DNA of 64,000 nt from positions 930,001 to 994,000 of the forward strand of contig NC_089452.1 of the NCBI RefSeq assembly GCF_026210795.1. Direction: 5' to 3'. A model generated the notes under the pieces. That model searched no databases, had not been told where the DNA came from, and saw only the letters and a program-made list of their open reading frames with translations. This document shows, piece by piece, positions 1 through 64,000 of the stretch. Positions within the stretch are counted from its first letter, which is position 1. Every line of letters starts with the position of its first letter. The position numbers and the translations under genes are program-made. The stretch comes from Rhizophagus irregularis (taxonomy: Eukaryota; Glomeromycota; Glomeromycetes; Glomerales; Glomeraceae).

Positions 1-778
1 CAGTATTGATAGACTTTTACCCATCTTTTTATATGAACACCACCGTGAGAATATTAAGAAAAAAAATCACAAACTTTAACTAGAAACCGTGGGATAAATA
101 ATATTATATTATAATGCATTTAATGATTTAAAATAATGCAATAATTATGAAGAATCCTGAAAGTTCTACTATTAGCTGTATGCATTTTTTTTAGGTTCGG
201 AATTATAATTTCGGTTAGTATTCACCAGATATTATGAACGCGAATTACCCTAGTTGAAAATAAGAGAAAAGTATTTTTTTTTCGTTTCATTATTAGTAAG
301 TTAGAATAAAGGTATTTCTTTTCTTTTTTTTTTTTTTATTAAAAAATTAGGAAAAAGTTATTTTTTTTGTTTCTTTATTAAAAAAACATTTTTTCTTTCA
401 TTTCTTTATTAAAAGAGGTATATTTTTTCGTTTCTTTATTAGAAAATAAGAAAAAAAGTATTTTTTGTTTCTTAGAAAAGAATTATTTTTTTTCTTTAGA
501 AGCTAGAAAAAAAATCACTTTTTTTTTTGTTTTTTCATTAAAAAAAATTTATTATTCAATTTTGGTTTATCTATCAATTGATCGTTTATTTTACTTTTTA
601 TTTTATTTATTTATTTTTTATTAGACAAGGATACAGAAATAATACAATTTCAAAAGAAAATATCAAAACCATATTGTACGAAGTACATTAAAGACTAATT
701 AAATTAATAGTAAATTAGTGGCTAATATATCTCCGATGTAGCGCTCCCATCCGACTAAGTTTTAATTCAACTTCGACG

Positions 779-1116
779 CAGTGTTGGCCAGTGACCCAAA
801 TGACCTCAAATGACTCAAATGACTGGTCACGTGTCATTTGGGTCATTTCAACATTAAATGACGAATGACCTAGTCATTTAAAAATTACATCATAATTCTG
901 GCCAGAACTATTCATACAATTTCACTATTTCATGGATAAAATTTCACATGATATTAGAAGTTCATAATTCTGGCCGGCATCATTAACTTGGCCTGAATTA
1001 TAAAGCATTAATTTTAAATGACTCAAATGACGAATGACCTAAATGACTAGGTCATTCGAAGGTCATTTGGAGGTCATCTCAAAATGGGCAAATGACCTAG
1101 TCATTTGCCATCACTG
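779..1116. mobile_element. hAT-type MITE (family A, copy 1)
   Basis: A 338-bp element with terminal inverted repeats starting CAGTGTTGGC on the left and, as reverse complement, CAGTGATGGC on the right. It is flanked by the exact 8-bp duplication CTTCGACG (771-778 and 1117-1124). The CAGTG ends and 8-bp target duplication are hallmarks of the hAT superfamily. The duplicate copy of the region has one uninterrupted target (32000-32007, CTTAGACG), giving an independent empty site. The inside is built of degenerate TGACCTAAATGAC-like motifs and has no transposase. Confidence 0.93.
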
Positions 1117-1953
1117 CTTCGACGTGCCAACCTTATTCATCACCTCCTCGTGCACCACCTTAATAAGCACTTCCTAAGTAGCCGTATTTGTCTTTCATCA
1201 ATGTGTTACCCGTAAATACTGTCATAGGTGAAATTATGTAAATGACCTTAAAATTATCTTTGCAAAGAAAATAAAACAAAGAATTAATACTAAATATATA
1301 ATGATTTCTAAAAAGTTAATCTAACACTTTTTATAAATAGTTGTTCTCTATAATAATTTTTTTTTGAAGGTCATAATTGAAAGAATAAAGATCCTGTTTA
1401 AATATAACTTCTAAACAAATATCATAAAAAAAAATCCTTTATTTATTATATAAAATACCTTTAAATAATTTCATTTTGACTTTTAAAGTTTTCAGATATT
1501 TTGAAGAATTAAACTTTATCTTTATCTTTATTATATTCTATATTCAAAGCATTGTATATCTCTATTCTTACACACTTCCAGTAATGGCGTACTAATTTTC
1601 ATATTTAAATATTTGTATTCTCTTTATTTCCAAAATGTGATGGTGGTAAATGTTCTATCATAAAAATCAACTTGATTATCAAAAATTGTAGCTGTTAATC
1701 TGACACGGGTTGAAAACATGTGTTAAAATGTATTGTCCAAGTTAATCATAGTGTTGGCGAAATTGGTAGTGCTGACCGGCATTAAAAATCACGTGCCTCC
1801 GACGTTGCAACTTTTTAAATAGTAGTTAGTATTATTGATTTATTGTTGGATTATCTAATTGGATTTATCCTGACGGATAATGCATCCAGAAATTATCCGT
1901 TATCTCTGATTTAAGGCGGATTATCCCGATTACCGGTGTAATGCCGTGACTTA

Positions 1954-2151
1954 CAGCTGTTTTCATAAGACCTGGGACAAACTAAATTTTTGAACCCGAT
2001 CCACCGATTCGCCGATCCGGTATTTTTAGCTGGGCACGTGATCCAGATTTGATTGTTTTGATTTGTAAAATAAATAACAACTGAACCGGATCGGTGGGTC
2101 AGCGGTCGGGTTCAAAAATTTATTTTGTCCCAGGTCTTATGAAAACAGCTG
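1954..2151. mobile_element. TA-flanked foldback MITE (Tc1/mariner-like)
   Basis: A 198-bp element with inverted arms of about 60 bp beginning CAGCTGTTTTCATAAG. It is bordered by TA on both sides (1952-1953 and 2152-2153). TA target duplication suggests Tc1/mariner mobilisation. It has no coding capacity and is absent from the paralogous copy near 32530, although more than this element is missing there. Confidence 0.8.
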
Positions 2152-3320
2152 TAATTAGTGAATTTGGTAATTGTGGGGCGTAGTATTAAATATGTTGAAT
2201 ATTTTAGTGAAACCCTCCTGGATCATGAGCCACGAGGATAAACTGATTCATATGTAATGGAAACTGATATTTTAAGTAGATGAAGATCGAAAAAAAGGAA
2301 TTTCGTAAAGTTCATAATTTTTGATGGCTGAAAATAATATTTTGTCAGAAAATGTGGTTCTGAGAAAAAGGTTCGCTAAGATCAAAGTTGATAAATTTAA
2401 AATTGAGTGATTTAAAATGGAAAAATTTATAAATTTAGAAAATTTAATTTTTATTTTTATTTAGTTATTATGAACCAAGCATACAATTGTATTTATTTAT
2501 ATTATTAATAAAGTATCTTTTGTGTTAAGACTGCGGTGGCAATGTGATCTATCACGGGCGTTAGTCTTACACCAGATAGACGGACTTCGTATCGCATCTC
2601 TATGATGCACGATATAAAAAAGGGTTTGTCAGTTTATACATACTCTACTAATATGCATAATTTTGATAAAGTTACTTTATGTCATCGAATGTAGAACATA
2701 TTGCTTTATGTAGAACTTTGATGTTAGCGTTAGCGTTTTTTACGTTGTAAGAAATTTAAAATTCGGGTTGATAGTCAATACTTTATTTTTTCATAGAATT
2801 TAAAATTAAATATTTACAAGTCAAATAATAAAGTATGATTATTATCAAAAAGTATAAAAATAACGATAAGATTTACTATCCCGAAAGACCTTTAATCATT
2901 ATCCCTTCAATCTAAATAATAAAAATTTACTTAAATAGTGGATTTAAATGTCATGCAAATAATTATCATAAAATACAATGAAATAATACTTTTTTATTAT
3001 ATTTGTTGTAGCACAAACGTGATTATGTCCTAAATTAATTTGACTTGATAACTAAAATCACCTTAAATTAACTGTTACCCGTTCTAAGCCAATGCGGACT
3101 TAGTTAATCTTGATATTTTCTTGTCCTTTTTGACGTTCAACAAGACATAAATTGAAGTACAAACTTTTTCGAATCAGTTTAATACTATATTTCTTCTAGT
3201 ATGCCAATTTTGAATATTGAACGAAAGAGAAAATAGGAGGATACAGTATTTGCTTAAATGTTTCTAAACCTCATAATGATGCTGGAATCAATGAAACGTT
3301 TCATAAATTACTCTAATGTA

Positions 3321-4594
3321 AGAATATCACTGAACTGCGATGAATGGATAATTGGAGTATGTTAAGAATAAATACGACATACTTTTAACAAAAGTGTATG
3401 ATAGTATAATGGGATATAATAACTACAGATTATGAGTATAGTTCTTGAGGTACATCACACGAATCCATCAACTACGAGACTGTAACCTCGGGTCATGTTT
3501 GCTTGTTTTCATTATTCTTGTGATCATTAATATGCTTGTGCGACCTAGTCTGTAAGATAAAAATATCTACGTCAGAGATTTTATTCCGAATAATCTCTGT
3601 GTGTATTACTAATTGTTTGTTCTTATAAGGTATTATTTCACCCTTTTATGCGTGATGATACGCCATTTAGTAGACAAAAGAACATAAAAACCTTATGTTT
3701 ACTTTTTTTAGATCAAATACCTGCTGATTCAGTGTGAATTTTATTGAACAGCTTCAGTTGGAATCATAAACGGCGTTCACGCCTCCCAGATGTATATCTC
3801 ATGATGTTGGGTGTTTCTTATTCTTATTTGTGTAAACATTCTGCCCGGAAAGTAACGAAGTAGTGCACAATCTTTTTCGTCCAGTTATTATAAAAATTAT
3901 TTAGCGGATGAAGCCAAACTATCTTGTTAAGTAAATCAAATATGACGAACTATAATTGAATAAACAAAATAATAATATGAGGTGGTGGTATGCGAAATCA
4001 TGCTATTTTCTGTTTCATTTAGTTTATCCTATTTTATCATTGCTATTGCAATTAAGTCTTCCCTTAAACAGTAATTTTGCATATTACACAACATGTGGCT
4101 GTCGTATATCACGTTATTATGCCACAGAAGATATCCTGACCACATTCGTCACCCTGTATTATATGTTAAGGTAGTACGATTATTGCTGCAATGATCATGA
4201 TGTCTTTATCTGAACAAATTGAATAACTAATTATTCATTTTTCTGTGCAATTACAAATTTTTAGAACAAAATAAGTGGTGTGAATAAATATGTGATCACT
4301 ATTTCTAGTTTGATTAGTGGTATGATATACACTTGGAAGATTGAAAGCATAATTTTTTTATCTAGATTAATGGATTCAGTTTATACGTTTGGAAAAATAA
4401 GTGACACTCGCGTAATTGTCATGCGATTGGAAGTACAAATGACATCCACCCGCATAATTATTTTATGATATCCGCAATATATAAATAATCAAAATTAAGA
4501 ATCTGTTCACATCTCGGTATCCAAGTAAAAAAATTGAATAATTTCTCATTTTTTTCACAAAAATTATTTTGTCAATTTTCAAAAAAAAAATACA
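3321..4594. other. No gene seen
   Basis: AT-rich sequence upstream of the membrane-protein gene. Short open frames at 3956-4174 and 4280-4468 have no family resemblance, and their length is expected by chance. I saw no inverted repeat or RNA gene. Confidence 0.5.
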
Positions 4595-5353
4595 ATGACA
4601 GACTATGATCCGTTTAACGATTTTTGGGGAGATTTCATCACCGCAATTGGAGTAGTTGTTATAGCTACTCGGCTTAGTGAACAAGCAGCAAATGGGAATG
4701 TCAATGGCGCAAATGGAAATAGAGGAAAAAAAATAGAAGCGGTGGATGATATTATAATTATTGGTTCGCTGCACGCACTTAATATTTATTTGTTCTTTGC
4801 ATGGTGGGATTATGAAGATGGGACTAGCAAAGCTCTTGGGCTAATCGGATTAATTTTATCTATCATTTTTTTATTTTACGTACTTTTATTTCATTTTCGA
4901 GAAACAAATGCGGGACTTTTATTACAAATCCGGGATAAAATTAATAAATATAGATTGATTTTGATTCTTAACATATTATTTTGCACGGTTAATCCAAATT
5001 TAGATATCGGTTCCTACGATGAATTTTGCAATATGTATCCGTATGGTCATTGCGAGATTGATAGAATATTGAGGTTTATAAACATAACCTGCATTATTGT
5101 TGCATGGATATTAAGTCTTGTCAATAAATATATCGACCCATCGTATTTATATTACATTCAACGATTCTTAACGCTTTTGTTTTTTATTTGTGCAATTTTA
5201 GTTCAAGCCGTTGGGAATGGATATCTATTAAGTAGCAATCTTTTGCAAACAAAATTTACAACTGCTCTTGCTACAGTTGCGGTAACCAGATTACTTGATG
5301 TTTACAGTAAAGGTGGTTCTTCTATTTTTGCGCCAATTTTTGAGTTAAAGTAG
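4595..5353 (+). CDS. Small multi-pass membrane protein, unknown function
   Basis: An uninterrupted 252-codon frame starting ATG after an A-rich leader and ending TAG. Hydrophobic stretches lie near residues 50-70, 80-99, 119-133, 161-180 and 190-208, so about five membrane segments are likely. An N-terminal soluble stretch (residues 28-47) is rich in Asn and Gly. The extra-membrane loop at about 135-156 holds two Cys. I do not recognise the family. Codon use is like the other genes here, and no intron is needed. It stands alone, several kb from any other gene, so context gives no functional clue. It is a good gene candidate because the length is far above chance for this base composition. Confidence 0.8.
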   Translation: MTDYDPFNDFWGDFITAIGVVVIATRLSEQAANGNVNGANGNRGKKIEAVDDIIIIGSLHALNIYLFFAWWDYEDGTSKALGLIGLILSIIFLFYVLLFHFRETNAGLLLQIRDKINKYRLILILNILFCTVNPNLDIGSYDEFCNMYPYGHCEIDRILRFINITCIIVAWILSLVNKYIDPSYLYYIQRFLTLLFFICAILVQAVGNGYLLSSNLLQTKFTTALATVAVTRLLDVYSKGGSSIFAPIFELK

Positions 5354-5774
5354 AAAAGGAAGGAAAAAAGATGGACAGTCTAATCTTTTGCTCGTGGTCA
5401 TTATTTTTAACATTCAACTTCTGATAACTTAATCTTGCCTACAACCCGGTTTACATATTATTAAAGATGAAACTCCATGAAGCATATCAAAATATACAGT
5501 AGATGAGCCAAATATATTATTATCCATTTTATTGTAACATGGAGTGAGAAAGCAACAATAGCCTTTATAATATTTACATTAGTATAAATTCTTTTTCATG
5601 TACTGTACATATCAGTCTTGTAATTTTATTAATAAAGCTATGGGACCATGTTGTATATAGACATTTGTGGATAAAAAATTATTACTTACGAAAATTTCAT
5701 ATGAGAGAACGTATTACTACTATATGATGTGATATTATAACAAAAAACTAACTGTTAACTTGCATACTTGCACT

Positions 5775-5950
5775 CCCTATAAAATTTTATCCACTATTTC
5801 TGTAAAAACTCCGTAAAAATGAGCCTTATCCCGGATCCATTCACGGAAATGTAAATAATTTGATAAAATCCGTGATATAAGGCTATTAATTCCGAGCCTT
5901 TTACGGGAAAAAAAGACGGAATATAAAAACGGATCGAATCTTTTACAGGG
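5775..5950. mobile_element. MITE with CCCTATAAA ends, 3-bp duplication (family D, copy 1)
   Basis: A 176-bp element starting CCCTATAAAATTTTATCC and ending TTTTACAGGG, flanked by ACT on both sides (5772-5774 and 5951-5953). It belongs with the elements at 21549-23519 and 49211-49326, which share the termini and also have 3-bp duplications. Confidence 0.78.
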
Positions 5951-5953
5951 ACT

Positions 5954-8800
5954 ATGCTATTTCACAATTATTTGACATAATATACATGAGCTTTTTGTTT
6001 CCCATCTGTAGTGTATTCCTCTTTTTTGCATATAAACACTAGGTGAGGACGTTCTGTATCATTGCAGTCATCGCAAAATAAACAAGGGGTTAGTTATTTT
6101 TGGACCCTTCTAACAAAGACAACTGTCAAAAACTCTAAAGTTATCGAGGAACTCACTGCAATACCTACTCTCGCACGTATAGTCCTTATAGTTCGGGCAA
6201 ATATTAAACAAAATGAAGATGCTCAAGTATTACAGATGTGTTGAAAGTGTCAAGCGATAATGTGGCGCAACAAATATACGTTACACGTTGTTGAAGCATT
6301 GTTTTTCTTTCAAATGTTTATACAGGTCGGTGCGAGATGTTCAGTGCACATATATAAAAATTTTCTTGATATAGCTGTTCTTGTTTAATAGATTATTACT
6401 CTTAATCAATATATAAATTTTCAACACAACATAATAATTTACTCTAGTTATAATATAATTATATTGACAATGAATGTTCATATTTTTTGTTTGAAATAAG
6501 ATACTGACGTTGAAAAATAGCATTTGGGGCCTTTAAAGAACACTTTAATAATTTTCTGATCTTATTTAAGTTTCCATTTAAAATTTTTTGAGCTTATTTT
6601 ATAGCTTAATTTCTTCATGATGTACACTTTTAATAAACTATACATATTATTTGTTAAGTGCCGTTTTCGGCGACAAAATTTCAATGCATCATGATTTCGA
6701 AGGCCCAATATCTTGACATCAAATTTATATTATTTATATTTTTCAAATAAATTGGAACAGTACAATTTATATAAAATTGCTATTTGAACTAATTGTACCG
6801 AGTAAATGTAAAAAAGGAAATTAACAACCAAATATATACTGTATGTGAATTACCATGTGTATAGTAAATGATAATTAATAAATAAAATGATTCAAATGTA
6901 CTAATGTACTAGGGTATCGTCGTGTCTGTAAAAAATTTTGTGGTAGACGACAATAAATAAATAATTATTCTCCTTCAATGGAAATTCATAATGAGTTCTC
7001 CATATCGAACGTATTCTCTTTGATAGCTCTCTTGAGTTCATAAACTTAGGTAAAGGCCCATGAAAAGTATAAGTGACCACAGATTTTATTAGTGAAAAAA
7101 AATTTTTATAATGGATACCATGATCCTTACTATGTGACACGACTACTGTATCGCTAGTGTGAGTTAATTTCTCATTGTCGAATCAATAAATTATTTGTTT
7201 ACGTAATTCTCATAATTTACGACATATTATCATATTCAGATTATATCCGAGAAAAATAATGTAACTAAAAAAAGGACAAATTACATTTAATTTTTATTTT
7301 TATTTTTTGCAGCTGAGTAGCGCCCTATTCCAGGTAATTATGATAAGAAATTTCATAAATAAATTATATTATTATTTTAAATTTAATTGAAAAAAAAAAT
7401 ACAAAAACATAAATAAATTTAACATTAAATTCTTTTTTTTTTTACAAAATCAATCTTATTTATATAAGACTGGATGGAGCTTTTTTATGATTCCATACAA
7501 TATTACTATAGATACAATATTAAATAATTCGACATTTTTTTAACCTTAACAATCTTATTTCCTTCAGGAAATTATTTAAGAATTGCAAATAATTTTATTA
7601 ATTAGACAAACATACTTTAGATAAATCTCACATCATTTTATTTATAATAAAACCATATACGAAAAAAAATCAGATCATAAAAGTACAGATGTTTACCGAG
7701 TTAAGAGTTAATTATAACTTAGATTTCCTAACGTCATACTTTCTTAAAGTGATTTTATATTTTCATAAATAATTAGTTAATACAATTTAATTTAACACAA
7801 TTTTAACATTTCTAACAATTTTAATATTTTTTTTATGCTAAGATTGTAAGTCAATTTTATCAAGGTAATAAAGTAAACACATTATTATAATTAGTACAGT
7901 ATGTTAAATTTAGCCATCAAAAATTATAACACTCTTTCAATAATTTTTCAGCTGTTTTTAATTTATCATTGAAGGAATCTCTTGATTCTTTATTAACAAC
8001 TTCAACAAGCAGATGATTAAATTCCCATTATAAATATAGAAATACAAAGAATGTATGATATGATATTATTAAAAATGGTAAAAATAATATTAGTTGACTT
8101 ATTAGTAAAACAGTCCTATATTTTTTGAAACTCATGACTACTATAATAAAAATACAGTAATTACAAAAATAGAAATATCAATTATGTGCAGATTTTATTT
8201 TTATTAATAGAGAATTTTGCGTTTATTACATTTTTATTTATTTATTTTTTTTCGTGTACATCGTTTTTTCAATAAAATAATAAAAAATTTCATAAAAAAA
8301 AAAATTTAGTTATTAAATTTTTATATTGCATTTTATTTCATTCCAATAATTTTTCTTTCATCAATAAAATTTTTAATTTTCGTGTAATTTAATACTGAAT
8401 TAATTTAAAAAATAATGATGATACTTCACGTGATGAAAAAAATGTTGACAAATGTCGCAGTAAAATATCATGCGTTTGAAAGTCGTGTGTCTTTAAATGA
8501 GGCGCAATTCTGAGTTTTATCTATTCACTTTAAATTGTTACAAGTATATATTGTAAAAATAGATTATTAACTAATTATCCTTGTAAGTAATTTATTGTGC
8601 TTCTTTTCTGAAACATTTGTTCAAATATCTCAACAGGCTCTATTAAAAAAATCTCTTACGGTTGATATTTTCCATCTTCAGATCTTGATCTATGAAATAG
8701 AACCTTTAGATCCACTACACGCCAATCAGAATTGAATAGAATATTATTATAAGTTTCTTCAAATAGAATGCAAGACTTTTTTAGCAATATGTTGACGAAT
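5954..8800. other. No gene seen
   Basis: AT-rich sequence with short unsupported frames only (6062-6244 plus, 6341-6523 minus, 6901-7140 minus). Long A and T runs occur at 7385-7450 and 8220-8300. No repeat structure or RNA gene could be supported. Confidence 0.5.
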
Positions 8801-8809
8801 TCAGGAGTC

Positions 8810-9180
8810 CAAGTACGAGGGAATAAGTTGGGCCTATTCTACGCGTTTATTTCTTGTTACCTATTTCAGTATTGCTCGGGGTCCTTATGGGCGTCTGCAC
8901 AAAGGGCTCGTGTAAATTCCCTAGAAAGTTGACGAGGGGTAGGAAGAGCAGAGAGGGGTAATTTGTTTTTTAGCTAATTGTTTTTTTTTTCTAGCTTTTA
9001 TGTATATAATTATAGGATGACTTCTGGTGTTTATTCTTTGTAGACTGGTTAGCTTATAGGGTTTTCGTTGTCTGACGTTACCTCTATGTATTTTTTTCAA
9101 TACGAGTCCTGTACTTTTGTACTTATCCGTACATAAAGATGCGATGCTAATCCTAAAAAAAAAATAAAAAATAAAAAAAA
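8810..9180 (+). mobile_element. Probable LINE 3' tail (5'-truncated)
   Basis: A block of more balanced base composition inside AT-rich DNA that ends in a signal-like ACATAAAG and a poly-A tract with a TAAAA-type extension near 9155-9180. This is how 5'-truncated non-LTR retrotransposon copies look. No reverse transcriptase coding remains and a flanking duplication is not convincing, so the call rests on the tail and composition. A decayed gene 3' end is the alternative. Confidence 0.4.
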
Positions 9181-9327
9181 CACTTTTTTGTAAATTTCTT
9201 AAACAAGATTAGTTGGATGAATTTTTTATGAATATTTCAAACAATTTAGCACGTTTGATAACATGCGCCTACAAAAAAAATTTACTGGAAATAACAACAA
9301 TTAAAAAGTTGACGTCGGTAAACAAAT

Positions 9328-11898
9328 TAGGGATTGGAATCGATTAATCGAAAATCGACAAAACATAGTAAAATCGATTCTCGAGAATCGATTCTCAGCA
9401 ATTTTTAAAACACTAAAAGATTTGTTAGTTGCCGATCGTACTAAAATAGAAAAGCTTGATTTGAAATGTATTTATATAATCAGCAAATCAATACCAAAGA
9501 TGGGGGATCAGCATCTTAAAATGGAAATCACTCAAAAACTAATCTTATGTTAACGTTAAGTTAACGTTAACCTATCATGACATGTCAATCATTTCAAGTC
9601 ATAACAATAACGTGACGAGCCACCCACCCACCCATAGGGTGATATTGCACTTATATAGAATGATCTTTCTTGCTTAAAAATTATGGGATAAAATTTTTAG
9701 CAAATCATGTGAAAACTGAATAATTTTTTTGTTAGCCAAAAATGATCAACAACCGGATGACAAATTTTAATATTATGTAAATAAACAATTTGTTTGTATT
9801 ACTTATTTAAATATAGATACATTTTTTTTTTTATTTTGAACCAAAAAATAAACAATAATCAAATGGTAAATTTTCATTATCGTCGTCATTACATTATCGT
9901 TATAATTAAAGTTCCCTGCCGAAATTAGGGAGTTTCGGCATGTCAAAATTGTCAAACCTATTTTGACATGTCAAAATTGTCGAAACCTAAAAATATTACA
10001 TTTCACGTAATAACTCGGCGTCCAATGATCATAGAAAGATGCACCATAGCTCGTTGGAATCGTCTCATAACGACGAGTCGAATGGTGGCTAAATCGTCTT
10101 TCTACGATCACTGGATGCCGAGATATTAAGCGAAACGTCAAAAATCGGCATTTTGTATTTTGCGATACTGCGCCATTTGACGTTTCACTTAATAACTCGG
10201 CATCCAATGATCGTAGAAAGATGCACCATAGCTCGTTGGAATCGTCTCATAACGACGAGTCGAATGGTTGCTAAATCGTCTTTCTACGATCACTGGATGC
10301 CGAGATATTGAGCGAAACGTCAAAAATCGGCATTTTGTATTTTGCGCTACTGCGCCATTTGACGTTTCGTCTATTATCTCGGCATCCAATGATCGTAGAA
10401 AGATGATTTAACCACCATTCGACTCGTCGTTATGAGACTAATCCAACGAGCTATGGTGCATCTTTCTACGATCATTGGATGCCGAGTTATTAAGTGAAAC
10501 GTCAAATGGCGCAGTATCGCAAAATACAAAATGCTGATTTTTGACGTTTCGCTCAATATCTCGGCATCCAGTGATCGTAGAAAGACGATCTAACCACTGT
10601 TCGACTCGTCGTTATGAGACGATTCCAACGAGCTATGGTGCATCTTTCTACGATCATTGGACGCCGAGTTATTACGTGAAACGTAATATTTTTAGGTTTC
10701 GACAATTTTGACATGTCGAAACTATTTCGGCATTTCGGCATTTCTACAGGTTTTAGTTTCGACATTTCGACAATAGCCTGTAGAGTTTTGGCAGGCAACT
10801 TTAGTTATAATGCTATCATGAAAATTTTTTCAGGGTAGTAATTCTAAAAATGATTAACAATCAGATAATAAGATTGTTGTTTTATTATAATGTTATCATA
10901 AAAATTTTTTTTTCTCAACAATTGGATAATAAAATTAAATAAATGTTATATCAAGTAATTTTTTATTTTGAAACAAAACAATAAACAACAACTAAATGGT
11001 AAAATTTCATTATCATTGTCTTATTATTATGATATTCAGTTATCATAATTTTCCAGAACTAAAAATGATCAACAATCGGATAGTAGAATTGTTTTATTAC
11101 AATATAATCATGAAAAATTTTTTTCCAGAGCCGTAATTCCAAAAATGATGATAGTAAATATTAAATAAATGCTTTATCAAGTAATAAACAATCTTTCTGT
11201 ATTGTTATTTAAAGTTAATCACATATTCTGATATATATATTTTTTTATTTTTAAACCAAAAAATAAACAACAATCAAGATAATTAACCTTAAAATGATTA
11301 ACAAGTGAAATAACTAAGCCAAAAATGATTAACAAGCAAAATAAACCGAAAATGATCATCCTTTACCAAATGAGAAAAAAATTATGTTAATAGCTAGTTA
11401 AGAGTAATTTCTCATTTTTTTTTATAGATATGTTAAATATAATCAAAAATTTTGCAAATAAAGTGAAGTTATGGTTTGGCTAGAAAAGCCCGGCGAGCGA
11501 AGCGAGCCAAATGAAATTGCATCATCATAATAAATCACATGAATATTTAATACACAATCACATGATCTACCAGTAATTTTTCCACCAGTTAAAATTTAGA
11601 AATTCTCTTTAAATCTTAAAAACTATTTATCATAATAATTATGATACTGTATAGTAGTATAAACCAACTTAATTAAAAAAAAAGTCAGAATTATTACAGT
11701 TCTAATTATACTATGACTATAGCTCCCTGCCATGTTTAATGTTAACTTGTTTACATATAAGTTAACCTGACTTCAAAGTAATTTTTCATGCCGGCCAAGT
11801 GCTGATTATTTTTGCTGAAATTAGAAACTGATTCAAAGTCAGGTTGGTCGTCTATAAGAAAAATCTTGAAAAGATTCGATTTTCGATTCCAATCCCTT
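9328..11898. mobile_element. hAT-type element, 2.6 kb, non-autonomous (family C, copy 1)
   Basis: The left end TAGGGATTGGAATCGAT and right end (reverse complement AAGGGATTGGAATCGA) form terminal inverted repeats. They are flanked by the 8-bp duplication AAACAAAT (9320-9327 and 11899-11906). The same termini border the 442-bp element at 22482-22923. The interior holds the inverted-repeat satellite at 9900-10810 and degenerate direct repeats of an AATGATCAACAATC-type motif around 9680-9860, 10840-11030, 11040-11180 and 11280-11360. No transposase frame is visible. One mismatch in the terminal base of the right end is the weak point. Confidence 0.78.
9900..10810. repeat. Large inverted repeat made of a 180-bp satellite unit
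   Basis: Four copies of a unit containing CTCGGCATCCAATGATCG lie as two direct (about 10013-10130 and 10195-10315) and two inverted copies (about 10378-10490 and 10557-10670), centred near 10375. The outer ends, TTATAATTAAAGTT and its near complement, are also inverted. Similar-looking open frames on the minus strand across it merely repeat the satellite and are not genes. The transcript would fold into a long hairpin. Confidence 0.85.
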
Positions 11899-11906
11899 AA
11901 ACAAAT

Positions 11907-13185
11907 GTGATACAGGTACGGTGGGTTGTGGGTACTAGGTACCGTTGGTACAAATTGAATTGTACCTGCAACGATCTTGTTAACAGTAACCACATCTGCA
12001 TTATACCTGTACCATTTAAATAATTCTAGGTATCTTGTCTATACTCCTTTGAGTAATAAAATAAAATAAAACAAATATTCCATTAACAACCAAGGAACCA
12101 CGATAATAATTTCAATAATTACTGTAGATAATTGTTACTAGTAGTAAAAGGCAACCTGGCCTAATAATCATTATAATCATTAAATATAGTACTTATACTT
12201 TGATTTATAACTAACAAACAAAAATGTAGATGGTCATGTACCACAAATAAACCTTTACAAATTACAAAATGTATAAATACTTTTTTGAAAAAAAATTAAG
12301 CCATAGCTCACATTAATTTAATCACACAGTACATATTTCTTGCAGATTGTTTAATCAAAATTACATTTATATTATTAATTAATTACGTGAAGAAAAAAAT
12401 AATGACTTTTCATTAGAAATTCAAGAAGCTTATTCAAATTTTGACATTCAGTTATACGATATTCAAATCTGACATTTGATAATGTTGGTTGCTATTTAGG
12501 GATGAGAAAGCTCATTCAGCTCTGTTTATCAAAAAATTACAGGTTGATAGATCAAGTTAGTTTATGATTATGATATCGATCCTATTTTGAGTTAGGTTCA
12601 GTAAGATTATTAAGTTGACTTTTAATTTGCATAAATTCAATAATTTACTAGTAAATTAGGTATTATAAACAATACGTGAGATGTAATTGGTAGGATACTT
12701 TATAGGGTTACATTTTTCTGTATAGTTATAATGATAAATAATAGTTTTTCACGTTAAGATTTTTATTATAAAAAAAGTTAGATACAATAAATATATATAC
12801 TTATAATAATAAAATACTATTTAACATCATCCACATTTCTTCCTATTTGATCAACGGTCCATATTGATCGATTTAAAAAAAGAAAGATATATACCGTTAA
12901 AAAACCTGATTTTAAAACAGTAAAAATTTTGAGGAACAACTAAATAAAGAAAATACAAAAAAGGCAGTATATAAGTTGACTATAGAAAGGCACTAATTTT
13001 TCGTTTAGATAATATTTATATGATAAATTTCAGAATAATTATAATTCTTGTTTAAGATTTTTCTAAAGGTCTATGAGAAGCCAATAAACTAGAATTTAAA
13101 CATTTTTCGTCCAGTTCAATCATTCATAATAACATTAATTTGTAAGTCAGATTCTACATAATGGATTAAAATTTAATTAATATTA
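11907..13185. other. No gene seen
   Basis: AT-rich flank downstream of the kinase gene on the minus strand. The short minus-strand frame at 11751-11993 crosses the end of the hAT-type element and is not supported as a gene. Confidence 0.5.
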
Positions 13186-14744
13186 TTACACATTTTGAAT
13201 ATTTAAAAATAAATTAATACCCGAGTATTCAGAATAATCTTTGCTTTTTACGTTATCATCAATTTTCAATTGAGAAATATCGATTTGTAAGGATTCTATT
13301 TAAAAAATTCTGTTAAAAATCTTTTCACAATTAATTTGAATATTTTATTTATCAATCATATACCTGAAGATTCCATGCTTATTATATTATCATTTTCTTC
13401 ATAATAATCATCAGAATTTTTTGGTTCGGGAAGATTATTATAATTAAGTAATCTACTTGAATAAGAAGCACCTGAATGTGATTTATATGATAATCCTAAA
13501 CTAGTTGAAGGTATATTACTCATCGATAAATTATTATTTGCTTTTTCTGATTCTTCAATTTGTATTTGTAATTCTGTAGTCTGACTATCATTTCGCTTAT
13601 CATACCACTCGCGCAAAATTTTATAAAGTTCATTTGCTGTTGGCCGATTTAATGGATTTGCATCCAAGCATCTTTTAATTAAATGCACAATCAATTGAGG
13701 CACTTTAATATCAAATATTGGTCTAAGTCCTTGACAAATTCTTATTGCTAAATTTTCATCATGCCCTATGTTATAATATGGAGGTAATCCAGAAATTACT
13801 TCGTACATAATTATACCAAAACTATAAATATCAGCAGCAGTAGTATAACTTTGTCCTTGTAAATTTTCAGGAGCCATATAAGGTAAATTGCCATATATAC
13901 TGTTTTTTGAAATTTCTGATGTATTGTAATTAGCAGGTCTACATAATCCCATATCACTTATATAAATACGTGTTTGACTCTTATAAAGTATATTTCCGAT
14001 ATGAAAATCTCGATGAATCAATCCATTTTTATGGAAAAGATTAAGTCCATATGCAATAATCCATAAACAATTAATCTTATCATACCAATTTAATTGCCTA
14101 TAACTCTCATCTAAAAACTTTCGTAAACTTCCATTTTCTGCAAAATTCATTACCATTATATAATTTTTTGTTTTTGGATCTTGAGTTATTCCATAAAATT
14201 TAATAACAGAATTTAAAAGATCATTTACTTTATAATGCAATGTAATCTACAAATAAATAAAATACATTATTAAAAGTAAAATTTTATAAATTTACAAATC
14301 ACTTAATTATAGTACCTCATTCATGAATTCCAATGTAACATTCTCTGAATTATTTAATCTTTTCAGGGCCACATATTTATATTGATCTTTTCTTCTCCAA
14401 TTTTGTTTTTCACTATCCCAATACCAAATATAACCATCAAGCCAAGTTGCTCTAAAGATTTCACCAAACCCACCTTTAGCAATATATTTAATATCATAAA
14501 ATCTATCATAAGATATCCATTCAACTGCCTTTGATACTTCATAATCAGAATGTATTGATAACTGAGTATTTTGAATGAATTTATCTATATCATGATTACC
14601 ACTGGTCCAATTTTTAAAATTTCGTTGAAAATATTTTGCAATACATATAAAATTACAATTCTCACATATGTTGCTCAAAACCAATAAATAAGTCTTGGTT
14701 TCTGGATCCTGAGTTATTCCATAAAATTCATATTCTCTTTTAAT
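13186..14744 (-). CDS. Protein kinase, 3'-most N-lobe unit plus full catalytic domain
   Basis: Three exons in frame: 14744-14316 (N-lobe unit 8), 14246-13364 and 13295-13186, with GT-AG introns between. The first exon has the WTSGNxDIDKFI signature, a glycine loop GGFGEI and the lysine motif VALK. The second has HRDF with the downstream Asn (HRDFHIGN), SDMG in place of DFG, MAPE and the DIYSFG motif. The third adds 36 residues after an Asp/Ser-rich tail. The family is the tyrosine-kinase-like kinases abundant in glomeromycotan fungi, presumed Ser/Thr or Tyr protein kinases. The exon at 14744 has no Met of its own before the kinase signature and is joined in phase 0 to upstream N-lobe exons, so the true start probably lies upstream. 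Unit 8 is the only N-lobe copy with an intact glycine loop. Confidence 0.75.
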
Positions 14745-14813
14745 CTACAAATGTAATACTAAATAAGATAAAAAAAAATATTTGTAATTTTGTTAATAAT
14801 AAGCTTATCATAC

Positions 14814-15230
14814 CTTATTTGCAAATTCTAATATATTTTCTGGAGTATTAAAACCCTTCAAATTCACAGCCATATTATGATCTTTTTTCCAATTTTTATT
14901 TTTATTATCCCAACTACTTATATTCCCATCAATCCAAATTGCTTTATACACATTGCCAAACTTATCATTTGCAATATATTTGACATCATTAAATTTGCCA
15001 TATGAAATCCATTCTAGTACTTTATCTGTATTTTTGTGAGCTAATAACTGAGTATCTTGAATAAATTTGTCAATATCATCATTACCACTAGTCCAATCTT
15101 TAAATTTATATTGAAATTGTATTACATAACATGCATAATTACATTTTTTGCAAATATTATTCAAAACTAGCATATAACTTTTTGTTTCTGGATTTTGAGT
15201 TATTCCGTAAAATTTATGTTGTTCTTTAAT
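14814..15230 (-). CDS. Kinase N-lobe exon, tandem unit 7
   Basis: A 139-codon exon bounded by an AG acceptor (just upstream of 15230) and a GT donor (just below 14814), both in phase 0. It opens with the exon-2-type segment FYGITQNPETK and then continues into a zinc-ribbon-like CKKC and the WTSGNDDIDKFIQ signature. The glycine loop has decayed to NDKFGNV, while the Lys in the NLKGF position remains. An independent start at the internal Met is possible but would lack a promoter of its own. Confidence 0.6.
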
Positions 15231-15299
15231 CTACAAATGTAATGCTAGTAAGAGAAAATAAAAATATTTATAATTTTGTTAATAAGTTTATTATTATAC

Positions 15300-15698
15300 C
15301 TTATTTGTAAATTCTAATGTAAGATTTTCTAGAGTATTTAAACTCTTCAACTTCACAATCATATTACAACGTTGTCTTTTCCAATTTTGAATTTTATCCC
15401 AATAATTTATATATCCATCAATCCAATTAGCTCTATATATTTCACCAAACTTATCTTTTGTAATATCTTTAATATCATGTAATCTGTCATAAGGTATCCA
15501 TTCTAATGCTTCCTTTGTATTATTAGAATGCTGAGTATCTTGAATAAATTTGTCAATATCATCATTACCACTAGTCCAATCTTTAAATTTATATTGGAAT
15601 TGTATTGCGTAACATGCATAATTACATGTTTTGCATATCAAAACCATCATATAATTTTTTGTTTCTGGATTTTGAGTTATTCCACAGGGCTTATTTAT
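15300..15698 (-). CDS. Kinase N-lobe exon, tandem unit 6
   Basis: A 133-codon phase 0-0 exon between consensus splice sites. It begins with a changed lead segment (INKPCGITQ instead of EFYGITQ) shared with unit 5, so units 5 and 6 derive from a common recent copy. The loop reads KDKFGEI and the lysine lies in VKLKSL. It is slightly shorter than the other units because of small deletions before the EWIPYDR motif. Confidence 0.6.
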
Positions 15699-15765
15699 CT
15701 ATAAATACAAATATATTGGTAAAAATTAAAACAACTAAAATTTTATTAAATGACAATTATTATAC

Positions 15766-16176
15766 CTCATTTGTAAATTCTATTGTAATATTTTCCAAAT
15801 TATTTAAACTTTTCAGAATTATATCTTTATTTCCATCTCTCATCCAATATTGATCTTCATTATCCCAATTATTTATTTTTCCATATATCCAATTTGCTTC
15901 AATATATACTTGTGTTTCTGCAATATATTTGATATCATCAAATTTGTCATAAGGTAACCATTCTAGTATCTTATTTATACTATTGTGAGCTAATAGTTGA
16001 GTATTTTGAATAAATTTATCAATATCATCATTACCACTAGTCCAATCTATGAATTTACGTTGAAAATGTATTGAATAACATGCATATTTGCATTTTTTGC
16101 ATATATTATTATTATTCAAAACCATCATATAATTTTTTGTTTCTGGATTTTGAGTTATTCCACAGGGCTTATTTAT
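15766..16176 (-). CDS. Kinase N-lobe exon, tandem unit 5
   Basis: A 137-codon phase 0-0 exon with intact acceptor and donor. The lead segment is INKPCGITQ. The glycine loop is deleted and replaced by AETQVYIEANW, a change shared only with unit 4. The Lys in IILKSL is kept. ATP binding in the usual way is unlikely, so this unit may act, if at all, as a structural or binding module. Confidence 0.6.
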
Positions 16177-16244
16177 CTATAAATACAAATCATATATTAG
16201 CAAAATTAAAGCAACTAAATTTTATTAAATGACAATTATTATAC

Positions 16245-16649
16245 CTCATTTGTAAATTCTATTGTAATATTTTCCAAATTATTTAAACTTTTCAGAATTA
16301 TATCTTTGTTTTCATCTCTTATCCAATTTTGATTTTCATTATCCCAATTATTTATTTTTCCATCAATCCAATTCGCTTCAATATATACTTGTGTTTCTGC
16401 AATATATTTGATATTATCAAATTTGTCATAAGGTATCCATTCTAGTACCTCATCTGTATTGTTGTGAGCTAATAATTGAATAACTTGAATAAATTTATCA
16501 ATATTATCATTACCACTAGTCCAGTCTATGAATTTATGTTGAAAATGTATTGCATAACATACATAATTACATTTTTTGCATATATTATTCAAAACCATCA
16601 TATAATTTTTTGTTTCTGGATTTTGAGTTATTCCACAGAGTTTATTGGT
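16245..16649 (-). CDS. Kinase N-lobe exon, tandem unit 4
   Basis: A 135-codon phase 0-0 exon with intact splice consensus. It shares the loop replacement AETQVYIEANW with unit 5. From this unit down to the stop at 13186 all exon junctions are in phase 0, so units 4-8 plus the kinase exons form one continuous frame of about 1,017 codons. No obvious initiator precedes it. Confidence 0.6.
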
Positions 16650-16724
16650 CTATAAACATAAATATATTAGTAAAAATTAAGCCTTACAATTTACAAAGTA
16701 TTACTAATAATAAAATTATTATAC

Positions 16725-17134
16725 CTGTTATTTGTAAATTCCATTGTAATACTTTTTAAATTGTTTAAACTTTTCAGAATTACATCTTTATTTCCATCCC
16801 TTATCCAATTTTGACTTTTATCACTCCAATATTTTATATATCCATCAATCCAATTAGCCCTATATTCATCTTTTGTAATATGTTTAATATCATACAATCT
16901 GTCATAAGGTATCCATTCTAATACTTCATCTGTATTGTTGTGAGTTAATAACTGAGTATTTTGAATAAATTTGTCAATATCATCATTACCACTAGTCCAA
17001 CCTATGAAATTACGTCGAAAATATGTTAAATTACAAATATGATCACATTTTTCACATATATAATCCAAAACTATCATATAAAATTTTGTTTTTGGATCCT
17101 GAGTTATTCCATAAAATTTATGGCTTTTTATAAT
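16725..17134 (-). CDS. Kinase N-lobe exon, tandem unit 3, donor shifted
   Basis: Similar to the neighbouring units but the exon end reads AATAACAG before GT, where others have AATGAG or AATAAG. The exon is therefore 410 bases (phase 2) and splicing into unit 4 would give a stop within eight codons. The loop region is also shortened (TKDEYRANW). This unit interrupts the long frame, unless it is skipped; skipping would keep the frame because all other units are multiples of three. Confidence 0.55.
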
Positions 17135-17203
17135 CTATAAATTAAAAATATATTAGAAAATAAACATTTATAAATTTTGTTAAATAATAACTGAAGCTTA
17201 TAC

Positions 17204-17611
17204 CTTATTTACAAATTCTAATGGAGTATTTAAACTCTTCAAATTGACAATTATATTATGATTTCTTTTCCAATTTTTATTTTTATTATCCCAGTTAATT
17301 ATATTTCCATTAATCCAAATTGCTTCATACACTTTGCCAAACTTATTCTCTGCAATATATTCAATGTTGCATAATTTATCATAATGTATCCATTCTAGTG
17401 CTTCTTCTGTGTTATAATGAGCTGATAGCTGAGTATCTTGAATAAATTTATCAATTATATTATTATCACTGGTCCAATTTTCAAAATTTTGATAAAAGTG
17501 CGTTGCATTACATATTTTGTTACACTCTTTACATTTATTGTTAACAACCATCATATAATTTTTTGTTTTTGGATCCTGTGTTATTCCATAAAATTCGTGG
17601 TTAATTTTAAT
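17204..17611 (-). CDS. Kinase N-lobe exon, tandem unit 2
   Basis: A 136-codon phase 0-0 exon with good splice sites. The lead is IKINHEFYGITQDPKTK. The block from there through the EALEW motif is almost identical to unit 1, after which the two diverge, a mosaic that suggests gene conversion or recent unequal crossing-over. The loop reads ENKFGKV. Confidence 0.6.
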
Positions 17612-17676
17612 CTATAAATACAAATGTAATAATACATTAGTAAAAATTAAAATATTTATCAAATAATTTTATTTAC

Positions 17677-18099
17677 CTTATTTATAAATTCTAACGTAAG
17701 TTTTTTTGGAATATTTAAATTCTTCAAATTCACAAACATATTATGACCTTCTCTTTCCCAATTTTGATTTTTATCATCCCAATAATTTATATATCCATTA
17801 ATCCAATTAGCTCTATATACTTCGCCAAACTCATCTGTTACAATATATTTAATATCATCAAATTTGTCATAAGGTATCCATTCTAGTGCTTCTTCTGTGT
17901 TATAATGAGCTGATAGCTGAGTATCTTGAATAAATTTATCAATTATATTATTATCACTGGTCCAATTTTCAAAATTTTGATAAAAGTGCGTTGCATTACA
18001 TATTTTGTTACACTCTTTACATTTATTGTTAACAGCCATCATATAATTTTTTGTTTTTGGATCCTGAGTTATTCCATAAAATTCGTGGTTAATTTTAAT
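17677..18099 (-). CDS. Kinase N-lobe exon, tandem unit 1
   Basis: A 141-codon phase 0-0 exon, the most upstream complete unit. The loop reads TDEFGEV and the lysine motif VNLKNL. The 3' part and following intron closely match the truncated unit 0. There is no upstream start exon left because the array is cut at 18211. Confidence 0.6.
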
Positions 18100-18168
18100 C
18101 TATAATATAAATACAAATGTAATAATGTATTAGTAAAAATTAAAAATTTATCAAATAATTTTATTTAC

Positions 18169-18211
18169 CTTATTTGTAAATTCTAATGTAAGTTTTTTTG
18201 GAATATTTAAA
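18169..18211 (-). pseudogene. Kinase N-lobe exon, tandem unit 0, truncated
   Basis: Only the last 43 bases of the exon remain, with its GT donor. Similarity to unit 1 stops abruptly at 18211, where unrelated sequence begins. This is the broken 5' edge of the array. Confidence 0.8.
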
Positions 18212-19240
18212 CTGATGGCTTAATTAGCCCAATAAAATCCTTGAGAAAATAAACTCGGATTAATGGGATAATTATAAAAAATCTGTGCGAGGTTAAAAAG
18301 CAGAAAGAAAATAGATATTGTTTCAGCCCCTGAGGCTATAAATAGAAAATGTAAATCACGTTATGCTTGTCACGTGACTTTCATTAAGAAATCACATATA
18401 TCATTTGTAATGCCAGATGGATTTGTTTGAATACCAATTGAATTAATTATACATCCAGCCTATTTATAGAGCTGGTCCTCACAAATTTTGAGCTCTTCTA
18501 TAACAAAAATTCCACAGTGAAACTCTCTTGCTGGCTTGGTCACGTGCTCAACAAGACGATCTACCTCTTTTGGATTACCATGCATATTTTGATAAACATT
18601 GGCTTGAGATTGAACCAATACATTTGCATGCAACTGTTATAGGATTTCCATTTAGGAAAAATTTATACAAAGAACAGAACCTTCCAGAAATTTTCTGCAA
18701 ACAGACCCGCAAACATCAGAAACTTTTCCAAGATGACTTTAACACTTTACGACACTGGCTTCGACAACTCCTTTTGAGACGATCCAACCTAGAATCTAAC
18801 TACAACCCCACCATGAGTCACTTGTTAAACATTGTTGGCTCGCAGAATACTCACTCTTTCTGTTCCCTGCGTTCCTCTTTTATTTCGTGGTGCTAGTTAG
18901 TGGGCTGTGTAATGCCCTTATATGTATTGTTAACTTCATAGAAGATAGAAATTTCTTTCAGCGTCTGGGTTTATTATGTAGAAGGCATTCTTTTTTTTCT
19001 TCTTTTTTTTCTTCCTTTTTTACTTTATTTTTCTTAATGTGACATTGCTGGCCATGCCTGGTTATTTACAATAACAGGCAAGGCAATCGCTTCTTCAGAG
19101 GTAGTTGGGTTTTCATACGCATAGTGGGTATAGTAGTTTTCCTTTTGTAAGGGCTCAGCCCTCAAGCTTGTAAGACTCCCGTCTTTGTCTACATTTTTAA
19201 AATAAGATGAAAAATAAAGTATCGTAAGATACCTAAATTA
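18212..19240 (+). other. Unrelated insertion or rearrangement beside the array, possibly retroelement
   Basis: Sequence of higher GC that begins exactly where kinase similarity ends. It has a pyrimidine-rich block at 18970-19030 and ends with AATAAAG at about 19216 in an A-rich context, which resembles the 3' tail of a transcript-derived element. It could be a 5'-truncated retroelement, but no reverse transcriptase motif is visible. Confidence 0.35.
18528..18896 (+). CDS. Hypothetical 122-aa open frame
   Basis: An open frame in the higher-GC block, starting at a CTC/ATG-poor region, so the initiator is doubtful. It is rich in His, Leu and Phe, with no motif I recognise. It may be the C-terminal remnant of an element-encoded protein rather than a host gene. 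Confidence 0.25.
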   Translation: MLAWSRAQQDDLPLLDYHAYFDKHWLEIEPIHLHATVIGFPFRKNLYKEQNLPEIFCKQTRKHQKLFQDDFNTLRHWLRQLLLRRSNLESNYNPTMSHLLNIVGSQNTHSFCSLRSSFISWC

Positions 19241-19740
19241 ATTTTTTTTGTATTTCTACAATTGGAACGAATAACTTTTATTGTTTATTGCAACTAATTA
19301 CTCTATTTTATTTTTTTAAAGTTCGCCATATCGTTTATTATTAATTTATAATTAAGTTATATTTATGGGCATTGTTTTTAAAATACAATAAATTAATGTT
19401 CTATTTAATATATATATATGAAAGTGTTGTTATTTTTTATTGATGTCATCGAAGCAAAGGGGTAGTATTTCTTACTACTACTCTTATTATTTATTCTCAA
19501 TAAAATATAAGAATTATTTAACATATTATAGATTTATGGAAACGTTAATAAATATGCTGGATTTTCAATTTTTTGATTCTAGTACAAGAAAATTTATTTT
19601 TACAAACTAGGGTTGCGTCAGGAATTAAATTGGCATGGTCTTTAATATTTTATATTAAATTTGTCAGCAACATTTTCCTTTCCAACAAATTCATTAACAT
19701 TAAAGTTTGATACTTTTAAATAAATCATCATCATCTTGTA

Positions 19741-20654
19741 CACTACCCGGCAAAAAGTCAGTAGGCAACTGTAAATTTTCTATATAAAGTTTAATTTTTT
19801 AATAATTAACCCGTCTTTTGTGTAATAAGTAAAGTTAATCATCTAGTTGAATTGTACTTGTTCTAAAAATTACATGAATTTTTGGAAAAATTTGATTGAA
19901 ATATTTTATGATTTGTCAAATAAATCAGATTTTAAATGGAATTATTTGAGTATAACGTAACATTAAAAAATTTGTTTTACCATACTTATTTTTTTAAATA
20001 AAAATGTTTATCGAAACTTTTAGCATATTATTACGAAGTATCATCAAAATCAATGAAATGATCAACAAATTATATCCATTGGACTGAATTTGCCGATCAT
20101 TTATCGATCATTACCAAATTAACTACCAAAATTTTAGCATTAACTAATGAATTAAATTCGGCCCAATTTTTTTTATGAAAACTTGAGATTTTGATTATTA
20201 TTTCTAACTTTTTTAATTGAAAAAGCTCATAATTTGTTCTTTAGTTAATATCTTGTAGAAAACTAATAGGTGCAAGTCATCTTTGTTAAATGTGTGTAAC
20301 TTACAGACTATTTCGCTGATTTTGAAGATACTTTGCAATAATATGCTAAAAATTTTGATAAACAGTTTATTTAAAAATGAAGCGTAAATTAAGCAAAATT
20401 TTTTTAATGTTATATTATACCTAAATACTTGCCGTTAAAAATCTGATTTATTTAATAAATTATAAAATATTACAATCAATTTTTTTTCAGAAGCTCATGT
20501 AATTTTTAGAGTAGGTGCAATTCAACTCAATGATCAACTTCACTTATTACACAAAGGACAGGTTAATTATTAAAAAAAAAACTTTATATAGAAGGATATT
20601 TTCGTAACGATTATTTAAATTTACGGTTGCCTACTGACTTTTTGCCGGGTAGTG
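19741..20654. mobile_element. TA-flanked foldback element, 914 bp
   Basis: Perfectly matching ends CACTACCCGGCAAAAAGT, extending with few mismatches into arms of several hundred bases so that nearly the whole element is palindromic. It is bordered by TA (19739-19740 and 20655-20656). Tc1/mariner-type mobilisation is the best fit. No transposase is encoded. Confidence 0.9.
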
Positions 20655-20823
20655 TACTTGTCTTTTAACGTAACCAATGAAAAAAAAACAGAGATTGAAC
20701 TTTACCGTCAAATGATCACCTGCGTTTAATTTATTTTTTTATTTTTTAATTTTTAAAAAAAGAATCAATAATTATTTTCTTTGATATTATTTTTTTTTTA
20801 CATAAATAATAAATTAAAAATAC

Positions 20824-21072
20824 CTCCAAAATATCATCATGAGGAGGTTCCCCATTGTGAGGAAATTTTCCTGTAAACCTAACTACATCACCAGATGTAA
20901 AATCGGGAATCCATTTCGGAACTGATGGATTTTTTGGAAAAAAGGAAATCATTTTTAAATTCATTGTTGTATTATCTTCTTTTCTCATAATACCAATAGT
21001 TTCTTTTATAATAAAATTATTACTTTTTCGTGCAACAGTTTTGAATGAATTACACAAGGTAAAGTGAGTTTT
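20824..21072 (-). pseudogene. Isolated conserved exon fragment
   Basis: An open frame containing TVARKSN, FFPKNPSVPKWIPDF and SGDVVRFTGKFPHN, ending at a GT donor after ILE. The composition is protein-like and I recall similar segments in Rhizophagus uncharacterised proteins, but I cannot name the family. No matching upstream or downstream exon is visible, so it is probably a gene or element remnant. Confidence 0.45.
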
Positions 21073-21879
21073 GCTGGTTATAGTATTTATTTATTTTTAT
21101 TTATTTAATTTATAATAATATGAAATAATTTATGTTATTTATTTTTTTATAAGGAATAGATATTTTTTACTAATATATTTTTCTTAATCAATTTTTTTTC
21201 CTTTTTTTTTAAAAAAAAAGAGATATTTATTAAATATTTTTTTGATATGAGAATCATTAAATTAAAAATGAAGTCAATATTTCTTCATATTTTTTTCTTT
21301 ATGGTCAATTATCGTGCTACCCATATGATTTCGCAAATCTTGTTTTTGATATTTTTATTTTGTTTGCAATATTATGCGCATAATATTTTACAATAATATA
21401 TAAAATATGGTTTAATATTGATATTAATGATAAGCTTTTATACTATTTCTAACTATCTTGTAGTACTATTAATTTGATTCACCACTATTATTAAAAATAA
21501 CAACGGAATTAATGAAAACTTTATCAGCTGTCAATTTTGAAATTAATTCCCTATAAAAAAATTGGATACGTTTTTTATAAAGTTTTTATACGATTTTTTT
21601 TCCTTAGAAATAGCGTATCATAATAGGATACGGAAAAATGCACAATTCCGTATCACCAAAAATATGGTTTGGATACGGAATTTGCACGGGATTTATATGG
21701 AATTTACATGATTTGATCACTGATTTTATCACGAAATTTATACGATTTGGTCACTGAATTTACTATTTGTATTACAGTTTACTATAATTGTATTTACATA
21801 AATCTAATTTCACTTTATTAAATTAAATAAAAAATAAAAAATAAACAAAGTACAGTACAAATACATTATGAAAATACCC

Positions 21880-22440
21880 TCTTTATTAAAACCACCTATT
21901 GCAACCAAAATTATCTATAAGTTCAGGTTCATTTGGAGTCAAACAACCTAAAAGAACAAAAAAAAAGATTGGAAACAAAACCCCCCTCATATAGTATCTG
22001 CAATCGTCCAAGTCACCAAAGGTCAGCATTCCTACAAAAAAAGAAAGAGAACTCCAGAATGTCTGACCTACATAAAAGAAAAGAATTATGAGGCGTCCAA
22101 TGAAAAAGAAACCAAAAAAACAAAATAAATCCAAAACTGACCTACAAAAAAAGAAGACTCTGAAGCAACAAAACTGAAATAACCTACAAAAAGAAAAGAA
22201 TCTGAACCCAACATACAAAAAAACAAAAAAATTTGAACTGACCTAAAAAAAGAAAAAAATCCTGAATCATCCTACAAAAAGAAAAGGACTTCCAAACTGG
22301 TCTACAACAAAAAAGAAACTGAATATTCTCACAAAAAAAATCTGCTGGCCTATGAAATTAAATATAAATAAAGAAGAAAGGGGAATAAAGAAAAACCAAA
22401 AAAAAAATTTTTTTAAAAAGAGGGATAACGAAGTTAGGAA
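21880..22440 (-). repeat. Tandem pyrimidine tract/GTAG units
   Basis: About ten units of roughly 50-60 bp in which, on the minus strand, a run of T ends in TTTTTGTAG followed by a short unique stretch. This looks like a series of splice acceptors. It resembles the larger array at 62460-64000. Confidence 0.6.
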
Positions 22441-22481
22441 AGTTAAAAAAAAATTTTTTTTTTAAAGGGAGGACGTCAAAG

Positions 22482-22923
22482 TAGGGATTGGAATCGATTC
22501 CCATTATTAGAATCGATTCTAAAATCGATTAATCGCGATTAATCATTTCGCAAATACCGATTTTTTTTTATACTATTTATAATAGGTGTGTTTAAACACA
22601 TATCACGTGATTACGAAAAATTACAGTGATCGATGAACAAAATTCCTTTTTTGGAAATTTGTACAACCTTGTGCGATAGCAACTTGAATTTTATTGGGAG
22701 ATAAAATTTCCTTTTTAGGAAGTTTGTGTTCCGTCACGTGATTCACGGGCGGAATTATGAATTTGGCCAAAATTAACTATTATGAACAAATAATAATTTA
22801 CGGTCAAATTAACGAAACTGCGCCACAATAAGTAGATTCGATTTTTATTCGAGATTCGATTTAAAATCGATTCTTATCGATTTTTGATAGTTTTGATTTT
22901 AATCGAATCTTTTCCGATCCCTA
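22482..22923. mobile_element. hAT-type MITE (family C, copy 2)
   Basis: Ends TAGGGATTGGAATCGAT on the left and CCGATCCCTA on the right, flanked by the 8-bp duplication CGTCAAAG (22474-22481 and 22924-22931). It is nested in the family D element, so it inserted later. It has no coding capacity. Confidence 0.93.
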
Positions 22924-25147
22924 CGTCAAAGTTAGAAAAATAAAAATTTTTTTATAAAGAGGAAATAGAAATAGAAAGAAGAAATTTTTTTTTAAAGAAA
23001 AAAAGAGTGGGAATAAAAGACAAAAATTTTTTTTTAAGGGAGTGACGAAAAAAAATTTTTTTTCAAAGGAGAGTGACGAAAAAAAAAATTTTTTAAAGTG
23101 AGGTACGAAAAAAGAAATTATTATTAAAAGGGGGTGACGAAGAAAGAAGAAAAATTTAGAAAAAATAACAAAAATAAGACAAGAGAAAGAGAAAGGAAAG
23201 GAAAGACAGAAAGGAAGATCGGAAGATTAAACTCATCAAAGTAAGGGTTTATATAAAAAACAAAAAACGTATCATAACAAAACAATAAACAATCATGTGA
23301 TCTCGTGTTATGATACGGAATTTTTGTAAAATTATCTTCTAAAAATATTAAGTTTAAAAATTCCGTTTACATTCCTTTTTCCGTATACATTAGTTTTTTA
23401 AAAAAATGTTCAAAAATGAATTACTTATTAAATATACGGAATTTGTATACGGAATCTATAGAAACGTACATAAAATGTATACAAAACGTATCCTTTCCGT
23501 ATACATATTTTTTATAGGGATTCCTCTAATCCCTGTTTTGGCTTCTCTTGAACAATATTCAAATCTTGTAATGGCTGGCGCGTAGAATTGCTTTTAATTA
23601 TATCGTCTGTTAAATTAATAACTTCACTTTTATCTAATAAAAAAAATAAATATCTAATAATTAAGTTACAAATGCATTATACAAAATGAAATCAATACCA
23701 TTAATTAAAGATTTAGCAGTAATAAAATCGCCCTCAAGTGTAGTTGTTGGAAAATTCAGCACTTTTGTTAATTGATCTTTTAAAAAGTTATAAAATTTAA
23801 TAAACTTTGTAAAATATAAAAAGTATCAAAAAATAACAACTGACCAGATTGTAAATTAACATCATTTTTTTTACCAAATCCAAATACTTTACTAAGCTTC
23901 ATTGCATTATTGTACTGCATTTCACATTCTGGTTGTTAATATCTTGCTAATCCTTGTTCAGACTTATGTCTTGAACTAGCCATACATTCAGCATTAGAAA
24001 GATTAAGTCTCTTCAGGATTTGGACAAGTATTTTTCGTCCAGAATGATTACTAATCTTATGATCATTCAGGTTAATATCTGTACAGCTAGCAATTTGTTT
24101 CATATAAGTTTTAAGGTCCTTTTCAGATACTGTACATGTTCCTTGTAATACCATTGTCCATTAAATTCATCTGCAATAAAATGAGATGTTTTAATTATAA
24201 TTTCATTTAATTAAATGATCAATAATTAATTTATTTTTAATTAACATTCAATATGTAATACTTACATTCGTTAATGCCACAGGGTTTTAAATAAAAATGC
24301 GTACTTGCTTGAGTTGGACGTTTGGAAAAGTATAATTCATACATATCAATAATTTCAGGAATATTAGGAATATACAACTTTTCTCCTTGAGCTTGAATGT
24401 TGTTGGCTTCACGTTAATTAGTCTTTGAATGATAGAGAATTACTTCAAATCCACCATATTTATCTTTTTTGCGTAAAAAACTTTTAAATTGAAGTGTAAA
24501 GTGTTCACCACCGCGAAGTCCCAAAAGGATGGCATTAAAAAAAAAATACGTGTCGTAATAAACCTATAGGATTAATTACAGACATTGTAGGATGATTTAT
24601 GATTTGTAAAAGCTCCTCTTCCGTAAATCCTTCAGCTCCTTTAAATGCTCCAAGTCCATTTGAAGCAAGATTTTTAACTTTTGCATTGTAAACTTTCCAT
24701 AATTTGTAATATTCTTCTTTATTCAATAAGTTAATTGGTTTGGGAAGTGTTGATTTCTCATTTAAATGATGGTTTATGGAATGAAGACAGTTGTTAAGTG
24801 AACTAGTATGGTAATCAGATCCATCTTGTTTCTTTATAGCATGAATAAAATGGCACAACTGATCTTCTAACTCATCTTTTGAATCCACTTGTTCAATTAA
24901 CCTGGATACTTACAATCAGATCGAAATCTTTCTAAAGCACAAACCCATGTAGAAGTGGCATAATCAGTGTTCTTGCAACGGCTACTATCAATAATCTTTG
25001 CCATATCATCATCATTAGGTTTTTCATATGTAAATTTCGCCTAAATAGTAAATGTTTAAATTTTAATACTTAAAATGGCCAAAAGTAAATAAAGTAATAT
25101 CACTAATTACTTTTTTTTGCTTTTTGCTGGTCTTTCATCATTAGAAT

Positions 25148-26541
25148 TCGCCATTTCAATATTAAGATAATAAGAAATAGAAAAAAAATAAAAGGATATT
25201 TTAAAATGATATAAATGAAAAAGAAAGAGAGTAGTATTTTTTGATAATTAAGCTTTTATTTAACTATTTAAGCTTTTATTGAACTTTGACATCATAATGT
25301 CACAATATTTATAAATATTTTTTGATGTAATTATATTTATATCTTGTAAAAAAAAATATTTTTTTATAGATGTGCCAATTCTATATCATTTGTCTGATTA
25401 TAATGATTGACATTTGATGTTTTTTTATTTAACTGATAATGGTAAAATAATATAACTTTTTTTTTTTATGTGATATTATTTTATGGTAATAAATTTTTTT
25501 TGATAACTTTCATAGTAATTTTTTTTTTATCATAGTTAATAAATAATTACGCTCACCATTTTGTTACGTATATGATCATCATTTTTTTTTGAAAAGAATC
25601 ATGTTTTTTTTAATTTTCTTTATATATATTAACCTGCCATCCGTAAAGAAGCTAACTGCGGATCCAATACTTGAAGCTTGATTGCTTGGAGTTTAATAAA
25701 AAATGCTGGAAAAGTTTAAGCTATATTTGGGCATCAAACTAACCATATATTGAATTTCATAGTTAGTACGATCAACAAATTTGTTAAAATAATGCTACGA
25801 TTAAAGCTAGATACATTACACAGGCTTTTCGGCATTCTTATCTTCAATATCTTCAAGCTAACAAAAGAATGACGCATCATTGATAATTAACTTAGAAATG
25901 ATCAGCATCAAAATCACGTGAACGGGACATTTTTTCTGCATGGGAAACCAAAAAGTTATTTTTTATTTTGATGAAACATTTTTTTTAAATTGACACCTTG
26001 TATATATTTAATACTTAGGATACCCTTTTCATTATTTTTTTCAGAAGAAAAAACCTGGTTCATATGGTTCGTGCTTATGTTCTCCGTTTATGTTTTTAAC
26101 AGTTAAGTCACTTTCTCTTGGTCTCTCATACCCGTAGTAGAAATATTTAATGAAATAGATGGGTTAAATGTTTCATTTTAACAGAAATAGGCTTGGACTA
26201 TTTTCTTCTTTTTCACTCTTATCACAGGAAACATATATATAAATCAATATTTTAAAAAAATCTTTTTTGATGTATCAGTGTATACAGTATATGTATTCTT
26301 TTTTTATATACAGTATATATACAAGTCTTATTACATATAAACATGTTCTTGGTTCCTCTATATAATACAAGAAAATAAATAAAATAGTAACAAGCAAAAA
26401 GAGAAATTAATAATTAGTTTTTTCTCATTGAAATAAAAAGAAAATGAAATTTATTTTCATCCTATGCCTCAAAAAAAAAAATTTGTGACAATTGTGATAG
26501 TGGTAAGATTGTAAATGGTTATAAATAATAATAAATAATAA
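25148..26541. other. No gene seen
   Basis: AT-rich DNA between the Crypton-like pseudogene and the Helitron end. There are several poly-T runs and no frame with support. Confidence 0.5.
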
Positions 26542-26580
26542 CTAGCCGATATCCTGGGCGTTGCCCCGGGTTTGTGTGGT
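26542..26580 (-). mobile_element. Helitron 3' terminus
   Basis: On the minus strand a GC-rich hairpin CCGGGGCAACGCCCAGG (stem GGGC/GCCC plus flanking pairs) is followed by ATATCGGCTAG and then T. A hairpin about 10 bases before a CTRR end with a following T is the diagnostic Helitron 3' structure. It lies in the expected orientation for the helicase remnant. Confidence 0.88.
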
Positions 26581-27652
26581 TAACATTTGTAGTAGTATAA
26601 CACAATTAAAAATAGGTAGCAATGTAAGATATTAATTAAATTTATCTTTAAAACAGTTTCTTGTATTTTACATGAGCTATCTGAACAAATAACAAATAAT
26701 AGAATGATAAAATAATCTAAACAGTTTCTATTGAAAGATTTCAGGATACATAACATTATGTGTAACATTTTTGCCATGCCGTATAGTAATAAGAATTTTT
26801 AAATTTTTTCTTGATTTCACTCTTGAACAGGCAACATGGAATTGTCCACGAGAAAACACAGAAGTTGAAAGATATAAACCCAGTTTAATGTTTACCCATA
26901 AGACTTATTTATGATCATTGCAAATGCTATGACGTTACAAAATGAAAGGTAGTTCTGTTTCTGAAGGGGACATCATAATGCGTGGAATGAAAACTCTGGT
27001 TTACAGGATGATTTCCAGTAATTATTTCAGTTTCAATGTCATGCTTCTGAAAAGTGCGGCAAACTAATCTTGTCCCATTACAGAGACCATCATTAGGTTG
27101 ATTGAAGATTACATAATAGTATAATTGGACTTCCCAATTTCAATATTAACTTATGAGGTGGAAGACCACTAACAGTTAAAGAGTAGAGAAGCTCTTTTTG
27201 ATCATCTGCTTCCTCAACTGTATCTGCACTGAGATACTCAAATGCTTTTCCAGCAGGAAATTGATTCATGATAATAGTGTTGATGGAGTTAACATATTCA
27301 TTTATAGGAGCAAGTATTCCATGTTCAACAAAATACTTGGGATCAGAATACATTGAAAGATCAGGATACACAAAGTTGATTAGGTCATATAGGTCATGAA
27401 ATGGTAAAAATTGCAGGAACACGACCTTCTCCAACCTCAAGTAACCATTTAGCAAATTCAGCTTGCTCAGTAGAATTATTAGTAGCATTAAAAAGACGCA
27501 TGTTAATCTTTAGTTTCATAACATTTACATGCTTCCACAAAGTAGATTGACATAAACATAATTCAACAATGTCTTCACGTATCAATGTCAAATTCGTTCA
27601 AGGTGATGGCTTCCCTTTACAGCAACAGGAAGAATTTGCCGATAGTCACCTC

Positions 27653-28076
27653 TAGGGATGGCAACGGTCACGGTCATTAACCGGTTATGACCAGTCATGA
27701 CCGTGACCGATATCGGTCGGTCAAAGACCTCTGACCGACCGTTTGACCGACCGGTCTGACCGACCAGTTAACTGACCGTTTGACCATTTGTTTAACCGAT
27801 CCTGAAAATGTTTGCGAAACGTAATTTAATAAAAAAATGTTTCGCAAACGTTTTTTTAAATTATTTTAATAGAAAACGTTGCGAAAACATTTTTTATTAA
27901 AGTATTTCAAACGTTTTTTTATTAAATAACGTTTTGCAAACGTTTTCAGGATCGGTTAAATGGTCGGTTAACCGGTCGGTCAGACCGGTCAGTCAAACGG
28001 TCGGTCGGTCGGTCAAAGGTTCTTGACCGGTTATGACCGACTGATGACCGACCATGACCGACCGTTGCCATCCCTA
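27653..28076. mobile_element. hAT-type foldback MITE (family B, copy 1), inside the Helitron helicase
   Basis: Ends TAGGGATGGCAACGGTC, flanked by the 8-bp duplication GTCACCTC (27645-27652 and 28077-28084). The ends resemble the Ac transposon terminus. The element is almost wholly palindromic, with GGTCGGTC repeats in the arms. It sits within the GGDYRQ codons of the helicase remnant. Confidence 0.94.
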
Positions 28077-28215
28077 GTCACCTCCAAACAATACAACCTC
28101 ACCTCCAAATGGTTTTCCTTCTAAATTTGGATTCAAAGCCTTCATAATATCTCTCAAAGTTCGATCTAAAGCTTCAAATGCATATCGGTTCATCATTGGG
28201 GCTTCATCCTAATGA

Positions 28216-29560
28216 TTAAACTTGTAAGCGAAGCTAGTTCTGAACTATGAGATATAGAGCAAGTGGAATCTTCATGTAAATTATATATTTTTTTATTTAA
28301 CTCATTTTTCATTTCTTTATTTAACTTAAACTTCAATTAACTTTATTATGTATGTATTGTATTCGTATGAGTATAAAGTTTAAACAAACTATTTACTAAT
28401 TAAATTAACTGAAAGAACTAAAAATTTTTATATCTTATGTATCTGATTAGATAGCTTGTTCAATCAAATTTTAACGAAATGGATTCTCATTTTATTTTTT
28501 ATGAAAAGTAATATTTAATTTTAATCGACAGATATTTTGCAGACTAACCGCAGCATCAAAGAGATCACATGTTTAAAGTTACACATGATTATAGTATAAG
28601 TGTATAACCTTAGGGTTACACAGTTGACATGTTACACAATTGAAAATTATTTATACATGGTACTCTAAAAAAAAGCGAACAAAAGCTGATATGCGACTGA
28701 TTTTTTTTTGAATTTTATTTTTAGATCGAGATGACATAAAAAAAATGACTCAACAGCGTACACGTATGAAAATATACATTACTAGACAGAAATTAATAGA
28801 AGTAATTACAATCATAAAGAGACATATCGACTTCTAAATGATACACAATACATTGAAAAGACTACATAAGAGAAGCTAATTAATCAGTAAAAAACTAAAG
28901 AAAAAATTAACTGCTATCCTAAGTTATTAAAATAACTTTGCCCGAACAAATATATACCATTCGTCAACTTGGTACCTACATACAACACTACAAAAAAAAC
29001 AGAGCTGAATGTTTCTTTTCAGGAATTCAGCATTAATATAAATGATATTATGAAATTGCTAAATTGATTGAAGCTCTCAAGAATTAGTTTCCATATATTT
29101 AAATGGTCGTATCATAAAGTTTAGAAAATTTATTGATTAAACATGTAAGATAATTCAAAATTTTAAGATAGTCAAGCAAAAAGATATATCTTGTTCTTAA
29201 GTAAGTTGATTATAATATTTATAGATTGGTAGTTAAAAACTTAAAATCAAAATTTAAATTAACTAAATTGATATATAAATATTTCATAAAAAATTTAGGT
29301 ACAATAGTTAATAAATTAAGAGATAAACTATAAATGAAATCCTTTATAAATCAACAGTATATTTTATTCCAAAATCGGTACCTATTATTTCAAATACACA
29401 TATTAGCATCTTTAAAATGTTTAATCAAAGAATAAATTGTGTTTATAGTACCTTCTAACTGTATTGATTTTTTGTGAGGATAATCATTTATTTAAAAAAA
29501 ATTAATTAGTATGGAAGGGAAAATAAAAATATTCAAAAGATGTATCGTATTAAAAAAATT
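28216..29560. other. No gene seen
   Basis: AT-rich sequence downstream of the kinase-like gene (minus). No inverted repeats, RNA genes or supported frames. Confidence 0.5.
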
Positions 29561-29603
29561 CTAAAACAATTCATTACATTCTTTATAAATAGTTTGATTG
29601 ACA

Positions 29604-30887
29604 TCAGAACCCTTTTTTATATGAAGTTGAGATATTTGATATTTCTTTATCAGCTTCTTCAAATGCATCTTTAATCTCTTTTCCTTTGTAACTGAAACAT
29701 TCCTCTTCATCTTTTCTACCTCTAATAGAATCAAGCCAAAAATTAAATATATCAAATAATTCTTCAGCTGTTGGTCTTTCATTTGGATTTTCATTCATAC
29801 ATTTATAAGCTAATTCCTCATAAAATTCAGGAGTTCCTTTTCCAAATTCTGGTCTGAGTCCATTTATACATATGGCAAATATTAATCTTGAATCATAATT
29901 TTCATTGCAAAAAGGACGTCTTCCAGTTGATAATTCAGTCATAACTACTCCAAAACTATAAATATCAGATGATAATTCATATTGTGTACCACTTAAGACT
30001 TCTGGTGCAATATATGGCACTACTCCATAATATACACCATTATCTTTGCTTGATGGTCCACATAACCCAAAGTCTGAAATGAAAAATAAATTATGATCTT
30101 GTAAAATATTTTTACTATGAAATTGTCCATGAAAATATCCTAAACTATGAAAACTCTGCAGGTCATATGATAATTTATGCAATAAGTTAATTTTATTTTG
30201 CCAAAACATATCATTAAAATTTTTTGAAAGAATACTTCTCAAATTTCCTTTATCTGCAAATCGTATAATCATAATAAATTCACTAGTTTCTGGATCTTTG
30301 GTTAATCCATAAAAATCGAACCCGTATAACATACATACTTTCCAATGTATTTTAAGCTATATTTACAATAAAAATTTGAATATAAAATAAATTTAATGAC
30401 TCCTAATATATGAAATAAATAAATTAATATAAAAACGTACTTCACTTAAAAATTTGTTTTTTATATTCTGTGATCCAATTAACCTTTTCAAAGCAACTAC
30501 CATCATAGGTTCAAGGTTTACTTTTTTATAACTTCCATCATTATTTTTATAATATTCCGATTTACCATCAATCCAAGTTGCAGAATACACCTTGGAAAAA
30601 CTACCTTCATCAATTTCTTTTATATCTGTAAATCTATCTAATGTTACCCATTCAAGAAATGGATGTCTTATATATGTGAGATTTCTTGCATTATACATTG
30701 TATCCTTTACAAACTTATCAATATCAGGATTTCCGCTGGTCCAGCCTTCTATCATTCTAAATGGATCACATTCTTTACACCATAACTCTTCGGCTAAAGA
30801 CTTATTGCAATACGAACAATTTTTCTGATTATTAACTATATTGGTGTCTCCATCTGAAATATTTAATTTACTAACTTCGTTTTCCAT
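29604..30887 (-). CDS. Kinase-like protein with altered catalytic loop (putative pseudokinase)
   Basis: Two exons, 30887-30441 and 30356-29604, joined in phase 0 at a GTACG donor and a TATAG acceptor. Residues 24-40 hold a CxxC/CxxC zinc ribbon, then GWTSGNPDIDKFV (48-60), a weak loop DEGSFSKV (93-100) and VALK with Lys134. The catalytic loop reads FHGQFHSKN (224-232), so the HRD Asp is Gln227, while DFG (244-246) and the C-lobe motifs APE and DIYSFG are intact. Phosphotransfer is therefore doubtful; ATP binding may persist. The stop at 29604 comes from a run of six A before GGG: one base fewer would continue the frame to about 29561 in the way the paralogues do. The upstream motif at 31016-31036 is shared with two other kinase genes. 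Confidence 0.85.
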
Positions 30888-31015
30888 TGGATTATTTCAA
30901 CGGTTAAATAATTTATTTTATTTACCGAAAAGAAAAAAGAAATACTTTTTTTTTTACTTTTATTTTGCTTGCGATATTTATCCATGGAAAGGAATATTCT
31001 AACTAAAAGTAGAAC

Positions 31016-31036
31016 TTCGGGCCATATTTTTTCCGA
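31016..31036 (-). promoter_or_regulatory. Conserved upstream motif of kinase genes, copy 1
   Basis: On the minus strand the motif AAAATATGGCCCGAA, preceded by TCGG, lies 128 bp before the ATG at 30887. The same motif stands at similar distance before the kinase genes at 51423 and 60640. A promoter or transcription-factor site is inferred; it could also be a remnant of common ancestry. Confidence 0.65.
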
Positions 31037-31489
31037 TGTACTACTTACTGATGGGGAATCTTACCACACTACCCTGTCACAATATAAATAGTACTTTAAA
31101 CGTGGTAGTACAGGTGACATATAATGCAGTGACAAATAGAGATCAGGCTAGTAAAAAAAAACTAAGTCCTTCAGAAACATAATAAAAAACGTAAACATGT
31201 CAGCACGTGACCATGTGACAAAATCATCACGGTCCTTAGTCCTTACTGATCTGCAAAATTTCGGTATGTCGATCATTAGTAATTTCTTTCTAGTACTCGA
31301 TTTTCATTCCTTAAATAATGATTCCATTCAGCACTAACATATTTAATGTAATATTTAATCCAAAGTTTCTTTTTACAATAAAGTTTCACTTTTATTTGAC
31401 GCCACTCCAAATTCGGCCATTTTCTGCAGACCCTTTGCAGTTAACTCGTGGATCACGAATTAAAATAGATGCTCTGTTAAAATATTAAA

Positions 31490-33280
31490 ATATTAATAAT
31501 AAATAATATTATATTATAATGCATTTAAAATAATTCCCTAAAAGTTCTACTATTAGCTGTACGCATATATTTTTTTTTCTTTTTTTTTTATTAAGAAATT
31601 AGGAAAAAGTCATGTTTTTGTTTCCTCATTAAAAAAAATACTTTTTCTTTCATTTCTTTATTAAAAAGGTATGTTCTTTTTCGTCTTTTTATTAAAAATA
31701 CATGTATATTTTTTTTCATTTCTTTACTAGAAAATAAGAAAAAAGTATTTTTTTGTTTCTTCATTGGAAAAATTAGAAAAGAATCATTTTTTTTCTTTAG
31801 AAACTCGTTTATTTTTTATTTTTTATTTTATTTCTTTATCTGTTATTTTTTATTAGACAAGGATATAGAAACAATACAATTTCAAAAGAAAAAATATTAA
31901 ACTATATTGTAAAAACAACTACATACTACGAAACTAATTAAATTAGAGACAAATATATTTTCGATGTAGCGCTCCCATCCGGCTAAGTTTTTAATTTAAC
32001 TTAGACGTGCCAACCTTGTTCTGTTGTTCATCACATCCTCGTGCACCCCCTTAATAAACACTGCCTAAGTAATATTTTGAAGAATTCAACTTTATCTTTA
32101 TCTTCATTATATTCTATATATATAGCATTGTATATCTCCATTCTTTCATCACTTCCAGTAATGATGTAATTTTCATATTTTTAAAAATATTTCTCTACAA
32201 ATTGCATCTTATGAATATTAAATGTGATGGTGGTAAAAGTTCTAACATAAAAACCAACTTGATTATCAAAACCCGACACGGATCGAAAACATGACATCTG
32301 TATTGTGTTAAAATGTATTGACCGAAATCAGTTAATCATAGTGTTGGCGAAATTGGTAGTGCTAGCCGGCATTAAAAATCACGTGACTCCACATTTCGTT
32401 CTCTTACTACATACCAACTATGTATATACATACCATTATCTGATTGGATTTATCCTAACAGATAATACATCCAGAAATTATCCGTTATCTGAATCCGGGA
32501 CTGATTTAAGGCGGATTATCCGGATTCCGGATAGACGGACTTCGTATCGCATCTCTATGAAGCACGATATAAAAAAAAGTTTAGTCAGTTTATACGTACT
32601 CTACTAATATGCATAATTTTGATAAAGTTACTTTATGTCATCGAATGTAGAACATATTGCTTTATGTAGAACCTTGATGTTAGCGTTAGCGTTTTTTACG
32701 TTGTAAGAAATTTAACATTCGGGTTGATAGTAAATACTTTATTTCTTCGTAGAATTTAAAATTAAATATTTACGAGTCAAATAATTTTTTATAAAGTATG
32801 ATTATTATCAAAAAGTATAAAAATAACGATAAGATTCACTACCATTAATCATTATCCCTTCAATCTAAATATTAAAATTTACTTAAATAGTGAAATGTCA
32901 TGCAAATAATCATCTTAAAATACAATGAAAATACCTTTGTGTAGCACAAACGTGATTATGTCCTAAGTTAAATTTGACGTAATACATTGTGATAACTAAA
33001 ATCATCTTAAATTAACTGTTAACCCGTACTAAGCCAATGCGGACGAAATTTCCTTTAATTAATCTTGATACTTTCTTATTCTTTTTGGCGTTCAACAAGG
33101 CGAGTTACGATGTATTAAATGTAAAAGAAACACATGTACTGTACTATATAGTACTGTATTATATATACATTGAACGTAAGAGAAAATTAGAGAATATTTG
33201 CTTAAACGTTTCAAAACGGCAAAACTTGTTACAATACACATAATGATGCTGGAAACAATGACGCGCTTCATAAATTAGTC
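31490..33280. repeat. Segmental duplication, copy B
   Basis: Matches 95-3320 in the same orientation. It lacks the hAT MITE found at 779-1116, keeping a single target site at 32000-32007, and lacks the sequence equivalent to about 1945-2560. The frames at 32305-32607 and 33037-33243 are not conserved in copy A and are not taken as genes. Confidence 0.8.
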
Positions 33281-33874
33281 CTATTTTTGAATAAAAAAAA
33301 TGACGCTTTTGTAAGCTTAAGACATGATGCTTTAAACTTCAAGTTAAGAATTATCAATCTAATTTTAGAATAAAACAATGAAATACGTAAAACTCTACAT
33401 GAAATTCAGATGCTAAAAGTTCTCAGAAGAATTAAATTAGAAAATTAATTTATGTATTTAACCTATGTGTTGTATAAAATAATATTTATAAAATTATAAA
33501 ATTATTGCATACAAAAAAAATAGATAATTTTATTATTAGTATAATTTACGATTTTTTTTTTTTAAAAAAAATAAATTCATTGGTGATCACGAACCTTTAG
33601 GTCACGTGAGCACGCTACGTCGCTACGTTCGTTCCTTTAACCAAGTGCCGTGTATTATCATGATCATCACCACGAATCTGTCACTAGATCCTTTTAATTT
33701 TGTATTTAGGTGAATGAACATTATGGCATCGATTCTTGACCGCCGTTAGTCTTCTAATATTCTACATCAAAACGCACGTACATCGTTACTTTGTAAATAT
33801 AAATATTCAATTTTAAAAAAATATTTTCCTTATATTTATTTTGCAATAAAACAATTTCTAAAAAAATAATATCC
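33281..33874. other. No gene seen
   Basis: AT-rich DNA downstream of the F-box gene on the minus strand. A small GC-richer block at 33580-33670 has no recognisable feature. Confidence 0.5.
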
Positions 33875-35347
33875 TTAATTAACCCTCTTACAAACCCATT
33901 CAAAATCTTCATATATATGACCATAAAATAAATTATCAAAATTTTTTACTATTTTTTTAGATTTATAAATTTCAATTAAATTAGTATATTCTTCTATATA
34001 ACCAATCTTATTAAATTGTAATAACATTGGATGTCTACCTTCCCAATTATCAAAAAATAATTTTAAAGTTTCTAATTTAAAAATTGTATCAGAATAAATA
34101 CTAAATTTAAATTTAAATAAACCAATTGGTGAAGAATTAGTTAATATTTCAAATAATTTTTCTAAATTAAATTCATCTTCAATATTATTAATAAGAATGA
34201 ATAAACCTTCTAAATATTGACAATTTATTAATAATTTTTCAAATTCTAAAATATTAATATTTCTTAATACTAATTTAAGATATTTAAGATTTGGACAATT
34301 ATTATAAATTGTTTGAATAATTCTTTCATTATTAATTTCATCATGAAATATATAATCAATTTTTATTTCATTAAGTTTTCCACTTGTATTTTCTATTAAA
34401 CTTGTTAAAATTTTAATTGGAACTCTACTAGCTTTTAATATACGTAAAAATGGTAAAGATAAATTTTCTAAACAATTCCATTCATAATAATAACTACAAT
34501 CCAATTCTAATTCTTTTAAATTTACGAATTTTGAAATGATATTTGTTATTGGTTCTTTTGTTGTCTTAAAATATTGTATAGTATTAGCATGATTAATTAA
34601 TGAATCTTCAAGTTTTTTACAAAATGATTCATGAGCTCTTGTATATCCATAAGTTCTAGAATATTCTGTATAATTAATTAAAAAACTAATACTTGATAAA
34701 TTATTTTGATTATTAATTAATTCAATAATACCATAATTATTATTATGTACTTCAATAAAAAGTTTCAATTCTTTAATTAATTTACATATTTCTTTTAAAC
34801 CAATTATTACATTATCGTTTATACTTGCACTACAACAAAAGAATTCAATATCTGAAAAACAAGTTTCAGATTTAGGTATAAGATGTATTTGATGTTCAAA
34901 TTGATAAGGTAAATAAAGATGTGTAAATTTCGTATTTTCATTAATAAAAAGTTCGAATAATTGATTTTTAATAATAAAAGTTTTAGATTGTTCATGAATA
35001 GAATTAATTAATTTATGAATTTCTTCTAAATTTAAATGTTTACATAAATTAATATAATTAAATAATAAAGGTTTTTGATATGAATTTGTTGTTAAAAAAT
35101 CAATACCTTGATCTTTTAAATTATTTTTTATTTCATTTGATAAATGTGAAATAATTATATTTAATAATAATTTTTTTTTTCGATGTTCACAATTTTTATT
35201 AATATATTTCCAAGGATTATTCCATAAAATTGGTATGATCATTTCACACCATGTTTTATTAACTGAAAGGCATGAATAAAGTGTTTTTTTATCATCTTTA
35301 ATTTCTTGAAATATTAAATAAAGTACGTCTCTGTTTAATCTAAACAT
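33875..35347 (-). CDS. F-box protein with LRR-like C-terminus
   Basis: A single-exon 490-codon gene. Residues 1-45 form an F-box (LNRDVLYLIFQEIKDD, then CLSVNKTWCEMIIPILW), the part that binds Skp1 in SCF ubiquitin ligases. The rest is an irregular leucine-rich substrate-recognition region with repeats such as CPNLKYLKLVLRN and CQYLEGLFIL. It is a full-length paralogue of the plus-strand gene at 36372, with which it forms a head-to-head pair 1 kb apart. F-box proteins of this build are strongly expanded in Rhizophagus; the target is unknown. The tail ends shortly after a WVCKR stretch; length and frame are intact. Confidence 0.92.
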   Translation of the reverse strand: MFRLNRDVLYLIFQEIKDDKKTLYSCLSVNKTWCEMIIPILWNNPWKYINKNCEHRKKKLLLNIIISHLSNEIKNNLKDQGIDFLTTNSYQKPLLFNYINLCKHLNLEEIHKLINSIHEQSKTFIIKNQLFELFINENTKFTHLYLPYQFEHQIHLIPKSETCFSDIEFFCCSASINDNVIIGLKEICKLIKELKLFIEVHNNNYGIIELINNQNNLSSISFLINYTEYSRTYGYTRAHESFCKKLEDSLINHANTIQYFKTTKEPITNIISKFVNLKELELDCSYYYEWNCLENLSLPFLRILKASRVPIKILTSLIENTSGKLNEIKIDYIFHDEINNERIIQTIYNNCPNLKYLKLVLRNINILEFEKLLINCQYLEGLFILINNIEDEFNLEKLFEILTNSSPIGLFKFKFSIYSDTIFKLETLKLFFDNWEGRHPMLLQFNKIGYIEEYTNLIEIYKSKKIVKNFDNLFYGHIYEDFEWVCKRVN

Positions 35348-36371
35348 TTTTTTTTCTTTTTTTCTTTTTTTTTAAAGAAAACCTTTTTGATGTACTCAAA
35401 ATTATAAATAATTATTTGTAATATGATATGATATTACGTTATACAAGCATATTTGATGCGACATTGTGACATAAATAAAAATGAAAGCAGAATCAATCGA
35501 CAAATTATAATGCCCAACCAAATCAATTGATTCAAATTATATACAGCGAACGTAAACAGTAAAAATTTTTACCAAAAAAAAAAAATTTATTAAAATATAA
35601 ATTATATATACTTATAAAACAATATACATATATACAAATTATATATACTGTACAATCTGTACATGTACAATAAAAAAAAATTTATTATTAAATTTTTTTT
35701 TTTTTTTTTTTTTTAACGGATCGATCCATGTTAAAAAGATTTTTTAGCCAAAAGTCCGAATGATCCGAGTAATAGTCCCTTAGTATTATCCATTATATAC
35801 ATAATACTAAATTTTCTTCCGTTGATTAGACCATTCATGTTACACAATTAATAGTTTCACAGATATGTATGTATATATTTTTAATTCATTCAAGGACATT
35901 CTAGACCCAATCTATGTGGATCTTCCGCGTTACACAATTACAATATATATTAGTCGTTACATAATTCTTTAATGCCGGATACCGTTTCACCCAAAAAAGC
36001 CATGCAGATCTTTTAGCCGGAATTATGAGGAGATGTCATTCGGAAATTTCCATCATTTAAGTTTCTATCATACGCTTTTTACGCCAAGAGATCGACGCCA
36101 AATTACCATAAAGAATTTGGACTCTAAAAAAAAAAAATTATTTATTATTATGATCAGTGACGTTTAAATTCAAAACAACATTGGTATCATAGATAAATAT
36201 AATGTGGTACGTAACAGGTAAACAAAAAAGGCCCTGCATAATCACGATATAATTAATATCATGCATCAAAAAAAATAAAAAATAAAAAATAAAAAAATAA
36301 AAATAAAAAAAATAAATAAAATAAATAAATAAATAAATAACGATAAAATAATTTTTTTTTTTTAATAAAAA
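35348..36371. promoter_or_regulatory. Shared intergenic region of the divergent F-box pair
   Basis: About 1 kb between two ATG codons pointing away from each other, so it must hold both promoters. It contains long A and T runs at both gene ends (35590-35720 and 36265-36362) and a repeated TTACACAATTA motif (35840 and 35932). No TATA box can be singled out in such AT-rich DNA. Confidence 0.5.
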
Positions 36372-37775
36372 ATGTCAAACCTAAATAATGACATTCTTTA
36401 TTTAATATTCGAAGAGTTACAAGACGATGATAATACTCTTTATTCATGTCTTTTAGTCAATAAAACTTGGTGCGAATCAACCGTTCCAATTTTATGGAAA
36501 GATCCTTGGAAACGTTTAAAGAATGGAAAGGAAAGATCCTTATTAAACGTGATTATTTCTCATTTATCAAAAGAATCCAGAAATAATTTAGGTCAACACT
36601 TTGATTTTTTGATAGAATCATATCAAAATTCTTTATTTAACTATATTAGTTTCTGTAGACATTTAAATTTAAATGAAATCCAAAGGATAATTGACGTTGA
36701 ACTTGTACAAGAAAAATCTTCAATATCAATTATTACAAGTGAAATAATCAACCTTTTTATTAACGGAAACGCAAATTATAAAACCCTTTATATACCTCAA
36801 CAACTTGATTGTCAAATACGTCTCATTCCTGGAACCGAAAGTTGTTTTTCAGAAATTGAATTCCTCAGTTGTCATACTAACATAAATAATAATATTTTAT
36901 TTGGATTAATAGAAACTTGCAAATCAATTAAACAATTAGAACTTATTATTGAAGGGAATGATAATAATTATGAAATCGTTAAATTAATCGAATCTGCAGG
37001 AAATTTATTTAAAATAAGTTTTATAAATAAGTGTTTGTATGTCAATGAATCATTTTGTAAAATTCTTGAAAATTCATTAATAAGACACGCAAATACTATA
37101 GAAAATTTTAAGATATCAACTAAACCACTTGTTACAAAAGTTCTTTCATCTTTTGCTAATTTAAAAAGATTAGAATTGGATAATTCATACGAAAATCTTC
37201 CTTGGAATTGTTTAAATTATTCATCTTTACCTTGTTTACAATTTTTATATGCTAAGGGCGTTCCAATTTGTGCTTTAACAAGTTTAATTGCAAGTACAAG
37301 TGGTCAACTCATTGAAATAAAAATCGATCATATACCTCATGAAGAGATTGATAATAAGAGAATTATTCAAGCAATTTATCAGAAATGTCCTAATCTTAGA
37401 TATCTTAAATTAATGTTAAGAAATAGAAATATTCTTGAATTAAAAAATTTATTAGTTAATTGTAGAAATTTAAGTGGTTTATTTATTATTAGTAATATGG
37501 TAGATACGTTTGGTTGGGATAATTTATTTGAAATATTAACTGAAACATCACCAACAAGTTTATTTAGATTTAAATTCAGTTTTTGTTATAAACCAATTAA
37601 ATTAGAATTTTTGAAATTTTTCTTTGATAATTGGAAAGATCGACATTCTTTAGTATTACAACTCAGTCGATTAGATAATATAGGTAATATAGGTGATTTA
37701 ATAGAAAAATATAAAGCGGATGGAATAATTAAAAAATGTAATGAAGTATGTGGTGGAGATTTTGAATGGATTTAA
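36372..37775 (+). CDS. F-box protein with LRR-like C-terminus
   Basis: A single-exon 467-codon gene with an N-terminal F-box (LNNDILYLIFEELQDD, then CLLVNKTWCESTVPILW). A long leucine-rich region follows, containing CPNLRYLKLMLRN and CRNLSGLFII. It aligns with the minus-strand F-box gene over its whole length, including the DNWKDRH motif near the C-terminus, so the pair arose by inverted duplication of one gene. Likely role: substrate adaptor of an SCF ubiquitin ligase; the substrate is unknown. There is no sign of decay. Confidence 0.92.
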   Translation: MSNLNNDILYLIFEELQDDDNTLYSCLLVNKTWCESTVPILWKDPWKRLKNGKERSLLNVIISHLSKESRNNLGQHFDFLIESYQNSLFNYISFCRHLNLNEIQRIIDVELVQEKSSISIITSEIINLFINGNANYKTLYIPQQLDCQIRLIPGTESCFSEIEFLSCHTNINNNILFGLIETCKSIKQLELIIEGNDNNYEIVKLIESAGNLFKISFINKCLYVNESFCKILENSLIRHANTIENFKISTKPLVTKVLSSFANLKRLELDNSYENLPWNCLNYSSLPCLQFLYAKGVPICALTSLIASTSGQLIEIKIDHIPHEEIDNKRIIQAIYQKCPNLRYLKLMLRNRNILELKNLLVNCRNLSGLFIISNMVDTFGWDNLFEILTETSPTSLFRFKFSFCYKPIKLEFLKFFFDNWKDRHSLVLQLSRLDNIGNIGDLIEKYKADGIIKKCNEVCGGDFEWI

Positions 37776-39699
37776 TTTTTTAAAATTATTATTTATTCTT
37801 TTTTTTAAAAAAAAAAACTTAATAATTATTAATAACTGATATTGTCGTAAAAAAAATCAGTTTTAAATTATCATAATATTTAGAATTTATTTATTTATTT
37901 TATGTGTTGTGTTTAATCGTTATCTGTTATACCATCGTTAGCACATGACAATAAATTGATCGTCACTCGTCACCAATGATGATTCGGCATAATGATTTAG
38001 GCGGTTAATGTTGGCTTAATAATATGAAAATCATCTACAAGGACCATCTCTTTAAACTAAAAAAAAAGTATTATCAAACAGAATATCGGAGTATTATCAA
38101 TGCCTACCGTTATACAATCCCGAAATATATGTATGGAAAGATTTTCATAATTTTTTGGCTTGTACTCTAACTCGAAACTGACCTGTTTATGTATATTTCG
38201 GGTCTTATTTATTCCGTTGCGATTTAACTTTTACGGAAAATCCGCAATTTTCACAAAATAATTTTACAACATTCTAAATTATATTAATTTCTTTAAAATA
38301 TCTTACAAAACAGAGTTACGACAGCTGCTTATACGTAAGTTATTGAATTTATGAATTTTTTTTTTAAAGTTAGTGCTGCGGCCTGTTACCATTTACCCGG
38401 ATATAATCGGGCATACTCGGATATTTATGAGTATTCGGGTTATTGAAATAAAAAAATGGGTATTATCCGATTGTATCCGTTTTTTATTATATTGAATTAT
38501 TGATACATATATGTCCGGGTATGACCGCTAACCAATCCAACCGAAGAATTTATATTTATTATATATTTGTACTCCTATAATTTATTACAAAGAGACATCA
38601 TGATCTGTATGAATGAATGTATGAAAATCTTTGAAAACCACAAATATGTTTACTCTTTAAGGAATAATCATATATTTTTAAAAAAAAAAATTTTTTTTTC
38701 TTGTATCAGTTACTATAATAAATACAGAATATTATATGACAGCAAACTTAATTTATAAAAAAATGATAATTCTGACTATAAACAAAAAATCCCTACAGTA
38801 AACTGTATGCAAACCAAAACTTTACATTGCCAGACTATACTATGATGGCGACGTATCATTAGAACTCCATCCCATATATATATATAGTATATCTGGGTCC
38901 TATTTTTCCCGGATAAAAAAATAAACGGATATAAACGGTAATACCCGTAGGTAACACTTTTTTTTTGATTTGAGATCCAGAAATGCGACCCTAATCCAAG
39001 TACAGTAAGTATCACGTTTACTTCGTTTTTCTTAATTCTGGTCGAATTATATTTTATATGTTTTAGCCAGAATTAATTATGGCCAAATTATGACGTGCTG
39101 TTTAATATTGGTCGTCGATCACTAATTCGTGATCGCAGAAAATGAGTGGCGTCAAATAATTAAAATCCAGGTGGCCTTTACAATGGTGTAAATGGTTACA
39201 ATAGGTAATTTTAATATATTCCAAAATGATGTGATCGCTTTGGCGCTTCCCCATAGCTCACAGGTGTGAACCACAAGATGACAGATCTGAATTTTTTGAT
39301 TATTTTGACATTTTCAATTTTGACATTTCTTTTGATTAGATAAGTGGTGCAGCATTTAACAGTGAAATTTAATCACATCTTACTATATCTTTGAGGCATG
39401 GTGCTTGGAATATCCTTGAAATGTTCAGTGTTCACGATGCATCCAAAAGTGGTAACATGAGTATACAAACTATTAAGGTAGGCAAGGATCATAAGTTAAA
39501 ATAAATTTATTTGTTTTCTAGTTGCTACCAAAATTTTTTGTTCTTTAGAAGCTACTGTGCCTTAACACGCTTATACACGTACACGCCTTCTTAATTTATT
39601 TCTATTATATAATAATTTTGAGGTTAACTATCCTGCGTACGTACTGATTATCTATCATTGACTAGGTTGACTAGTATTAGATCATCATCGTCCATATTA
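37776..39699. other. No gene seen
   Basis: AT-rich DNA with a patch of CCCGGATAT-like motifs at 38395-38540 and 38890-38960 that hints at a decayed inverted-repeat element, but ends and duplication could not be fixed. The frames at 38567-38758 and 38776-39015 lack support. Confidence 0.45.
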
Positions 39700-40005
39700 G
39701 GTCACACAAATTCAATTTTTCGGTTCACGTAATATTGAAATTTAAAATCGACCTGGGGACCCGGGGTTTATTGTTTATTAGTAAAAAAAGTTTATATATA
39801 AAATCGTGACATTTGATTGGTTGACTTTAAAAGGGAGGAATTTATTTTCGCTCTAGAAGTTATCAGCCGCGTGATAAACTTACTCGCCAATAAAATTACG
39901 TCCTGATCATGTGATAAATTTTTTATATATAAACTTTTTTTTATTGAAATTTGAAGAAGTGACCCGGCCGGGTGAAGTGAACCGAAAATTCGAATTTGTG
40001 TGGCC
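39700..40005. mobile_element. PIF/Harbinger-type MITE (Tourist-like)
   Basis: A 306-bp element with ends GGTCACACAAATTC and, inverted, GGCCACACAAATTC, extending over about 28 bases to CGGTTCAC. It is flanked by TTA (39697-39699 and 40006-40008), the usual TWA target of PIF/Harbinger. The interior contains a second inverted motif, AAGTTTATATATAAA. Confidence 0.82.
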
Positions 40006-40599
40006 TTATCAGAATTCTATTCTTCTATTCCTCAACTTGGTCAGTGTGCTTTAATTAAAATAATTATAGATTGACATTTATCCTTCCCTTGCTATATATT
40101 CAGAATAAAAATGGCGGATAAGATAATCTTTCTCTCACAGTTATATTTAATTTATATAGATACATATTACTTCCTTTAGATGATTACAGTATGATATAAA
40201 CAATATATTTAAACTTGGAAGCTTTTCATAAACACGCACGATATTACCTACTAATAAATTTTATGCATCAATGACACAAATTAGACCTCGCAAAAAATAA
40301 AGGAAGTTTGATATTAATGAAAATGTCGGAACAACTTAAACAAAAAATGAATTGAGAGCAAAAATAAATGATTATATGTATACATAAAAGACCCGAGCAA
40401 TACACAAAAAGGTAACAATATGAAGTTTGCTATGATAGAATGAACCAAAATAACGTGTAGTTCATCCTTTTTTGATAATGCCAGACGGCATTACGTAATT
40501 TTGGCCCTGATGAAGAGAGGATAGTAAATGAGTTGCTACCTATTTACAGTATACATTTCTCGGAGTCCTGTATATGACTCAACTAACGTATCATTAAAG
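40006..40599. other. No gene seen
   Basis: AT-rich spacer between two MITEs, with no feature I can support. Confidence 0.5.
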
Positions 40600-41436
40600 C
40601 AGTGTTCGGAAATGACCTGGTCATTTGACCATTTTTCGGATTAGGAGTCATTTGGTCAAATGACACCCCATCATTTGGCATTTGGCATTTAAATTATTCG
40701 CGAAATGACAAATGCCAAATGATTGGGTATCATTTGATTGTCATTTGCGTCCTTTGTCATTTGGTCATTTGTCATTAAAATATTTAAAGATTATTGGACA
40801 ATTTATAATCACGTGATGTACAAAAAAGGAAGGACGTAATCGAAATAATCACAAATTATTTATTTTTTACTGTAATCTGAAAATAATAAATAACACAACC
40901 ATAATTATTAAAGTGATAATAATATCTGATATGTTATTTATTATATATAATTTTATTATATAATTATATGCATAAATAAATGTTATGGCCATCTTATTAT
41001 TAAATAAAGACAACAATTATACATAAAAATGGTGAAAAATGGGATCCACTACATGTGTCACAATTAAATATTTTATTGCAAAATTAATTAACTTTTATCT
41101 GTGTGGATAAAATGATCATTAGTGAAATAATTATAAGTGAAATAATCCTGCCTATAATATTATTAACAAATAATAACCTGTAAAAATAATAACAAATCAC
41201 GTGATTGAAAAATCTTTACTACTATTGGAACTTTTTTGATTATATATATTAAACCAATTTTGTTTTAATATTTTTTTTTCTTGATTAAAATAAACAAAAT
41301 AATTAATAAAAATTCGCAGAATATTTAATATTTTTCAAATGACTTAAATGACAGGTCATTTGAGTTGCAAATGACAAATGACAAATGACTTGTCATTTGA
41401 GTCATTTGTTCATTTCAAGTCATTTGCCGAACACTG
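40600..41436. mobile_element. hAT-type MITE (family A, copy 2)
   Basis: An 837-bp element with ends CAGTGTTCGGAAATGAC and, inverted, CAGTGTTCGGCAAATGAC, flanked by the 8-bp duplication CATTAAAG (40592-40599 and 41437-41444). Subterminal regions are dense in TCATTTG/CAAATGA motifs on both strands, which may be transposase binding sites. The AT-rich core has no coding sequence. Confidence 0.94.
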
Positions 41437-42086
41437 CATTAAAGTATCTATAATTTACTTTTTGTTAACTAAAAAGTATTTATATTTTACTACTGGTATT
41501 TATCAATATATAAAATGATGTTTATAAATAGCATGAGGCTAAGTTTCCTTGTCGCGTAACACTTTTCAAAAAAATTAATTAAAACAAAGCTTTTAAAGCG
41601 CTTAACTAGACGTATCTTTAATTGCTCTAAAAGCTGGCTTAGAATTAATAAGGAAATTTTAATTCTGGAATATAAAAACTAATTTTATCGTTTTGTCAGT
41701 CATTTCATGACGAAAAAAAGTTTAAATCGAAAATGATATTCAAAACTGCCTTTGTCAATATAAGTAAACTTGCAGAGCAGTACTCATTTCGTGTAACCAT
41801 AATTTCCTTATATGGAAAATATATTACACAAAATATATAATTCCAGCCGGAATTATAAATCACGTGGCATAATGCTGGCCAAATTTACTTATTTATATTT
41901 CATAATGAATTTTATATTATGAAAATTGCTGCGCCACAATGAGACTTGAAAGTTGAAACCAGTGTTGTGATCTACATGCATTCTGTATTACCTAAACGAC
42001 TATATATATACCACATAATAAAAGCGTTTAACAATTAAAAAATTTTTACATATCTTTTAGGGAGAGCTTTGACACAATTATAAATA

Positions 42087-45000
42087 ATGGCTCAGAGTAC
42101 TAATGATAGGGGTAAAAAGAATATAGTAAAACAAATTGGCAATATAGTAAAACTAGTATCAAGTAAAATCAAGAAATCTAAAGGTAAATATAATATATTA
42201 AAACAAACTGAAATAAAAAATTTATATTTAATGTTTTCATGGATAACTGAAATAAATAATATTCAAAGCTCACAAAGATAGTGCTGATGATGATCATAAT
42301 GATGAACAAAGTTTGGGTAACTATAATTTTTTATAAATTTTGAATAACTTTAAATCTTTTTAATATCTTCATAGATAATTGGAAAATTTTGAAATAAACT
42401 GAATAACTTCTTTATATTTTAATTTGTATGAAGATCCTTCAACTCACAAAGTTGTCTCAAAAAGTTTTGGAAATGCTGATATTTATTATGATGAACAAGA
42501 TTTGGGTAATTATAACTTTGGAAAATTTAGATAGCTTTTAATTTAATATTTTCATGGATAACTGAAATAAATAATATTCAGATGATTATCATAGTAATGA
42601 TGAACAAAGTTTTGGTAACTATAATTTTTTATAAAATTTTAAATAACTTTTCCTATTATTACATAATTGTATAATATTTGAATGTAATTTAAACTAACTA
42701 AATTCTTTATTTAAAAAATTATTTTGTAGATTGTAAGTTAAAAGTTATTTTTTGATTCTATTATTACATAATTGTATAATATTTGCATATAATTTAAACT
42801 AACTAAATTCTTTATTTAAAATTATTTTGTAATTTCTTTTAGTTGGTAAGTTATAAGTTATTTTTTTGATTCTATTATTACATATTCTATTATTACATAA
42901 TTGTATATAATTTAAACTAACTAAATTCTTTATTAAAATTATTTTGTAATTTCTTTAGGTGGTAAGTTATAAGTTATTTTTTGATTCTATTATTACATAT
43001 TCTATTATTACATAATTGTATAATGTTTGCATATAATTTAAACTAACTAAATTCTTTATTTAAAATTATTTCATAATATAGAGAGTAAGTTATTTTTTCA
43101 TTCTATTATTACATAATTGTATAATATTTACATATAATTTAAACTAACTAAATTCCTTATTTAAATTATTTCATAATATAGAGAGTAAGTTATTTTTTGA
43201 TTCTACTATACATAATTGTATAATATTTGCATATAATTTAAACTAACTAAATTGAAATTATTTTGTAATTTCTTTTAGGTTGTAAGTTATAAGTTGTTTT
43301 TGATTCTATTATTACATAATTGTATAATATTTACATATAATTTAAACTAACTAAATTCTTTATTAAAATTTATTTCATAATATAGCACGTAAGTGATTTT
43401 TTGATTCTATTATTACATAATTGTATAATATTTGCATATAATTTAAACTAACTAAATTCTTTATTTAAAATAATTTCATAATATAGGGAGTAAGTTATTT
43501 TTTTATTCTATTATTACATAATTGTATAATATTTGCATATAATTTAAACTAACGAATTCTTTATTTAAAAATTATTTTGTAATTTCTTTTAGGTTGTGAG
43601 TATCATTATATAATTGTATAATATTTGCATATAATTTAAACTAACAAATTCTTTATTTAAAAATTATTTTGTAATTTCTTTTAGTTCGTGAGTATCATTA
43701 CATAATTGTATAATATTTGTATATAATTTAAACTAACTAAATTCTTTATTTAAAATTATTTTGTAATTTCTTTTAGTTGGTAAGTTATAAGTTATTTTTG
43801 ATTCTATTATTACATAATTGTATAATATTTGCATATAATTTAAATTAATTAAATGCTTTATTTAAAATTATTTTGTAATTTCTTTTAGTTGGTAAGTTAT
43901 AAGTTATTTTTGATTCTATTATTACATAATTGTATAATATTTGAATATAATTAAAACTAACTAAATTCTTTATTTAAAATTATTTCATAATATAGAGGGT
44001 AAGTTATTTTTGATTCTATTATTACATAATTGTATAATATTTGCATATAATTTAAACTAACTAAATTCTTTATTTAAAATTATTTCATAATATAGATAGT
44101 AAGTTATTTTTTGATTCTATTATTACATAATTGTATAATATTTGCATATAATTTAAACTAACAAATTCTTTATTTAACAATTATTTTGTAATTTCTTTTA
44201 GTTCGTGAGTATCATTACATAATTATATAATATTTGAATATAATTTAAACTAACAAATTCTTTATTTAAAATTATTTTATAATATAGAGAGTAAGTTATT
44301 TTTTGATTCTATTACATAATTATTGTATAATATTTGCATGTAATTTAAACTAACTAAATTCTTTATTTAAAATTATTTTGTAATTTCTTTAGGTGGTAAG
44401 TTATAAGTTATTTTTTGATTCATTATTACATAATTGTATAATATTTGCATATAATTTAAATTAACTAAATTCTTTATTTAAAATTATTTTGTAATTTCTT
44501 TTAGTTGGTAAGTTATAAGTTATTTTTGATTCTATTATTACATAATTGTATAATATTTGCATATAATTAAAACTAACTAAATTCTTTATTTAAAATTATT
44601 TCATAATATAGAGGGTAAGTTATTTTTGGTTTTATTATTACATAATTGTATAATATTTGCATATAATTTAAACTAACTAAATTCTTTATTTAAAATTATT
44701 TCATAATATAGATAGTAAGTTATTTTTTGATTCTATTATTACATAATTGTATAATATTTGCATATAATTAAAACTAACTAAATTTTTTATTTATAATTAT
44801 TTTGTAATTTCTTTTAGTTGGTAAGTTATAAGTTATTTTTGATTCTATTATTACATAATTGTATAATATTTGCATATGATTTAAACTAACTAAATTCTTT
44901 ATTTATAAATTATTTCATAATATAGATCGTAAGTTATTTTTTGATTCTATTATTACATAATTGTATAATATTTGCATATAATTTAAACTAACTAAATTCT

Positions 45001-46949
45001 TTATTTAAAATTATTTCATAATTTATTCTATTATTATTACATAATTGTATAATATTTGCATATAATTTAAACTAACTAAATTCTTTATTTATAAATTATT
45101 TCATAATATAGCGAGTAAGTTATTTTTTGATTCTATTATTACATAATTGTATAATATTTGCATATGATTTAAACTAACTAAATTCTTTATTAAAACTTAT
45201 TTCATAATATAGCATGTAAGATATTTTTTAATTCTATTACATAACTTTTTATTTGCATGTAATTTAAACTAACAAATTCTTTATTTAATTAATTATTTTG
45301 TAATTTCTTTAGTTTGTAAGTTATAGTTATTCCTATTATTATAATATTGCATATATCATTTATATCATAACTAAATTCTTTATTTAAAAATTTGATTTAC
45401 TTTAGATTCTTGTAAGTTATTCTTTATCATAACATTTGTGTAATATTTTAATTAATTAAATTCTTTATTAAAAATTTTAATTATTTTAGATTCTTGTAAG
45501 TTATTTTTTTATTATTACATTTATGTAGTATCAATTTAAAGTTTTAATTAATTAAATTCTTTTTTAAAAATATTTATGTTTTAGTTGGTAAGTTATAAAT
45601 TATAGGTTTTTATATATATTTAATAAATACTAAGATTTTTTATTTTATTGTATTCCTAATTAAAATTAGAGTAAGTATTAAATTGTTTTTTTAATTTTAA
45701 AATTTGAAATAATTTTATTATAATTTTTAATTTATTATATTATAGATTTGGAAAAAGTGGAAATACAATTTTAGATAAATTTATTTCTAAAAGAAGATTA
45801 AAATGGATTCCTTATGATAAATTTGCAAATGTTGTATATCTTGATAAAGGAGGGTTTAGTACTATATATAAAGCTATTTGGTTAAATATGAATCAAGATA
45901 AAGAAGTAGTTCTTAAACGCCTCAATAATTTGAATGAAAATTTAGATGAATTTTTAAATGAAGTATGATAATCAAAATTATTTTTTTTTTTAATTTTATT
46001 TATTTATTTATACTAATTGCATATTTCAATTTTACTTTTATAGTGGAAATATCATCAAAGTTGTGCAGATTCACATGATATTATTAATTTATATGGATTT
46101 ACAAAAAGTTCAGATACTTTGAATTATATGGTAGTAATGGATTATGCAAATAAAGGTAATTTAAGAGGAAATTTAGTTAAAATAACCAAATATAATTGGA
46201 AACAAAAACTAAATATGTTGTACAAAATTATTTCTGGGCTTTATGAAATACATAAACAAGATCTTATTCACTGTGATTTACATGATGGCAATATTTTAAA
46301 TCACAGCAATAAAAAGGATGAAGAGGAGGAAGAAAATGAAGTTGATAATAATTTAGTTTTTGTTAGTGATTTAGGATTATGTCAACCTATAAAATCATCT
46401 TTAAAAAAAGGTGAAATTTACGGAGTTATACCATTTATGGCACCTGAAATTTTGAGAGGCAAACCTTATACTCAGGCTAGTGATATATATAGTTTTTCTA
46501 TGATTATGTGGGAATTTACATCTGGAGTTTCACCATTTAATGATAGAACACATGATCTTCAACTTAGTTTAAGTATTTGTAAAGGCGAACGTCCTAAAAT
46601 TATTGAAAATATTCCAAAATGTTATATGGAGTTGATGAAAAAATGTTGGAATGAGGATCCATTAAAAAGGCCATCTGTATCAGAAGTGAAATATATTATT
46701 GGAAATTGGATTTTTCAGCCTTTTAGTAATGACATTAATGAAGAATTGGAAAATAGCAAAATGGAATTTATAAATGCACAAATTGGGTATAACAATCTTA
46801 CTACTGAATGTCATCCACAAGCATGTTATACAAGTCGTCTGCTTAATTTTACTAGTAAAAAATTGAATGAAATGCTTGAAAGTGAAGATTCACAAAGTTA
46901 TTTTTCTACTGGTATTACTGAAGACTTGAATGAATATTTAATTATATGA
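42087..46949 (+). CDS. Protein kinase with N-terminal charged exons and a giant modular intron region
   Basis: Supported exons: 42087-42183, 42269-42316, 42434-42505 and 42582-42614, all joined in phase 1, then after the array 45746-45962 and 46044-46949. The N-terminus is basic, followed by Asp-rich repeats (DDHNDEQSLG and DDYHSNDEQSFG). The kinase part has KGGFSTI, VVLKRL, HCDLHDGN (46269-46292), SDLG, MAPE and DIYSFS. HRD is HCD, so it is a non-RD kinase with the catalytic Asp kept. An acidic insert EEEEE lies between the catalytic loop and SDLG. Direct joining of exon 42614 to 45746 is out of frame; joining through the 3-base gaps of the array plus the 1-base gap at 45670 is in frame (about 487 aa). 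Alternatively the kinase starts from another promoter and 42087-42614 is a separate gene. Confidence 0.65.
42615..45745 (+). repeat. Tandem array of intron-like modules with 3-base exon-like gaps
   Basis: About 28 modules of roughly 80-115 bp. Each has GTAAGT (or GTGAGT), a conserved body (ACATAATTGTATAATATTTG, then TTTAAACTAACTAAATTC) and an acceptor of one of two kinds, TTTCTTTTAG or TCATAATATAG. Between one acceptor and the next donor lie exactly 3 bases in 26 cases (first at 42730-42732, last at 45585-45587), 6 bases in two cases (45405-45410 and 45490-45495) and 1 base at 45670. The conserved CTAAC resembles a branch point, about 30-50 bases before the AG. A module near 45000-45040 lacks the splice pair. 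A sub-block of several modules is repeated at about 43890-44095 and 44510-44713. Confidence 0.93.
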
Positions 46950-49900
46950 ATAATTAGGTATGTAATACATAGTATATAAAGTAAATTTATTTTGCAAATT
47001 AATGTGAAATTAATTTTATTATTTTAATTAAGTAGATATTAAGACAAATGAAATAACTAATATTAAAAGACTCTTAGTTTTTAAGTGATATTTGACATGA
47101 TGTGTTCCCGAAATTTTCTTTTATTTTATTCTTTTTAGATTTATTTAAACACTAAGGCTAGAGTAGTAATATATTTACAAGTTTCTCAGTTTGTAATTTA
47201 AATAATTCTTTTTTTTATATCTTATCCAATGTATTCTCTTCTTAGAATTATTTAAACACTGGAGCTAGGTAGTAAATATTTTAAAAATTTCTTAGTTTGT
47301 AATTTAAATAAATCTTTTTTTTTTATGACTTTTCCAATTTATATTTACAAATTACCAAAATAATAATATATTAAGTATATAAAGCCATTTTCAAATATAT
47401 AAAATTGTATTCATTTCAATAGGTGATTGTGTTTAATTTATATTGTTGGCTCTTATTTTAATATTATTTTATAAATATTTTGGTTAACATAAGAAACTAC
47501 ACCAAGGACATCTGCTAGATTATATGATGCATCAGTTATCTTTTGATAAACCAAAGTCTGCTAACTTTATTCTATTTATTTATACAAATCTTTTTAGTTT
47601 TATTTATAACTTAATTTTTATGCCTATTATAAATTGAGTTGCCTAATAACTTTAATAAATTATACGATAAGGTAGGTTAACAAATGTTAAAATGTAATTA
47701 TTATTTGTGTATATATATAGTAACATTCCCTTTACATAAAGTTTTTCTCGACGTTTCAAAAATTTTAAAACAATACTTATAAAAGTAAATCACATGATTT
47801 AAATTTAAGTTTTTCAGTTTTTTTCACGTTGTGCATTTAATATTTCAACCTCCATTTTAAATTAACTTTTTACATGCTTAATTAAAACAACTATGATATT
47901 TAAATTTTGTAAGCAAGGTTCAATAAGCGTATTACTTTTACAAATCAATATTAACATTAATCGTTACGAACAACCTTTTTAGCTAGATAATGTTTTGACG
48001 TATTTACATCTCTTGTGGAATCACTAATTTTAATCGAGTTTTAGACTGAAACTGGTTGAACTGAGTTTTATGGTCATGAGATTTTACTAATAATATTTAA
48101 ACCCAATCAGACCCAAAATCAGTTTTCGAGCATGTTTGAGCATAATAAGATTAAGACATGACAAATCAAGAAAATACACGAGCTCGAACAATTTAATTAT
48201 GCAAAATCACTCATCAAACAAACTTTACACAAGTAATTTCAACCTCTAGAAATACTAATACTACTAATACTTATATCGTCATAACAAGCCACTGATCAAG
48301 AGTATACTTTATTAGTCATGATATATTCAGAAAGGTATAATACATATAAAAGTAGTTTCAAGCATGTTTTAAAAATCCGAGTTTTATAGATGAGTTAGAT
48401 GTTGGTTTGGAATCTGAACTGAACCGCTTGAGCAATCTAACATCCCCAATGATGCATCGCATCATAGTAGAGTCAGGCGGAGCAAGGTTTTGATTTGCGT
48501 AAAGTTCGGGAATTTCTGTTGCGTACCTAATTTAGCATTCAAGTTTAGAATAATGAATCTCAAGAATTTATCATAATTTTCAAATTGTATTCAGGACTAA
48601 TCCATATATGTGCTTAGATTATTAGAATTGCAACTGGTTAAGTGGATGAAGCTATTTTCTCAGAGTTTTTTTGAACACATATATATTTTAATACATAACT
48701 GATAAATTATAATTAGTAATCAATTTTGTACATTGAGCAATAAGAAAGGATGGTCTAATTATTAAATCATGTACTGTTCTACTTTGTATCCAGATTATTT
48801 TGCGGGTATTTGTAAGGGATTATTTAGGCTTTTTTAATTTTCTTTTATTCTATTTTATTATTCGGATTTTTACTTATTATTGATAGAATATAATTCAACA
48901 TCATATATGACTTTTTAATTTTGTAGATTTAGCTTCTATTTATGGATTATTTCAAATAAATTTATATTCATAAACTGTTGTTTGCTACAAATTAGTAATT
49001 TGACTATTTTTATATATCATGTATTTTAGAACCGGCAAAATGGATTTACTAATAGATTCGTTAATACTACTGATCGTCCTTGCGCTTTTACGTATATTTT
49101 AAGTTTATCGTAACATGTTTGAGCTATTAAGTACATCTGTACATTTCATCAAGACCTTGATCGAAAACATTATAATTTAGTAAGTAAAATCATGTTACTT
49201 TACACATCCTCCCTATAAAAATTTTTATCCGAATATTTCCATTATTTCTCCGTGACTTTCGTAAAAATGATACATTCACAGAAAAAATATGGAAATATAA
49301 AACACGGACCAACATTTTTTACAGGGCCTGGTTTGCGTGACGCTTATTTACATAAAGCTACTTGTAATTTTCAAGCAGTATGAAATTATGAATACTAACT
49401 TTGATTTCTAATTCTTGTTCATTGCCCTTTGTTACATTTATTATTAACATTTAAATTGCAAATAATGTATTATGAATAGTTCTGATAACTCATTCAATTT
49501 TAGTTTTTGAAAAAAGAAATAAACCAAACTCGTTTTATTTATAAAATAATTTTCACAATAATATATAAAAATGAATAAATATACTACATTTCCAGTAATG
49601 GATACAATTAATTTGTAATAATAGTAATATTTATGCAAATGAATAAAAAATTTTTTTTTTTAAATTAACACTTTTTTTTTAAATGACATAAAAATTGATT
49701 CACCTCATTTTTGATATCCTAATTATATAGCCACCATCACATAATTTACTCGTTCAGTCCAATAAGATCATGCAGATTTTCATAGATCAATTATTTTATT
49801 AGGCATAATAATAATACATGATGAATGATATAATAAAGTGTAGTAAAAAAATAGGGTGTCAACGAAAAATTTATAGTTTAAATAAAGCTTATTAAACGGG

Positions 49901-51259
49901 TTAAATAGAAAGTTAAATAAAGCTCATTTATGATGTATGATCAAAAACGTTAGAATGATAACACTTTTATTGGATGTAGGGAAATATCGGTCACAGGGCC
50001 TTCAATGATTGGTGAAAATGGCAACCTCGTGGCCCATTTTCATTTTATGTAATTTATAAAAAACTAATTAAAAAAAAGATTATTTTTCGGTATTGAAAAA
50101 AAATGGAAATAAAAAAAAAGATAAGAAATAATATCAGTTTAATAAGGAACCATTAATTTTAAAAAAAAGGTAACTGGATAGATTCGATAATCGATCTGCT
50201 GCGGGTGATTAAGACGAAATAAATAAAAATAACCGGAATTGGATTAACTACAAAAATACACAATAGCTAACAAATTATATTTTATATAATAAATACGGAA
50301 TAGACCAGGCGCAGACGCATCACACGTTTCATGTTGCACAATTCAAATTATTTATAAATTATAACGTTTAGGTAATCTAAACAATAAATCTCGTTTTTGT
50401 TTCAAGAAAAAATTATTTTTAAACATTTCATTATCCTAACTTACATACAGATCATTATGTATTGTTTGATATATTAAAGAACTGTATGTGGTGAAAAAAA
50501 AAATGAGGTGTTGTTACGATAAAAAAAACAATGTGACGAAATCACGTGATATAGCTGTTGATCAATGGTAATTACCGGGACGATTAATATTACCGATGAA
50601 TGATCAACGTCACATAACGGGAAGATCAATGTTCGAAATGTTTAATATATCAAATATATTAAATATATTGCACATATGGTATATATGGCACATATTAAAC
50701 ATTTTAAACATTTTTAGTTTGGAATTTTATGTATATATAGACCTGTAATTAGACCTGTAATTATAATAATTCAATAAGAACATGTGTGAAGAATTTAATT
50801 AATAAAATGTTTACCCTTTAATATACACCTTAATTTTAAGTTTGGTTTTATATGGTTAATCTGCTTTCCTTTATTTGTGTCTGATTGTATGCGCCAGTGT
50901 GAAGCGATACTCTATTCACATCTGATTGGATTGATTTTAACATATACGTTGATCTTTAAAATTAACCTTCTGCTTTATTAAATATAAACATTTTTTAATG
51001 TATAGCTTATTTTTAAGCTTATAAGAACTGACCCCTAACAGTGTATATATTTAATAAATTATAAAAGTACAAACATATAATAACTGACTTAAGATTTGAA
51101 ATTTATTTTCATATTTTTACATATCACGTCCTATTTTACCACGATCATGATGATCATCGACATGGGTTGTAAATATAAATACGAATGCTTAAATATAATT
51201 ATTATATCACTTATATCACTATAATATCAATAGAAATAATAGAAATGCAGATCAATGCA
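46950..51259. other. No gene seen
   Basis: More than 4 kb of AT-rich DNA with one MITE (49211-49326). The frame at 49444-49638 on the minus strand is unsupported. A short direct and inverted cluster of ATATTAAATATATTGCACATAT-like sequence lies near 50645-50710. Confidence 0.5.
49211..49326. mobile_element. MITE with CCCTATAAA ends, 3-bp duplication (family D, copy 3)
   Basis: A 116-bp element beginning CCCTATAAAAATTTTTATCC and ending TTTTTTACAGGG, with CCT on both sides (49208-49210 and 49327-49329). Left and right ends match the 176-bp copy at 5775-5950, which differs mainly in length. Confidence 0.78.
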
Positions 51260-51280
51260 TCGGCTAAAATATGGCCCGAA
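51260..51280 (+). promoter_or_regulatory. Conserved upstream motif of kinase genes, copy 2
   Basis: TCGG followed by CTAAAATATGGCCCGAA, ending 142 bp before the ATG at 51423. A poly-A run follows at 51370-51393. The neighbouring bases (ATCAATG just upstream) also match the copy at 60493-60513. Confidence 0.65.
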
Positions 51281-51422
51281 AAAAAAAATCTAAAAATTAT
51301 GAAATAAATTATTTTCAAAGAAAAACATTTCGTTCTAAAATATTTCGCTCTAAAAAAAATTTTTTCGTTCAAAAAAAAAAAAAAAAAAAAAAAAATTTTA
51401 TTTAAGTCTCGAAGATAAACAA

Positions 51423-52977
51423 ATGGAATCCAAATTTAGTAAATTAAAAATTTCTTCCAATAACAAAAAATGTTCGTATTGTAATAAACCTATTACTAAA
51501 AAATCATGGTGTAAAGAATGTGACCCATTCAGAATGATAGAAGGATGGACCAGTGGAAACTTTGGTATTGATAAATTTATAAAAGATACAATATATGATG
51601 CAAGAAATTATTCAGGGATTGTTTATAAATTCCTCGTATGGGTGCCATTTAATAGATTTACAAATTTAAAAAAAATTGGTGAAGGCGGATTTGCCGAAGT
51701 GTATACTGCAATATGGATTGACGGTAGATCAGAGTATCATAAAAATAATGGGACATGGAGAAAAGTAAACCCCGAACCTGGGATGAAAGTTGCTTTGAAA
51801 ATATTAAAGGGATCAAATAATATGTCAGACGAATATTTAAATGAAGTACGTTTTAAACTAAGTATATTATTTCAAATTTAATTTTATTTCATTTTAATCT
51901 AATGTTAAGAATTAATACAATATTTTTTATTGATACTATATTATATATAGCTTAGAATACATTGGAATATATCTAGAGAACATGGATTAAGTTTGTATGG
52001 AATAACTAAAGACCCAAAAACTGAAGAATTTGTGATGATTTTAGAATTTGCTTGTGAAGGGAATTTGAGAAGTAGTCTTTCAAAGAATTTTAATAATACT
52101 TTATGGAAAAATAAAATTAAATTATTACATGATTCATTAATAGACTTACAAAAATTACATAAATCAGGATATTATCATAAAGATTTTCATAGCGGGAATA
52201 TCTTACGAGTTACTCATGATGTATCTTATATTTCAGACTTTGGATTATCTGGACCAGCAAATGAACAAAAACTAAATGATAAAGTATATGGAGTAATGCC
52301 ATTTGTTGCTCCAGAAGTCTTAAACGGAAAACCATATACATCATCCGCTGATATTTATAGTTTGGGTGTAGTTATGGTTGAAGTATCATCTGGAAAACCA
52401 CCTTTTTATAATATAAAACATGATGTACATTTAGCATTAGACATATGTGGTGGTCTCAGACCAGAATTTGGAAAAGGAACTCCTGAATTTTATAAGGAAT
52501 TGGCTTATAAATGTATGAATGCTGACTCAAATAAAAGACCAACAGCTGATGAATTATGTGGTATATTTAAGTTTTGGTATAGTTCTATTAATGGTAACAC
52601 AAAAGAGGTAGAAGTATTTGGTTATAAAGGAAAAGAAATTAAAGAAGCGTTTGAAGAAGCTGATAAAGAAATACCAAACATCTCAATTTCATATGAAAAG
52701 AATTCTGATGCTGTATACACTAGTAGAGCATTACCGAAACCTGTAAATAAAGGTAGGCATTTTCTATTTTAAAAACTTTTTTTTTAAAAAAAAAATAATT
52801 ATTACTAAATTTTTGTTAATAGATTATGATTCTAAATTACCTGACTTGGAAATTCCTAACTCAATGCAATTAAGAGGTACTATAATATAATTTACTATTC
52901 AATTTATGCATTAAAGATACTAATATTTACATTGAAAAATAATAGATATTGATAATGAAAATACGGTTGATAATTAG
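51423..52977 (+). CDS. Protein kinase with N-terminal zinc ribbon
   Basis: Four exons: 51423-51845, 51951-52752, 52823-52876 and 52946-52977, with in-frame GT-AG introns; about 436 aa. Cys17, Cys20, Cys30 and Cys33 form a zinc ribbon. GWTSGNFGIDKFI follows at 41-53. The kinase domain has loop GEGGFAEV (86-93), Lys126 in VALK, catalytic loop YHKDFHSGN (His217-Lys218-Asp219, Asn224), DFG (237-239), APE and DIYSLG. HKD instead of HRD is common in this family and keeps the catalytic Asp, so activity is likely. The C-terminal tail carries YTSRALPKP and ends in the short exons. It is nearly identical to the gene at 60640, including the first intron. Substrates and pathway are unknown. Confidence 0.88.
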
Positions 52978-54362
52978 TAAAAAAATTAAATATTTAAATA
53001 AAAGACAAACATGAATATCTTACATATGATGTATTTCAATATAAAATATAAAAATAATTAAGTTTTTATATTACTTATCTATAAGATATAATACGATGAG
53101 CGATTTCTTTAACTACAATATAAGCTAGTATTGTGAAGATAAATAAATAAGTTATAATAGTATTCAAAATAAATTTTGAATCGTCAAAAAATTAGTGATT
53201 AGTATTTGTTTTAAGTTAATGATTATGAAATTGATTACTATCGAATTTATTCGATTATATGGAGTTGATGATCGATGACTTACCACATTACGAAGCCCGC
53301 ATTTCGATCTTCAAGAATGTCACGAAATGTAATCTCCATGATAAAGATATAAAAAAAGAATTTGCTAAATTCGTTCGGGAGATCTATACTAAGATATATA
53401 TTTGGTTATCGCGTATGAAAAACTCAGGGATTAACCAAGATAAGTAAACATTGTTCGCATAATAATAAAATAAAGAGAGAGATCATAGGACTTGATAAAT
53501 CTTACAGTAAAAGGAATTTTATTTTAGACCTTAATTATAGATGGATATGAACGATAGTATAAAGAGATATTAACGAGTATAGAGAAAGTTTGGGTTACCT
53601 GTAGGATGGCAAATTGGAGCCGATTTCCCTTATATACAGAAATTTAGAGATTTATGAGACTGGAGCTATACGAAATGTATTTTCATATTTTTCTAATAGT
53701 GGAATATATTAGATAAGATAATTCCGTATATGTTATGTGTGAATTTTATTATATAGTAGCGTATGTCGTTTGATATGTATGATAATAATATAGAAACATA
53801 TTTCAATTACTATTGACTTTAATAAAGAAACATAACAAAGTATTTTGAATTGAATTACTACCAATTCATATTGTGTCATATTGACTAATATACATTTAAA
53901 TATAAATAATAAAATTAATATTTAACGTATGACTTACATTATATATACTGTAATATCATTTCCTATTTAAAAAAGTTTACGTTTATAAAGAAAATTTATG
54001 TAGTACATATAAGATGTAGGAACCATTTTATGTAATAATATTGATAAAATAAACCATAACTAACAAATTCAACAATAAGATTTGTTTAAGTTTTTATGGA
54101 GAAGTATTAAAATGATTAAAAATATATAACACAAATGATTAATTTTATTGATACTTTGCAAATTGCAACATACATCTGTAAATACTAAATGAATAATAAA
54201 TACTAAATATTAACGTGAACGGTGATATTTATTTAATAGTATAAATGTATAATGATATTCTTTGACAAAAAACTTTTATGTAAAATGGTATGCACAATCA
54301 TAAAAAATAGAGAACTTATTATTACCTTTAACCTCGCAATCATAGAAATTTTTAATTTTTAA
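52978..54362. other. No convincing gene; one short frame
   Basis: AT-rich DNA. A 62-codon plus-strand frame at 53259-53447 has less biased codons than its surroundings and charged, helical-looking composition. It has no recognised family and could be a gene fragment. The rest shows nothing I can support. Confidence 0.4.
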
Positions 54363-55912
54363 AAAGAGCATTGCTAAATCTCACCGGTGGTTCTCACCGG
54401 TGGTGATTTTCACCGAAATTTTTTTTTTAATTTATCTTATAAACCTATTGTAATTTTTTAACGAAATTATTTAAAGTAACTTAATGTAATGAAATTTTCA
54501 TTTACAAACTAAATACTAAAAGTTACACGTTTTTTATAATGATAATAATAATAATTTATTAATTAAAGATTCGTTTTATTGATTAAAAATATAAATATTA
54601 ACAATTTTTATATATTTATTCATGGAAATAACAGAAATAATGAAAATAAAACGAAGAGAATGTGCTAATAATTTAAAATGCAAACAATAATAAAAAGAAG
54701 AGTAAGAAACAAAATATAATGAAAAAACAATACATTTAATTAGATAACTATAATTTGAGGAACAACAAAAGAAGTGAAGGGAAGAACAAAATAAATGAAG
54801 AGGAATAAAAAGTAATGAAAGAAACAAAGGTGAGTAAAAAAAAGAAAGAAGCAAAAGAGAGGTGAAAAAGGGGGTTAAAAAACGAAAGGGAATAAAAGGG
54901 AACGAAAAATAATGAAGGGGGAGTGAAAAGGAATGAAAAAAACGAAGGGGAGTGAAAGGAACAAAAGAAAATGAAGACCTTTACATCATATTTTCAGCCT
55001 AGGGATGGCAACGGTCGGTCATGGTCGGTCATCGGTCGGTCATAACCGGTCAAGAACCTTTGAAGCTTTGACCGACCGACCGATATCGGTCACGGTCATG
55101 ACCGGTCATAACCGGTTAATGACCGTGACCGTTGCCATCCCTATTTCAGCCCAGCCACTTAAAGACACAGAAAAAAATTCACCAACTTTTCTGTCAATTT
55201 CTAATCATTTGCATTCGCGATATCAAAACTTATTTTGGAAGGAACGAACAAAAGTCTGGAAACAGTAGAAACTCGATCAAGGTCTAACGAAACAAGACCT
55301 CAAAAATTATTGTAAACCACGGGGAGTGAAAAGGAGTGAAAGAATAAAGGACGAGTGAAAAGGACCGAAAAAAACAAAGTGGAGTGAAAAAGAAATGAAA
55401 AATAAGGAATGAAAGTAACAATGGAAACAAAAGATAAAAGAACAGTAGGGAATAAAAAAATGAAGCTATAAAATAAGTTAGTAAGAAACGAAATATGATA
55501 GACAAAAAAAAATAAAAAAATGAACATACCGGGAAGAACTAAGGACCTAAAAAAAAAATAAAGGAAGGAACAAAATATAAGAAACGAAGAGTAAGAGACA
55601 AAATAAAAAAAATAAAATAAAACTTCAAAAAATCGTGACTATGTAATACTAAACACACCTTAATTGTAAAAAGCAAAGGAGTAAGAACGTAAAGAGAATA
55701 AAATAAAGTTAGCAAGAAATAAAATATAAAAAACAAAAAAATGAAAAAAAAAGAAAAACATACCAGCTGAGCGAAGGGTTTAAAGTACTAGAAATAATAA
55801 ACAATAAACATTTATTATGACGCAATTACGTAACCAATCAAAAACGTGGGTGTGATCGGTGAAAATCACCGGTGGTGATTCTCACCACCGGTGATTTTTT
55901 GACATTCTCTTT
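54363..55912. mobile_element. Terminal-inverted-repeat element with CACCGGTGGT subterminal repeats
   Basis: The left end AAAGAGCATT and the right end (inverted AAAGAGAATG) lead into palindromic blocks of CACCGGTGGTGA and TTTTCACCG at 54381-54415 and 55856-55895. The interior (54640-55770) is purine-rich on the plus strand, with GAAAGGAGTGAAAA-like units, and gives low-complexity frames that are not genes. Flanks are T/A runs on both sides, so no target duplication can be fixed. A hAT MITE is nested inside. Confidence 0.65.
55000..55143. mobile_element. hAT-type MITE (family B, copy 2)
   Basis: A 144-bp element with ends TAGGGATGGCAACGGTC, flanked by the 8-bp duplication TTTCAGCC (54992-54999 and 55144-55151). 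It is an internal-deletion relative of the 424-bp copy at 27653-28076 and keeps mainly the GGTCGGTC terminal repeats. The frame at 55005-55268 runs across it and is not a gene. Confidence 0.95.
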
Positions 55913-56060
55913 AAAAAACGCAATTATTTTTTATTTCGTTATATTACGGTATTTATTTATCAAAATAATGATTGCAAATATTTTACTTATTATTTATATT
56001 ATTGAATATTAAATTTATTTCTTAGAACCGTAATGGCATTAGATACTATGATACTTAAAT

Positions 56061-59000
56061 TTATAGGTCACTAATAATGTCTTTTAACTCAAGAAAATTT
56101 TCTACATCTTTTCTTGAAAAATACTTGTCTTCAAAAACTTCTGGAACATTATTTGTGAATAAACAACCCATTTCAGGAAAATGGATTCGTCTTTCATGAT
56201 GCTTATTAGTAAATCGAACATATTCTATTTCCTATAGTGAATAAGGGAATGACAATGTTACAATCGTAATATAATACATTGAAAAAACGAGAATAGTAAT
56301 TGCATACCATATCAACAAAATCCTTCTCAATTGAAAGTTGCACCAGTTTTGTTCGATAATATACTAAGTTTACAGACTGAAATAGCACATATTCAATCCA
56401 ACCTAATCCCTCGAGGTTTAATATATCCTCATATTTTAATACATATTCTTGTTTCTTTTTAATCTTATTTGGAATCATAAATTAATCAATATGCTAATTT
56501 ATTGATAAAACTGAACAAATATTTGACATTAATTATACTTACAGAGCCTTTTTCAATTATAAATTTAATAAAACAATCTGATGAAAATATTTGTTTGATA
56601 TTTATTTTCCAAATTATATCATAGTGTTTATCCAATAAGTCAACCATAGAAAATTCGGGTAAACTTAAATTATTGTCTTTAAAAGATAATATGCACCTTG
56701 ACAAATGGATTTTTAAATCATTAATTTTATATATGATCACTTAAATTTTAAATATTGTTATAAATACTTACCTATTTAAATTACTTTCTTGAAATTGATA
56801 GTTATTATTATTATTCAAATTCATAATATTTGTCATAAAATAAACATGTTGTTCTGTATATGATTCATTAAGTTAGAGTACTTAATTAATTTAAAGAATA
56901 ATTAATTTAAATATACTTACTTTTATACATATAAATTTCAAATTCATTAATAATTCCAAGTCGAGCACAATCATCGAGATAAAATAAGTGGTTGCACAAG
57001 TAGGACCAAAAACCCGAATATTTTTGTAATAAATAAGCAAACGAAATATCATTTAACTCAAGTAATCTACTTAGGTCAAATTCTGCATCTTCATACTTTT
57101 TTAATTCAATATTTATAATAATTCGTTTAAAGTAATTTGATATATCATCAATATTAGATAAATTTTGAGAATTATCTTTAGGATTTAATTCAATACATTT
57201 TTCAAAGGCCATTATTGACTTATCAACATCTTTCATTGCATAATATGTTAATCCTTTACAGCAATATGCCAAACTGTTAGAATAATCTAGTTGTATAACT
57301 TTATTAAGATCTAATAAAGCTTCGTCATATTTTTGAAGAACAAAATATGCAATAGCTCTTCTATTTAGATTATGAACACTTTCTGGATCTATATTAGCCG
57401 CTTTTGTAAAATAAAATATAGCATCATTATGCTTCCCTATATTACTCAAAATTTCTCCATAATAACACAAAATTAATGAATCACCCTCGTTAATACTCAG
57501 TAATTTATTCAATATTTTTATAGCATTAAAATATTCTCCCTGTTTTTCATAAATATAGGCACAATACTTAAGACAAAAATAATTATTTGGATCATTTTGT
57601 AATGCAATTTTAAAATTTTTTAAAGCATTCTCAAATTCTTTTTGATAGCTTATTCCAAGCATTATAAATAAATTATTTATCTTAGCATTATAATTTATTG
57701 AGGTCATTAAATCTCTTACTGCATTATTATAATTTTCCTGTCTTAAATGAATTTCTCCACGAATATACCAGGCATTGGGCATTTTTTCTTTCAATTTAAT
57801 TGCTTCATTTAAATATAAATGTCCTTGATCATAATTATTAAGACATCTATAGGTATAAGATAGAATACATCTTATTGAATAACTTTCTGGAAAAGTTTTA
57901 AGAAATTCTTTACACCAATGTTCAGCATTTTTATAATTTTTTTCTTCTAATTCTTTAATAGCACTTATATATGTTGGATGTTGTTTTCTTCCAATTTGAA
58001 ATATTGATTTTAATGATTTATTAGGACTAAATTTAATTGCTTTTAGCATTTTCTTTTTCTTAGATAACATTAAATCAACTTCTGAATCACTTGAATCACT
58101 ATAATTATCTTCTAATTCAATTGAAGGTAAAATATGTCCAGCTTCAAAAAATCGTGGAAATAAATTTTTATAAATAGTATTCAGCGGTAAATATTTAATT
58201 TCATTATCTTCAATTTTTTCTTGACATTCAGGACATTTTTTTTGTTTTAATTTTTTTAAATTATTAAATGACAATATATGTTGGCATTTTAAAACACATA
58301 ATTGATCTATTGGCTCAAGACCAATTGGACAAGTCATATCATTTGCAATAATTTCTAAAATGTCACCCGATTTTGATATTTTTGTTTTTATATTTAGAAT
58401 TGTTGGACTTATTTCTTTATCTTTATCTTTTCCTTTTCCTTTTCCTTCTCCTTTTTCAACATTATTATCTAATAAATTAAAATCATCAGAGCACTTTTTT
58501 TTAACAAATGATAGCAAATTTTGAAATTTTTCTGAAGAATCTGTTGTTGAATCATTTTCTTTTAATTTTTGAATGTATTGGTCAAAGTCAATTTCAATCA
58601 AGGAAATCATTTGATTATTAATATTTTGTAAATGAAATAATATTTCAATTGCTTTAAATTGAATGAAATTGCTTGGTGCTTTATTAAGTGATTCAATTGC
58701 TAAATAATAACAGAGGCCATGTATGGATTTTCGAGTGGATTTATGAATAAGATTTTGTGCAAGATCTAATACTCCGAACCATAAAATATGTGGTAAAGCA
58801 AGAGGTTCATTTTCAGCAAGATCATTGATGAGATTTCCTGTATTTCTCAAAACTTTAATAAGTTTATTTGATACTTCATCAAACTTGGATTGAGAATCTA
58901 AAATAGATTTATCAGCAACATCAATCCATTCTTTTTCCAAATAACTCCAAATATATTCCATTAATATCATTTCTTGAAATTTTTTACTAATTACCATTTC

Positions 59001-59911
59001 AGTATCAGACCAATTAAAAAGGTTATGTTGAATTATCAACATAATTCTCCAATCTATATAATAAGATGCTACTGGATATTTAAATTTCAATACTTTACGT
59101 AATTGAGTGAGCATTGATAATATCGAACAATTATCGTTTGGAAGAACAGCTCCGGGTGCTACTGTTGATAAGACTCCTGGTGTAATATTTAATGCAGCCT
59201 TGAGTAATTCCATTATTCTTCGTATAATTTCTTGAAACCAAGTCTCATCATCACGCAAACTATGTAATGTATCCCGTAAGTGAATTAATAAGAAGTCAAT
59301 ATTATAGTTTTGACTGTGAACATTTTTATACTTTCTATTATCCTGCGTTTGATTGAATCGATTAAAACCAGGTCTATAATTGTTATAAATTCCTTCTTGC
59401 ATTACTTGTGTTGTTTTTTTATGAATCTCTGCAAATTTCGCTAAAGAATTATAAACTTTATCCCGAAGTTCTTTACTCAGGCGCATTGGTGTAAAGCAAA
59501 TTTTTTCCAATACTGCTACCAAGGTACGTATATGTGTCTCTAGTCTGACAACACTCTGTTCTTCATAATAGTCAAATGATGATGGATCTACCAATGCAAC
59601 TAAAGAATTACGAAGAACTTCAGGTAAAAACTGGTTGAGTGGATTTTCAAAAAGTAATTTAAGGGCGTATAGATATTTCAATTTAGTTAAATTTTTAATA
59701 AGTTCTTCTACTTTTTCGTCAGGTGTAGTAAATCCATCCTGCTCCAACTTAAGAAGAATGCAATTATCGGATTTGTTCTCAAGCAGAGGCGTTCTGAATT
59801 TGATAGAACTATTTCCACTCTATGTATAGTTTTAATTTAATAAGCTTAATAACTTTAATTTATCAAATATCAAATATATAATTTATTCACCTGTTTTGAA
59901 TTTCCTTCCAT
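56061..59911 (-). CDS. RING-type finger plus TPR-repeat protein
   Basis: Six exons: 59911-59891, 59819-56921, 56853-56785, 56739-56543, 56463-56308 and 56231-56061, about 1,170 aa. The first exon supplies MEGNSKQ and joins in phase 0 to SGNSSIKFRTPLLENK, which removes the need for a non-ATG start. Residues to about 470 are a helical region with no family name I can give. A lysine/glutamate-rich linker follows. A RING/U-box-like finger lies at about 503-545 (CPIGLEPIDQLCVLKCQH, then CPEC). Many TPR motifs run from about 620 to 940. The C-terminal exons hold GLGWIEY, EIEYVRF and VPEVFEDKYFSRKD, a tail I recall from Rhizophagus TPR proteins. Likely an E3 ubiquitin ligase or scaffold. The third exon's donor is ambiguous: 56785 keeps the frame, while the stronger GTAAGT after 56772 does not. 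Confidence 0.85.
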
Positions 59912-60189
59912 TTTTTTTTCGCCAAAATTGAGTCTAAAAGGCCCAATAGCATAAAAAAAAAAAATTTAAGTATTTATATATTGCTTATTAGAATTTTGTA
60001 CGCTTTCATTTGTTTATTTTTTTTATTTAAATGCATGTGTACTAACACGGTGTAACAAAAGTTTGAATGAGTAGCATAATTGTTGTGCGTGATTACATCA
60101 CTTATACATACTATTGCCGATATTTTACCGATAATGATATATTTCCTCATTCCCAAATTGACAATCGGCCTAAATAACTGGCCCACTCT

Positions 60190-60454
60190 TATAATGCCTT
60201 AGGACGGTACCAACGATACCTTAAGTGACCACCCGGACCCACCAAGGTATAGAAGTGACCTCAAGGATAGGACAATGAACTTACCAATGGAATGTTAGGA
60301 GGACACCATCATGACAAGTCCAGCCTACTCTAATCCCTGTACCTTCATGCTATTGGTGCTAGTGTCCGAAGTAAAATTCTTTTAATTTCCGTGATCGGCG
60401 GAATCGAACCATCATGCTCAGGCTATATAAAGAGATGCACTACACCAGGGACAC
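60190..60454 (-). mobile_element. tRNA-derived SINE
   Basis: On the minus strand an RNA polymerase III A box (TGGTGTAGTGC, 60447-60437) is followed by a perfect B box GGTTCGATTCC (60410-60400), spaced as in a tRNA. The flanking bases do not form an acceptor stem, so this is not a working tRNA. An unusually GC-rich body of about 200 bp follows down to about 60190. Exact ends and target duplication were not found. Confidence 0.72.
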
Positions 60455-60492
60455 TTACGTAGTATGATAATATATATAATAAAATCAATGAA

Positions 60493-60513
60493 TCGGAAAA
60501 AATATGGCCCGAA
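60493..60513 (+). promoter_or_regulatory. Conserved upstream motif of kinase genes, copy 3
   Basis: TCGG followed by AAAAAATATGGCCCGAA, ending 126 bp before the ATG at 60640. Immediately upstream TCAATGAATCGG parallels TCAATGCATCGG at 51260. Confidence 0.65.
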
Positions 60514-60639
60514 AATCAGCCAATGATCGGAATAATTTCTATTTTTGGTTGTCTTATTCTTTCTTTAGTAACTTATTTAAGAATACCTACGTAAGTATAC
60601 GAAGACAAAAAAAAATTTTTGTAAATCGAAATTAACTCA

Positions 60640-61961
60640 ATGGATAAAAAATTAAAAATTTCTTCCAATAACAAAAAATGTTCGTATTGTAATAAACCTA
60701 TTACTAAAAAATCATGGTGTAAAGAATGTGACCCATTTAGAATGATAGAAGGATGGACCAGTGGAAACTTTGGTATTGATAAATTTATAAAAGATACAAT
60801 ATATGATGCAAGAAATTATTCAGGGATTGTTTATAAATTCCTCGTATGGGTGCCATTTAATAGATTTACAAATTTAAAAAAAATTAGTGAAGGCGGATTT
60901 GCCGAAGTGTATACTGCAATATGGATTGACGGTAGATCAGAGTATCATAAAAATAATGGGACATGGAGAAAAGTAAACCCCGAACCTGGGATGAGAGTTG
61001 CTTTGAAAATATTAAAGGGATCAAAGAATATGTCAGACGAATATTTAAATGAAGTACGTTTTAAACTAAGTATATTATTTCAAATTTAATTGATTTCATT
61101 CTAATTTAATATTAGGAATTAATAAAATATTTTTTATTAATACTATATTATATATAGCTTAGAGTACATTGGAATGTAACTAAAAATTATGGATTAAGGT
61201 TGTATGGAATAACTAAAGACCCAAAAACTGAAGAATTTGTGATTATTCTAGAATTTGCTTATGAAGGGAATTTGAGAAGTAGTCTTACAAAGAATTTTAA
61301 CAATACTTTTTGGGAAAATAAAATTAAAGTGTTATATGATTCATTGATTGACTTACAAAAATTACATAAATCAGGATATTTTCATAAAGATATTCATAGT
61401 GGAAATATCTTAAGAATTTATGATGATTTAACTTATATTTCAGACTTTGGATTATCTGGACCAGCAAATGAACAAAAACTAAATGATAAAGTATATGGAG
61501 TAATGCCATTTGTTGCTCCAGAAGTCTTAAACGGAAAACCATATACATCATCCGCTGATATTTATAGTTTGGGTGTAGTTATGGTTGAAGTATCATCTGG
61601 AAAACCACCTTTTTATAATATAAAACATGATGTACATTTAGCATTAGACATATGTGGTGGTCTCAGACCAGAATTTGGAAAAGGAACTCCTGAATGTTAT
61701 AAGGAATTGGCTTATAAATGTATGAATGCTGACACAAATAAAAGACCAACAGCTGATGAATTATGTGGTATATTTAAGTTTTGGTATAGTTCTATTAATG
61801 GTAACACAAAAGAGGTAGAAGTATTTGGTTATAAAGGAAAAGAAATTAAAGAAGCGTTTGAAGAAGCTGATAAAGAAATACCAAACATCTCAATTTCATA
61901 TGAAAAGAATCCTGATGCTGTATACATTGCAGAAACTTTTAAAATCGAAACCATATCGTGA
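60640..61961 (+). CDS. Protein kinase, near-identical paralogue with replaced C-terminus
   Basis: Two exons, 60640-61053 and 61158-61961, about 405 aa. The zinc ribbon, GWTSGNFGIDKFI, VALK, FHKDIHSGN, DFG, APE and DIYSLG all match the gene at 51423. Differences: the first loop Gly is Ser (ISEGGF), the N-terminus is shorter by three residues, and similarity ends at codons for DAVYI near 61925. From there a foldback sequence supplies the last residues and the stop, so the YTSR tail and short 3' exons are lost. Nucleotide identity is very high in exon 1 and in the second half of exon 2, and lower around 61300-61440, suggesting partial gene conversion. Activity is plausible, though the loop change may weaken ATP binding. 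Confidence 0.85.
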
Positions 61962-62018
61962 CCATGTCAAAATTTTATCGTAGGAATTATAACCAAGACT
62001 TGGTCACGATATGGTTTT
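61948..62018. repeat. Short foldback sequence at the end of the kinase gene
   Basis: Arms AAACCATATCGTGACCATGTC (61948-61968) and its near complement at 61998-62018, with a 29-base loop. The position coincides with the point at which this gene departs from its paralogue. It may be a small MITE or the remnant of one. Confidence 0.7.
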
Positions 62019-62109
62019 ACACTGCCACGATAAGTTTAACATAATCATATGTATAAAGTTACTGCATATTAAGGAAATCGACACCTGATTTAATCGGGTC
62101 ATACAAAAA

Positions 62110-62350
62110 TAGTATTGAAATCGTAAATACAAATTAAAGTTATAATTAACACATATTTAAGTTATAATAAATATATGTTTAAGTTATAGTAAACAAATAT
62201 TAAAGTTGTAGTAAAGTTATAATTTATTTATTTTAAATATATTGTAAAGTGTTCTATAAACTTTATTAAACAAATATTAAAATTGTAGTAAAGTTATAGT
62301 TAATTTATTTTAAATAAGTTGTAAAGAAATATTAAAGTATTCTATTCTAA
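62110..62350. repeat. Degenerate AT-rich tandem repeat
   Basis: Repeated TTAAAGTTATAGTAAACAAATA-like units of about 20-60 bp. No coding sequence. Function is unknown and replication slippage is a sufficient explanation. Confidence 0.6.
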
Positions 62351-62459
62351 AACTAATCATACTCAAATCTATTATTATTCAACAAAGTTATTTTATTAAT
62401 ATAAATTATTCTATAAATGTAAAATCCCTTATTAACTCTATGAATGATATTCATCCCAC

Positions 62460-64000
62460 ACGTCCAAAGTTCCCAAAAAATAGCCGTCTAAAAAAAAAAA
62501 GAGAGGATGTTAGTAACGTTTCGTTAAAAAATAATGTTTGCAAAAATCCACTCACCGAAATCCACATCTGTTCAAAACGAAAAGCAGTCTAAATTACAAA
62601 ATGCAAAACACCTTCGAAACCCATATAACCGATCCAAGATCCTACAAAAAAAAGCAACAAGAAATGTTAGTTAACGTTTCTAAAAGAAAAATAAAAAAAA
62701 TTGTTTCGAAGTAAAGTGGAACTTCAAAACTTACCCCTAATTGTATTGCATGTCAGATGAACTGAATAAAATGAAAGAAGCTAACTAAAAAATTGAAGAG
62801 ACCTGCAAAATAGACAAAAGAAGAAACGGTTAGTATCTTCAAAACAAAATTAAAAAATAAACTTAAAAAAAGTTTCGAAATGAACCGTTTCGAAACTTAC
62901 TGATCAGGACCAGGAAGTCAATTTACCGGTACCTGCAAAAAAAGAAAAAAAAATCAAAAAAAAATCAAAATAATTAAATATATACAGTATAAATAAATAA
63001 ATTTTAAAAAGTTTTGAAGCAAAGATTTGCTTCGAAACTTACCAATTTATTCCAAAACGCCGATGAAATCAACGTCAAGAAATCCAACTGAAGAAATCCA
63101 AGAAGCCAACTTCCAAAGTTCAACGCTAAAAGAACTGGATGCCTACAAAAAAAAAGATAAATTTTTTTTTAAAAAAAACAAGCTAAAAAAATATTATTAC
63201 AAATAAGTTTCAAATAGAAACTTACCATATCACATATTCAAGTCCTAAAGCTGAAAGAACCGATACATACAAAAAAGAGAGAGATTAAAAAAAATAAATT
63301 AAAAAAAAAACGGTTTGAATTTTTGAATCAAAGCTTACCAGACTCAAGTCCCCGAAGAAACTGACACCCACAAAAAAAAAGACAAAAAAATTTTTAAAAA
63401 AAACAAATTTTTTTAAAAAAATTGCAAAGCTCCATTGAGTCCATGCGTTCGAAGACCAGATCCTGAAGAACCAGCAGCCTACAAAAAGAAGAAAAAAATG
63501 GAACGTTATATGTTTCGTTAAAAGAATTATTTACAAAAAGTAAAAAACTCCATCACCGAATTTCCCTCCTTATAGTCCAAGCTGGCACTCTACAAAAAAT
63601 ACGAAAAGAAATGTTAGTTCGTTTCCCATATTTAAAATAAAAAAAAGTCCTCTTCCTCCTTCCTCTTTCCCCATTTCTTACCTTAAAGTCCGTACTCCTA
63701 TGTGTCCTATAAAAAAAATACCAAAAAAATGTTAGTTTGTTTCTTAAAAATAAAAAGAAAATAAATCCCCCTTCCATTTCTTACCTTAAAGTCTGGTTTG
63801 TGTTCAAGCCGGCATCCTATAAAAAAACAATGAAAAAGAAACGTTAGTTCGTTTCTTAAATTTAAAATAACAGAATCCTCTTCTTCCTTCCCTTTCCCCA
63901 TTTCTTACCTTAAAGTCCTTACTCATCTTTCTATCAACGTCGGTCAATTTTCTTATATCTGATATGTTCCTCCTACAAGTCCTATAAAAAAAATAACAAA
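62460..64000 (-). repeat. Second intron-like tandem array
   Basis: On the minus strand, segments ending in a T-run plus TTTTTGTAG or TTTTTATAG are followed by 20-115 bases of less biased sequence and then GTAAGTTTCG or GTAAGAAATGG. At least eight such units occur, with donors near 62736, 62897, 63043, 63665 and 63785, and the array reaches the window edge. Intervening bodies share AAACGAACTAACATTTC. Several acceptors have decayed (for example GTGG near 63372). Exon-like lengths of 21, 25 and 32 are not all multiples of three. The open frames at 63553-63777 and 63707-63901 run through introns and are not genes. Confidence 0.65.

What the first reader, a model, noticed from the sequence alone, without database searches (positions are those of the whole stretch)
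14316..18211. Tandem amplification of a chimeric kinase N-lobe exon
Seen: eight complete exons, each starting with the beginning of kinase exon 2 (FYGITQDPETK) fused to kinase exon 1 (CxxC, WTSGN). All but one are in phase 0-0 with intact splice sites and similar introns. Units 4-8 plus the kinase are one open frame of about 1,017 codons. Known: symmetrical exons can be duplicated without frame loss. Inference: the locus could make a multi-N-lobe protein, a family of splice forms, or act as a reservoir for gene conversion. Glycine loops are decayed in all but unit 8, so any retained role is unlikely to be catalysis.
Basis: partly seen in the sequence, partly recalled or inferred. Interest (0 to 1): 0.86.

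Follow-up and report, generated by a model that had tools for sequence, protein, structure and literature searches.

The report
Kinase half-domain exon arrays in fungi
A mycorrhizal fungus carries many genes in which the front half of a protein kinase has been copied several to a dozen or more times in a row ahead of one kinase, with all but the last copy stripped of catalytic residues yet otherwise preserved; the copy in this window is a damaged member of that family.

Summary
In detail: on the minus strand, eight complete chimeric exons (399-429 nt, introns 65-75 nt, seven of eight phase 0-0), the tail of a ninth, then a kinase C-lobe exon; U4-U8 plus kinase give 1017 codons. But it is not one odd locus. 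Two searches of the same genome (Rhizophagus irregularis) give at least 240 such exons in 76 clusters on 16 of 32 contigs. Six other arrays repeat the plan. Annotated proteins of three Rhizophagus species carry up to 19 units; a deeper subfamily reaches Glomus cerebriforme. Only the last unit keeps the loop glycine and the VAxK alanine (13/13 each; internal 6/91 and 0/91), while CxxCx3C and WTS stay near-invariant. Exon lengths are multiples of three in 55/56; introns are not. Best reading: TKL kinases with strings of pseudo-N-lobes, each completed at a splice junction. The window copy lacks a first exon and has a frameshift in U3, so it is probably truncated or decaying. Transcription and function are untested.

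The parts
18169..18213 (-). tail (15 codons) of a ninth chimeric unit, U0; the array is cut off here
   Evidence: SLNIPKKLTLEFTNK, 42/45 nt identical to U1 tail; donor at 18168
17677..18099 (-). chimeric exon U1, 423 nt, phase 0-0, pseudo-N-lobe unit
17204..17611 (-). chimeric exon U2, 408 nt, phase 0-0
   Evidence: preceding intron and first part of exon 97-100% identical to U1
16725..17134 (-). chimeric exon U3, 410 nt, breaks the frame at its donor
   Evidence: in frame in the A1-isolate protein P0002
16245..16649 (-). chimeric exon U4, 405 nt, phase 0-0
15766..16176 (-). chimeric exon U5, 411 nt, phase 0-0
15300..15698 (-). chimeric exon U6, 399 nt, phase 0-0
14814..15230 (-). chimeric exon U7, 417 nt, phase 0-0
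14316..14744 (-). chimeric exon U8, 429 nt, terminal unit with GGFG loop, VALK and alpha-C Glu; would pair with the C-lobe
13364..14246 (-). kinase exon: rest of alpha-C, beta4-beta5, C-lobe (HRDFHIGN, DMG, APE)
   Evidence: PF07714 E=4.5e-40 for 13356-14246; the open frame runs to a stop ending at 13356 if the 3' intron is not removed
13186..13295 (-). possible short 3' exon (ESLQIDISQLKI.. ending NIQNV, stop at 13188-13186)
   Evidence: a similar C-terminal sequence (ESLQIDISQLKI) in P0071
18214..18900 (.). dispersed repeat abutting the cut 5' end of the array
   Evidence: 13 matches in the genome including itself, the 12 others 66-84% identical over parts

Best explanation
The locus is a damaged member of a genome-wide family of TKL-type kinase genes of Glomeromycotina built as: first exon (Met, CxxCx3C, WTS, beta1-beta3) + n chimeric exons (beta4-beta5, CxxCx3C, WTS, beta1-beta3) + C-lobe exon. 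DNA level: an old tandem duplication of the stretch from exon 1 body to exon 2 head made a symmetric phase 0-0 exon (inferred from the exon's make-up); arrays then grow, shrink and exchange pieces by unequal crossing over or gene conversion without losing frame. The intron lies inside helix alpha-C, so every splice junction joins beta1-beta3 of one exon to beta4-beta5 of the next and completes one N-lobe (supported by sequence and a model). Protein level (inferred): constitutive splicing yields a chain of N-lobes with one C-lobe; only the last N-lobe is catalytic and pairs with the C-lobe. The upstream ones are pseudo-N-lobes kept for a non-catalytic job, most likely binding partners or regulating the kinase, with a conserved zinc-knuckle/WTS core and variable positions. 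In this window the 5' end is lost and U3 is frameshifted, so at best U4-U8 plus kinase could be made, from an unknown start.
Against: No RNA was examined: splicing across units rests on splice signals and on public gene models. Omega is only moderately below neutral for internal units, and 21 of 66 independent closest pairs are not below 1, so part of the sequence is weakly constrained. Mean within-array divergence in exons is only a little below that of introns (codon positions 0.183/0.125/0.170 v 0.210; 112 of 167 pairs have positions 1+2 below the intron). The simulated stop rate uses intron base composition and is an upper estimate. In the P0104-like set the VAxK Ala is retained in 329/826 inner units, so that part of the rule is weaker there. 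One of the six fetched arrays (L041) has a frame break in its C-lobe exon, so not every array now encodes an intact kinase. Structure models have mean pLDDT 75 and 71, pTM 0.42 and 0.52. Zinc binding and any partner are inferred from motif alone.
Confidence: 0.66

Rival explanations
1. Splice-form generator: because every unit is a 0-0 cassette, the arrays serve to make families of proteins with different numbers or choices of N-lobes by alternative splicing, including one-unit kinases.
For: Nearly all junctions are frame-compatible (55/56 exons), and any exon can in principle join any later one and still complete an N-lobe.
Against: Public gene models join units consecutively; constitutive splicing explains the same phase pattern. 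I did not compare splice-site strengths.
Confidence: 0.14
2. Donor reservoir: internal units are not needed as protein but persist as templates that convert or recombine into the terminal, working unit.
For: Patchy identity between units (U1/U2), different unit make-up in isolate A1, nearest neighbour in the same array for 64%.
Against: Terminal units resemble terminal units of OTHER arrays (nearest neighbour is a terminal in 9/13, in the same array in only 2/13) and none of 13 carries the internal VAxK change, so little flows into them. Open frames, exact exon lengths and splice sites would not be needed in a silent store.
Confidence: 0.06
3. Neutral expansion: tandem duplication in an AT-rich, repeat-rich genome, with no function of the extra units, tolerated because the frame is kept.
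For: Moderate omega; variable unit number; this window copy is truncated and frameshifted.
Against: Near-invariant CxxCx3C, WTS and EW in internal units together with a consistent loss of catalytic residues across arrays and species; few stops; 55/56 exon lengths in frame.
Confidence: 0.1
4. This copy is still a working gene: U4-U8 plus kinase are transcribed from a cryptic or repeat-derived promoter at the cut 5' end.
For: 1017 open codons with intact splice sites and kinase motifs; related proteins in other isolates join units to the C-lobe (P0002, P0071).
Against: No first exon found, U3 frameshift, dispersed repeat at the break, no near-identical annotated protein among the 120 best.
Confidence: 0.2

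Closest known systems
TKL/TK protein kinases (Pfam PF07714; IRAK, RIPK type)
   Same: C-lobe exon matches PF07714 at 4.5e-40; among the 60 listed chains for an alignment of relatives are JAK, EGFR, EPH, IRAK4 and RIPK1, matched over the kinase end; internal units take the N-lobe fold in a model.
   Different: Many extra N-lobes without C-lobes upstream; DMG in place of the usual DFG; a Cys-rich knuckle and WTS segment between the copies.
Pseudokinase-kinase tandems such as JAK JH2-JH1 (structural hits 7t6f, 4oli)
   Same: A catalytically altered kinase module sits N-terminal to a kinase in one chain and may regulate it (works like).
   Different: JAK carries one complete two-lobed pseudokinase (recalled); here strings of N-lobe-only units occur, up to 19, with no C-lobe between them.
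Expanded kinase repertoire of Rhizophagus irregularis (2,533 members, Manley et al. 2023, PMC10234402, passages read; PF07714 as most frequent motif, Maeda et al. 2018, PMC6123716, passages read)
   Same: The window family belongs to this expansion.
   Different: The passages I read count kinase genes and families; none mentions repeated N-lobe exons. Pfam finds only the terminal kinase, so counts by Pfam miss the inner units.
Arrays of duplicated cassette exons (Dscam type, recalled)
   Same: Tandem symmetric exons with conserved splice sites.
   Different: In Dscam exons are mutually exclusive (recalled); public models here join them in series. Not testable without RNA.
Fungal repeat-bearing recognition genes with concerted evolution (HNWD/NLR type, recalled)
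   Same: Repeats most alike within an array, unit make-up different between isolates, conserved core with variable positions.
   Different: No NACHT domain found; the repeat is a kinase N-lobe, not WD40, ankyrin or TPR.

Membership tests
Protein kinase superfamily, PF07714 | Pfam match over curated cut-off and catalytic motifs in the C-lobe | tested here: met
   138 bits against cut-off 23.1 for 13356-14246; HRDFHIGN, DMG, APE read in the translation
Protein kinase superfamily, PF07714 | Catalytic N-lobe (glycine loop, VAxK, alpha-C Glu) adjoining the C-lobe | tested here: met
   U8: IAKGGFG, VALK, FMNE; terminal units 13/13
Pseudokinase (internal units) | Kinase fold with loss of catalytic residues | tested here: met
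Pseudokinase-kinase tandem (JAK type) | Complete two-lobed pseudokinase N-terminal to the kinase | tested here: not met
   Units repeat every ~140 codons with beta4-beta5 followed directly by the next CxxC; no C-lobe between units
Dscam-type mutually exclusive exons | Only one exon of the array per transcript | not testable with these tools
   No RNA data; public gene models join units in series
Fungal NLR/HNWD recognition genes | NACHT or NB-ARC domain with the repeats | tested here: not met
   Pfam at E<=0.01 lists kinase domains plus scattered unrelated families, no NACHT or NB-ARC, in P0110 and P0160
Zinc-binding domain | Bound zinc at CxxCx3C | not testable with these tools
   Cysteines 90-91 of 91 in internal units; no zinc family listed for three units scanned

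The most novel reading that the evidence does not exclude
Arbuscular mycorrhizal fungi have evolved a recognition-receptor-like kinase system in which strings of up to about 19 pseudo-N-lobes, continually reshuffled by exon-unit exchange and keeping a constant zinc-knuckle/WTS scaffold with variable surface positions, act as multivalent sensors wired to a single catalytic kinase: a recombining repertoire comparable in logic to repeat-based immune or allorecognition genes, made from half of a kinase domain.
Probability: 0.15. Interest if true: 0.93.

Novelty: new variant of a known kind. Interest (0 to 1): 0.72.

Why it matters
Tandem repetition of only the N-lobe of a kinase, with the exon cut out of register so that splicing completes each lobe, is an architecture that none of nine literature searches listed, judged by titles and abstract starts. 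Pfam sees only the terminal kinase, so Pfam-based counts of the large AM-fungal kinase expansion miss this feature. It gives testable predictions on how half-domains are regulated, how exon phase lets arrays evolve, and what the unusually large signalling repertoire of plant symbionts does.

Tried and rejected
Rejected: 'single local oddity' (searches show many arrays). Rejected: 'inner units are random decay' for the family, though the window copy itself is damaged. Left open: diversifying selection at variable positions. A Fitch count gave 1131 synonymous and 3787 nonsynonymous steps over 138 columns, with strongly uneven sites, but exchange between units invalidates a simple tree, so I claim no positive selection. 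Tree: terminal units do not form one supported clade (best pure clade 5 of 13, support 0.845). Rfam on 13000-19000: no match. Pfam on three single units: nothing over cut-off. A full census was not possible: each protein search lists at most 150 rows, so counts are lower bounds; single exons that are part of no array may also be in the 76 clusters (26 clusters hold one hit). The window's own spliced protein was not modelled; relatives P0089 and P0110 were. Kwon et al. 2019 on pseudokinase evolution is not held (seen only as a reference-list entry in PMC10234402), so overlap with it could not be checked. Other papers: passages only (PMC10234402, PMC6123716, PMC8401276, PMC8647823, PMC10252856).

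Rows dropped and flaws in the counts: 15 hits had no acceptor or donor found and were left out; most are cut by locus ends or are the window U3, but L035 434-779 (profile 1-115 only), L037 967-1384 and L036 2983-3406 (no in-frame donor found), L023 474-897 and L049 523-934 (no in-frame acceptor found) may be broken exons. On re-check one first exon proved to be counted twice (L032/L038), so the 133 exons are 132 and the 16 first exons 15; the same-array share is inflated by at most two rows. The automatic end-finder cut window U2 nine bases short (399 instead of 408 nt); other ends may be off likewise. Thirteen exons whose downstream sequence was too short to classify were left out of the internal/terminal comparison; the terminal exons of L039 and L043 fall outside the 13 and, read by eye, also carry GGFG and VALK. 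Exons were found as open frames of 60 or more codons, so the '0 stops in 133' is by construction. In one search gap cells and last units without a C-lobe behind them are not counted, and the P0104-like set was drawn by search (P0121-P0231 plus nine named), so it holds some window-like proteins such as P0160 and P0186.
Full report
WHAT IS THERE. The window is contig C24 930001-994000 of a 146.7 Mb, 32-contig genome. The length of contig C10 (5,258,217) equals that of the contig carrying Rhizophagus irregularis protein OCT59_002235 (P0191), and a unit of that protein is found on C10 at 100%, so the genome is R. irregularis; its size and contig number are close to the assembly of Manley et al. 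2023 (146,773,001 bp, 32 scaffolds; PMC10234402, passages). On the minus strand, eight complete exons of 399-429 nt are separated by GT-AG introns of 65-75 nt, and seven of the eight are 0-0. U3 is 410 nt and shifts the frame. U4-U8, the kinase exon and a short 3' exon give exactly 1017 codons. A 45-nt tail of a ninth unit ends at 18213; beyond it lies a dispersed repeat with 13 matches in the genome, itself included. No further unit exon or first exon of this gene was found upstream in the window; the next hit of the unit profile on that strand belongs to another kinase at 30447-30821.

IT IS A FAMILY, NOT A LOCUS. Two searches of the same genome with different units, each capped at 150 rows, give together 240 distinct exons in 76 clusters (50 with two or more) on 16 contigs, 39 clusters of them on C2; 114 of 164 neighbouring spacings lie between 440 and 580 nt. 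Stops occur in 1 of 150 rows and 3 of 150 rows. Six fetched arrays contain 5, 6, 7, 8, 13 and 9 chimeric exons with complete boundaries (L039-L044 in order), followed by a C-lobe exon. In five of the six the first exon, with a Met upstream of the first CxxC, is also in the stretch (L042 is cut by its end). Of the 56 chimeric exons in the seven arrays, 55 are in frame, the exception being the window's U3. On re-check the C-lobe exon of L041 has a frame break of its own, while those of the other five are open.

IN OTHER SPECIES. With the spliced U4-U8 region as query, 317 proteins match, and the 120 listed are of R. irregularis, R. clarus and R. diaphanus where a species name shows; all 120 contain two or more units, first exon's included (the search takes only proteins of 0.55-1.75 times the query's length). 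A second, more distant subfamily (query P0104, 292 proteins, 120 listed) has the same plan and includes three proteins of Glomus cerebriforme with 6, 7 and 6 units. Of seven Diversispora epigaea proteins examined, one (P0293) has two units and six have one. The longest, P0160 of R. clarus (3061 aa), has 19 units. In the genome itself a locus of the second subfamily shows the same 0-0 chimeric exons (L050; two other loci fetched with it gave no exons in that script, which read one strand only).

SELECTION. In 133 exons (132 distinct), terminal units (13) always keep the second loop glycine, the VAxK alanine and lysine, and the alpha-C glutamate. Internal units (91) keep them in 6, 0, 80 and 30 cases, and first exons (16 rows) in 1, 0, 14 and 6 cases. 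In internal units the three cysteines are kept in 90-91 of 91, WTS W in 90 and EW W in 90. The same pattern holds in annotated window-like proteins (G2 80/81 v 25/245; VAxK Ala 74/79 v 6/348). In the P0104-like set the glycine rule holds (66/66 v 49/762), the alanine rule is weaker (60/63 v 329/826) and the cysteines and WTS are less constant (Cys1 434/491, W 659/805 in inner units). NG86 omega medians are 0.615 internal, 0.694 first exon and 0.376 terminal, against 0.79-1.31 for neutral simulations. Against this, 21 of 66 independent closest pairs do not lie below 1, and exon divergence within arrays is only a little below that of introns. Introns are GT/AG in 49/49 and hold a CTAA branch-like motif in 40/49 against 7.6 in shuffles. 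I read this as a frame kept by selection with a rigid core and loosely constrained positions, neither chance nor simple decay.

HOW ARRAYS CHANGE. The nearest relative of an exon lies in the same array in 64% of cases against 5% after permuting labels (one first exon was counted twice, which adds at most two rows); terminal units instead have a terminal unit as nearest in 9/13, and a member of the same array in only 2/13. U1 and U2 are 97-100% identical over about 300 alignment columns and then 70-92%. The isolate-A1 protein P0002, whose C-lobe part is 98.7% identical over 78 residues, has U3 in frame, three U4-like units, one unit best matched by U7 whose head reads like U6, and U8; it is partial and from an 11-kb contig, so the difference may in part be assembly or gene-model error. 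All this fits unequal crossing over or gene conversion within arrays.

THE WINDOW COPY. Without a first exon, with a frameshift in U3 and a repeat at its 5' edge, and with no near-identical protein among the 120 best of two searches (proteins under about 240 aa or over about 1780 aa were not candidates), this copy is probably truncated or decaying. Its C-lobe and terminal unit remain intact.

MECHANISM. Shown: exon plan, phase, splice signals, loss of catalytic residues upstream of an intact terminal unit, conserved Cys/WTS core, patchy identity between units. Inferred: the units are spliced in series into one protein; the terminal N-lobe and the C-lobe form the kinase; the upstream pseudo-N-lobes bind or regulate. 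Not shown: any transcript, protein, zinc, partner or phenotype.

NOVELTY. Kinase expansion in this fungus is known (2,533 kinases, PMC10234402, passages; PF07714 as most frequent motif, PMC6123716, passages; kinases among high-copy gene classes, PMC8647823, passages). None of the passages read mentions repeated N-lobe exons, and nine literature searches listed no paper on them, judged by titles and abstract starts. The library lacks most subscription papers, among them Kwon et al. 2019. I therefore call it a new variant of a known kind: pseudokinase modules in front of a kinase, but as N-lobes only and in long recombining strings.

Noticed in passing
window 30896-29604 (-), 51354-52772 (+), 60625-61961 (+), 46044-46949 (+): Further kinases of the same superfamily; the first three show the plain two-exon plan (first exon with CxxC..CxxC and WTSGN, then C-lobe exon) that the chimeric exon appears to derive from.
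   Followed up: partly
L041 (C14:1143001-1151000), C-lobe exon from about 6400: The C-lobe exon of this seven-unit array is split over two frames, while all its units are open.
   Followed up: no
window 42999-45298: Minisatellite of about 20 copies of a ~101-bp unit upstream of the kinase at 46044-46949.
   Followed up: no
window 9961-10721: Long inverted repeat: arms of 364 nt, 95% complementary, 33 nt apart, built of 182-bp repeats.
   Followed up: no
window 18214-18900: Dispersed repeat (13 places, the others 66-84% identical) with a 130-codon open frame (18504-18896) that matches no Pfam family at E<=0.01, at the cut end of the array.
   Followed up: partly
window 33875-35371 (-) and 36369-37775 (+): Two similar-looking proteins of 498 and 468 codons in opposite orientation; one has a weak F-box-like match below the curated cut-off.
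   Followed up: no
window 56907-59819 (-): 970-codon open frame with TPR repeats.
   Followed up: no
P0160, P0186, P0121, P0122: R. clarus and R. irregularis proteins of 2533-3061 aa with 17-19 units; the first two score as window-like, the other two as the distant subfamily.
   Followed up: partly

Follow-up and report, generated by a model that had tools for sequence, protein, structure and literature searches.

Predicted chains of one-codon exons between tandemly duplicated introns in a protein kinase family of Rhizophagus irregularis

We examined a 64,000-nt stretch of the Rhizophagus irregularis genome (NC_089452.1, positions 930,001 to 994,000; hereafter, the window) and built by hand a model of one gene within it. 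The product of this model matched PF07714 (E = 1.2e-42, residues 131 to 387) and PF00069 (E = 1.8e-37, whole hand-built protein), and these domain matches identify the window gene as a protein kinase. The predicted parts of the gene, in window coordinates, are as follows.

42087..46949 (+), whole gene model, 36 exons, 472-aa open frame from ATG to TGA
42087..42111 (+), exon 1, MAQSTNDR, phase 1 at its end
42157..42183 (+), exon 2, VSSKIKKSK, 3n, phase 1-1
42269..42316 (+), exon 3, 3n, phase 1-1; acceptor AAAG chosen by eye
42434..42505 (+), exon 4, 3n, phase 1-1; acceptor GAAG chosen by eye
42582..42614 (+), exon 5, ..DEQSF, phase 1 at its end; nucleotides end ..GATGAACAAAGTTTTG
42615..42729 (+), first array intron, chimeric by eye, 5' part like the upstream introns and 3' part like the array introns
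42730..42732 (+), microexon ATT
42843..42845 (+), microexon TTG
42959..42961 (+), microexon GTG
43082..43084 (+), microexon AGA
43182..43184 (+), microexon AGA
43279..43281 (+), microexon GTT
43386..43388 (+), microexon CAC
43487..43489 (+), microexon GGA
43593..43595 (+), microexon GTT, followed by donor GTGAG
43685..43687 (+), microexon TTC
43777..43779 (+), microexon TTG
43889..43891 (+), microexon TTG
43996..43998 (+), microexon AGG
44096..44098 (+), microexon ATA
44202..44204 (+), microexon TTC
44288..44290 (+), microexon AGA
44393..44395 (+), microexon GTG
44505..44507 (+), microexon TTG
44612..44614 (+), microexon AGG
44712..44714 (+), microexon ATA
44818..44820 (+), microexon TTG
44926..44928 (+), microexon ATC
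44929..45111 (+), fused intron of 183 nt, left by a deletion at ~45000-45024 that removed one module's acceptor, codon, and donor
45112..45114 (+), microexon CGA
45213..45215 (+), microexon CAT
45313..45315 (+), microexon TTT
45406..45411 (+), microexon ATTCTT
45490..45495 (+), microexon ATTCTT
45585..45587 (+), microexon TTG
45670..45670 (+), terminal 1-nt exon A; a Glu codon (G|A|A) is shared among three exons, with this base in the middle
45746..45962 (+), kinase exon 1, starts FGKSGNTILDKF..
46044..46949 (+), kinase exon 2, runs to TGA

Between the donor at 42615 and the acceptor at 45745, the window sequence holds 29 [T/C]AG-gap-GTRAG junctions, all within this single gene. The gap is 3 nt at 26 junctions, 6 nt at two (both ATTCTT), and 1 nt at one (the A at 45670). 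These counts bear out the initial annotation, which had described about 28 intron-like modules with 3-base gaps; it was also right that the gaps give some 30 codons without a stop, as the frame of the gene model is open. Five junctions (AG-AGA-GT or AG-AGG-GT) are ambiguous in that a later AG followed by a 1-nt gap is also possible, and the first AG was taken throughout. One module boundary is gone through the deletion that left the fused intron. In the window model, the predicted codons between exon 5 and the kinase exon are ATTTTGGTGAGAAGAGTTCACGG..., the predicted spliced string is GATGAACAAAGTTTTG+ATTTTGGTGAGAAGAGTTCACGGAGTTTTCTTGTTGAGG... at the array start and ...ATTCTTATTCTTTTG+A+ATTTGGAAAAAGTGG at the array end, and the predicted peptide includes SFLVEDIQSVEDIDPTF....

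Across the whole genome, the exact pattern TAG-N{k}-GTAAGTTAT occurred 35 times for k = 2, 3772 times for k = 3, 40 times for k = 4, and 119 times for k = 6; backwards-read control patterns occurred 55, 62, 110, and 58 times, respectively. When the gap could take any length from 0 to 14 nt, there were 291 matches for one acceptor type and 34 for another (controls, 1 and 0), and among the 134 free-gap places listed the gap was 3 nt in 130, 6 nt in 2, 7 nt in 1, and 10 nt in 1. The lone gap-10 place overlaps a gap-3 reading. In 29 arrays, a set without L017 and L030 and cleared of four calls in L005, L008, and L009 that fell outside the array, gap length was a multiple of three in 1183 of the 1187 non-terminal gaps. 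Four of these arrays contained a frame-breaking gap: a 1-nt T in L004, an 8-nt G-rich gap in L008, an extra 1-nt G in L023, and an 8-nt gap in L031. Array introns averaged 97 nt, and their lengths showed no bias modulo 3 (380/370/388; n = 1138); thus, the rule of three belongs to the gaps and not to the repeat. These introns have a donor and an acceptor, and 70% contain a branch-like CTAA[CT] motif. Long spacings without a recognisable junction amounted to 17 segments in batch 1 and 20 in batch 2, the latter including L017 and L030.

The array gap is 3 nt rather than the zero nucleotides of a recursive site, in which GT follows AG at once. Among the zero-gap calls inspected, that in L036 was TAG-AAG-GTAAGT read from the nearest AG, those in L035, L037, and L039 were ordinary 5' exon ends, the zero-length gaps in L017 came from an unrelated tandem-exon locus, and the call in L009 sits downstream of the kinase exon. 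The first module caller, which ignored AG and GT, made 1025 calls whose gaps were scattered; in AT-rich DNA it let through shifted low-complexity matches and so was much too permissive. Divergent modules were called by local alignment in its place.

The kinase family to which the window gene belongs matches the genome at 150 or more places, and all eight kinase paralogs picked by the kinase exon alone have arrays. Among 39 loci scanned, a regular expression located the homologous ATG exon upstream of the array in 21, with a length of 3n+1 in every case, and the exon 2 homologue was 3n in all 14 where it was found. At the other end, 36 of the 38 arrays with the 3' end covered have the terminal 1-nt exon (13/13, 15/17, and 8/8 by set); L017 and L030 lack it, and L012, with an incomplete 3' end, is omitted from the count. 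This 1-nt exon shifts the reading from the phase-1 array into the kinase frame, the kinase exon of array loci beginning A|TTT GGA or close variants, and the gaps read in phase 1 from the ATG-bearing 5' part through to the kinase frame. The segment predicted in this way is ~20 to 78 residues long, is rich in R, D, F, W, and Y, and ends often in A-L-x-[DN]-W-F and ..F-E-FGK. The predicted N-terminus of array kinases is short, of the MGQC or MAQS type, and no hydrophobic signal-like N-terminus was seen by eye in the MAQSTNDR.. or MGQC.. proteins. An intronless copy of an array, sought as an internal check, was not found; the candidate contiguous copy at C17:245730 (L014) proved to be a fortuitous match in unrelated sequence.

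Stop codons in phase 1 were depleted (2 versus ~32 in all), with 1 in 12 arrays against 14.3 ± 3.1 in order-shuffles and, as predicted beforehand, 1 in a second 13 arrays against 17.4 ± 3.2. Phase-2 stops were not depleted (59 versus 52.8 and 87 versus 77.6 in the two batches). The two phase-1 stops left in the 25 clean arrays lie in L002 and L016. Scored by kinase codon usage, phase 1 ranked highest in 23 of 25 arrays, and the true microexon order scored ~7 SD above shuffled orders in phase 1 only. Some codons that straddle two microexons reappear in different paralogs, W as T|GG and L as CTT or CTC. It is important to note that the order-shuffles take no account of tandem duplication of module runs. 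A phase-0 reading was prompted by the third gap base (g3) varying most and by the absence of stop triplets from batch 1 gaps, and was rejected because batch 2 has two TGA triplets, the flanks give phase 1, and codon usage favors phase 1. A slight enrichment remains in its favor, 46 of 62 g3-only differences being phase-0-synonymous (39.1 expected).

Microexon letters are more variable than the adjoining introns. Variability among gap bases ran g3 > g1 > g2, as would be expected in phase 0 too, and g2 variation in batch 2 was 18 to 21%, compared with ~10% in introns. Nearest-pair rates from flank-chosen pairs are biased, and held-out versions are to be used instead; moreover, the zeros at AG and G1 in the pair analyses are partly built in, as the caller demands AG and G[TC]. 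In batch 1, where AG/GT was not required, 54 of 60 well-aligned divergent modules kept AG-3nt-G[T/C], including eight GC donors, all GCAAGT; in batch 2, the splice sites were kept in 64 and broken in 1. Of the predictions fixed beforehand, those on the 3n rule, on stop depletion, and on the GC form were borne out; a terminal 1-nt exon was present in 15 of 17, and g2 variation close to that of introns was only loosely confirmed.

We therefore hold it very probable, as an inference from sequence and without transcript evidence, that the arrays are coding exons, constitutive or optional and almost always one codon long, separated by spliceosomal introns of ~97 nt that arose by tandem duplication, within an expanded R. 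irregularis kinase family. Among the three options that the initial annotation had left standing, a chain of 3-nt phase-1 exons is the best fit, and the ATG-side and kinase exons demand phase 1, though transcript proof is lacking. Arrays would expand by tandem duplication of a "codon + intron" unit, their introns would be recognised by intron definition and removed stepwise or in any order, and every microexon codon would be retained in the message. Any 3-nt exon could be skipped without loss of frame, so many in-frame isoforms may be possible. Look-alike introns may also exchange unequally, with arrays growing or shrinking by whole codons while the frame stays intact, and, on weaker grounds, the encoded segment, which sits between the short N-terminus and the kinase, may change fast and serve in interaction or recognition. 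We are evenly divided on a broader proposal, in which ~5,700 one-codon exons in at least 150 kinase genes would form hypervariable inserts under diversifying selection within a conserved, recombining intron scaffold, with frame-safe diversity arising from unequal exchange and free skipping.

Inclusion of the microexons is inferred from selection, not seen, because skipping all 3-nt exons also stays in frame. The 3-nt gaps might accordingly be mostly skipped, the array being a long intron removed by recursive or nested splicing and the message needing only the terminal 1-nt exon (G|A|A). A direct join of exon 5, A, and the kinase exon preserves the frame, and the junctions resemble recursive sites save for the 3 nt, but skipping leaves the 3n gaps without a cause, offers no reason for stop depletion in a single phase or for order-dependent codon usage, and does not require split codons at the array start to persist. 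We consider it improbable. Stepwise removal would, in addition, retain NNN, unlike removal at a true zero-nucleotide site; recursive splicing of one long intron, as had been suggested for this array, is unlikely in its usual form because NNN stays in the message at each AG|NNN|GT step.

The remaining earlier suggestion, a satellite of duplicated introns, holds for the origin of the arrays, with the amendment that each unit carries one codon. That the satellite is non-coding and owes its 3-nt spacer to shared descent alone has very little to recommend it: the modules are plainly tandem duplicates and, by eye, gap letters go with intron type, yet indels even out intron length modulo 3 while gaps stay 3n, splice sites persist in those 54 of 60 divergent modules (GC being the tolerated change of the second donor base), arrays are present in 8/8 kinases picked regardless of arrays, and the stop depletion is phase-specific. 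Near-identical introns and a constant 3-nt spacer would also be expected of mobile introners inserted one by one, the gaps being target-site duplications. We give this next to no credence: among the matches listed, intron-like ones mostly lie together in arrays and not singly in unrelated genes (not checked individually), gap letters correlate with intron type, and multi-module duplications are visible in L008, L009, and W.

If splicing follows the reading given here, one genome has 3-nt exons side by side by the thousand, challenging both the assumed smallest exon recognisable between two introns and the supposed steric limits on neighbouring splice sites. Long-read RNA has been produced for R. 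irregularis DAOM197198, according to the accessible part of the source (PMC10234402), and the central claim should therefore be quickly checkable. For this fungus, a key symbiont of plant roots, much of the expanded kinase family would then likely be misannotated, because aligners and gene finders easily drop such small exons. The one-codon-exon layout may allow quick change of these kinase proteins, and the arrays would offer a direct system for studying intron-driven protein evolution, in which intron recombination would alter whole codons.

Repeat domains of fungal NLRs undergo tandem amplification with variation focused on a few codons, and their repeat unit is coding, whereas the array repeat unit is an intron carrying one codon. 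Exons of aphid bicycle genes are longer than the array microexons. These genes, in the portion of the source available, are putative secreted effectors with many microexons, nearly all internal exons in phase 2, and fast divergence, megacycle having >100 microexons (PMC9168663). On that portion, the arrays are alike in their many microexons, single dominant phase, and rapid divergence but do not meet the phase-2 criterion, exons 2 to 5 and the 3n microexons being phase 1; look-alike intron arrays with single-codon exons are not described there for bicycle genes (PMC9168663). Spliceosomes can include 1- or 3-nt exons, as in Arabidopsis APC11 and VPS55 and Drosophila homothorax (excerpts of PMC4674806 and PMC8831610); in those excerpts the tiny exon is isolated between ordinary exons, whereas R. 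irregularis has chains. Schistosome MEGs, as partially accessible (PMC10526429), have 10-20 very short exons per gene (6-81 bp, 3-81 in the abstract, mostly 15 bp), mostly 3n and with the central ones alternatively spliced, as well as long introns (0.1 to 5 kb) and secreted products, and raised dN/dS is mentioned. Within the limits of that partial source, the arrays share the many tiny, mostly 3n exons but differ in having one-codon exons (up to 70 or more per gene), ~97-nt introns that are tandem copies of each other, and a kinase product. With 3-nt exons and introns averaging 97 nt, they do not meet the MEG size criteria; in the broad sense, the window model qualifies as a micro-exon gene by predicted exon size, since it has 29 microexons in a row, all far shorter than 51 nt and mostly 3n.

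The array at 42615-45745, which the initial annotation had read as a candidate microexon chain of about 28 modules, is real. It contains 29 junctions of the form AG-gap-GTRAG, with gaps of 3 nt (26 junctions), 6 nt (2 junctions), and 1 nt (1 junction), and a fused 183-nt intron (44929-45111) left by a deletion that removed one module boundary. We built a gene model around the array by hand, choosing the exon 3 and exon 4 acceptors by eye. The model has 36 exons running from an ATG at 42087 to a TGA at 46949, and its stop-free frame encodes 472 residues, among which PF07714 marks a kinase domain (E = 1.2e-42). Phase 1 holds for exons 1 to 5 and for every 3-nt and 6-nt exon. The chain closes with a one-base microexon, an A at 45670; together with the preceding G and the following A it makes up a Glu codon, and reading thereby enters the kinase frame. 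The sequence gives strong support for single-codon coding exons strung in a chain within a kinase family, a reading that is unproven in RNA.

We compared this array with others in the same genome (loci L001 to L041). Batch 1 comprised 14 arrays (the window and L001 to L013), from which four junction calls lying off the arrays were removed (one in L005, one in L008, and two in L009); the L012 piece ends before the 3' end of its array. For batch 2, predictions were written before 17 loci were fetched, and 15 arrays remained after exclusion of L030, which had few modules, and L017, which is apparently a decayed copy with, as judged by eye, an in-frame TGA in the kinase and a lost terminal donor. 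Bases 1 to 1950 of L017 (C4:4619500-4621450) belong to a different tandem locus that has no relation to the kinase array; there, exon-like units of ∼50 nt are each preceded by a T-rich acceptor and followed by a GTGAGT donor.

The 687 junctions in batch 1 had gaps of 3 nt (662), 6 nt (8), 9 nt (2), 8 nt (1), and 1 nt (14), and the 528 in batch 2 had gaps of 3 nt (506), 6 nt (5), 8 nt (1), and 1 nt (16). The terminal exon accounted for 13 of the 14 and 15 of the 16 one-nucleotide gaps, respectively. Across both batches (L017 and L030 excluded), 1183 of 1187 non-terminal gaps were a multiple of three in length; the exceptions were single gaps of 1 nt in L004, 8 nt in L008, an extra 1 nt in L023, and 8 nt in L031. 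The array introns (n = 1138; mean, 97 nt; range, 63 to 148 nt) fell evenly into modulo-3 classes (380/370/388), so indels do not occur in steps of three and the gaps alone are kept at 3n. In L008 (C2:1349500-1358000), some modules combine GTAAGC donors with G-rich gaps of 8 or 9 nt; two such modules lie in repeated runs ∼1.7 kb apart, and the single G separating the two gap forms would shift the frame. L023 (C15:963500-968500) carries its end cassette (CTT TTG 1-nt) twice, the first copy having a 1-nt G and then AAC CTT TTG A.

Eight further kinase paralogs (L032 to L039), hand-picked from kinase-exon matches outside the arrays then known and absent from the junction totals, all had an array and the terminal A, with 11 to 35 three-base gaps per fetched piece. 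L040 and L041 were fetched as a search for arrays outside kinases. L040 is also a kinase, its kinase exon interrupted by an insert with a short repeat at each end; L039 has an insert rich in GGTCGGTCA within its last intron, and both inserts look like mobile insertions. L041 had three junctions and no kinase exon recognized by a motif search, which says little because that search likewise missed L015, L017, L030, and L040.

The flanking exons fix the reading phase. The 5' ATG exon was 3n+1 in all 21 loci where a regular expression located it, exon 2 was 3n in all 14 where it was found (39 loci scanned for each), and the 3' kinase exon requires two bases from upstream; phase 1 is therefore demanded from both ends. 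Stops across microexon boundaries in phase 1 numbered 1 in the 12 clean arrays of batch 1, versus 14.3 ± 3.1 in order-shuffles, and 1 in the 13 clean arrays of batch 2, versus 17.4 ± 3.2; no shuffle out of 5000 was as low in either batch. Phase-2 stops were not depleted (59 versus 52.8 and 87 versus 77.6, respectively). This test excluded L004 and L008, which have frame-shifting gaps, as well as L017, L023, L030, and L031. Phase-1 stops in L004 numbered 7 with its T exon included and 1 with it skipped, and the other excluded arrays had none (L008, L023, and L031) or one (L017 and L030). All 14 batch 1 arrays together had 8, versus 19.2 ± 3.7. Based on codon usage, with 27 kinase exons as reference, phase 1 gave the top score for 23 of 25 arrays. 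Within phase 1, the true microexon order exceeded shuffled orders by ∼7 SD, with no such gain in phase 2. Many arrays begin by encoding A-L-x-[D/N]-W-F or a variant in which every codon spans two microexons, with W read from T|GG and L from CTT or CTC; this motif is absent from the arrays of the window, L001, L015, and L022.

Splice sites are preserved despite module divergence. Among batch 1 modules that lacked a standard junction, 60 could be aligned well with known ones, and AG-3nt-G[T/C] was kept in 54 of these and broken in 6; all eight GC donors among them were GCAAGT, and 17 segments had no junction at all. In batch 2 (here including L017 and L030), 64 divergent modules kept the arrangement, 1 had it broken, and 20 segments lacked a junction. 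The branch-point region contained CTAA[CT] in 70% of array introns, versus 20% after shuffling.

Gap bases 1, 2, and 3 are codon positions 2, 3, and 1 in phase 1. When one half of the intron sites served to select module pairs and the other half to score them, differences were found in 9 to 13% of pairs for introns and 23 to 32%, 11 to 22%, and 35 to 45% for gap bases 1, 2, and 3, respectively. Thus, intron variability was exceeded two- to fivefold at amino-acid-changing sites, and codon position 3 varied at roughly one to two times the intron level. Under a stricter control, in which pairs were selected on the flank opposite to the one used for scoring, the values were 26 to 29% for introns and 44%, 27 to 28%, and 54 to 56% for the gap bases (∼1.5 times intron variability at base 1 and ∼2 times at base 3); because alignments were ungapped, indels inflate the intron figure. 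This variability fits diversifying selection on the microexon codons. The pattern could still come from introns that change more slowly or are homogenized, or from the position of base 3 at the end of its exon, and a slight excess of phase-0-synonymous changes at gap base 3 (46 of 62, versus 39.1 expected) counts against a simple story. The variable segment in phase 1 (R, 10.5%; F, 9.2%; D, 9.2%; W, 7.0%; Y, 5.8%) is, we infer, closer to a binding segment than to an inert linker.

We can show the anatomy, frame, and conservation of the arrays and only infer the mechanism. Each ∼97-nt intron would be individually defined; its removal would append a codon to the exon upstream and place the next donor 3 nt further on. 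A stepwise 5'-to-3' order of removal would thus keep splice sites 3 nt apart from crowding each other. Any donor joined to any later acceptor upstream of the terminal A would preserve the frame, making isoforms frame-safe. Unequal exchange between introns would alter protein length in whole codons, and repeated-codon runs that resemble such events are present in the window, L008, and L009.

Genome-wide (146,748,485 bases, 32 contigs), exact matches to TAG-N{k}-GTAAGTTAT numbered 3772 for k = 3, 35 for k = 2, 40 for k = 4, and 119 for k = 6, versus 62, 55, 110, and 58 for reversed-pattern controls. Since the exact three-base pattern fits 760 of 1168 three-base junctions in the arrays examined, the 3772 matches may, by rough extrapolation, represent ∼5,700 such junctions. 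Protein search gave at least 150 kinase-exon matches, only a lower bound on family size because just 150 of the 185 candidates were scored. The genome paper for R. irregularis DAOM197198 (GCA_026210795.1; 32 scaffolds, 146,773,001 bp, scaffold N50 5,085,394) describes a kinase gene set expanded to 2,533 and, in the portion available, does not mention chains of tiny exons (PMC10234402). Such chains were also unreported among the open-licence matches listed for Rhizophagus, fungal or arbuscular mycorrhizal microexons, and 3-nt or single-codon exons, an absence that is not proof. Single exons of 1 nt or 3 nt are already known, and the nearest known layouts are schistosome MEGs and aphid bicycle genes.

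Elsewhere in the window, a ∼140-aa unit (..DWTSGNDDIDKFIQ..EWIPYDKF..) is repeated in tandem about eight times on the minus strand at 13356-18100, with a period of 479 bp. We take this unit to resemble the N-terminal region of R. irregularis-type kinases; a fuller kinase C-terminal part follows the copies. At 10001-10684, a sequence of 182 bp is tandemly repeated in about 2 to 3 copies. Among the array kinases, L009, L013, L016, L019, L027, L035, and L037 start with MGQC, a possible N-myristoylation and palmitoylation start, and other paralogs start with MAQS or MAHS.
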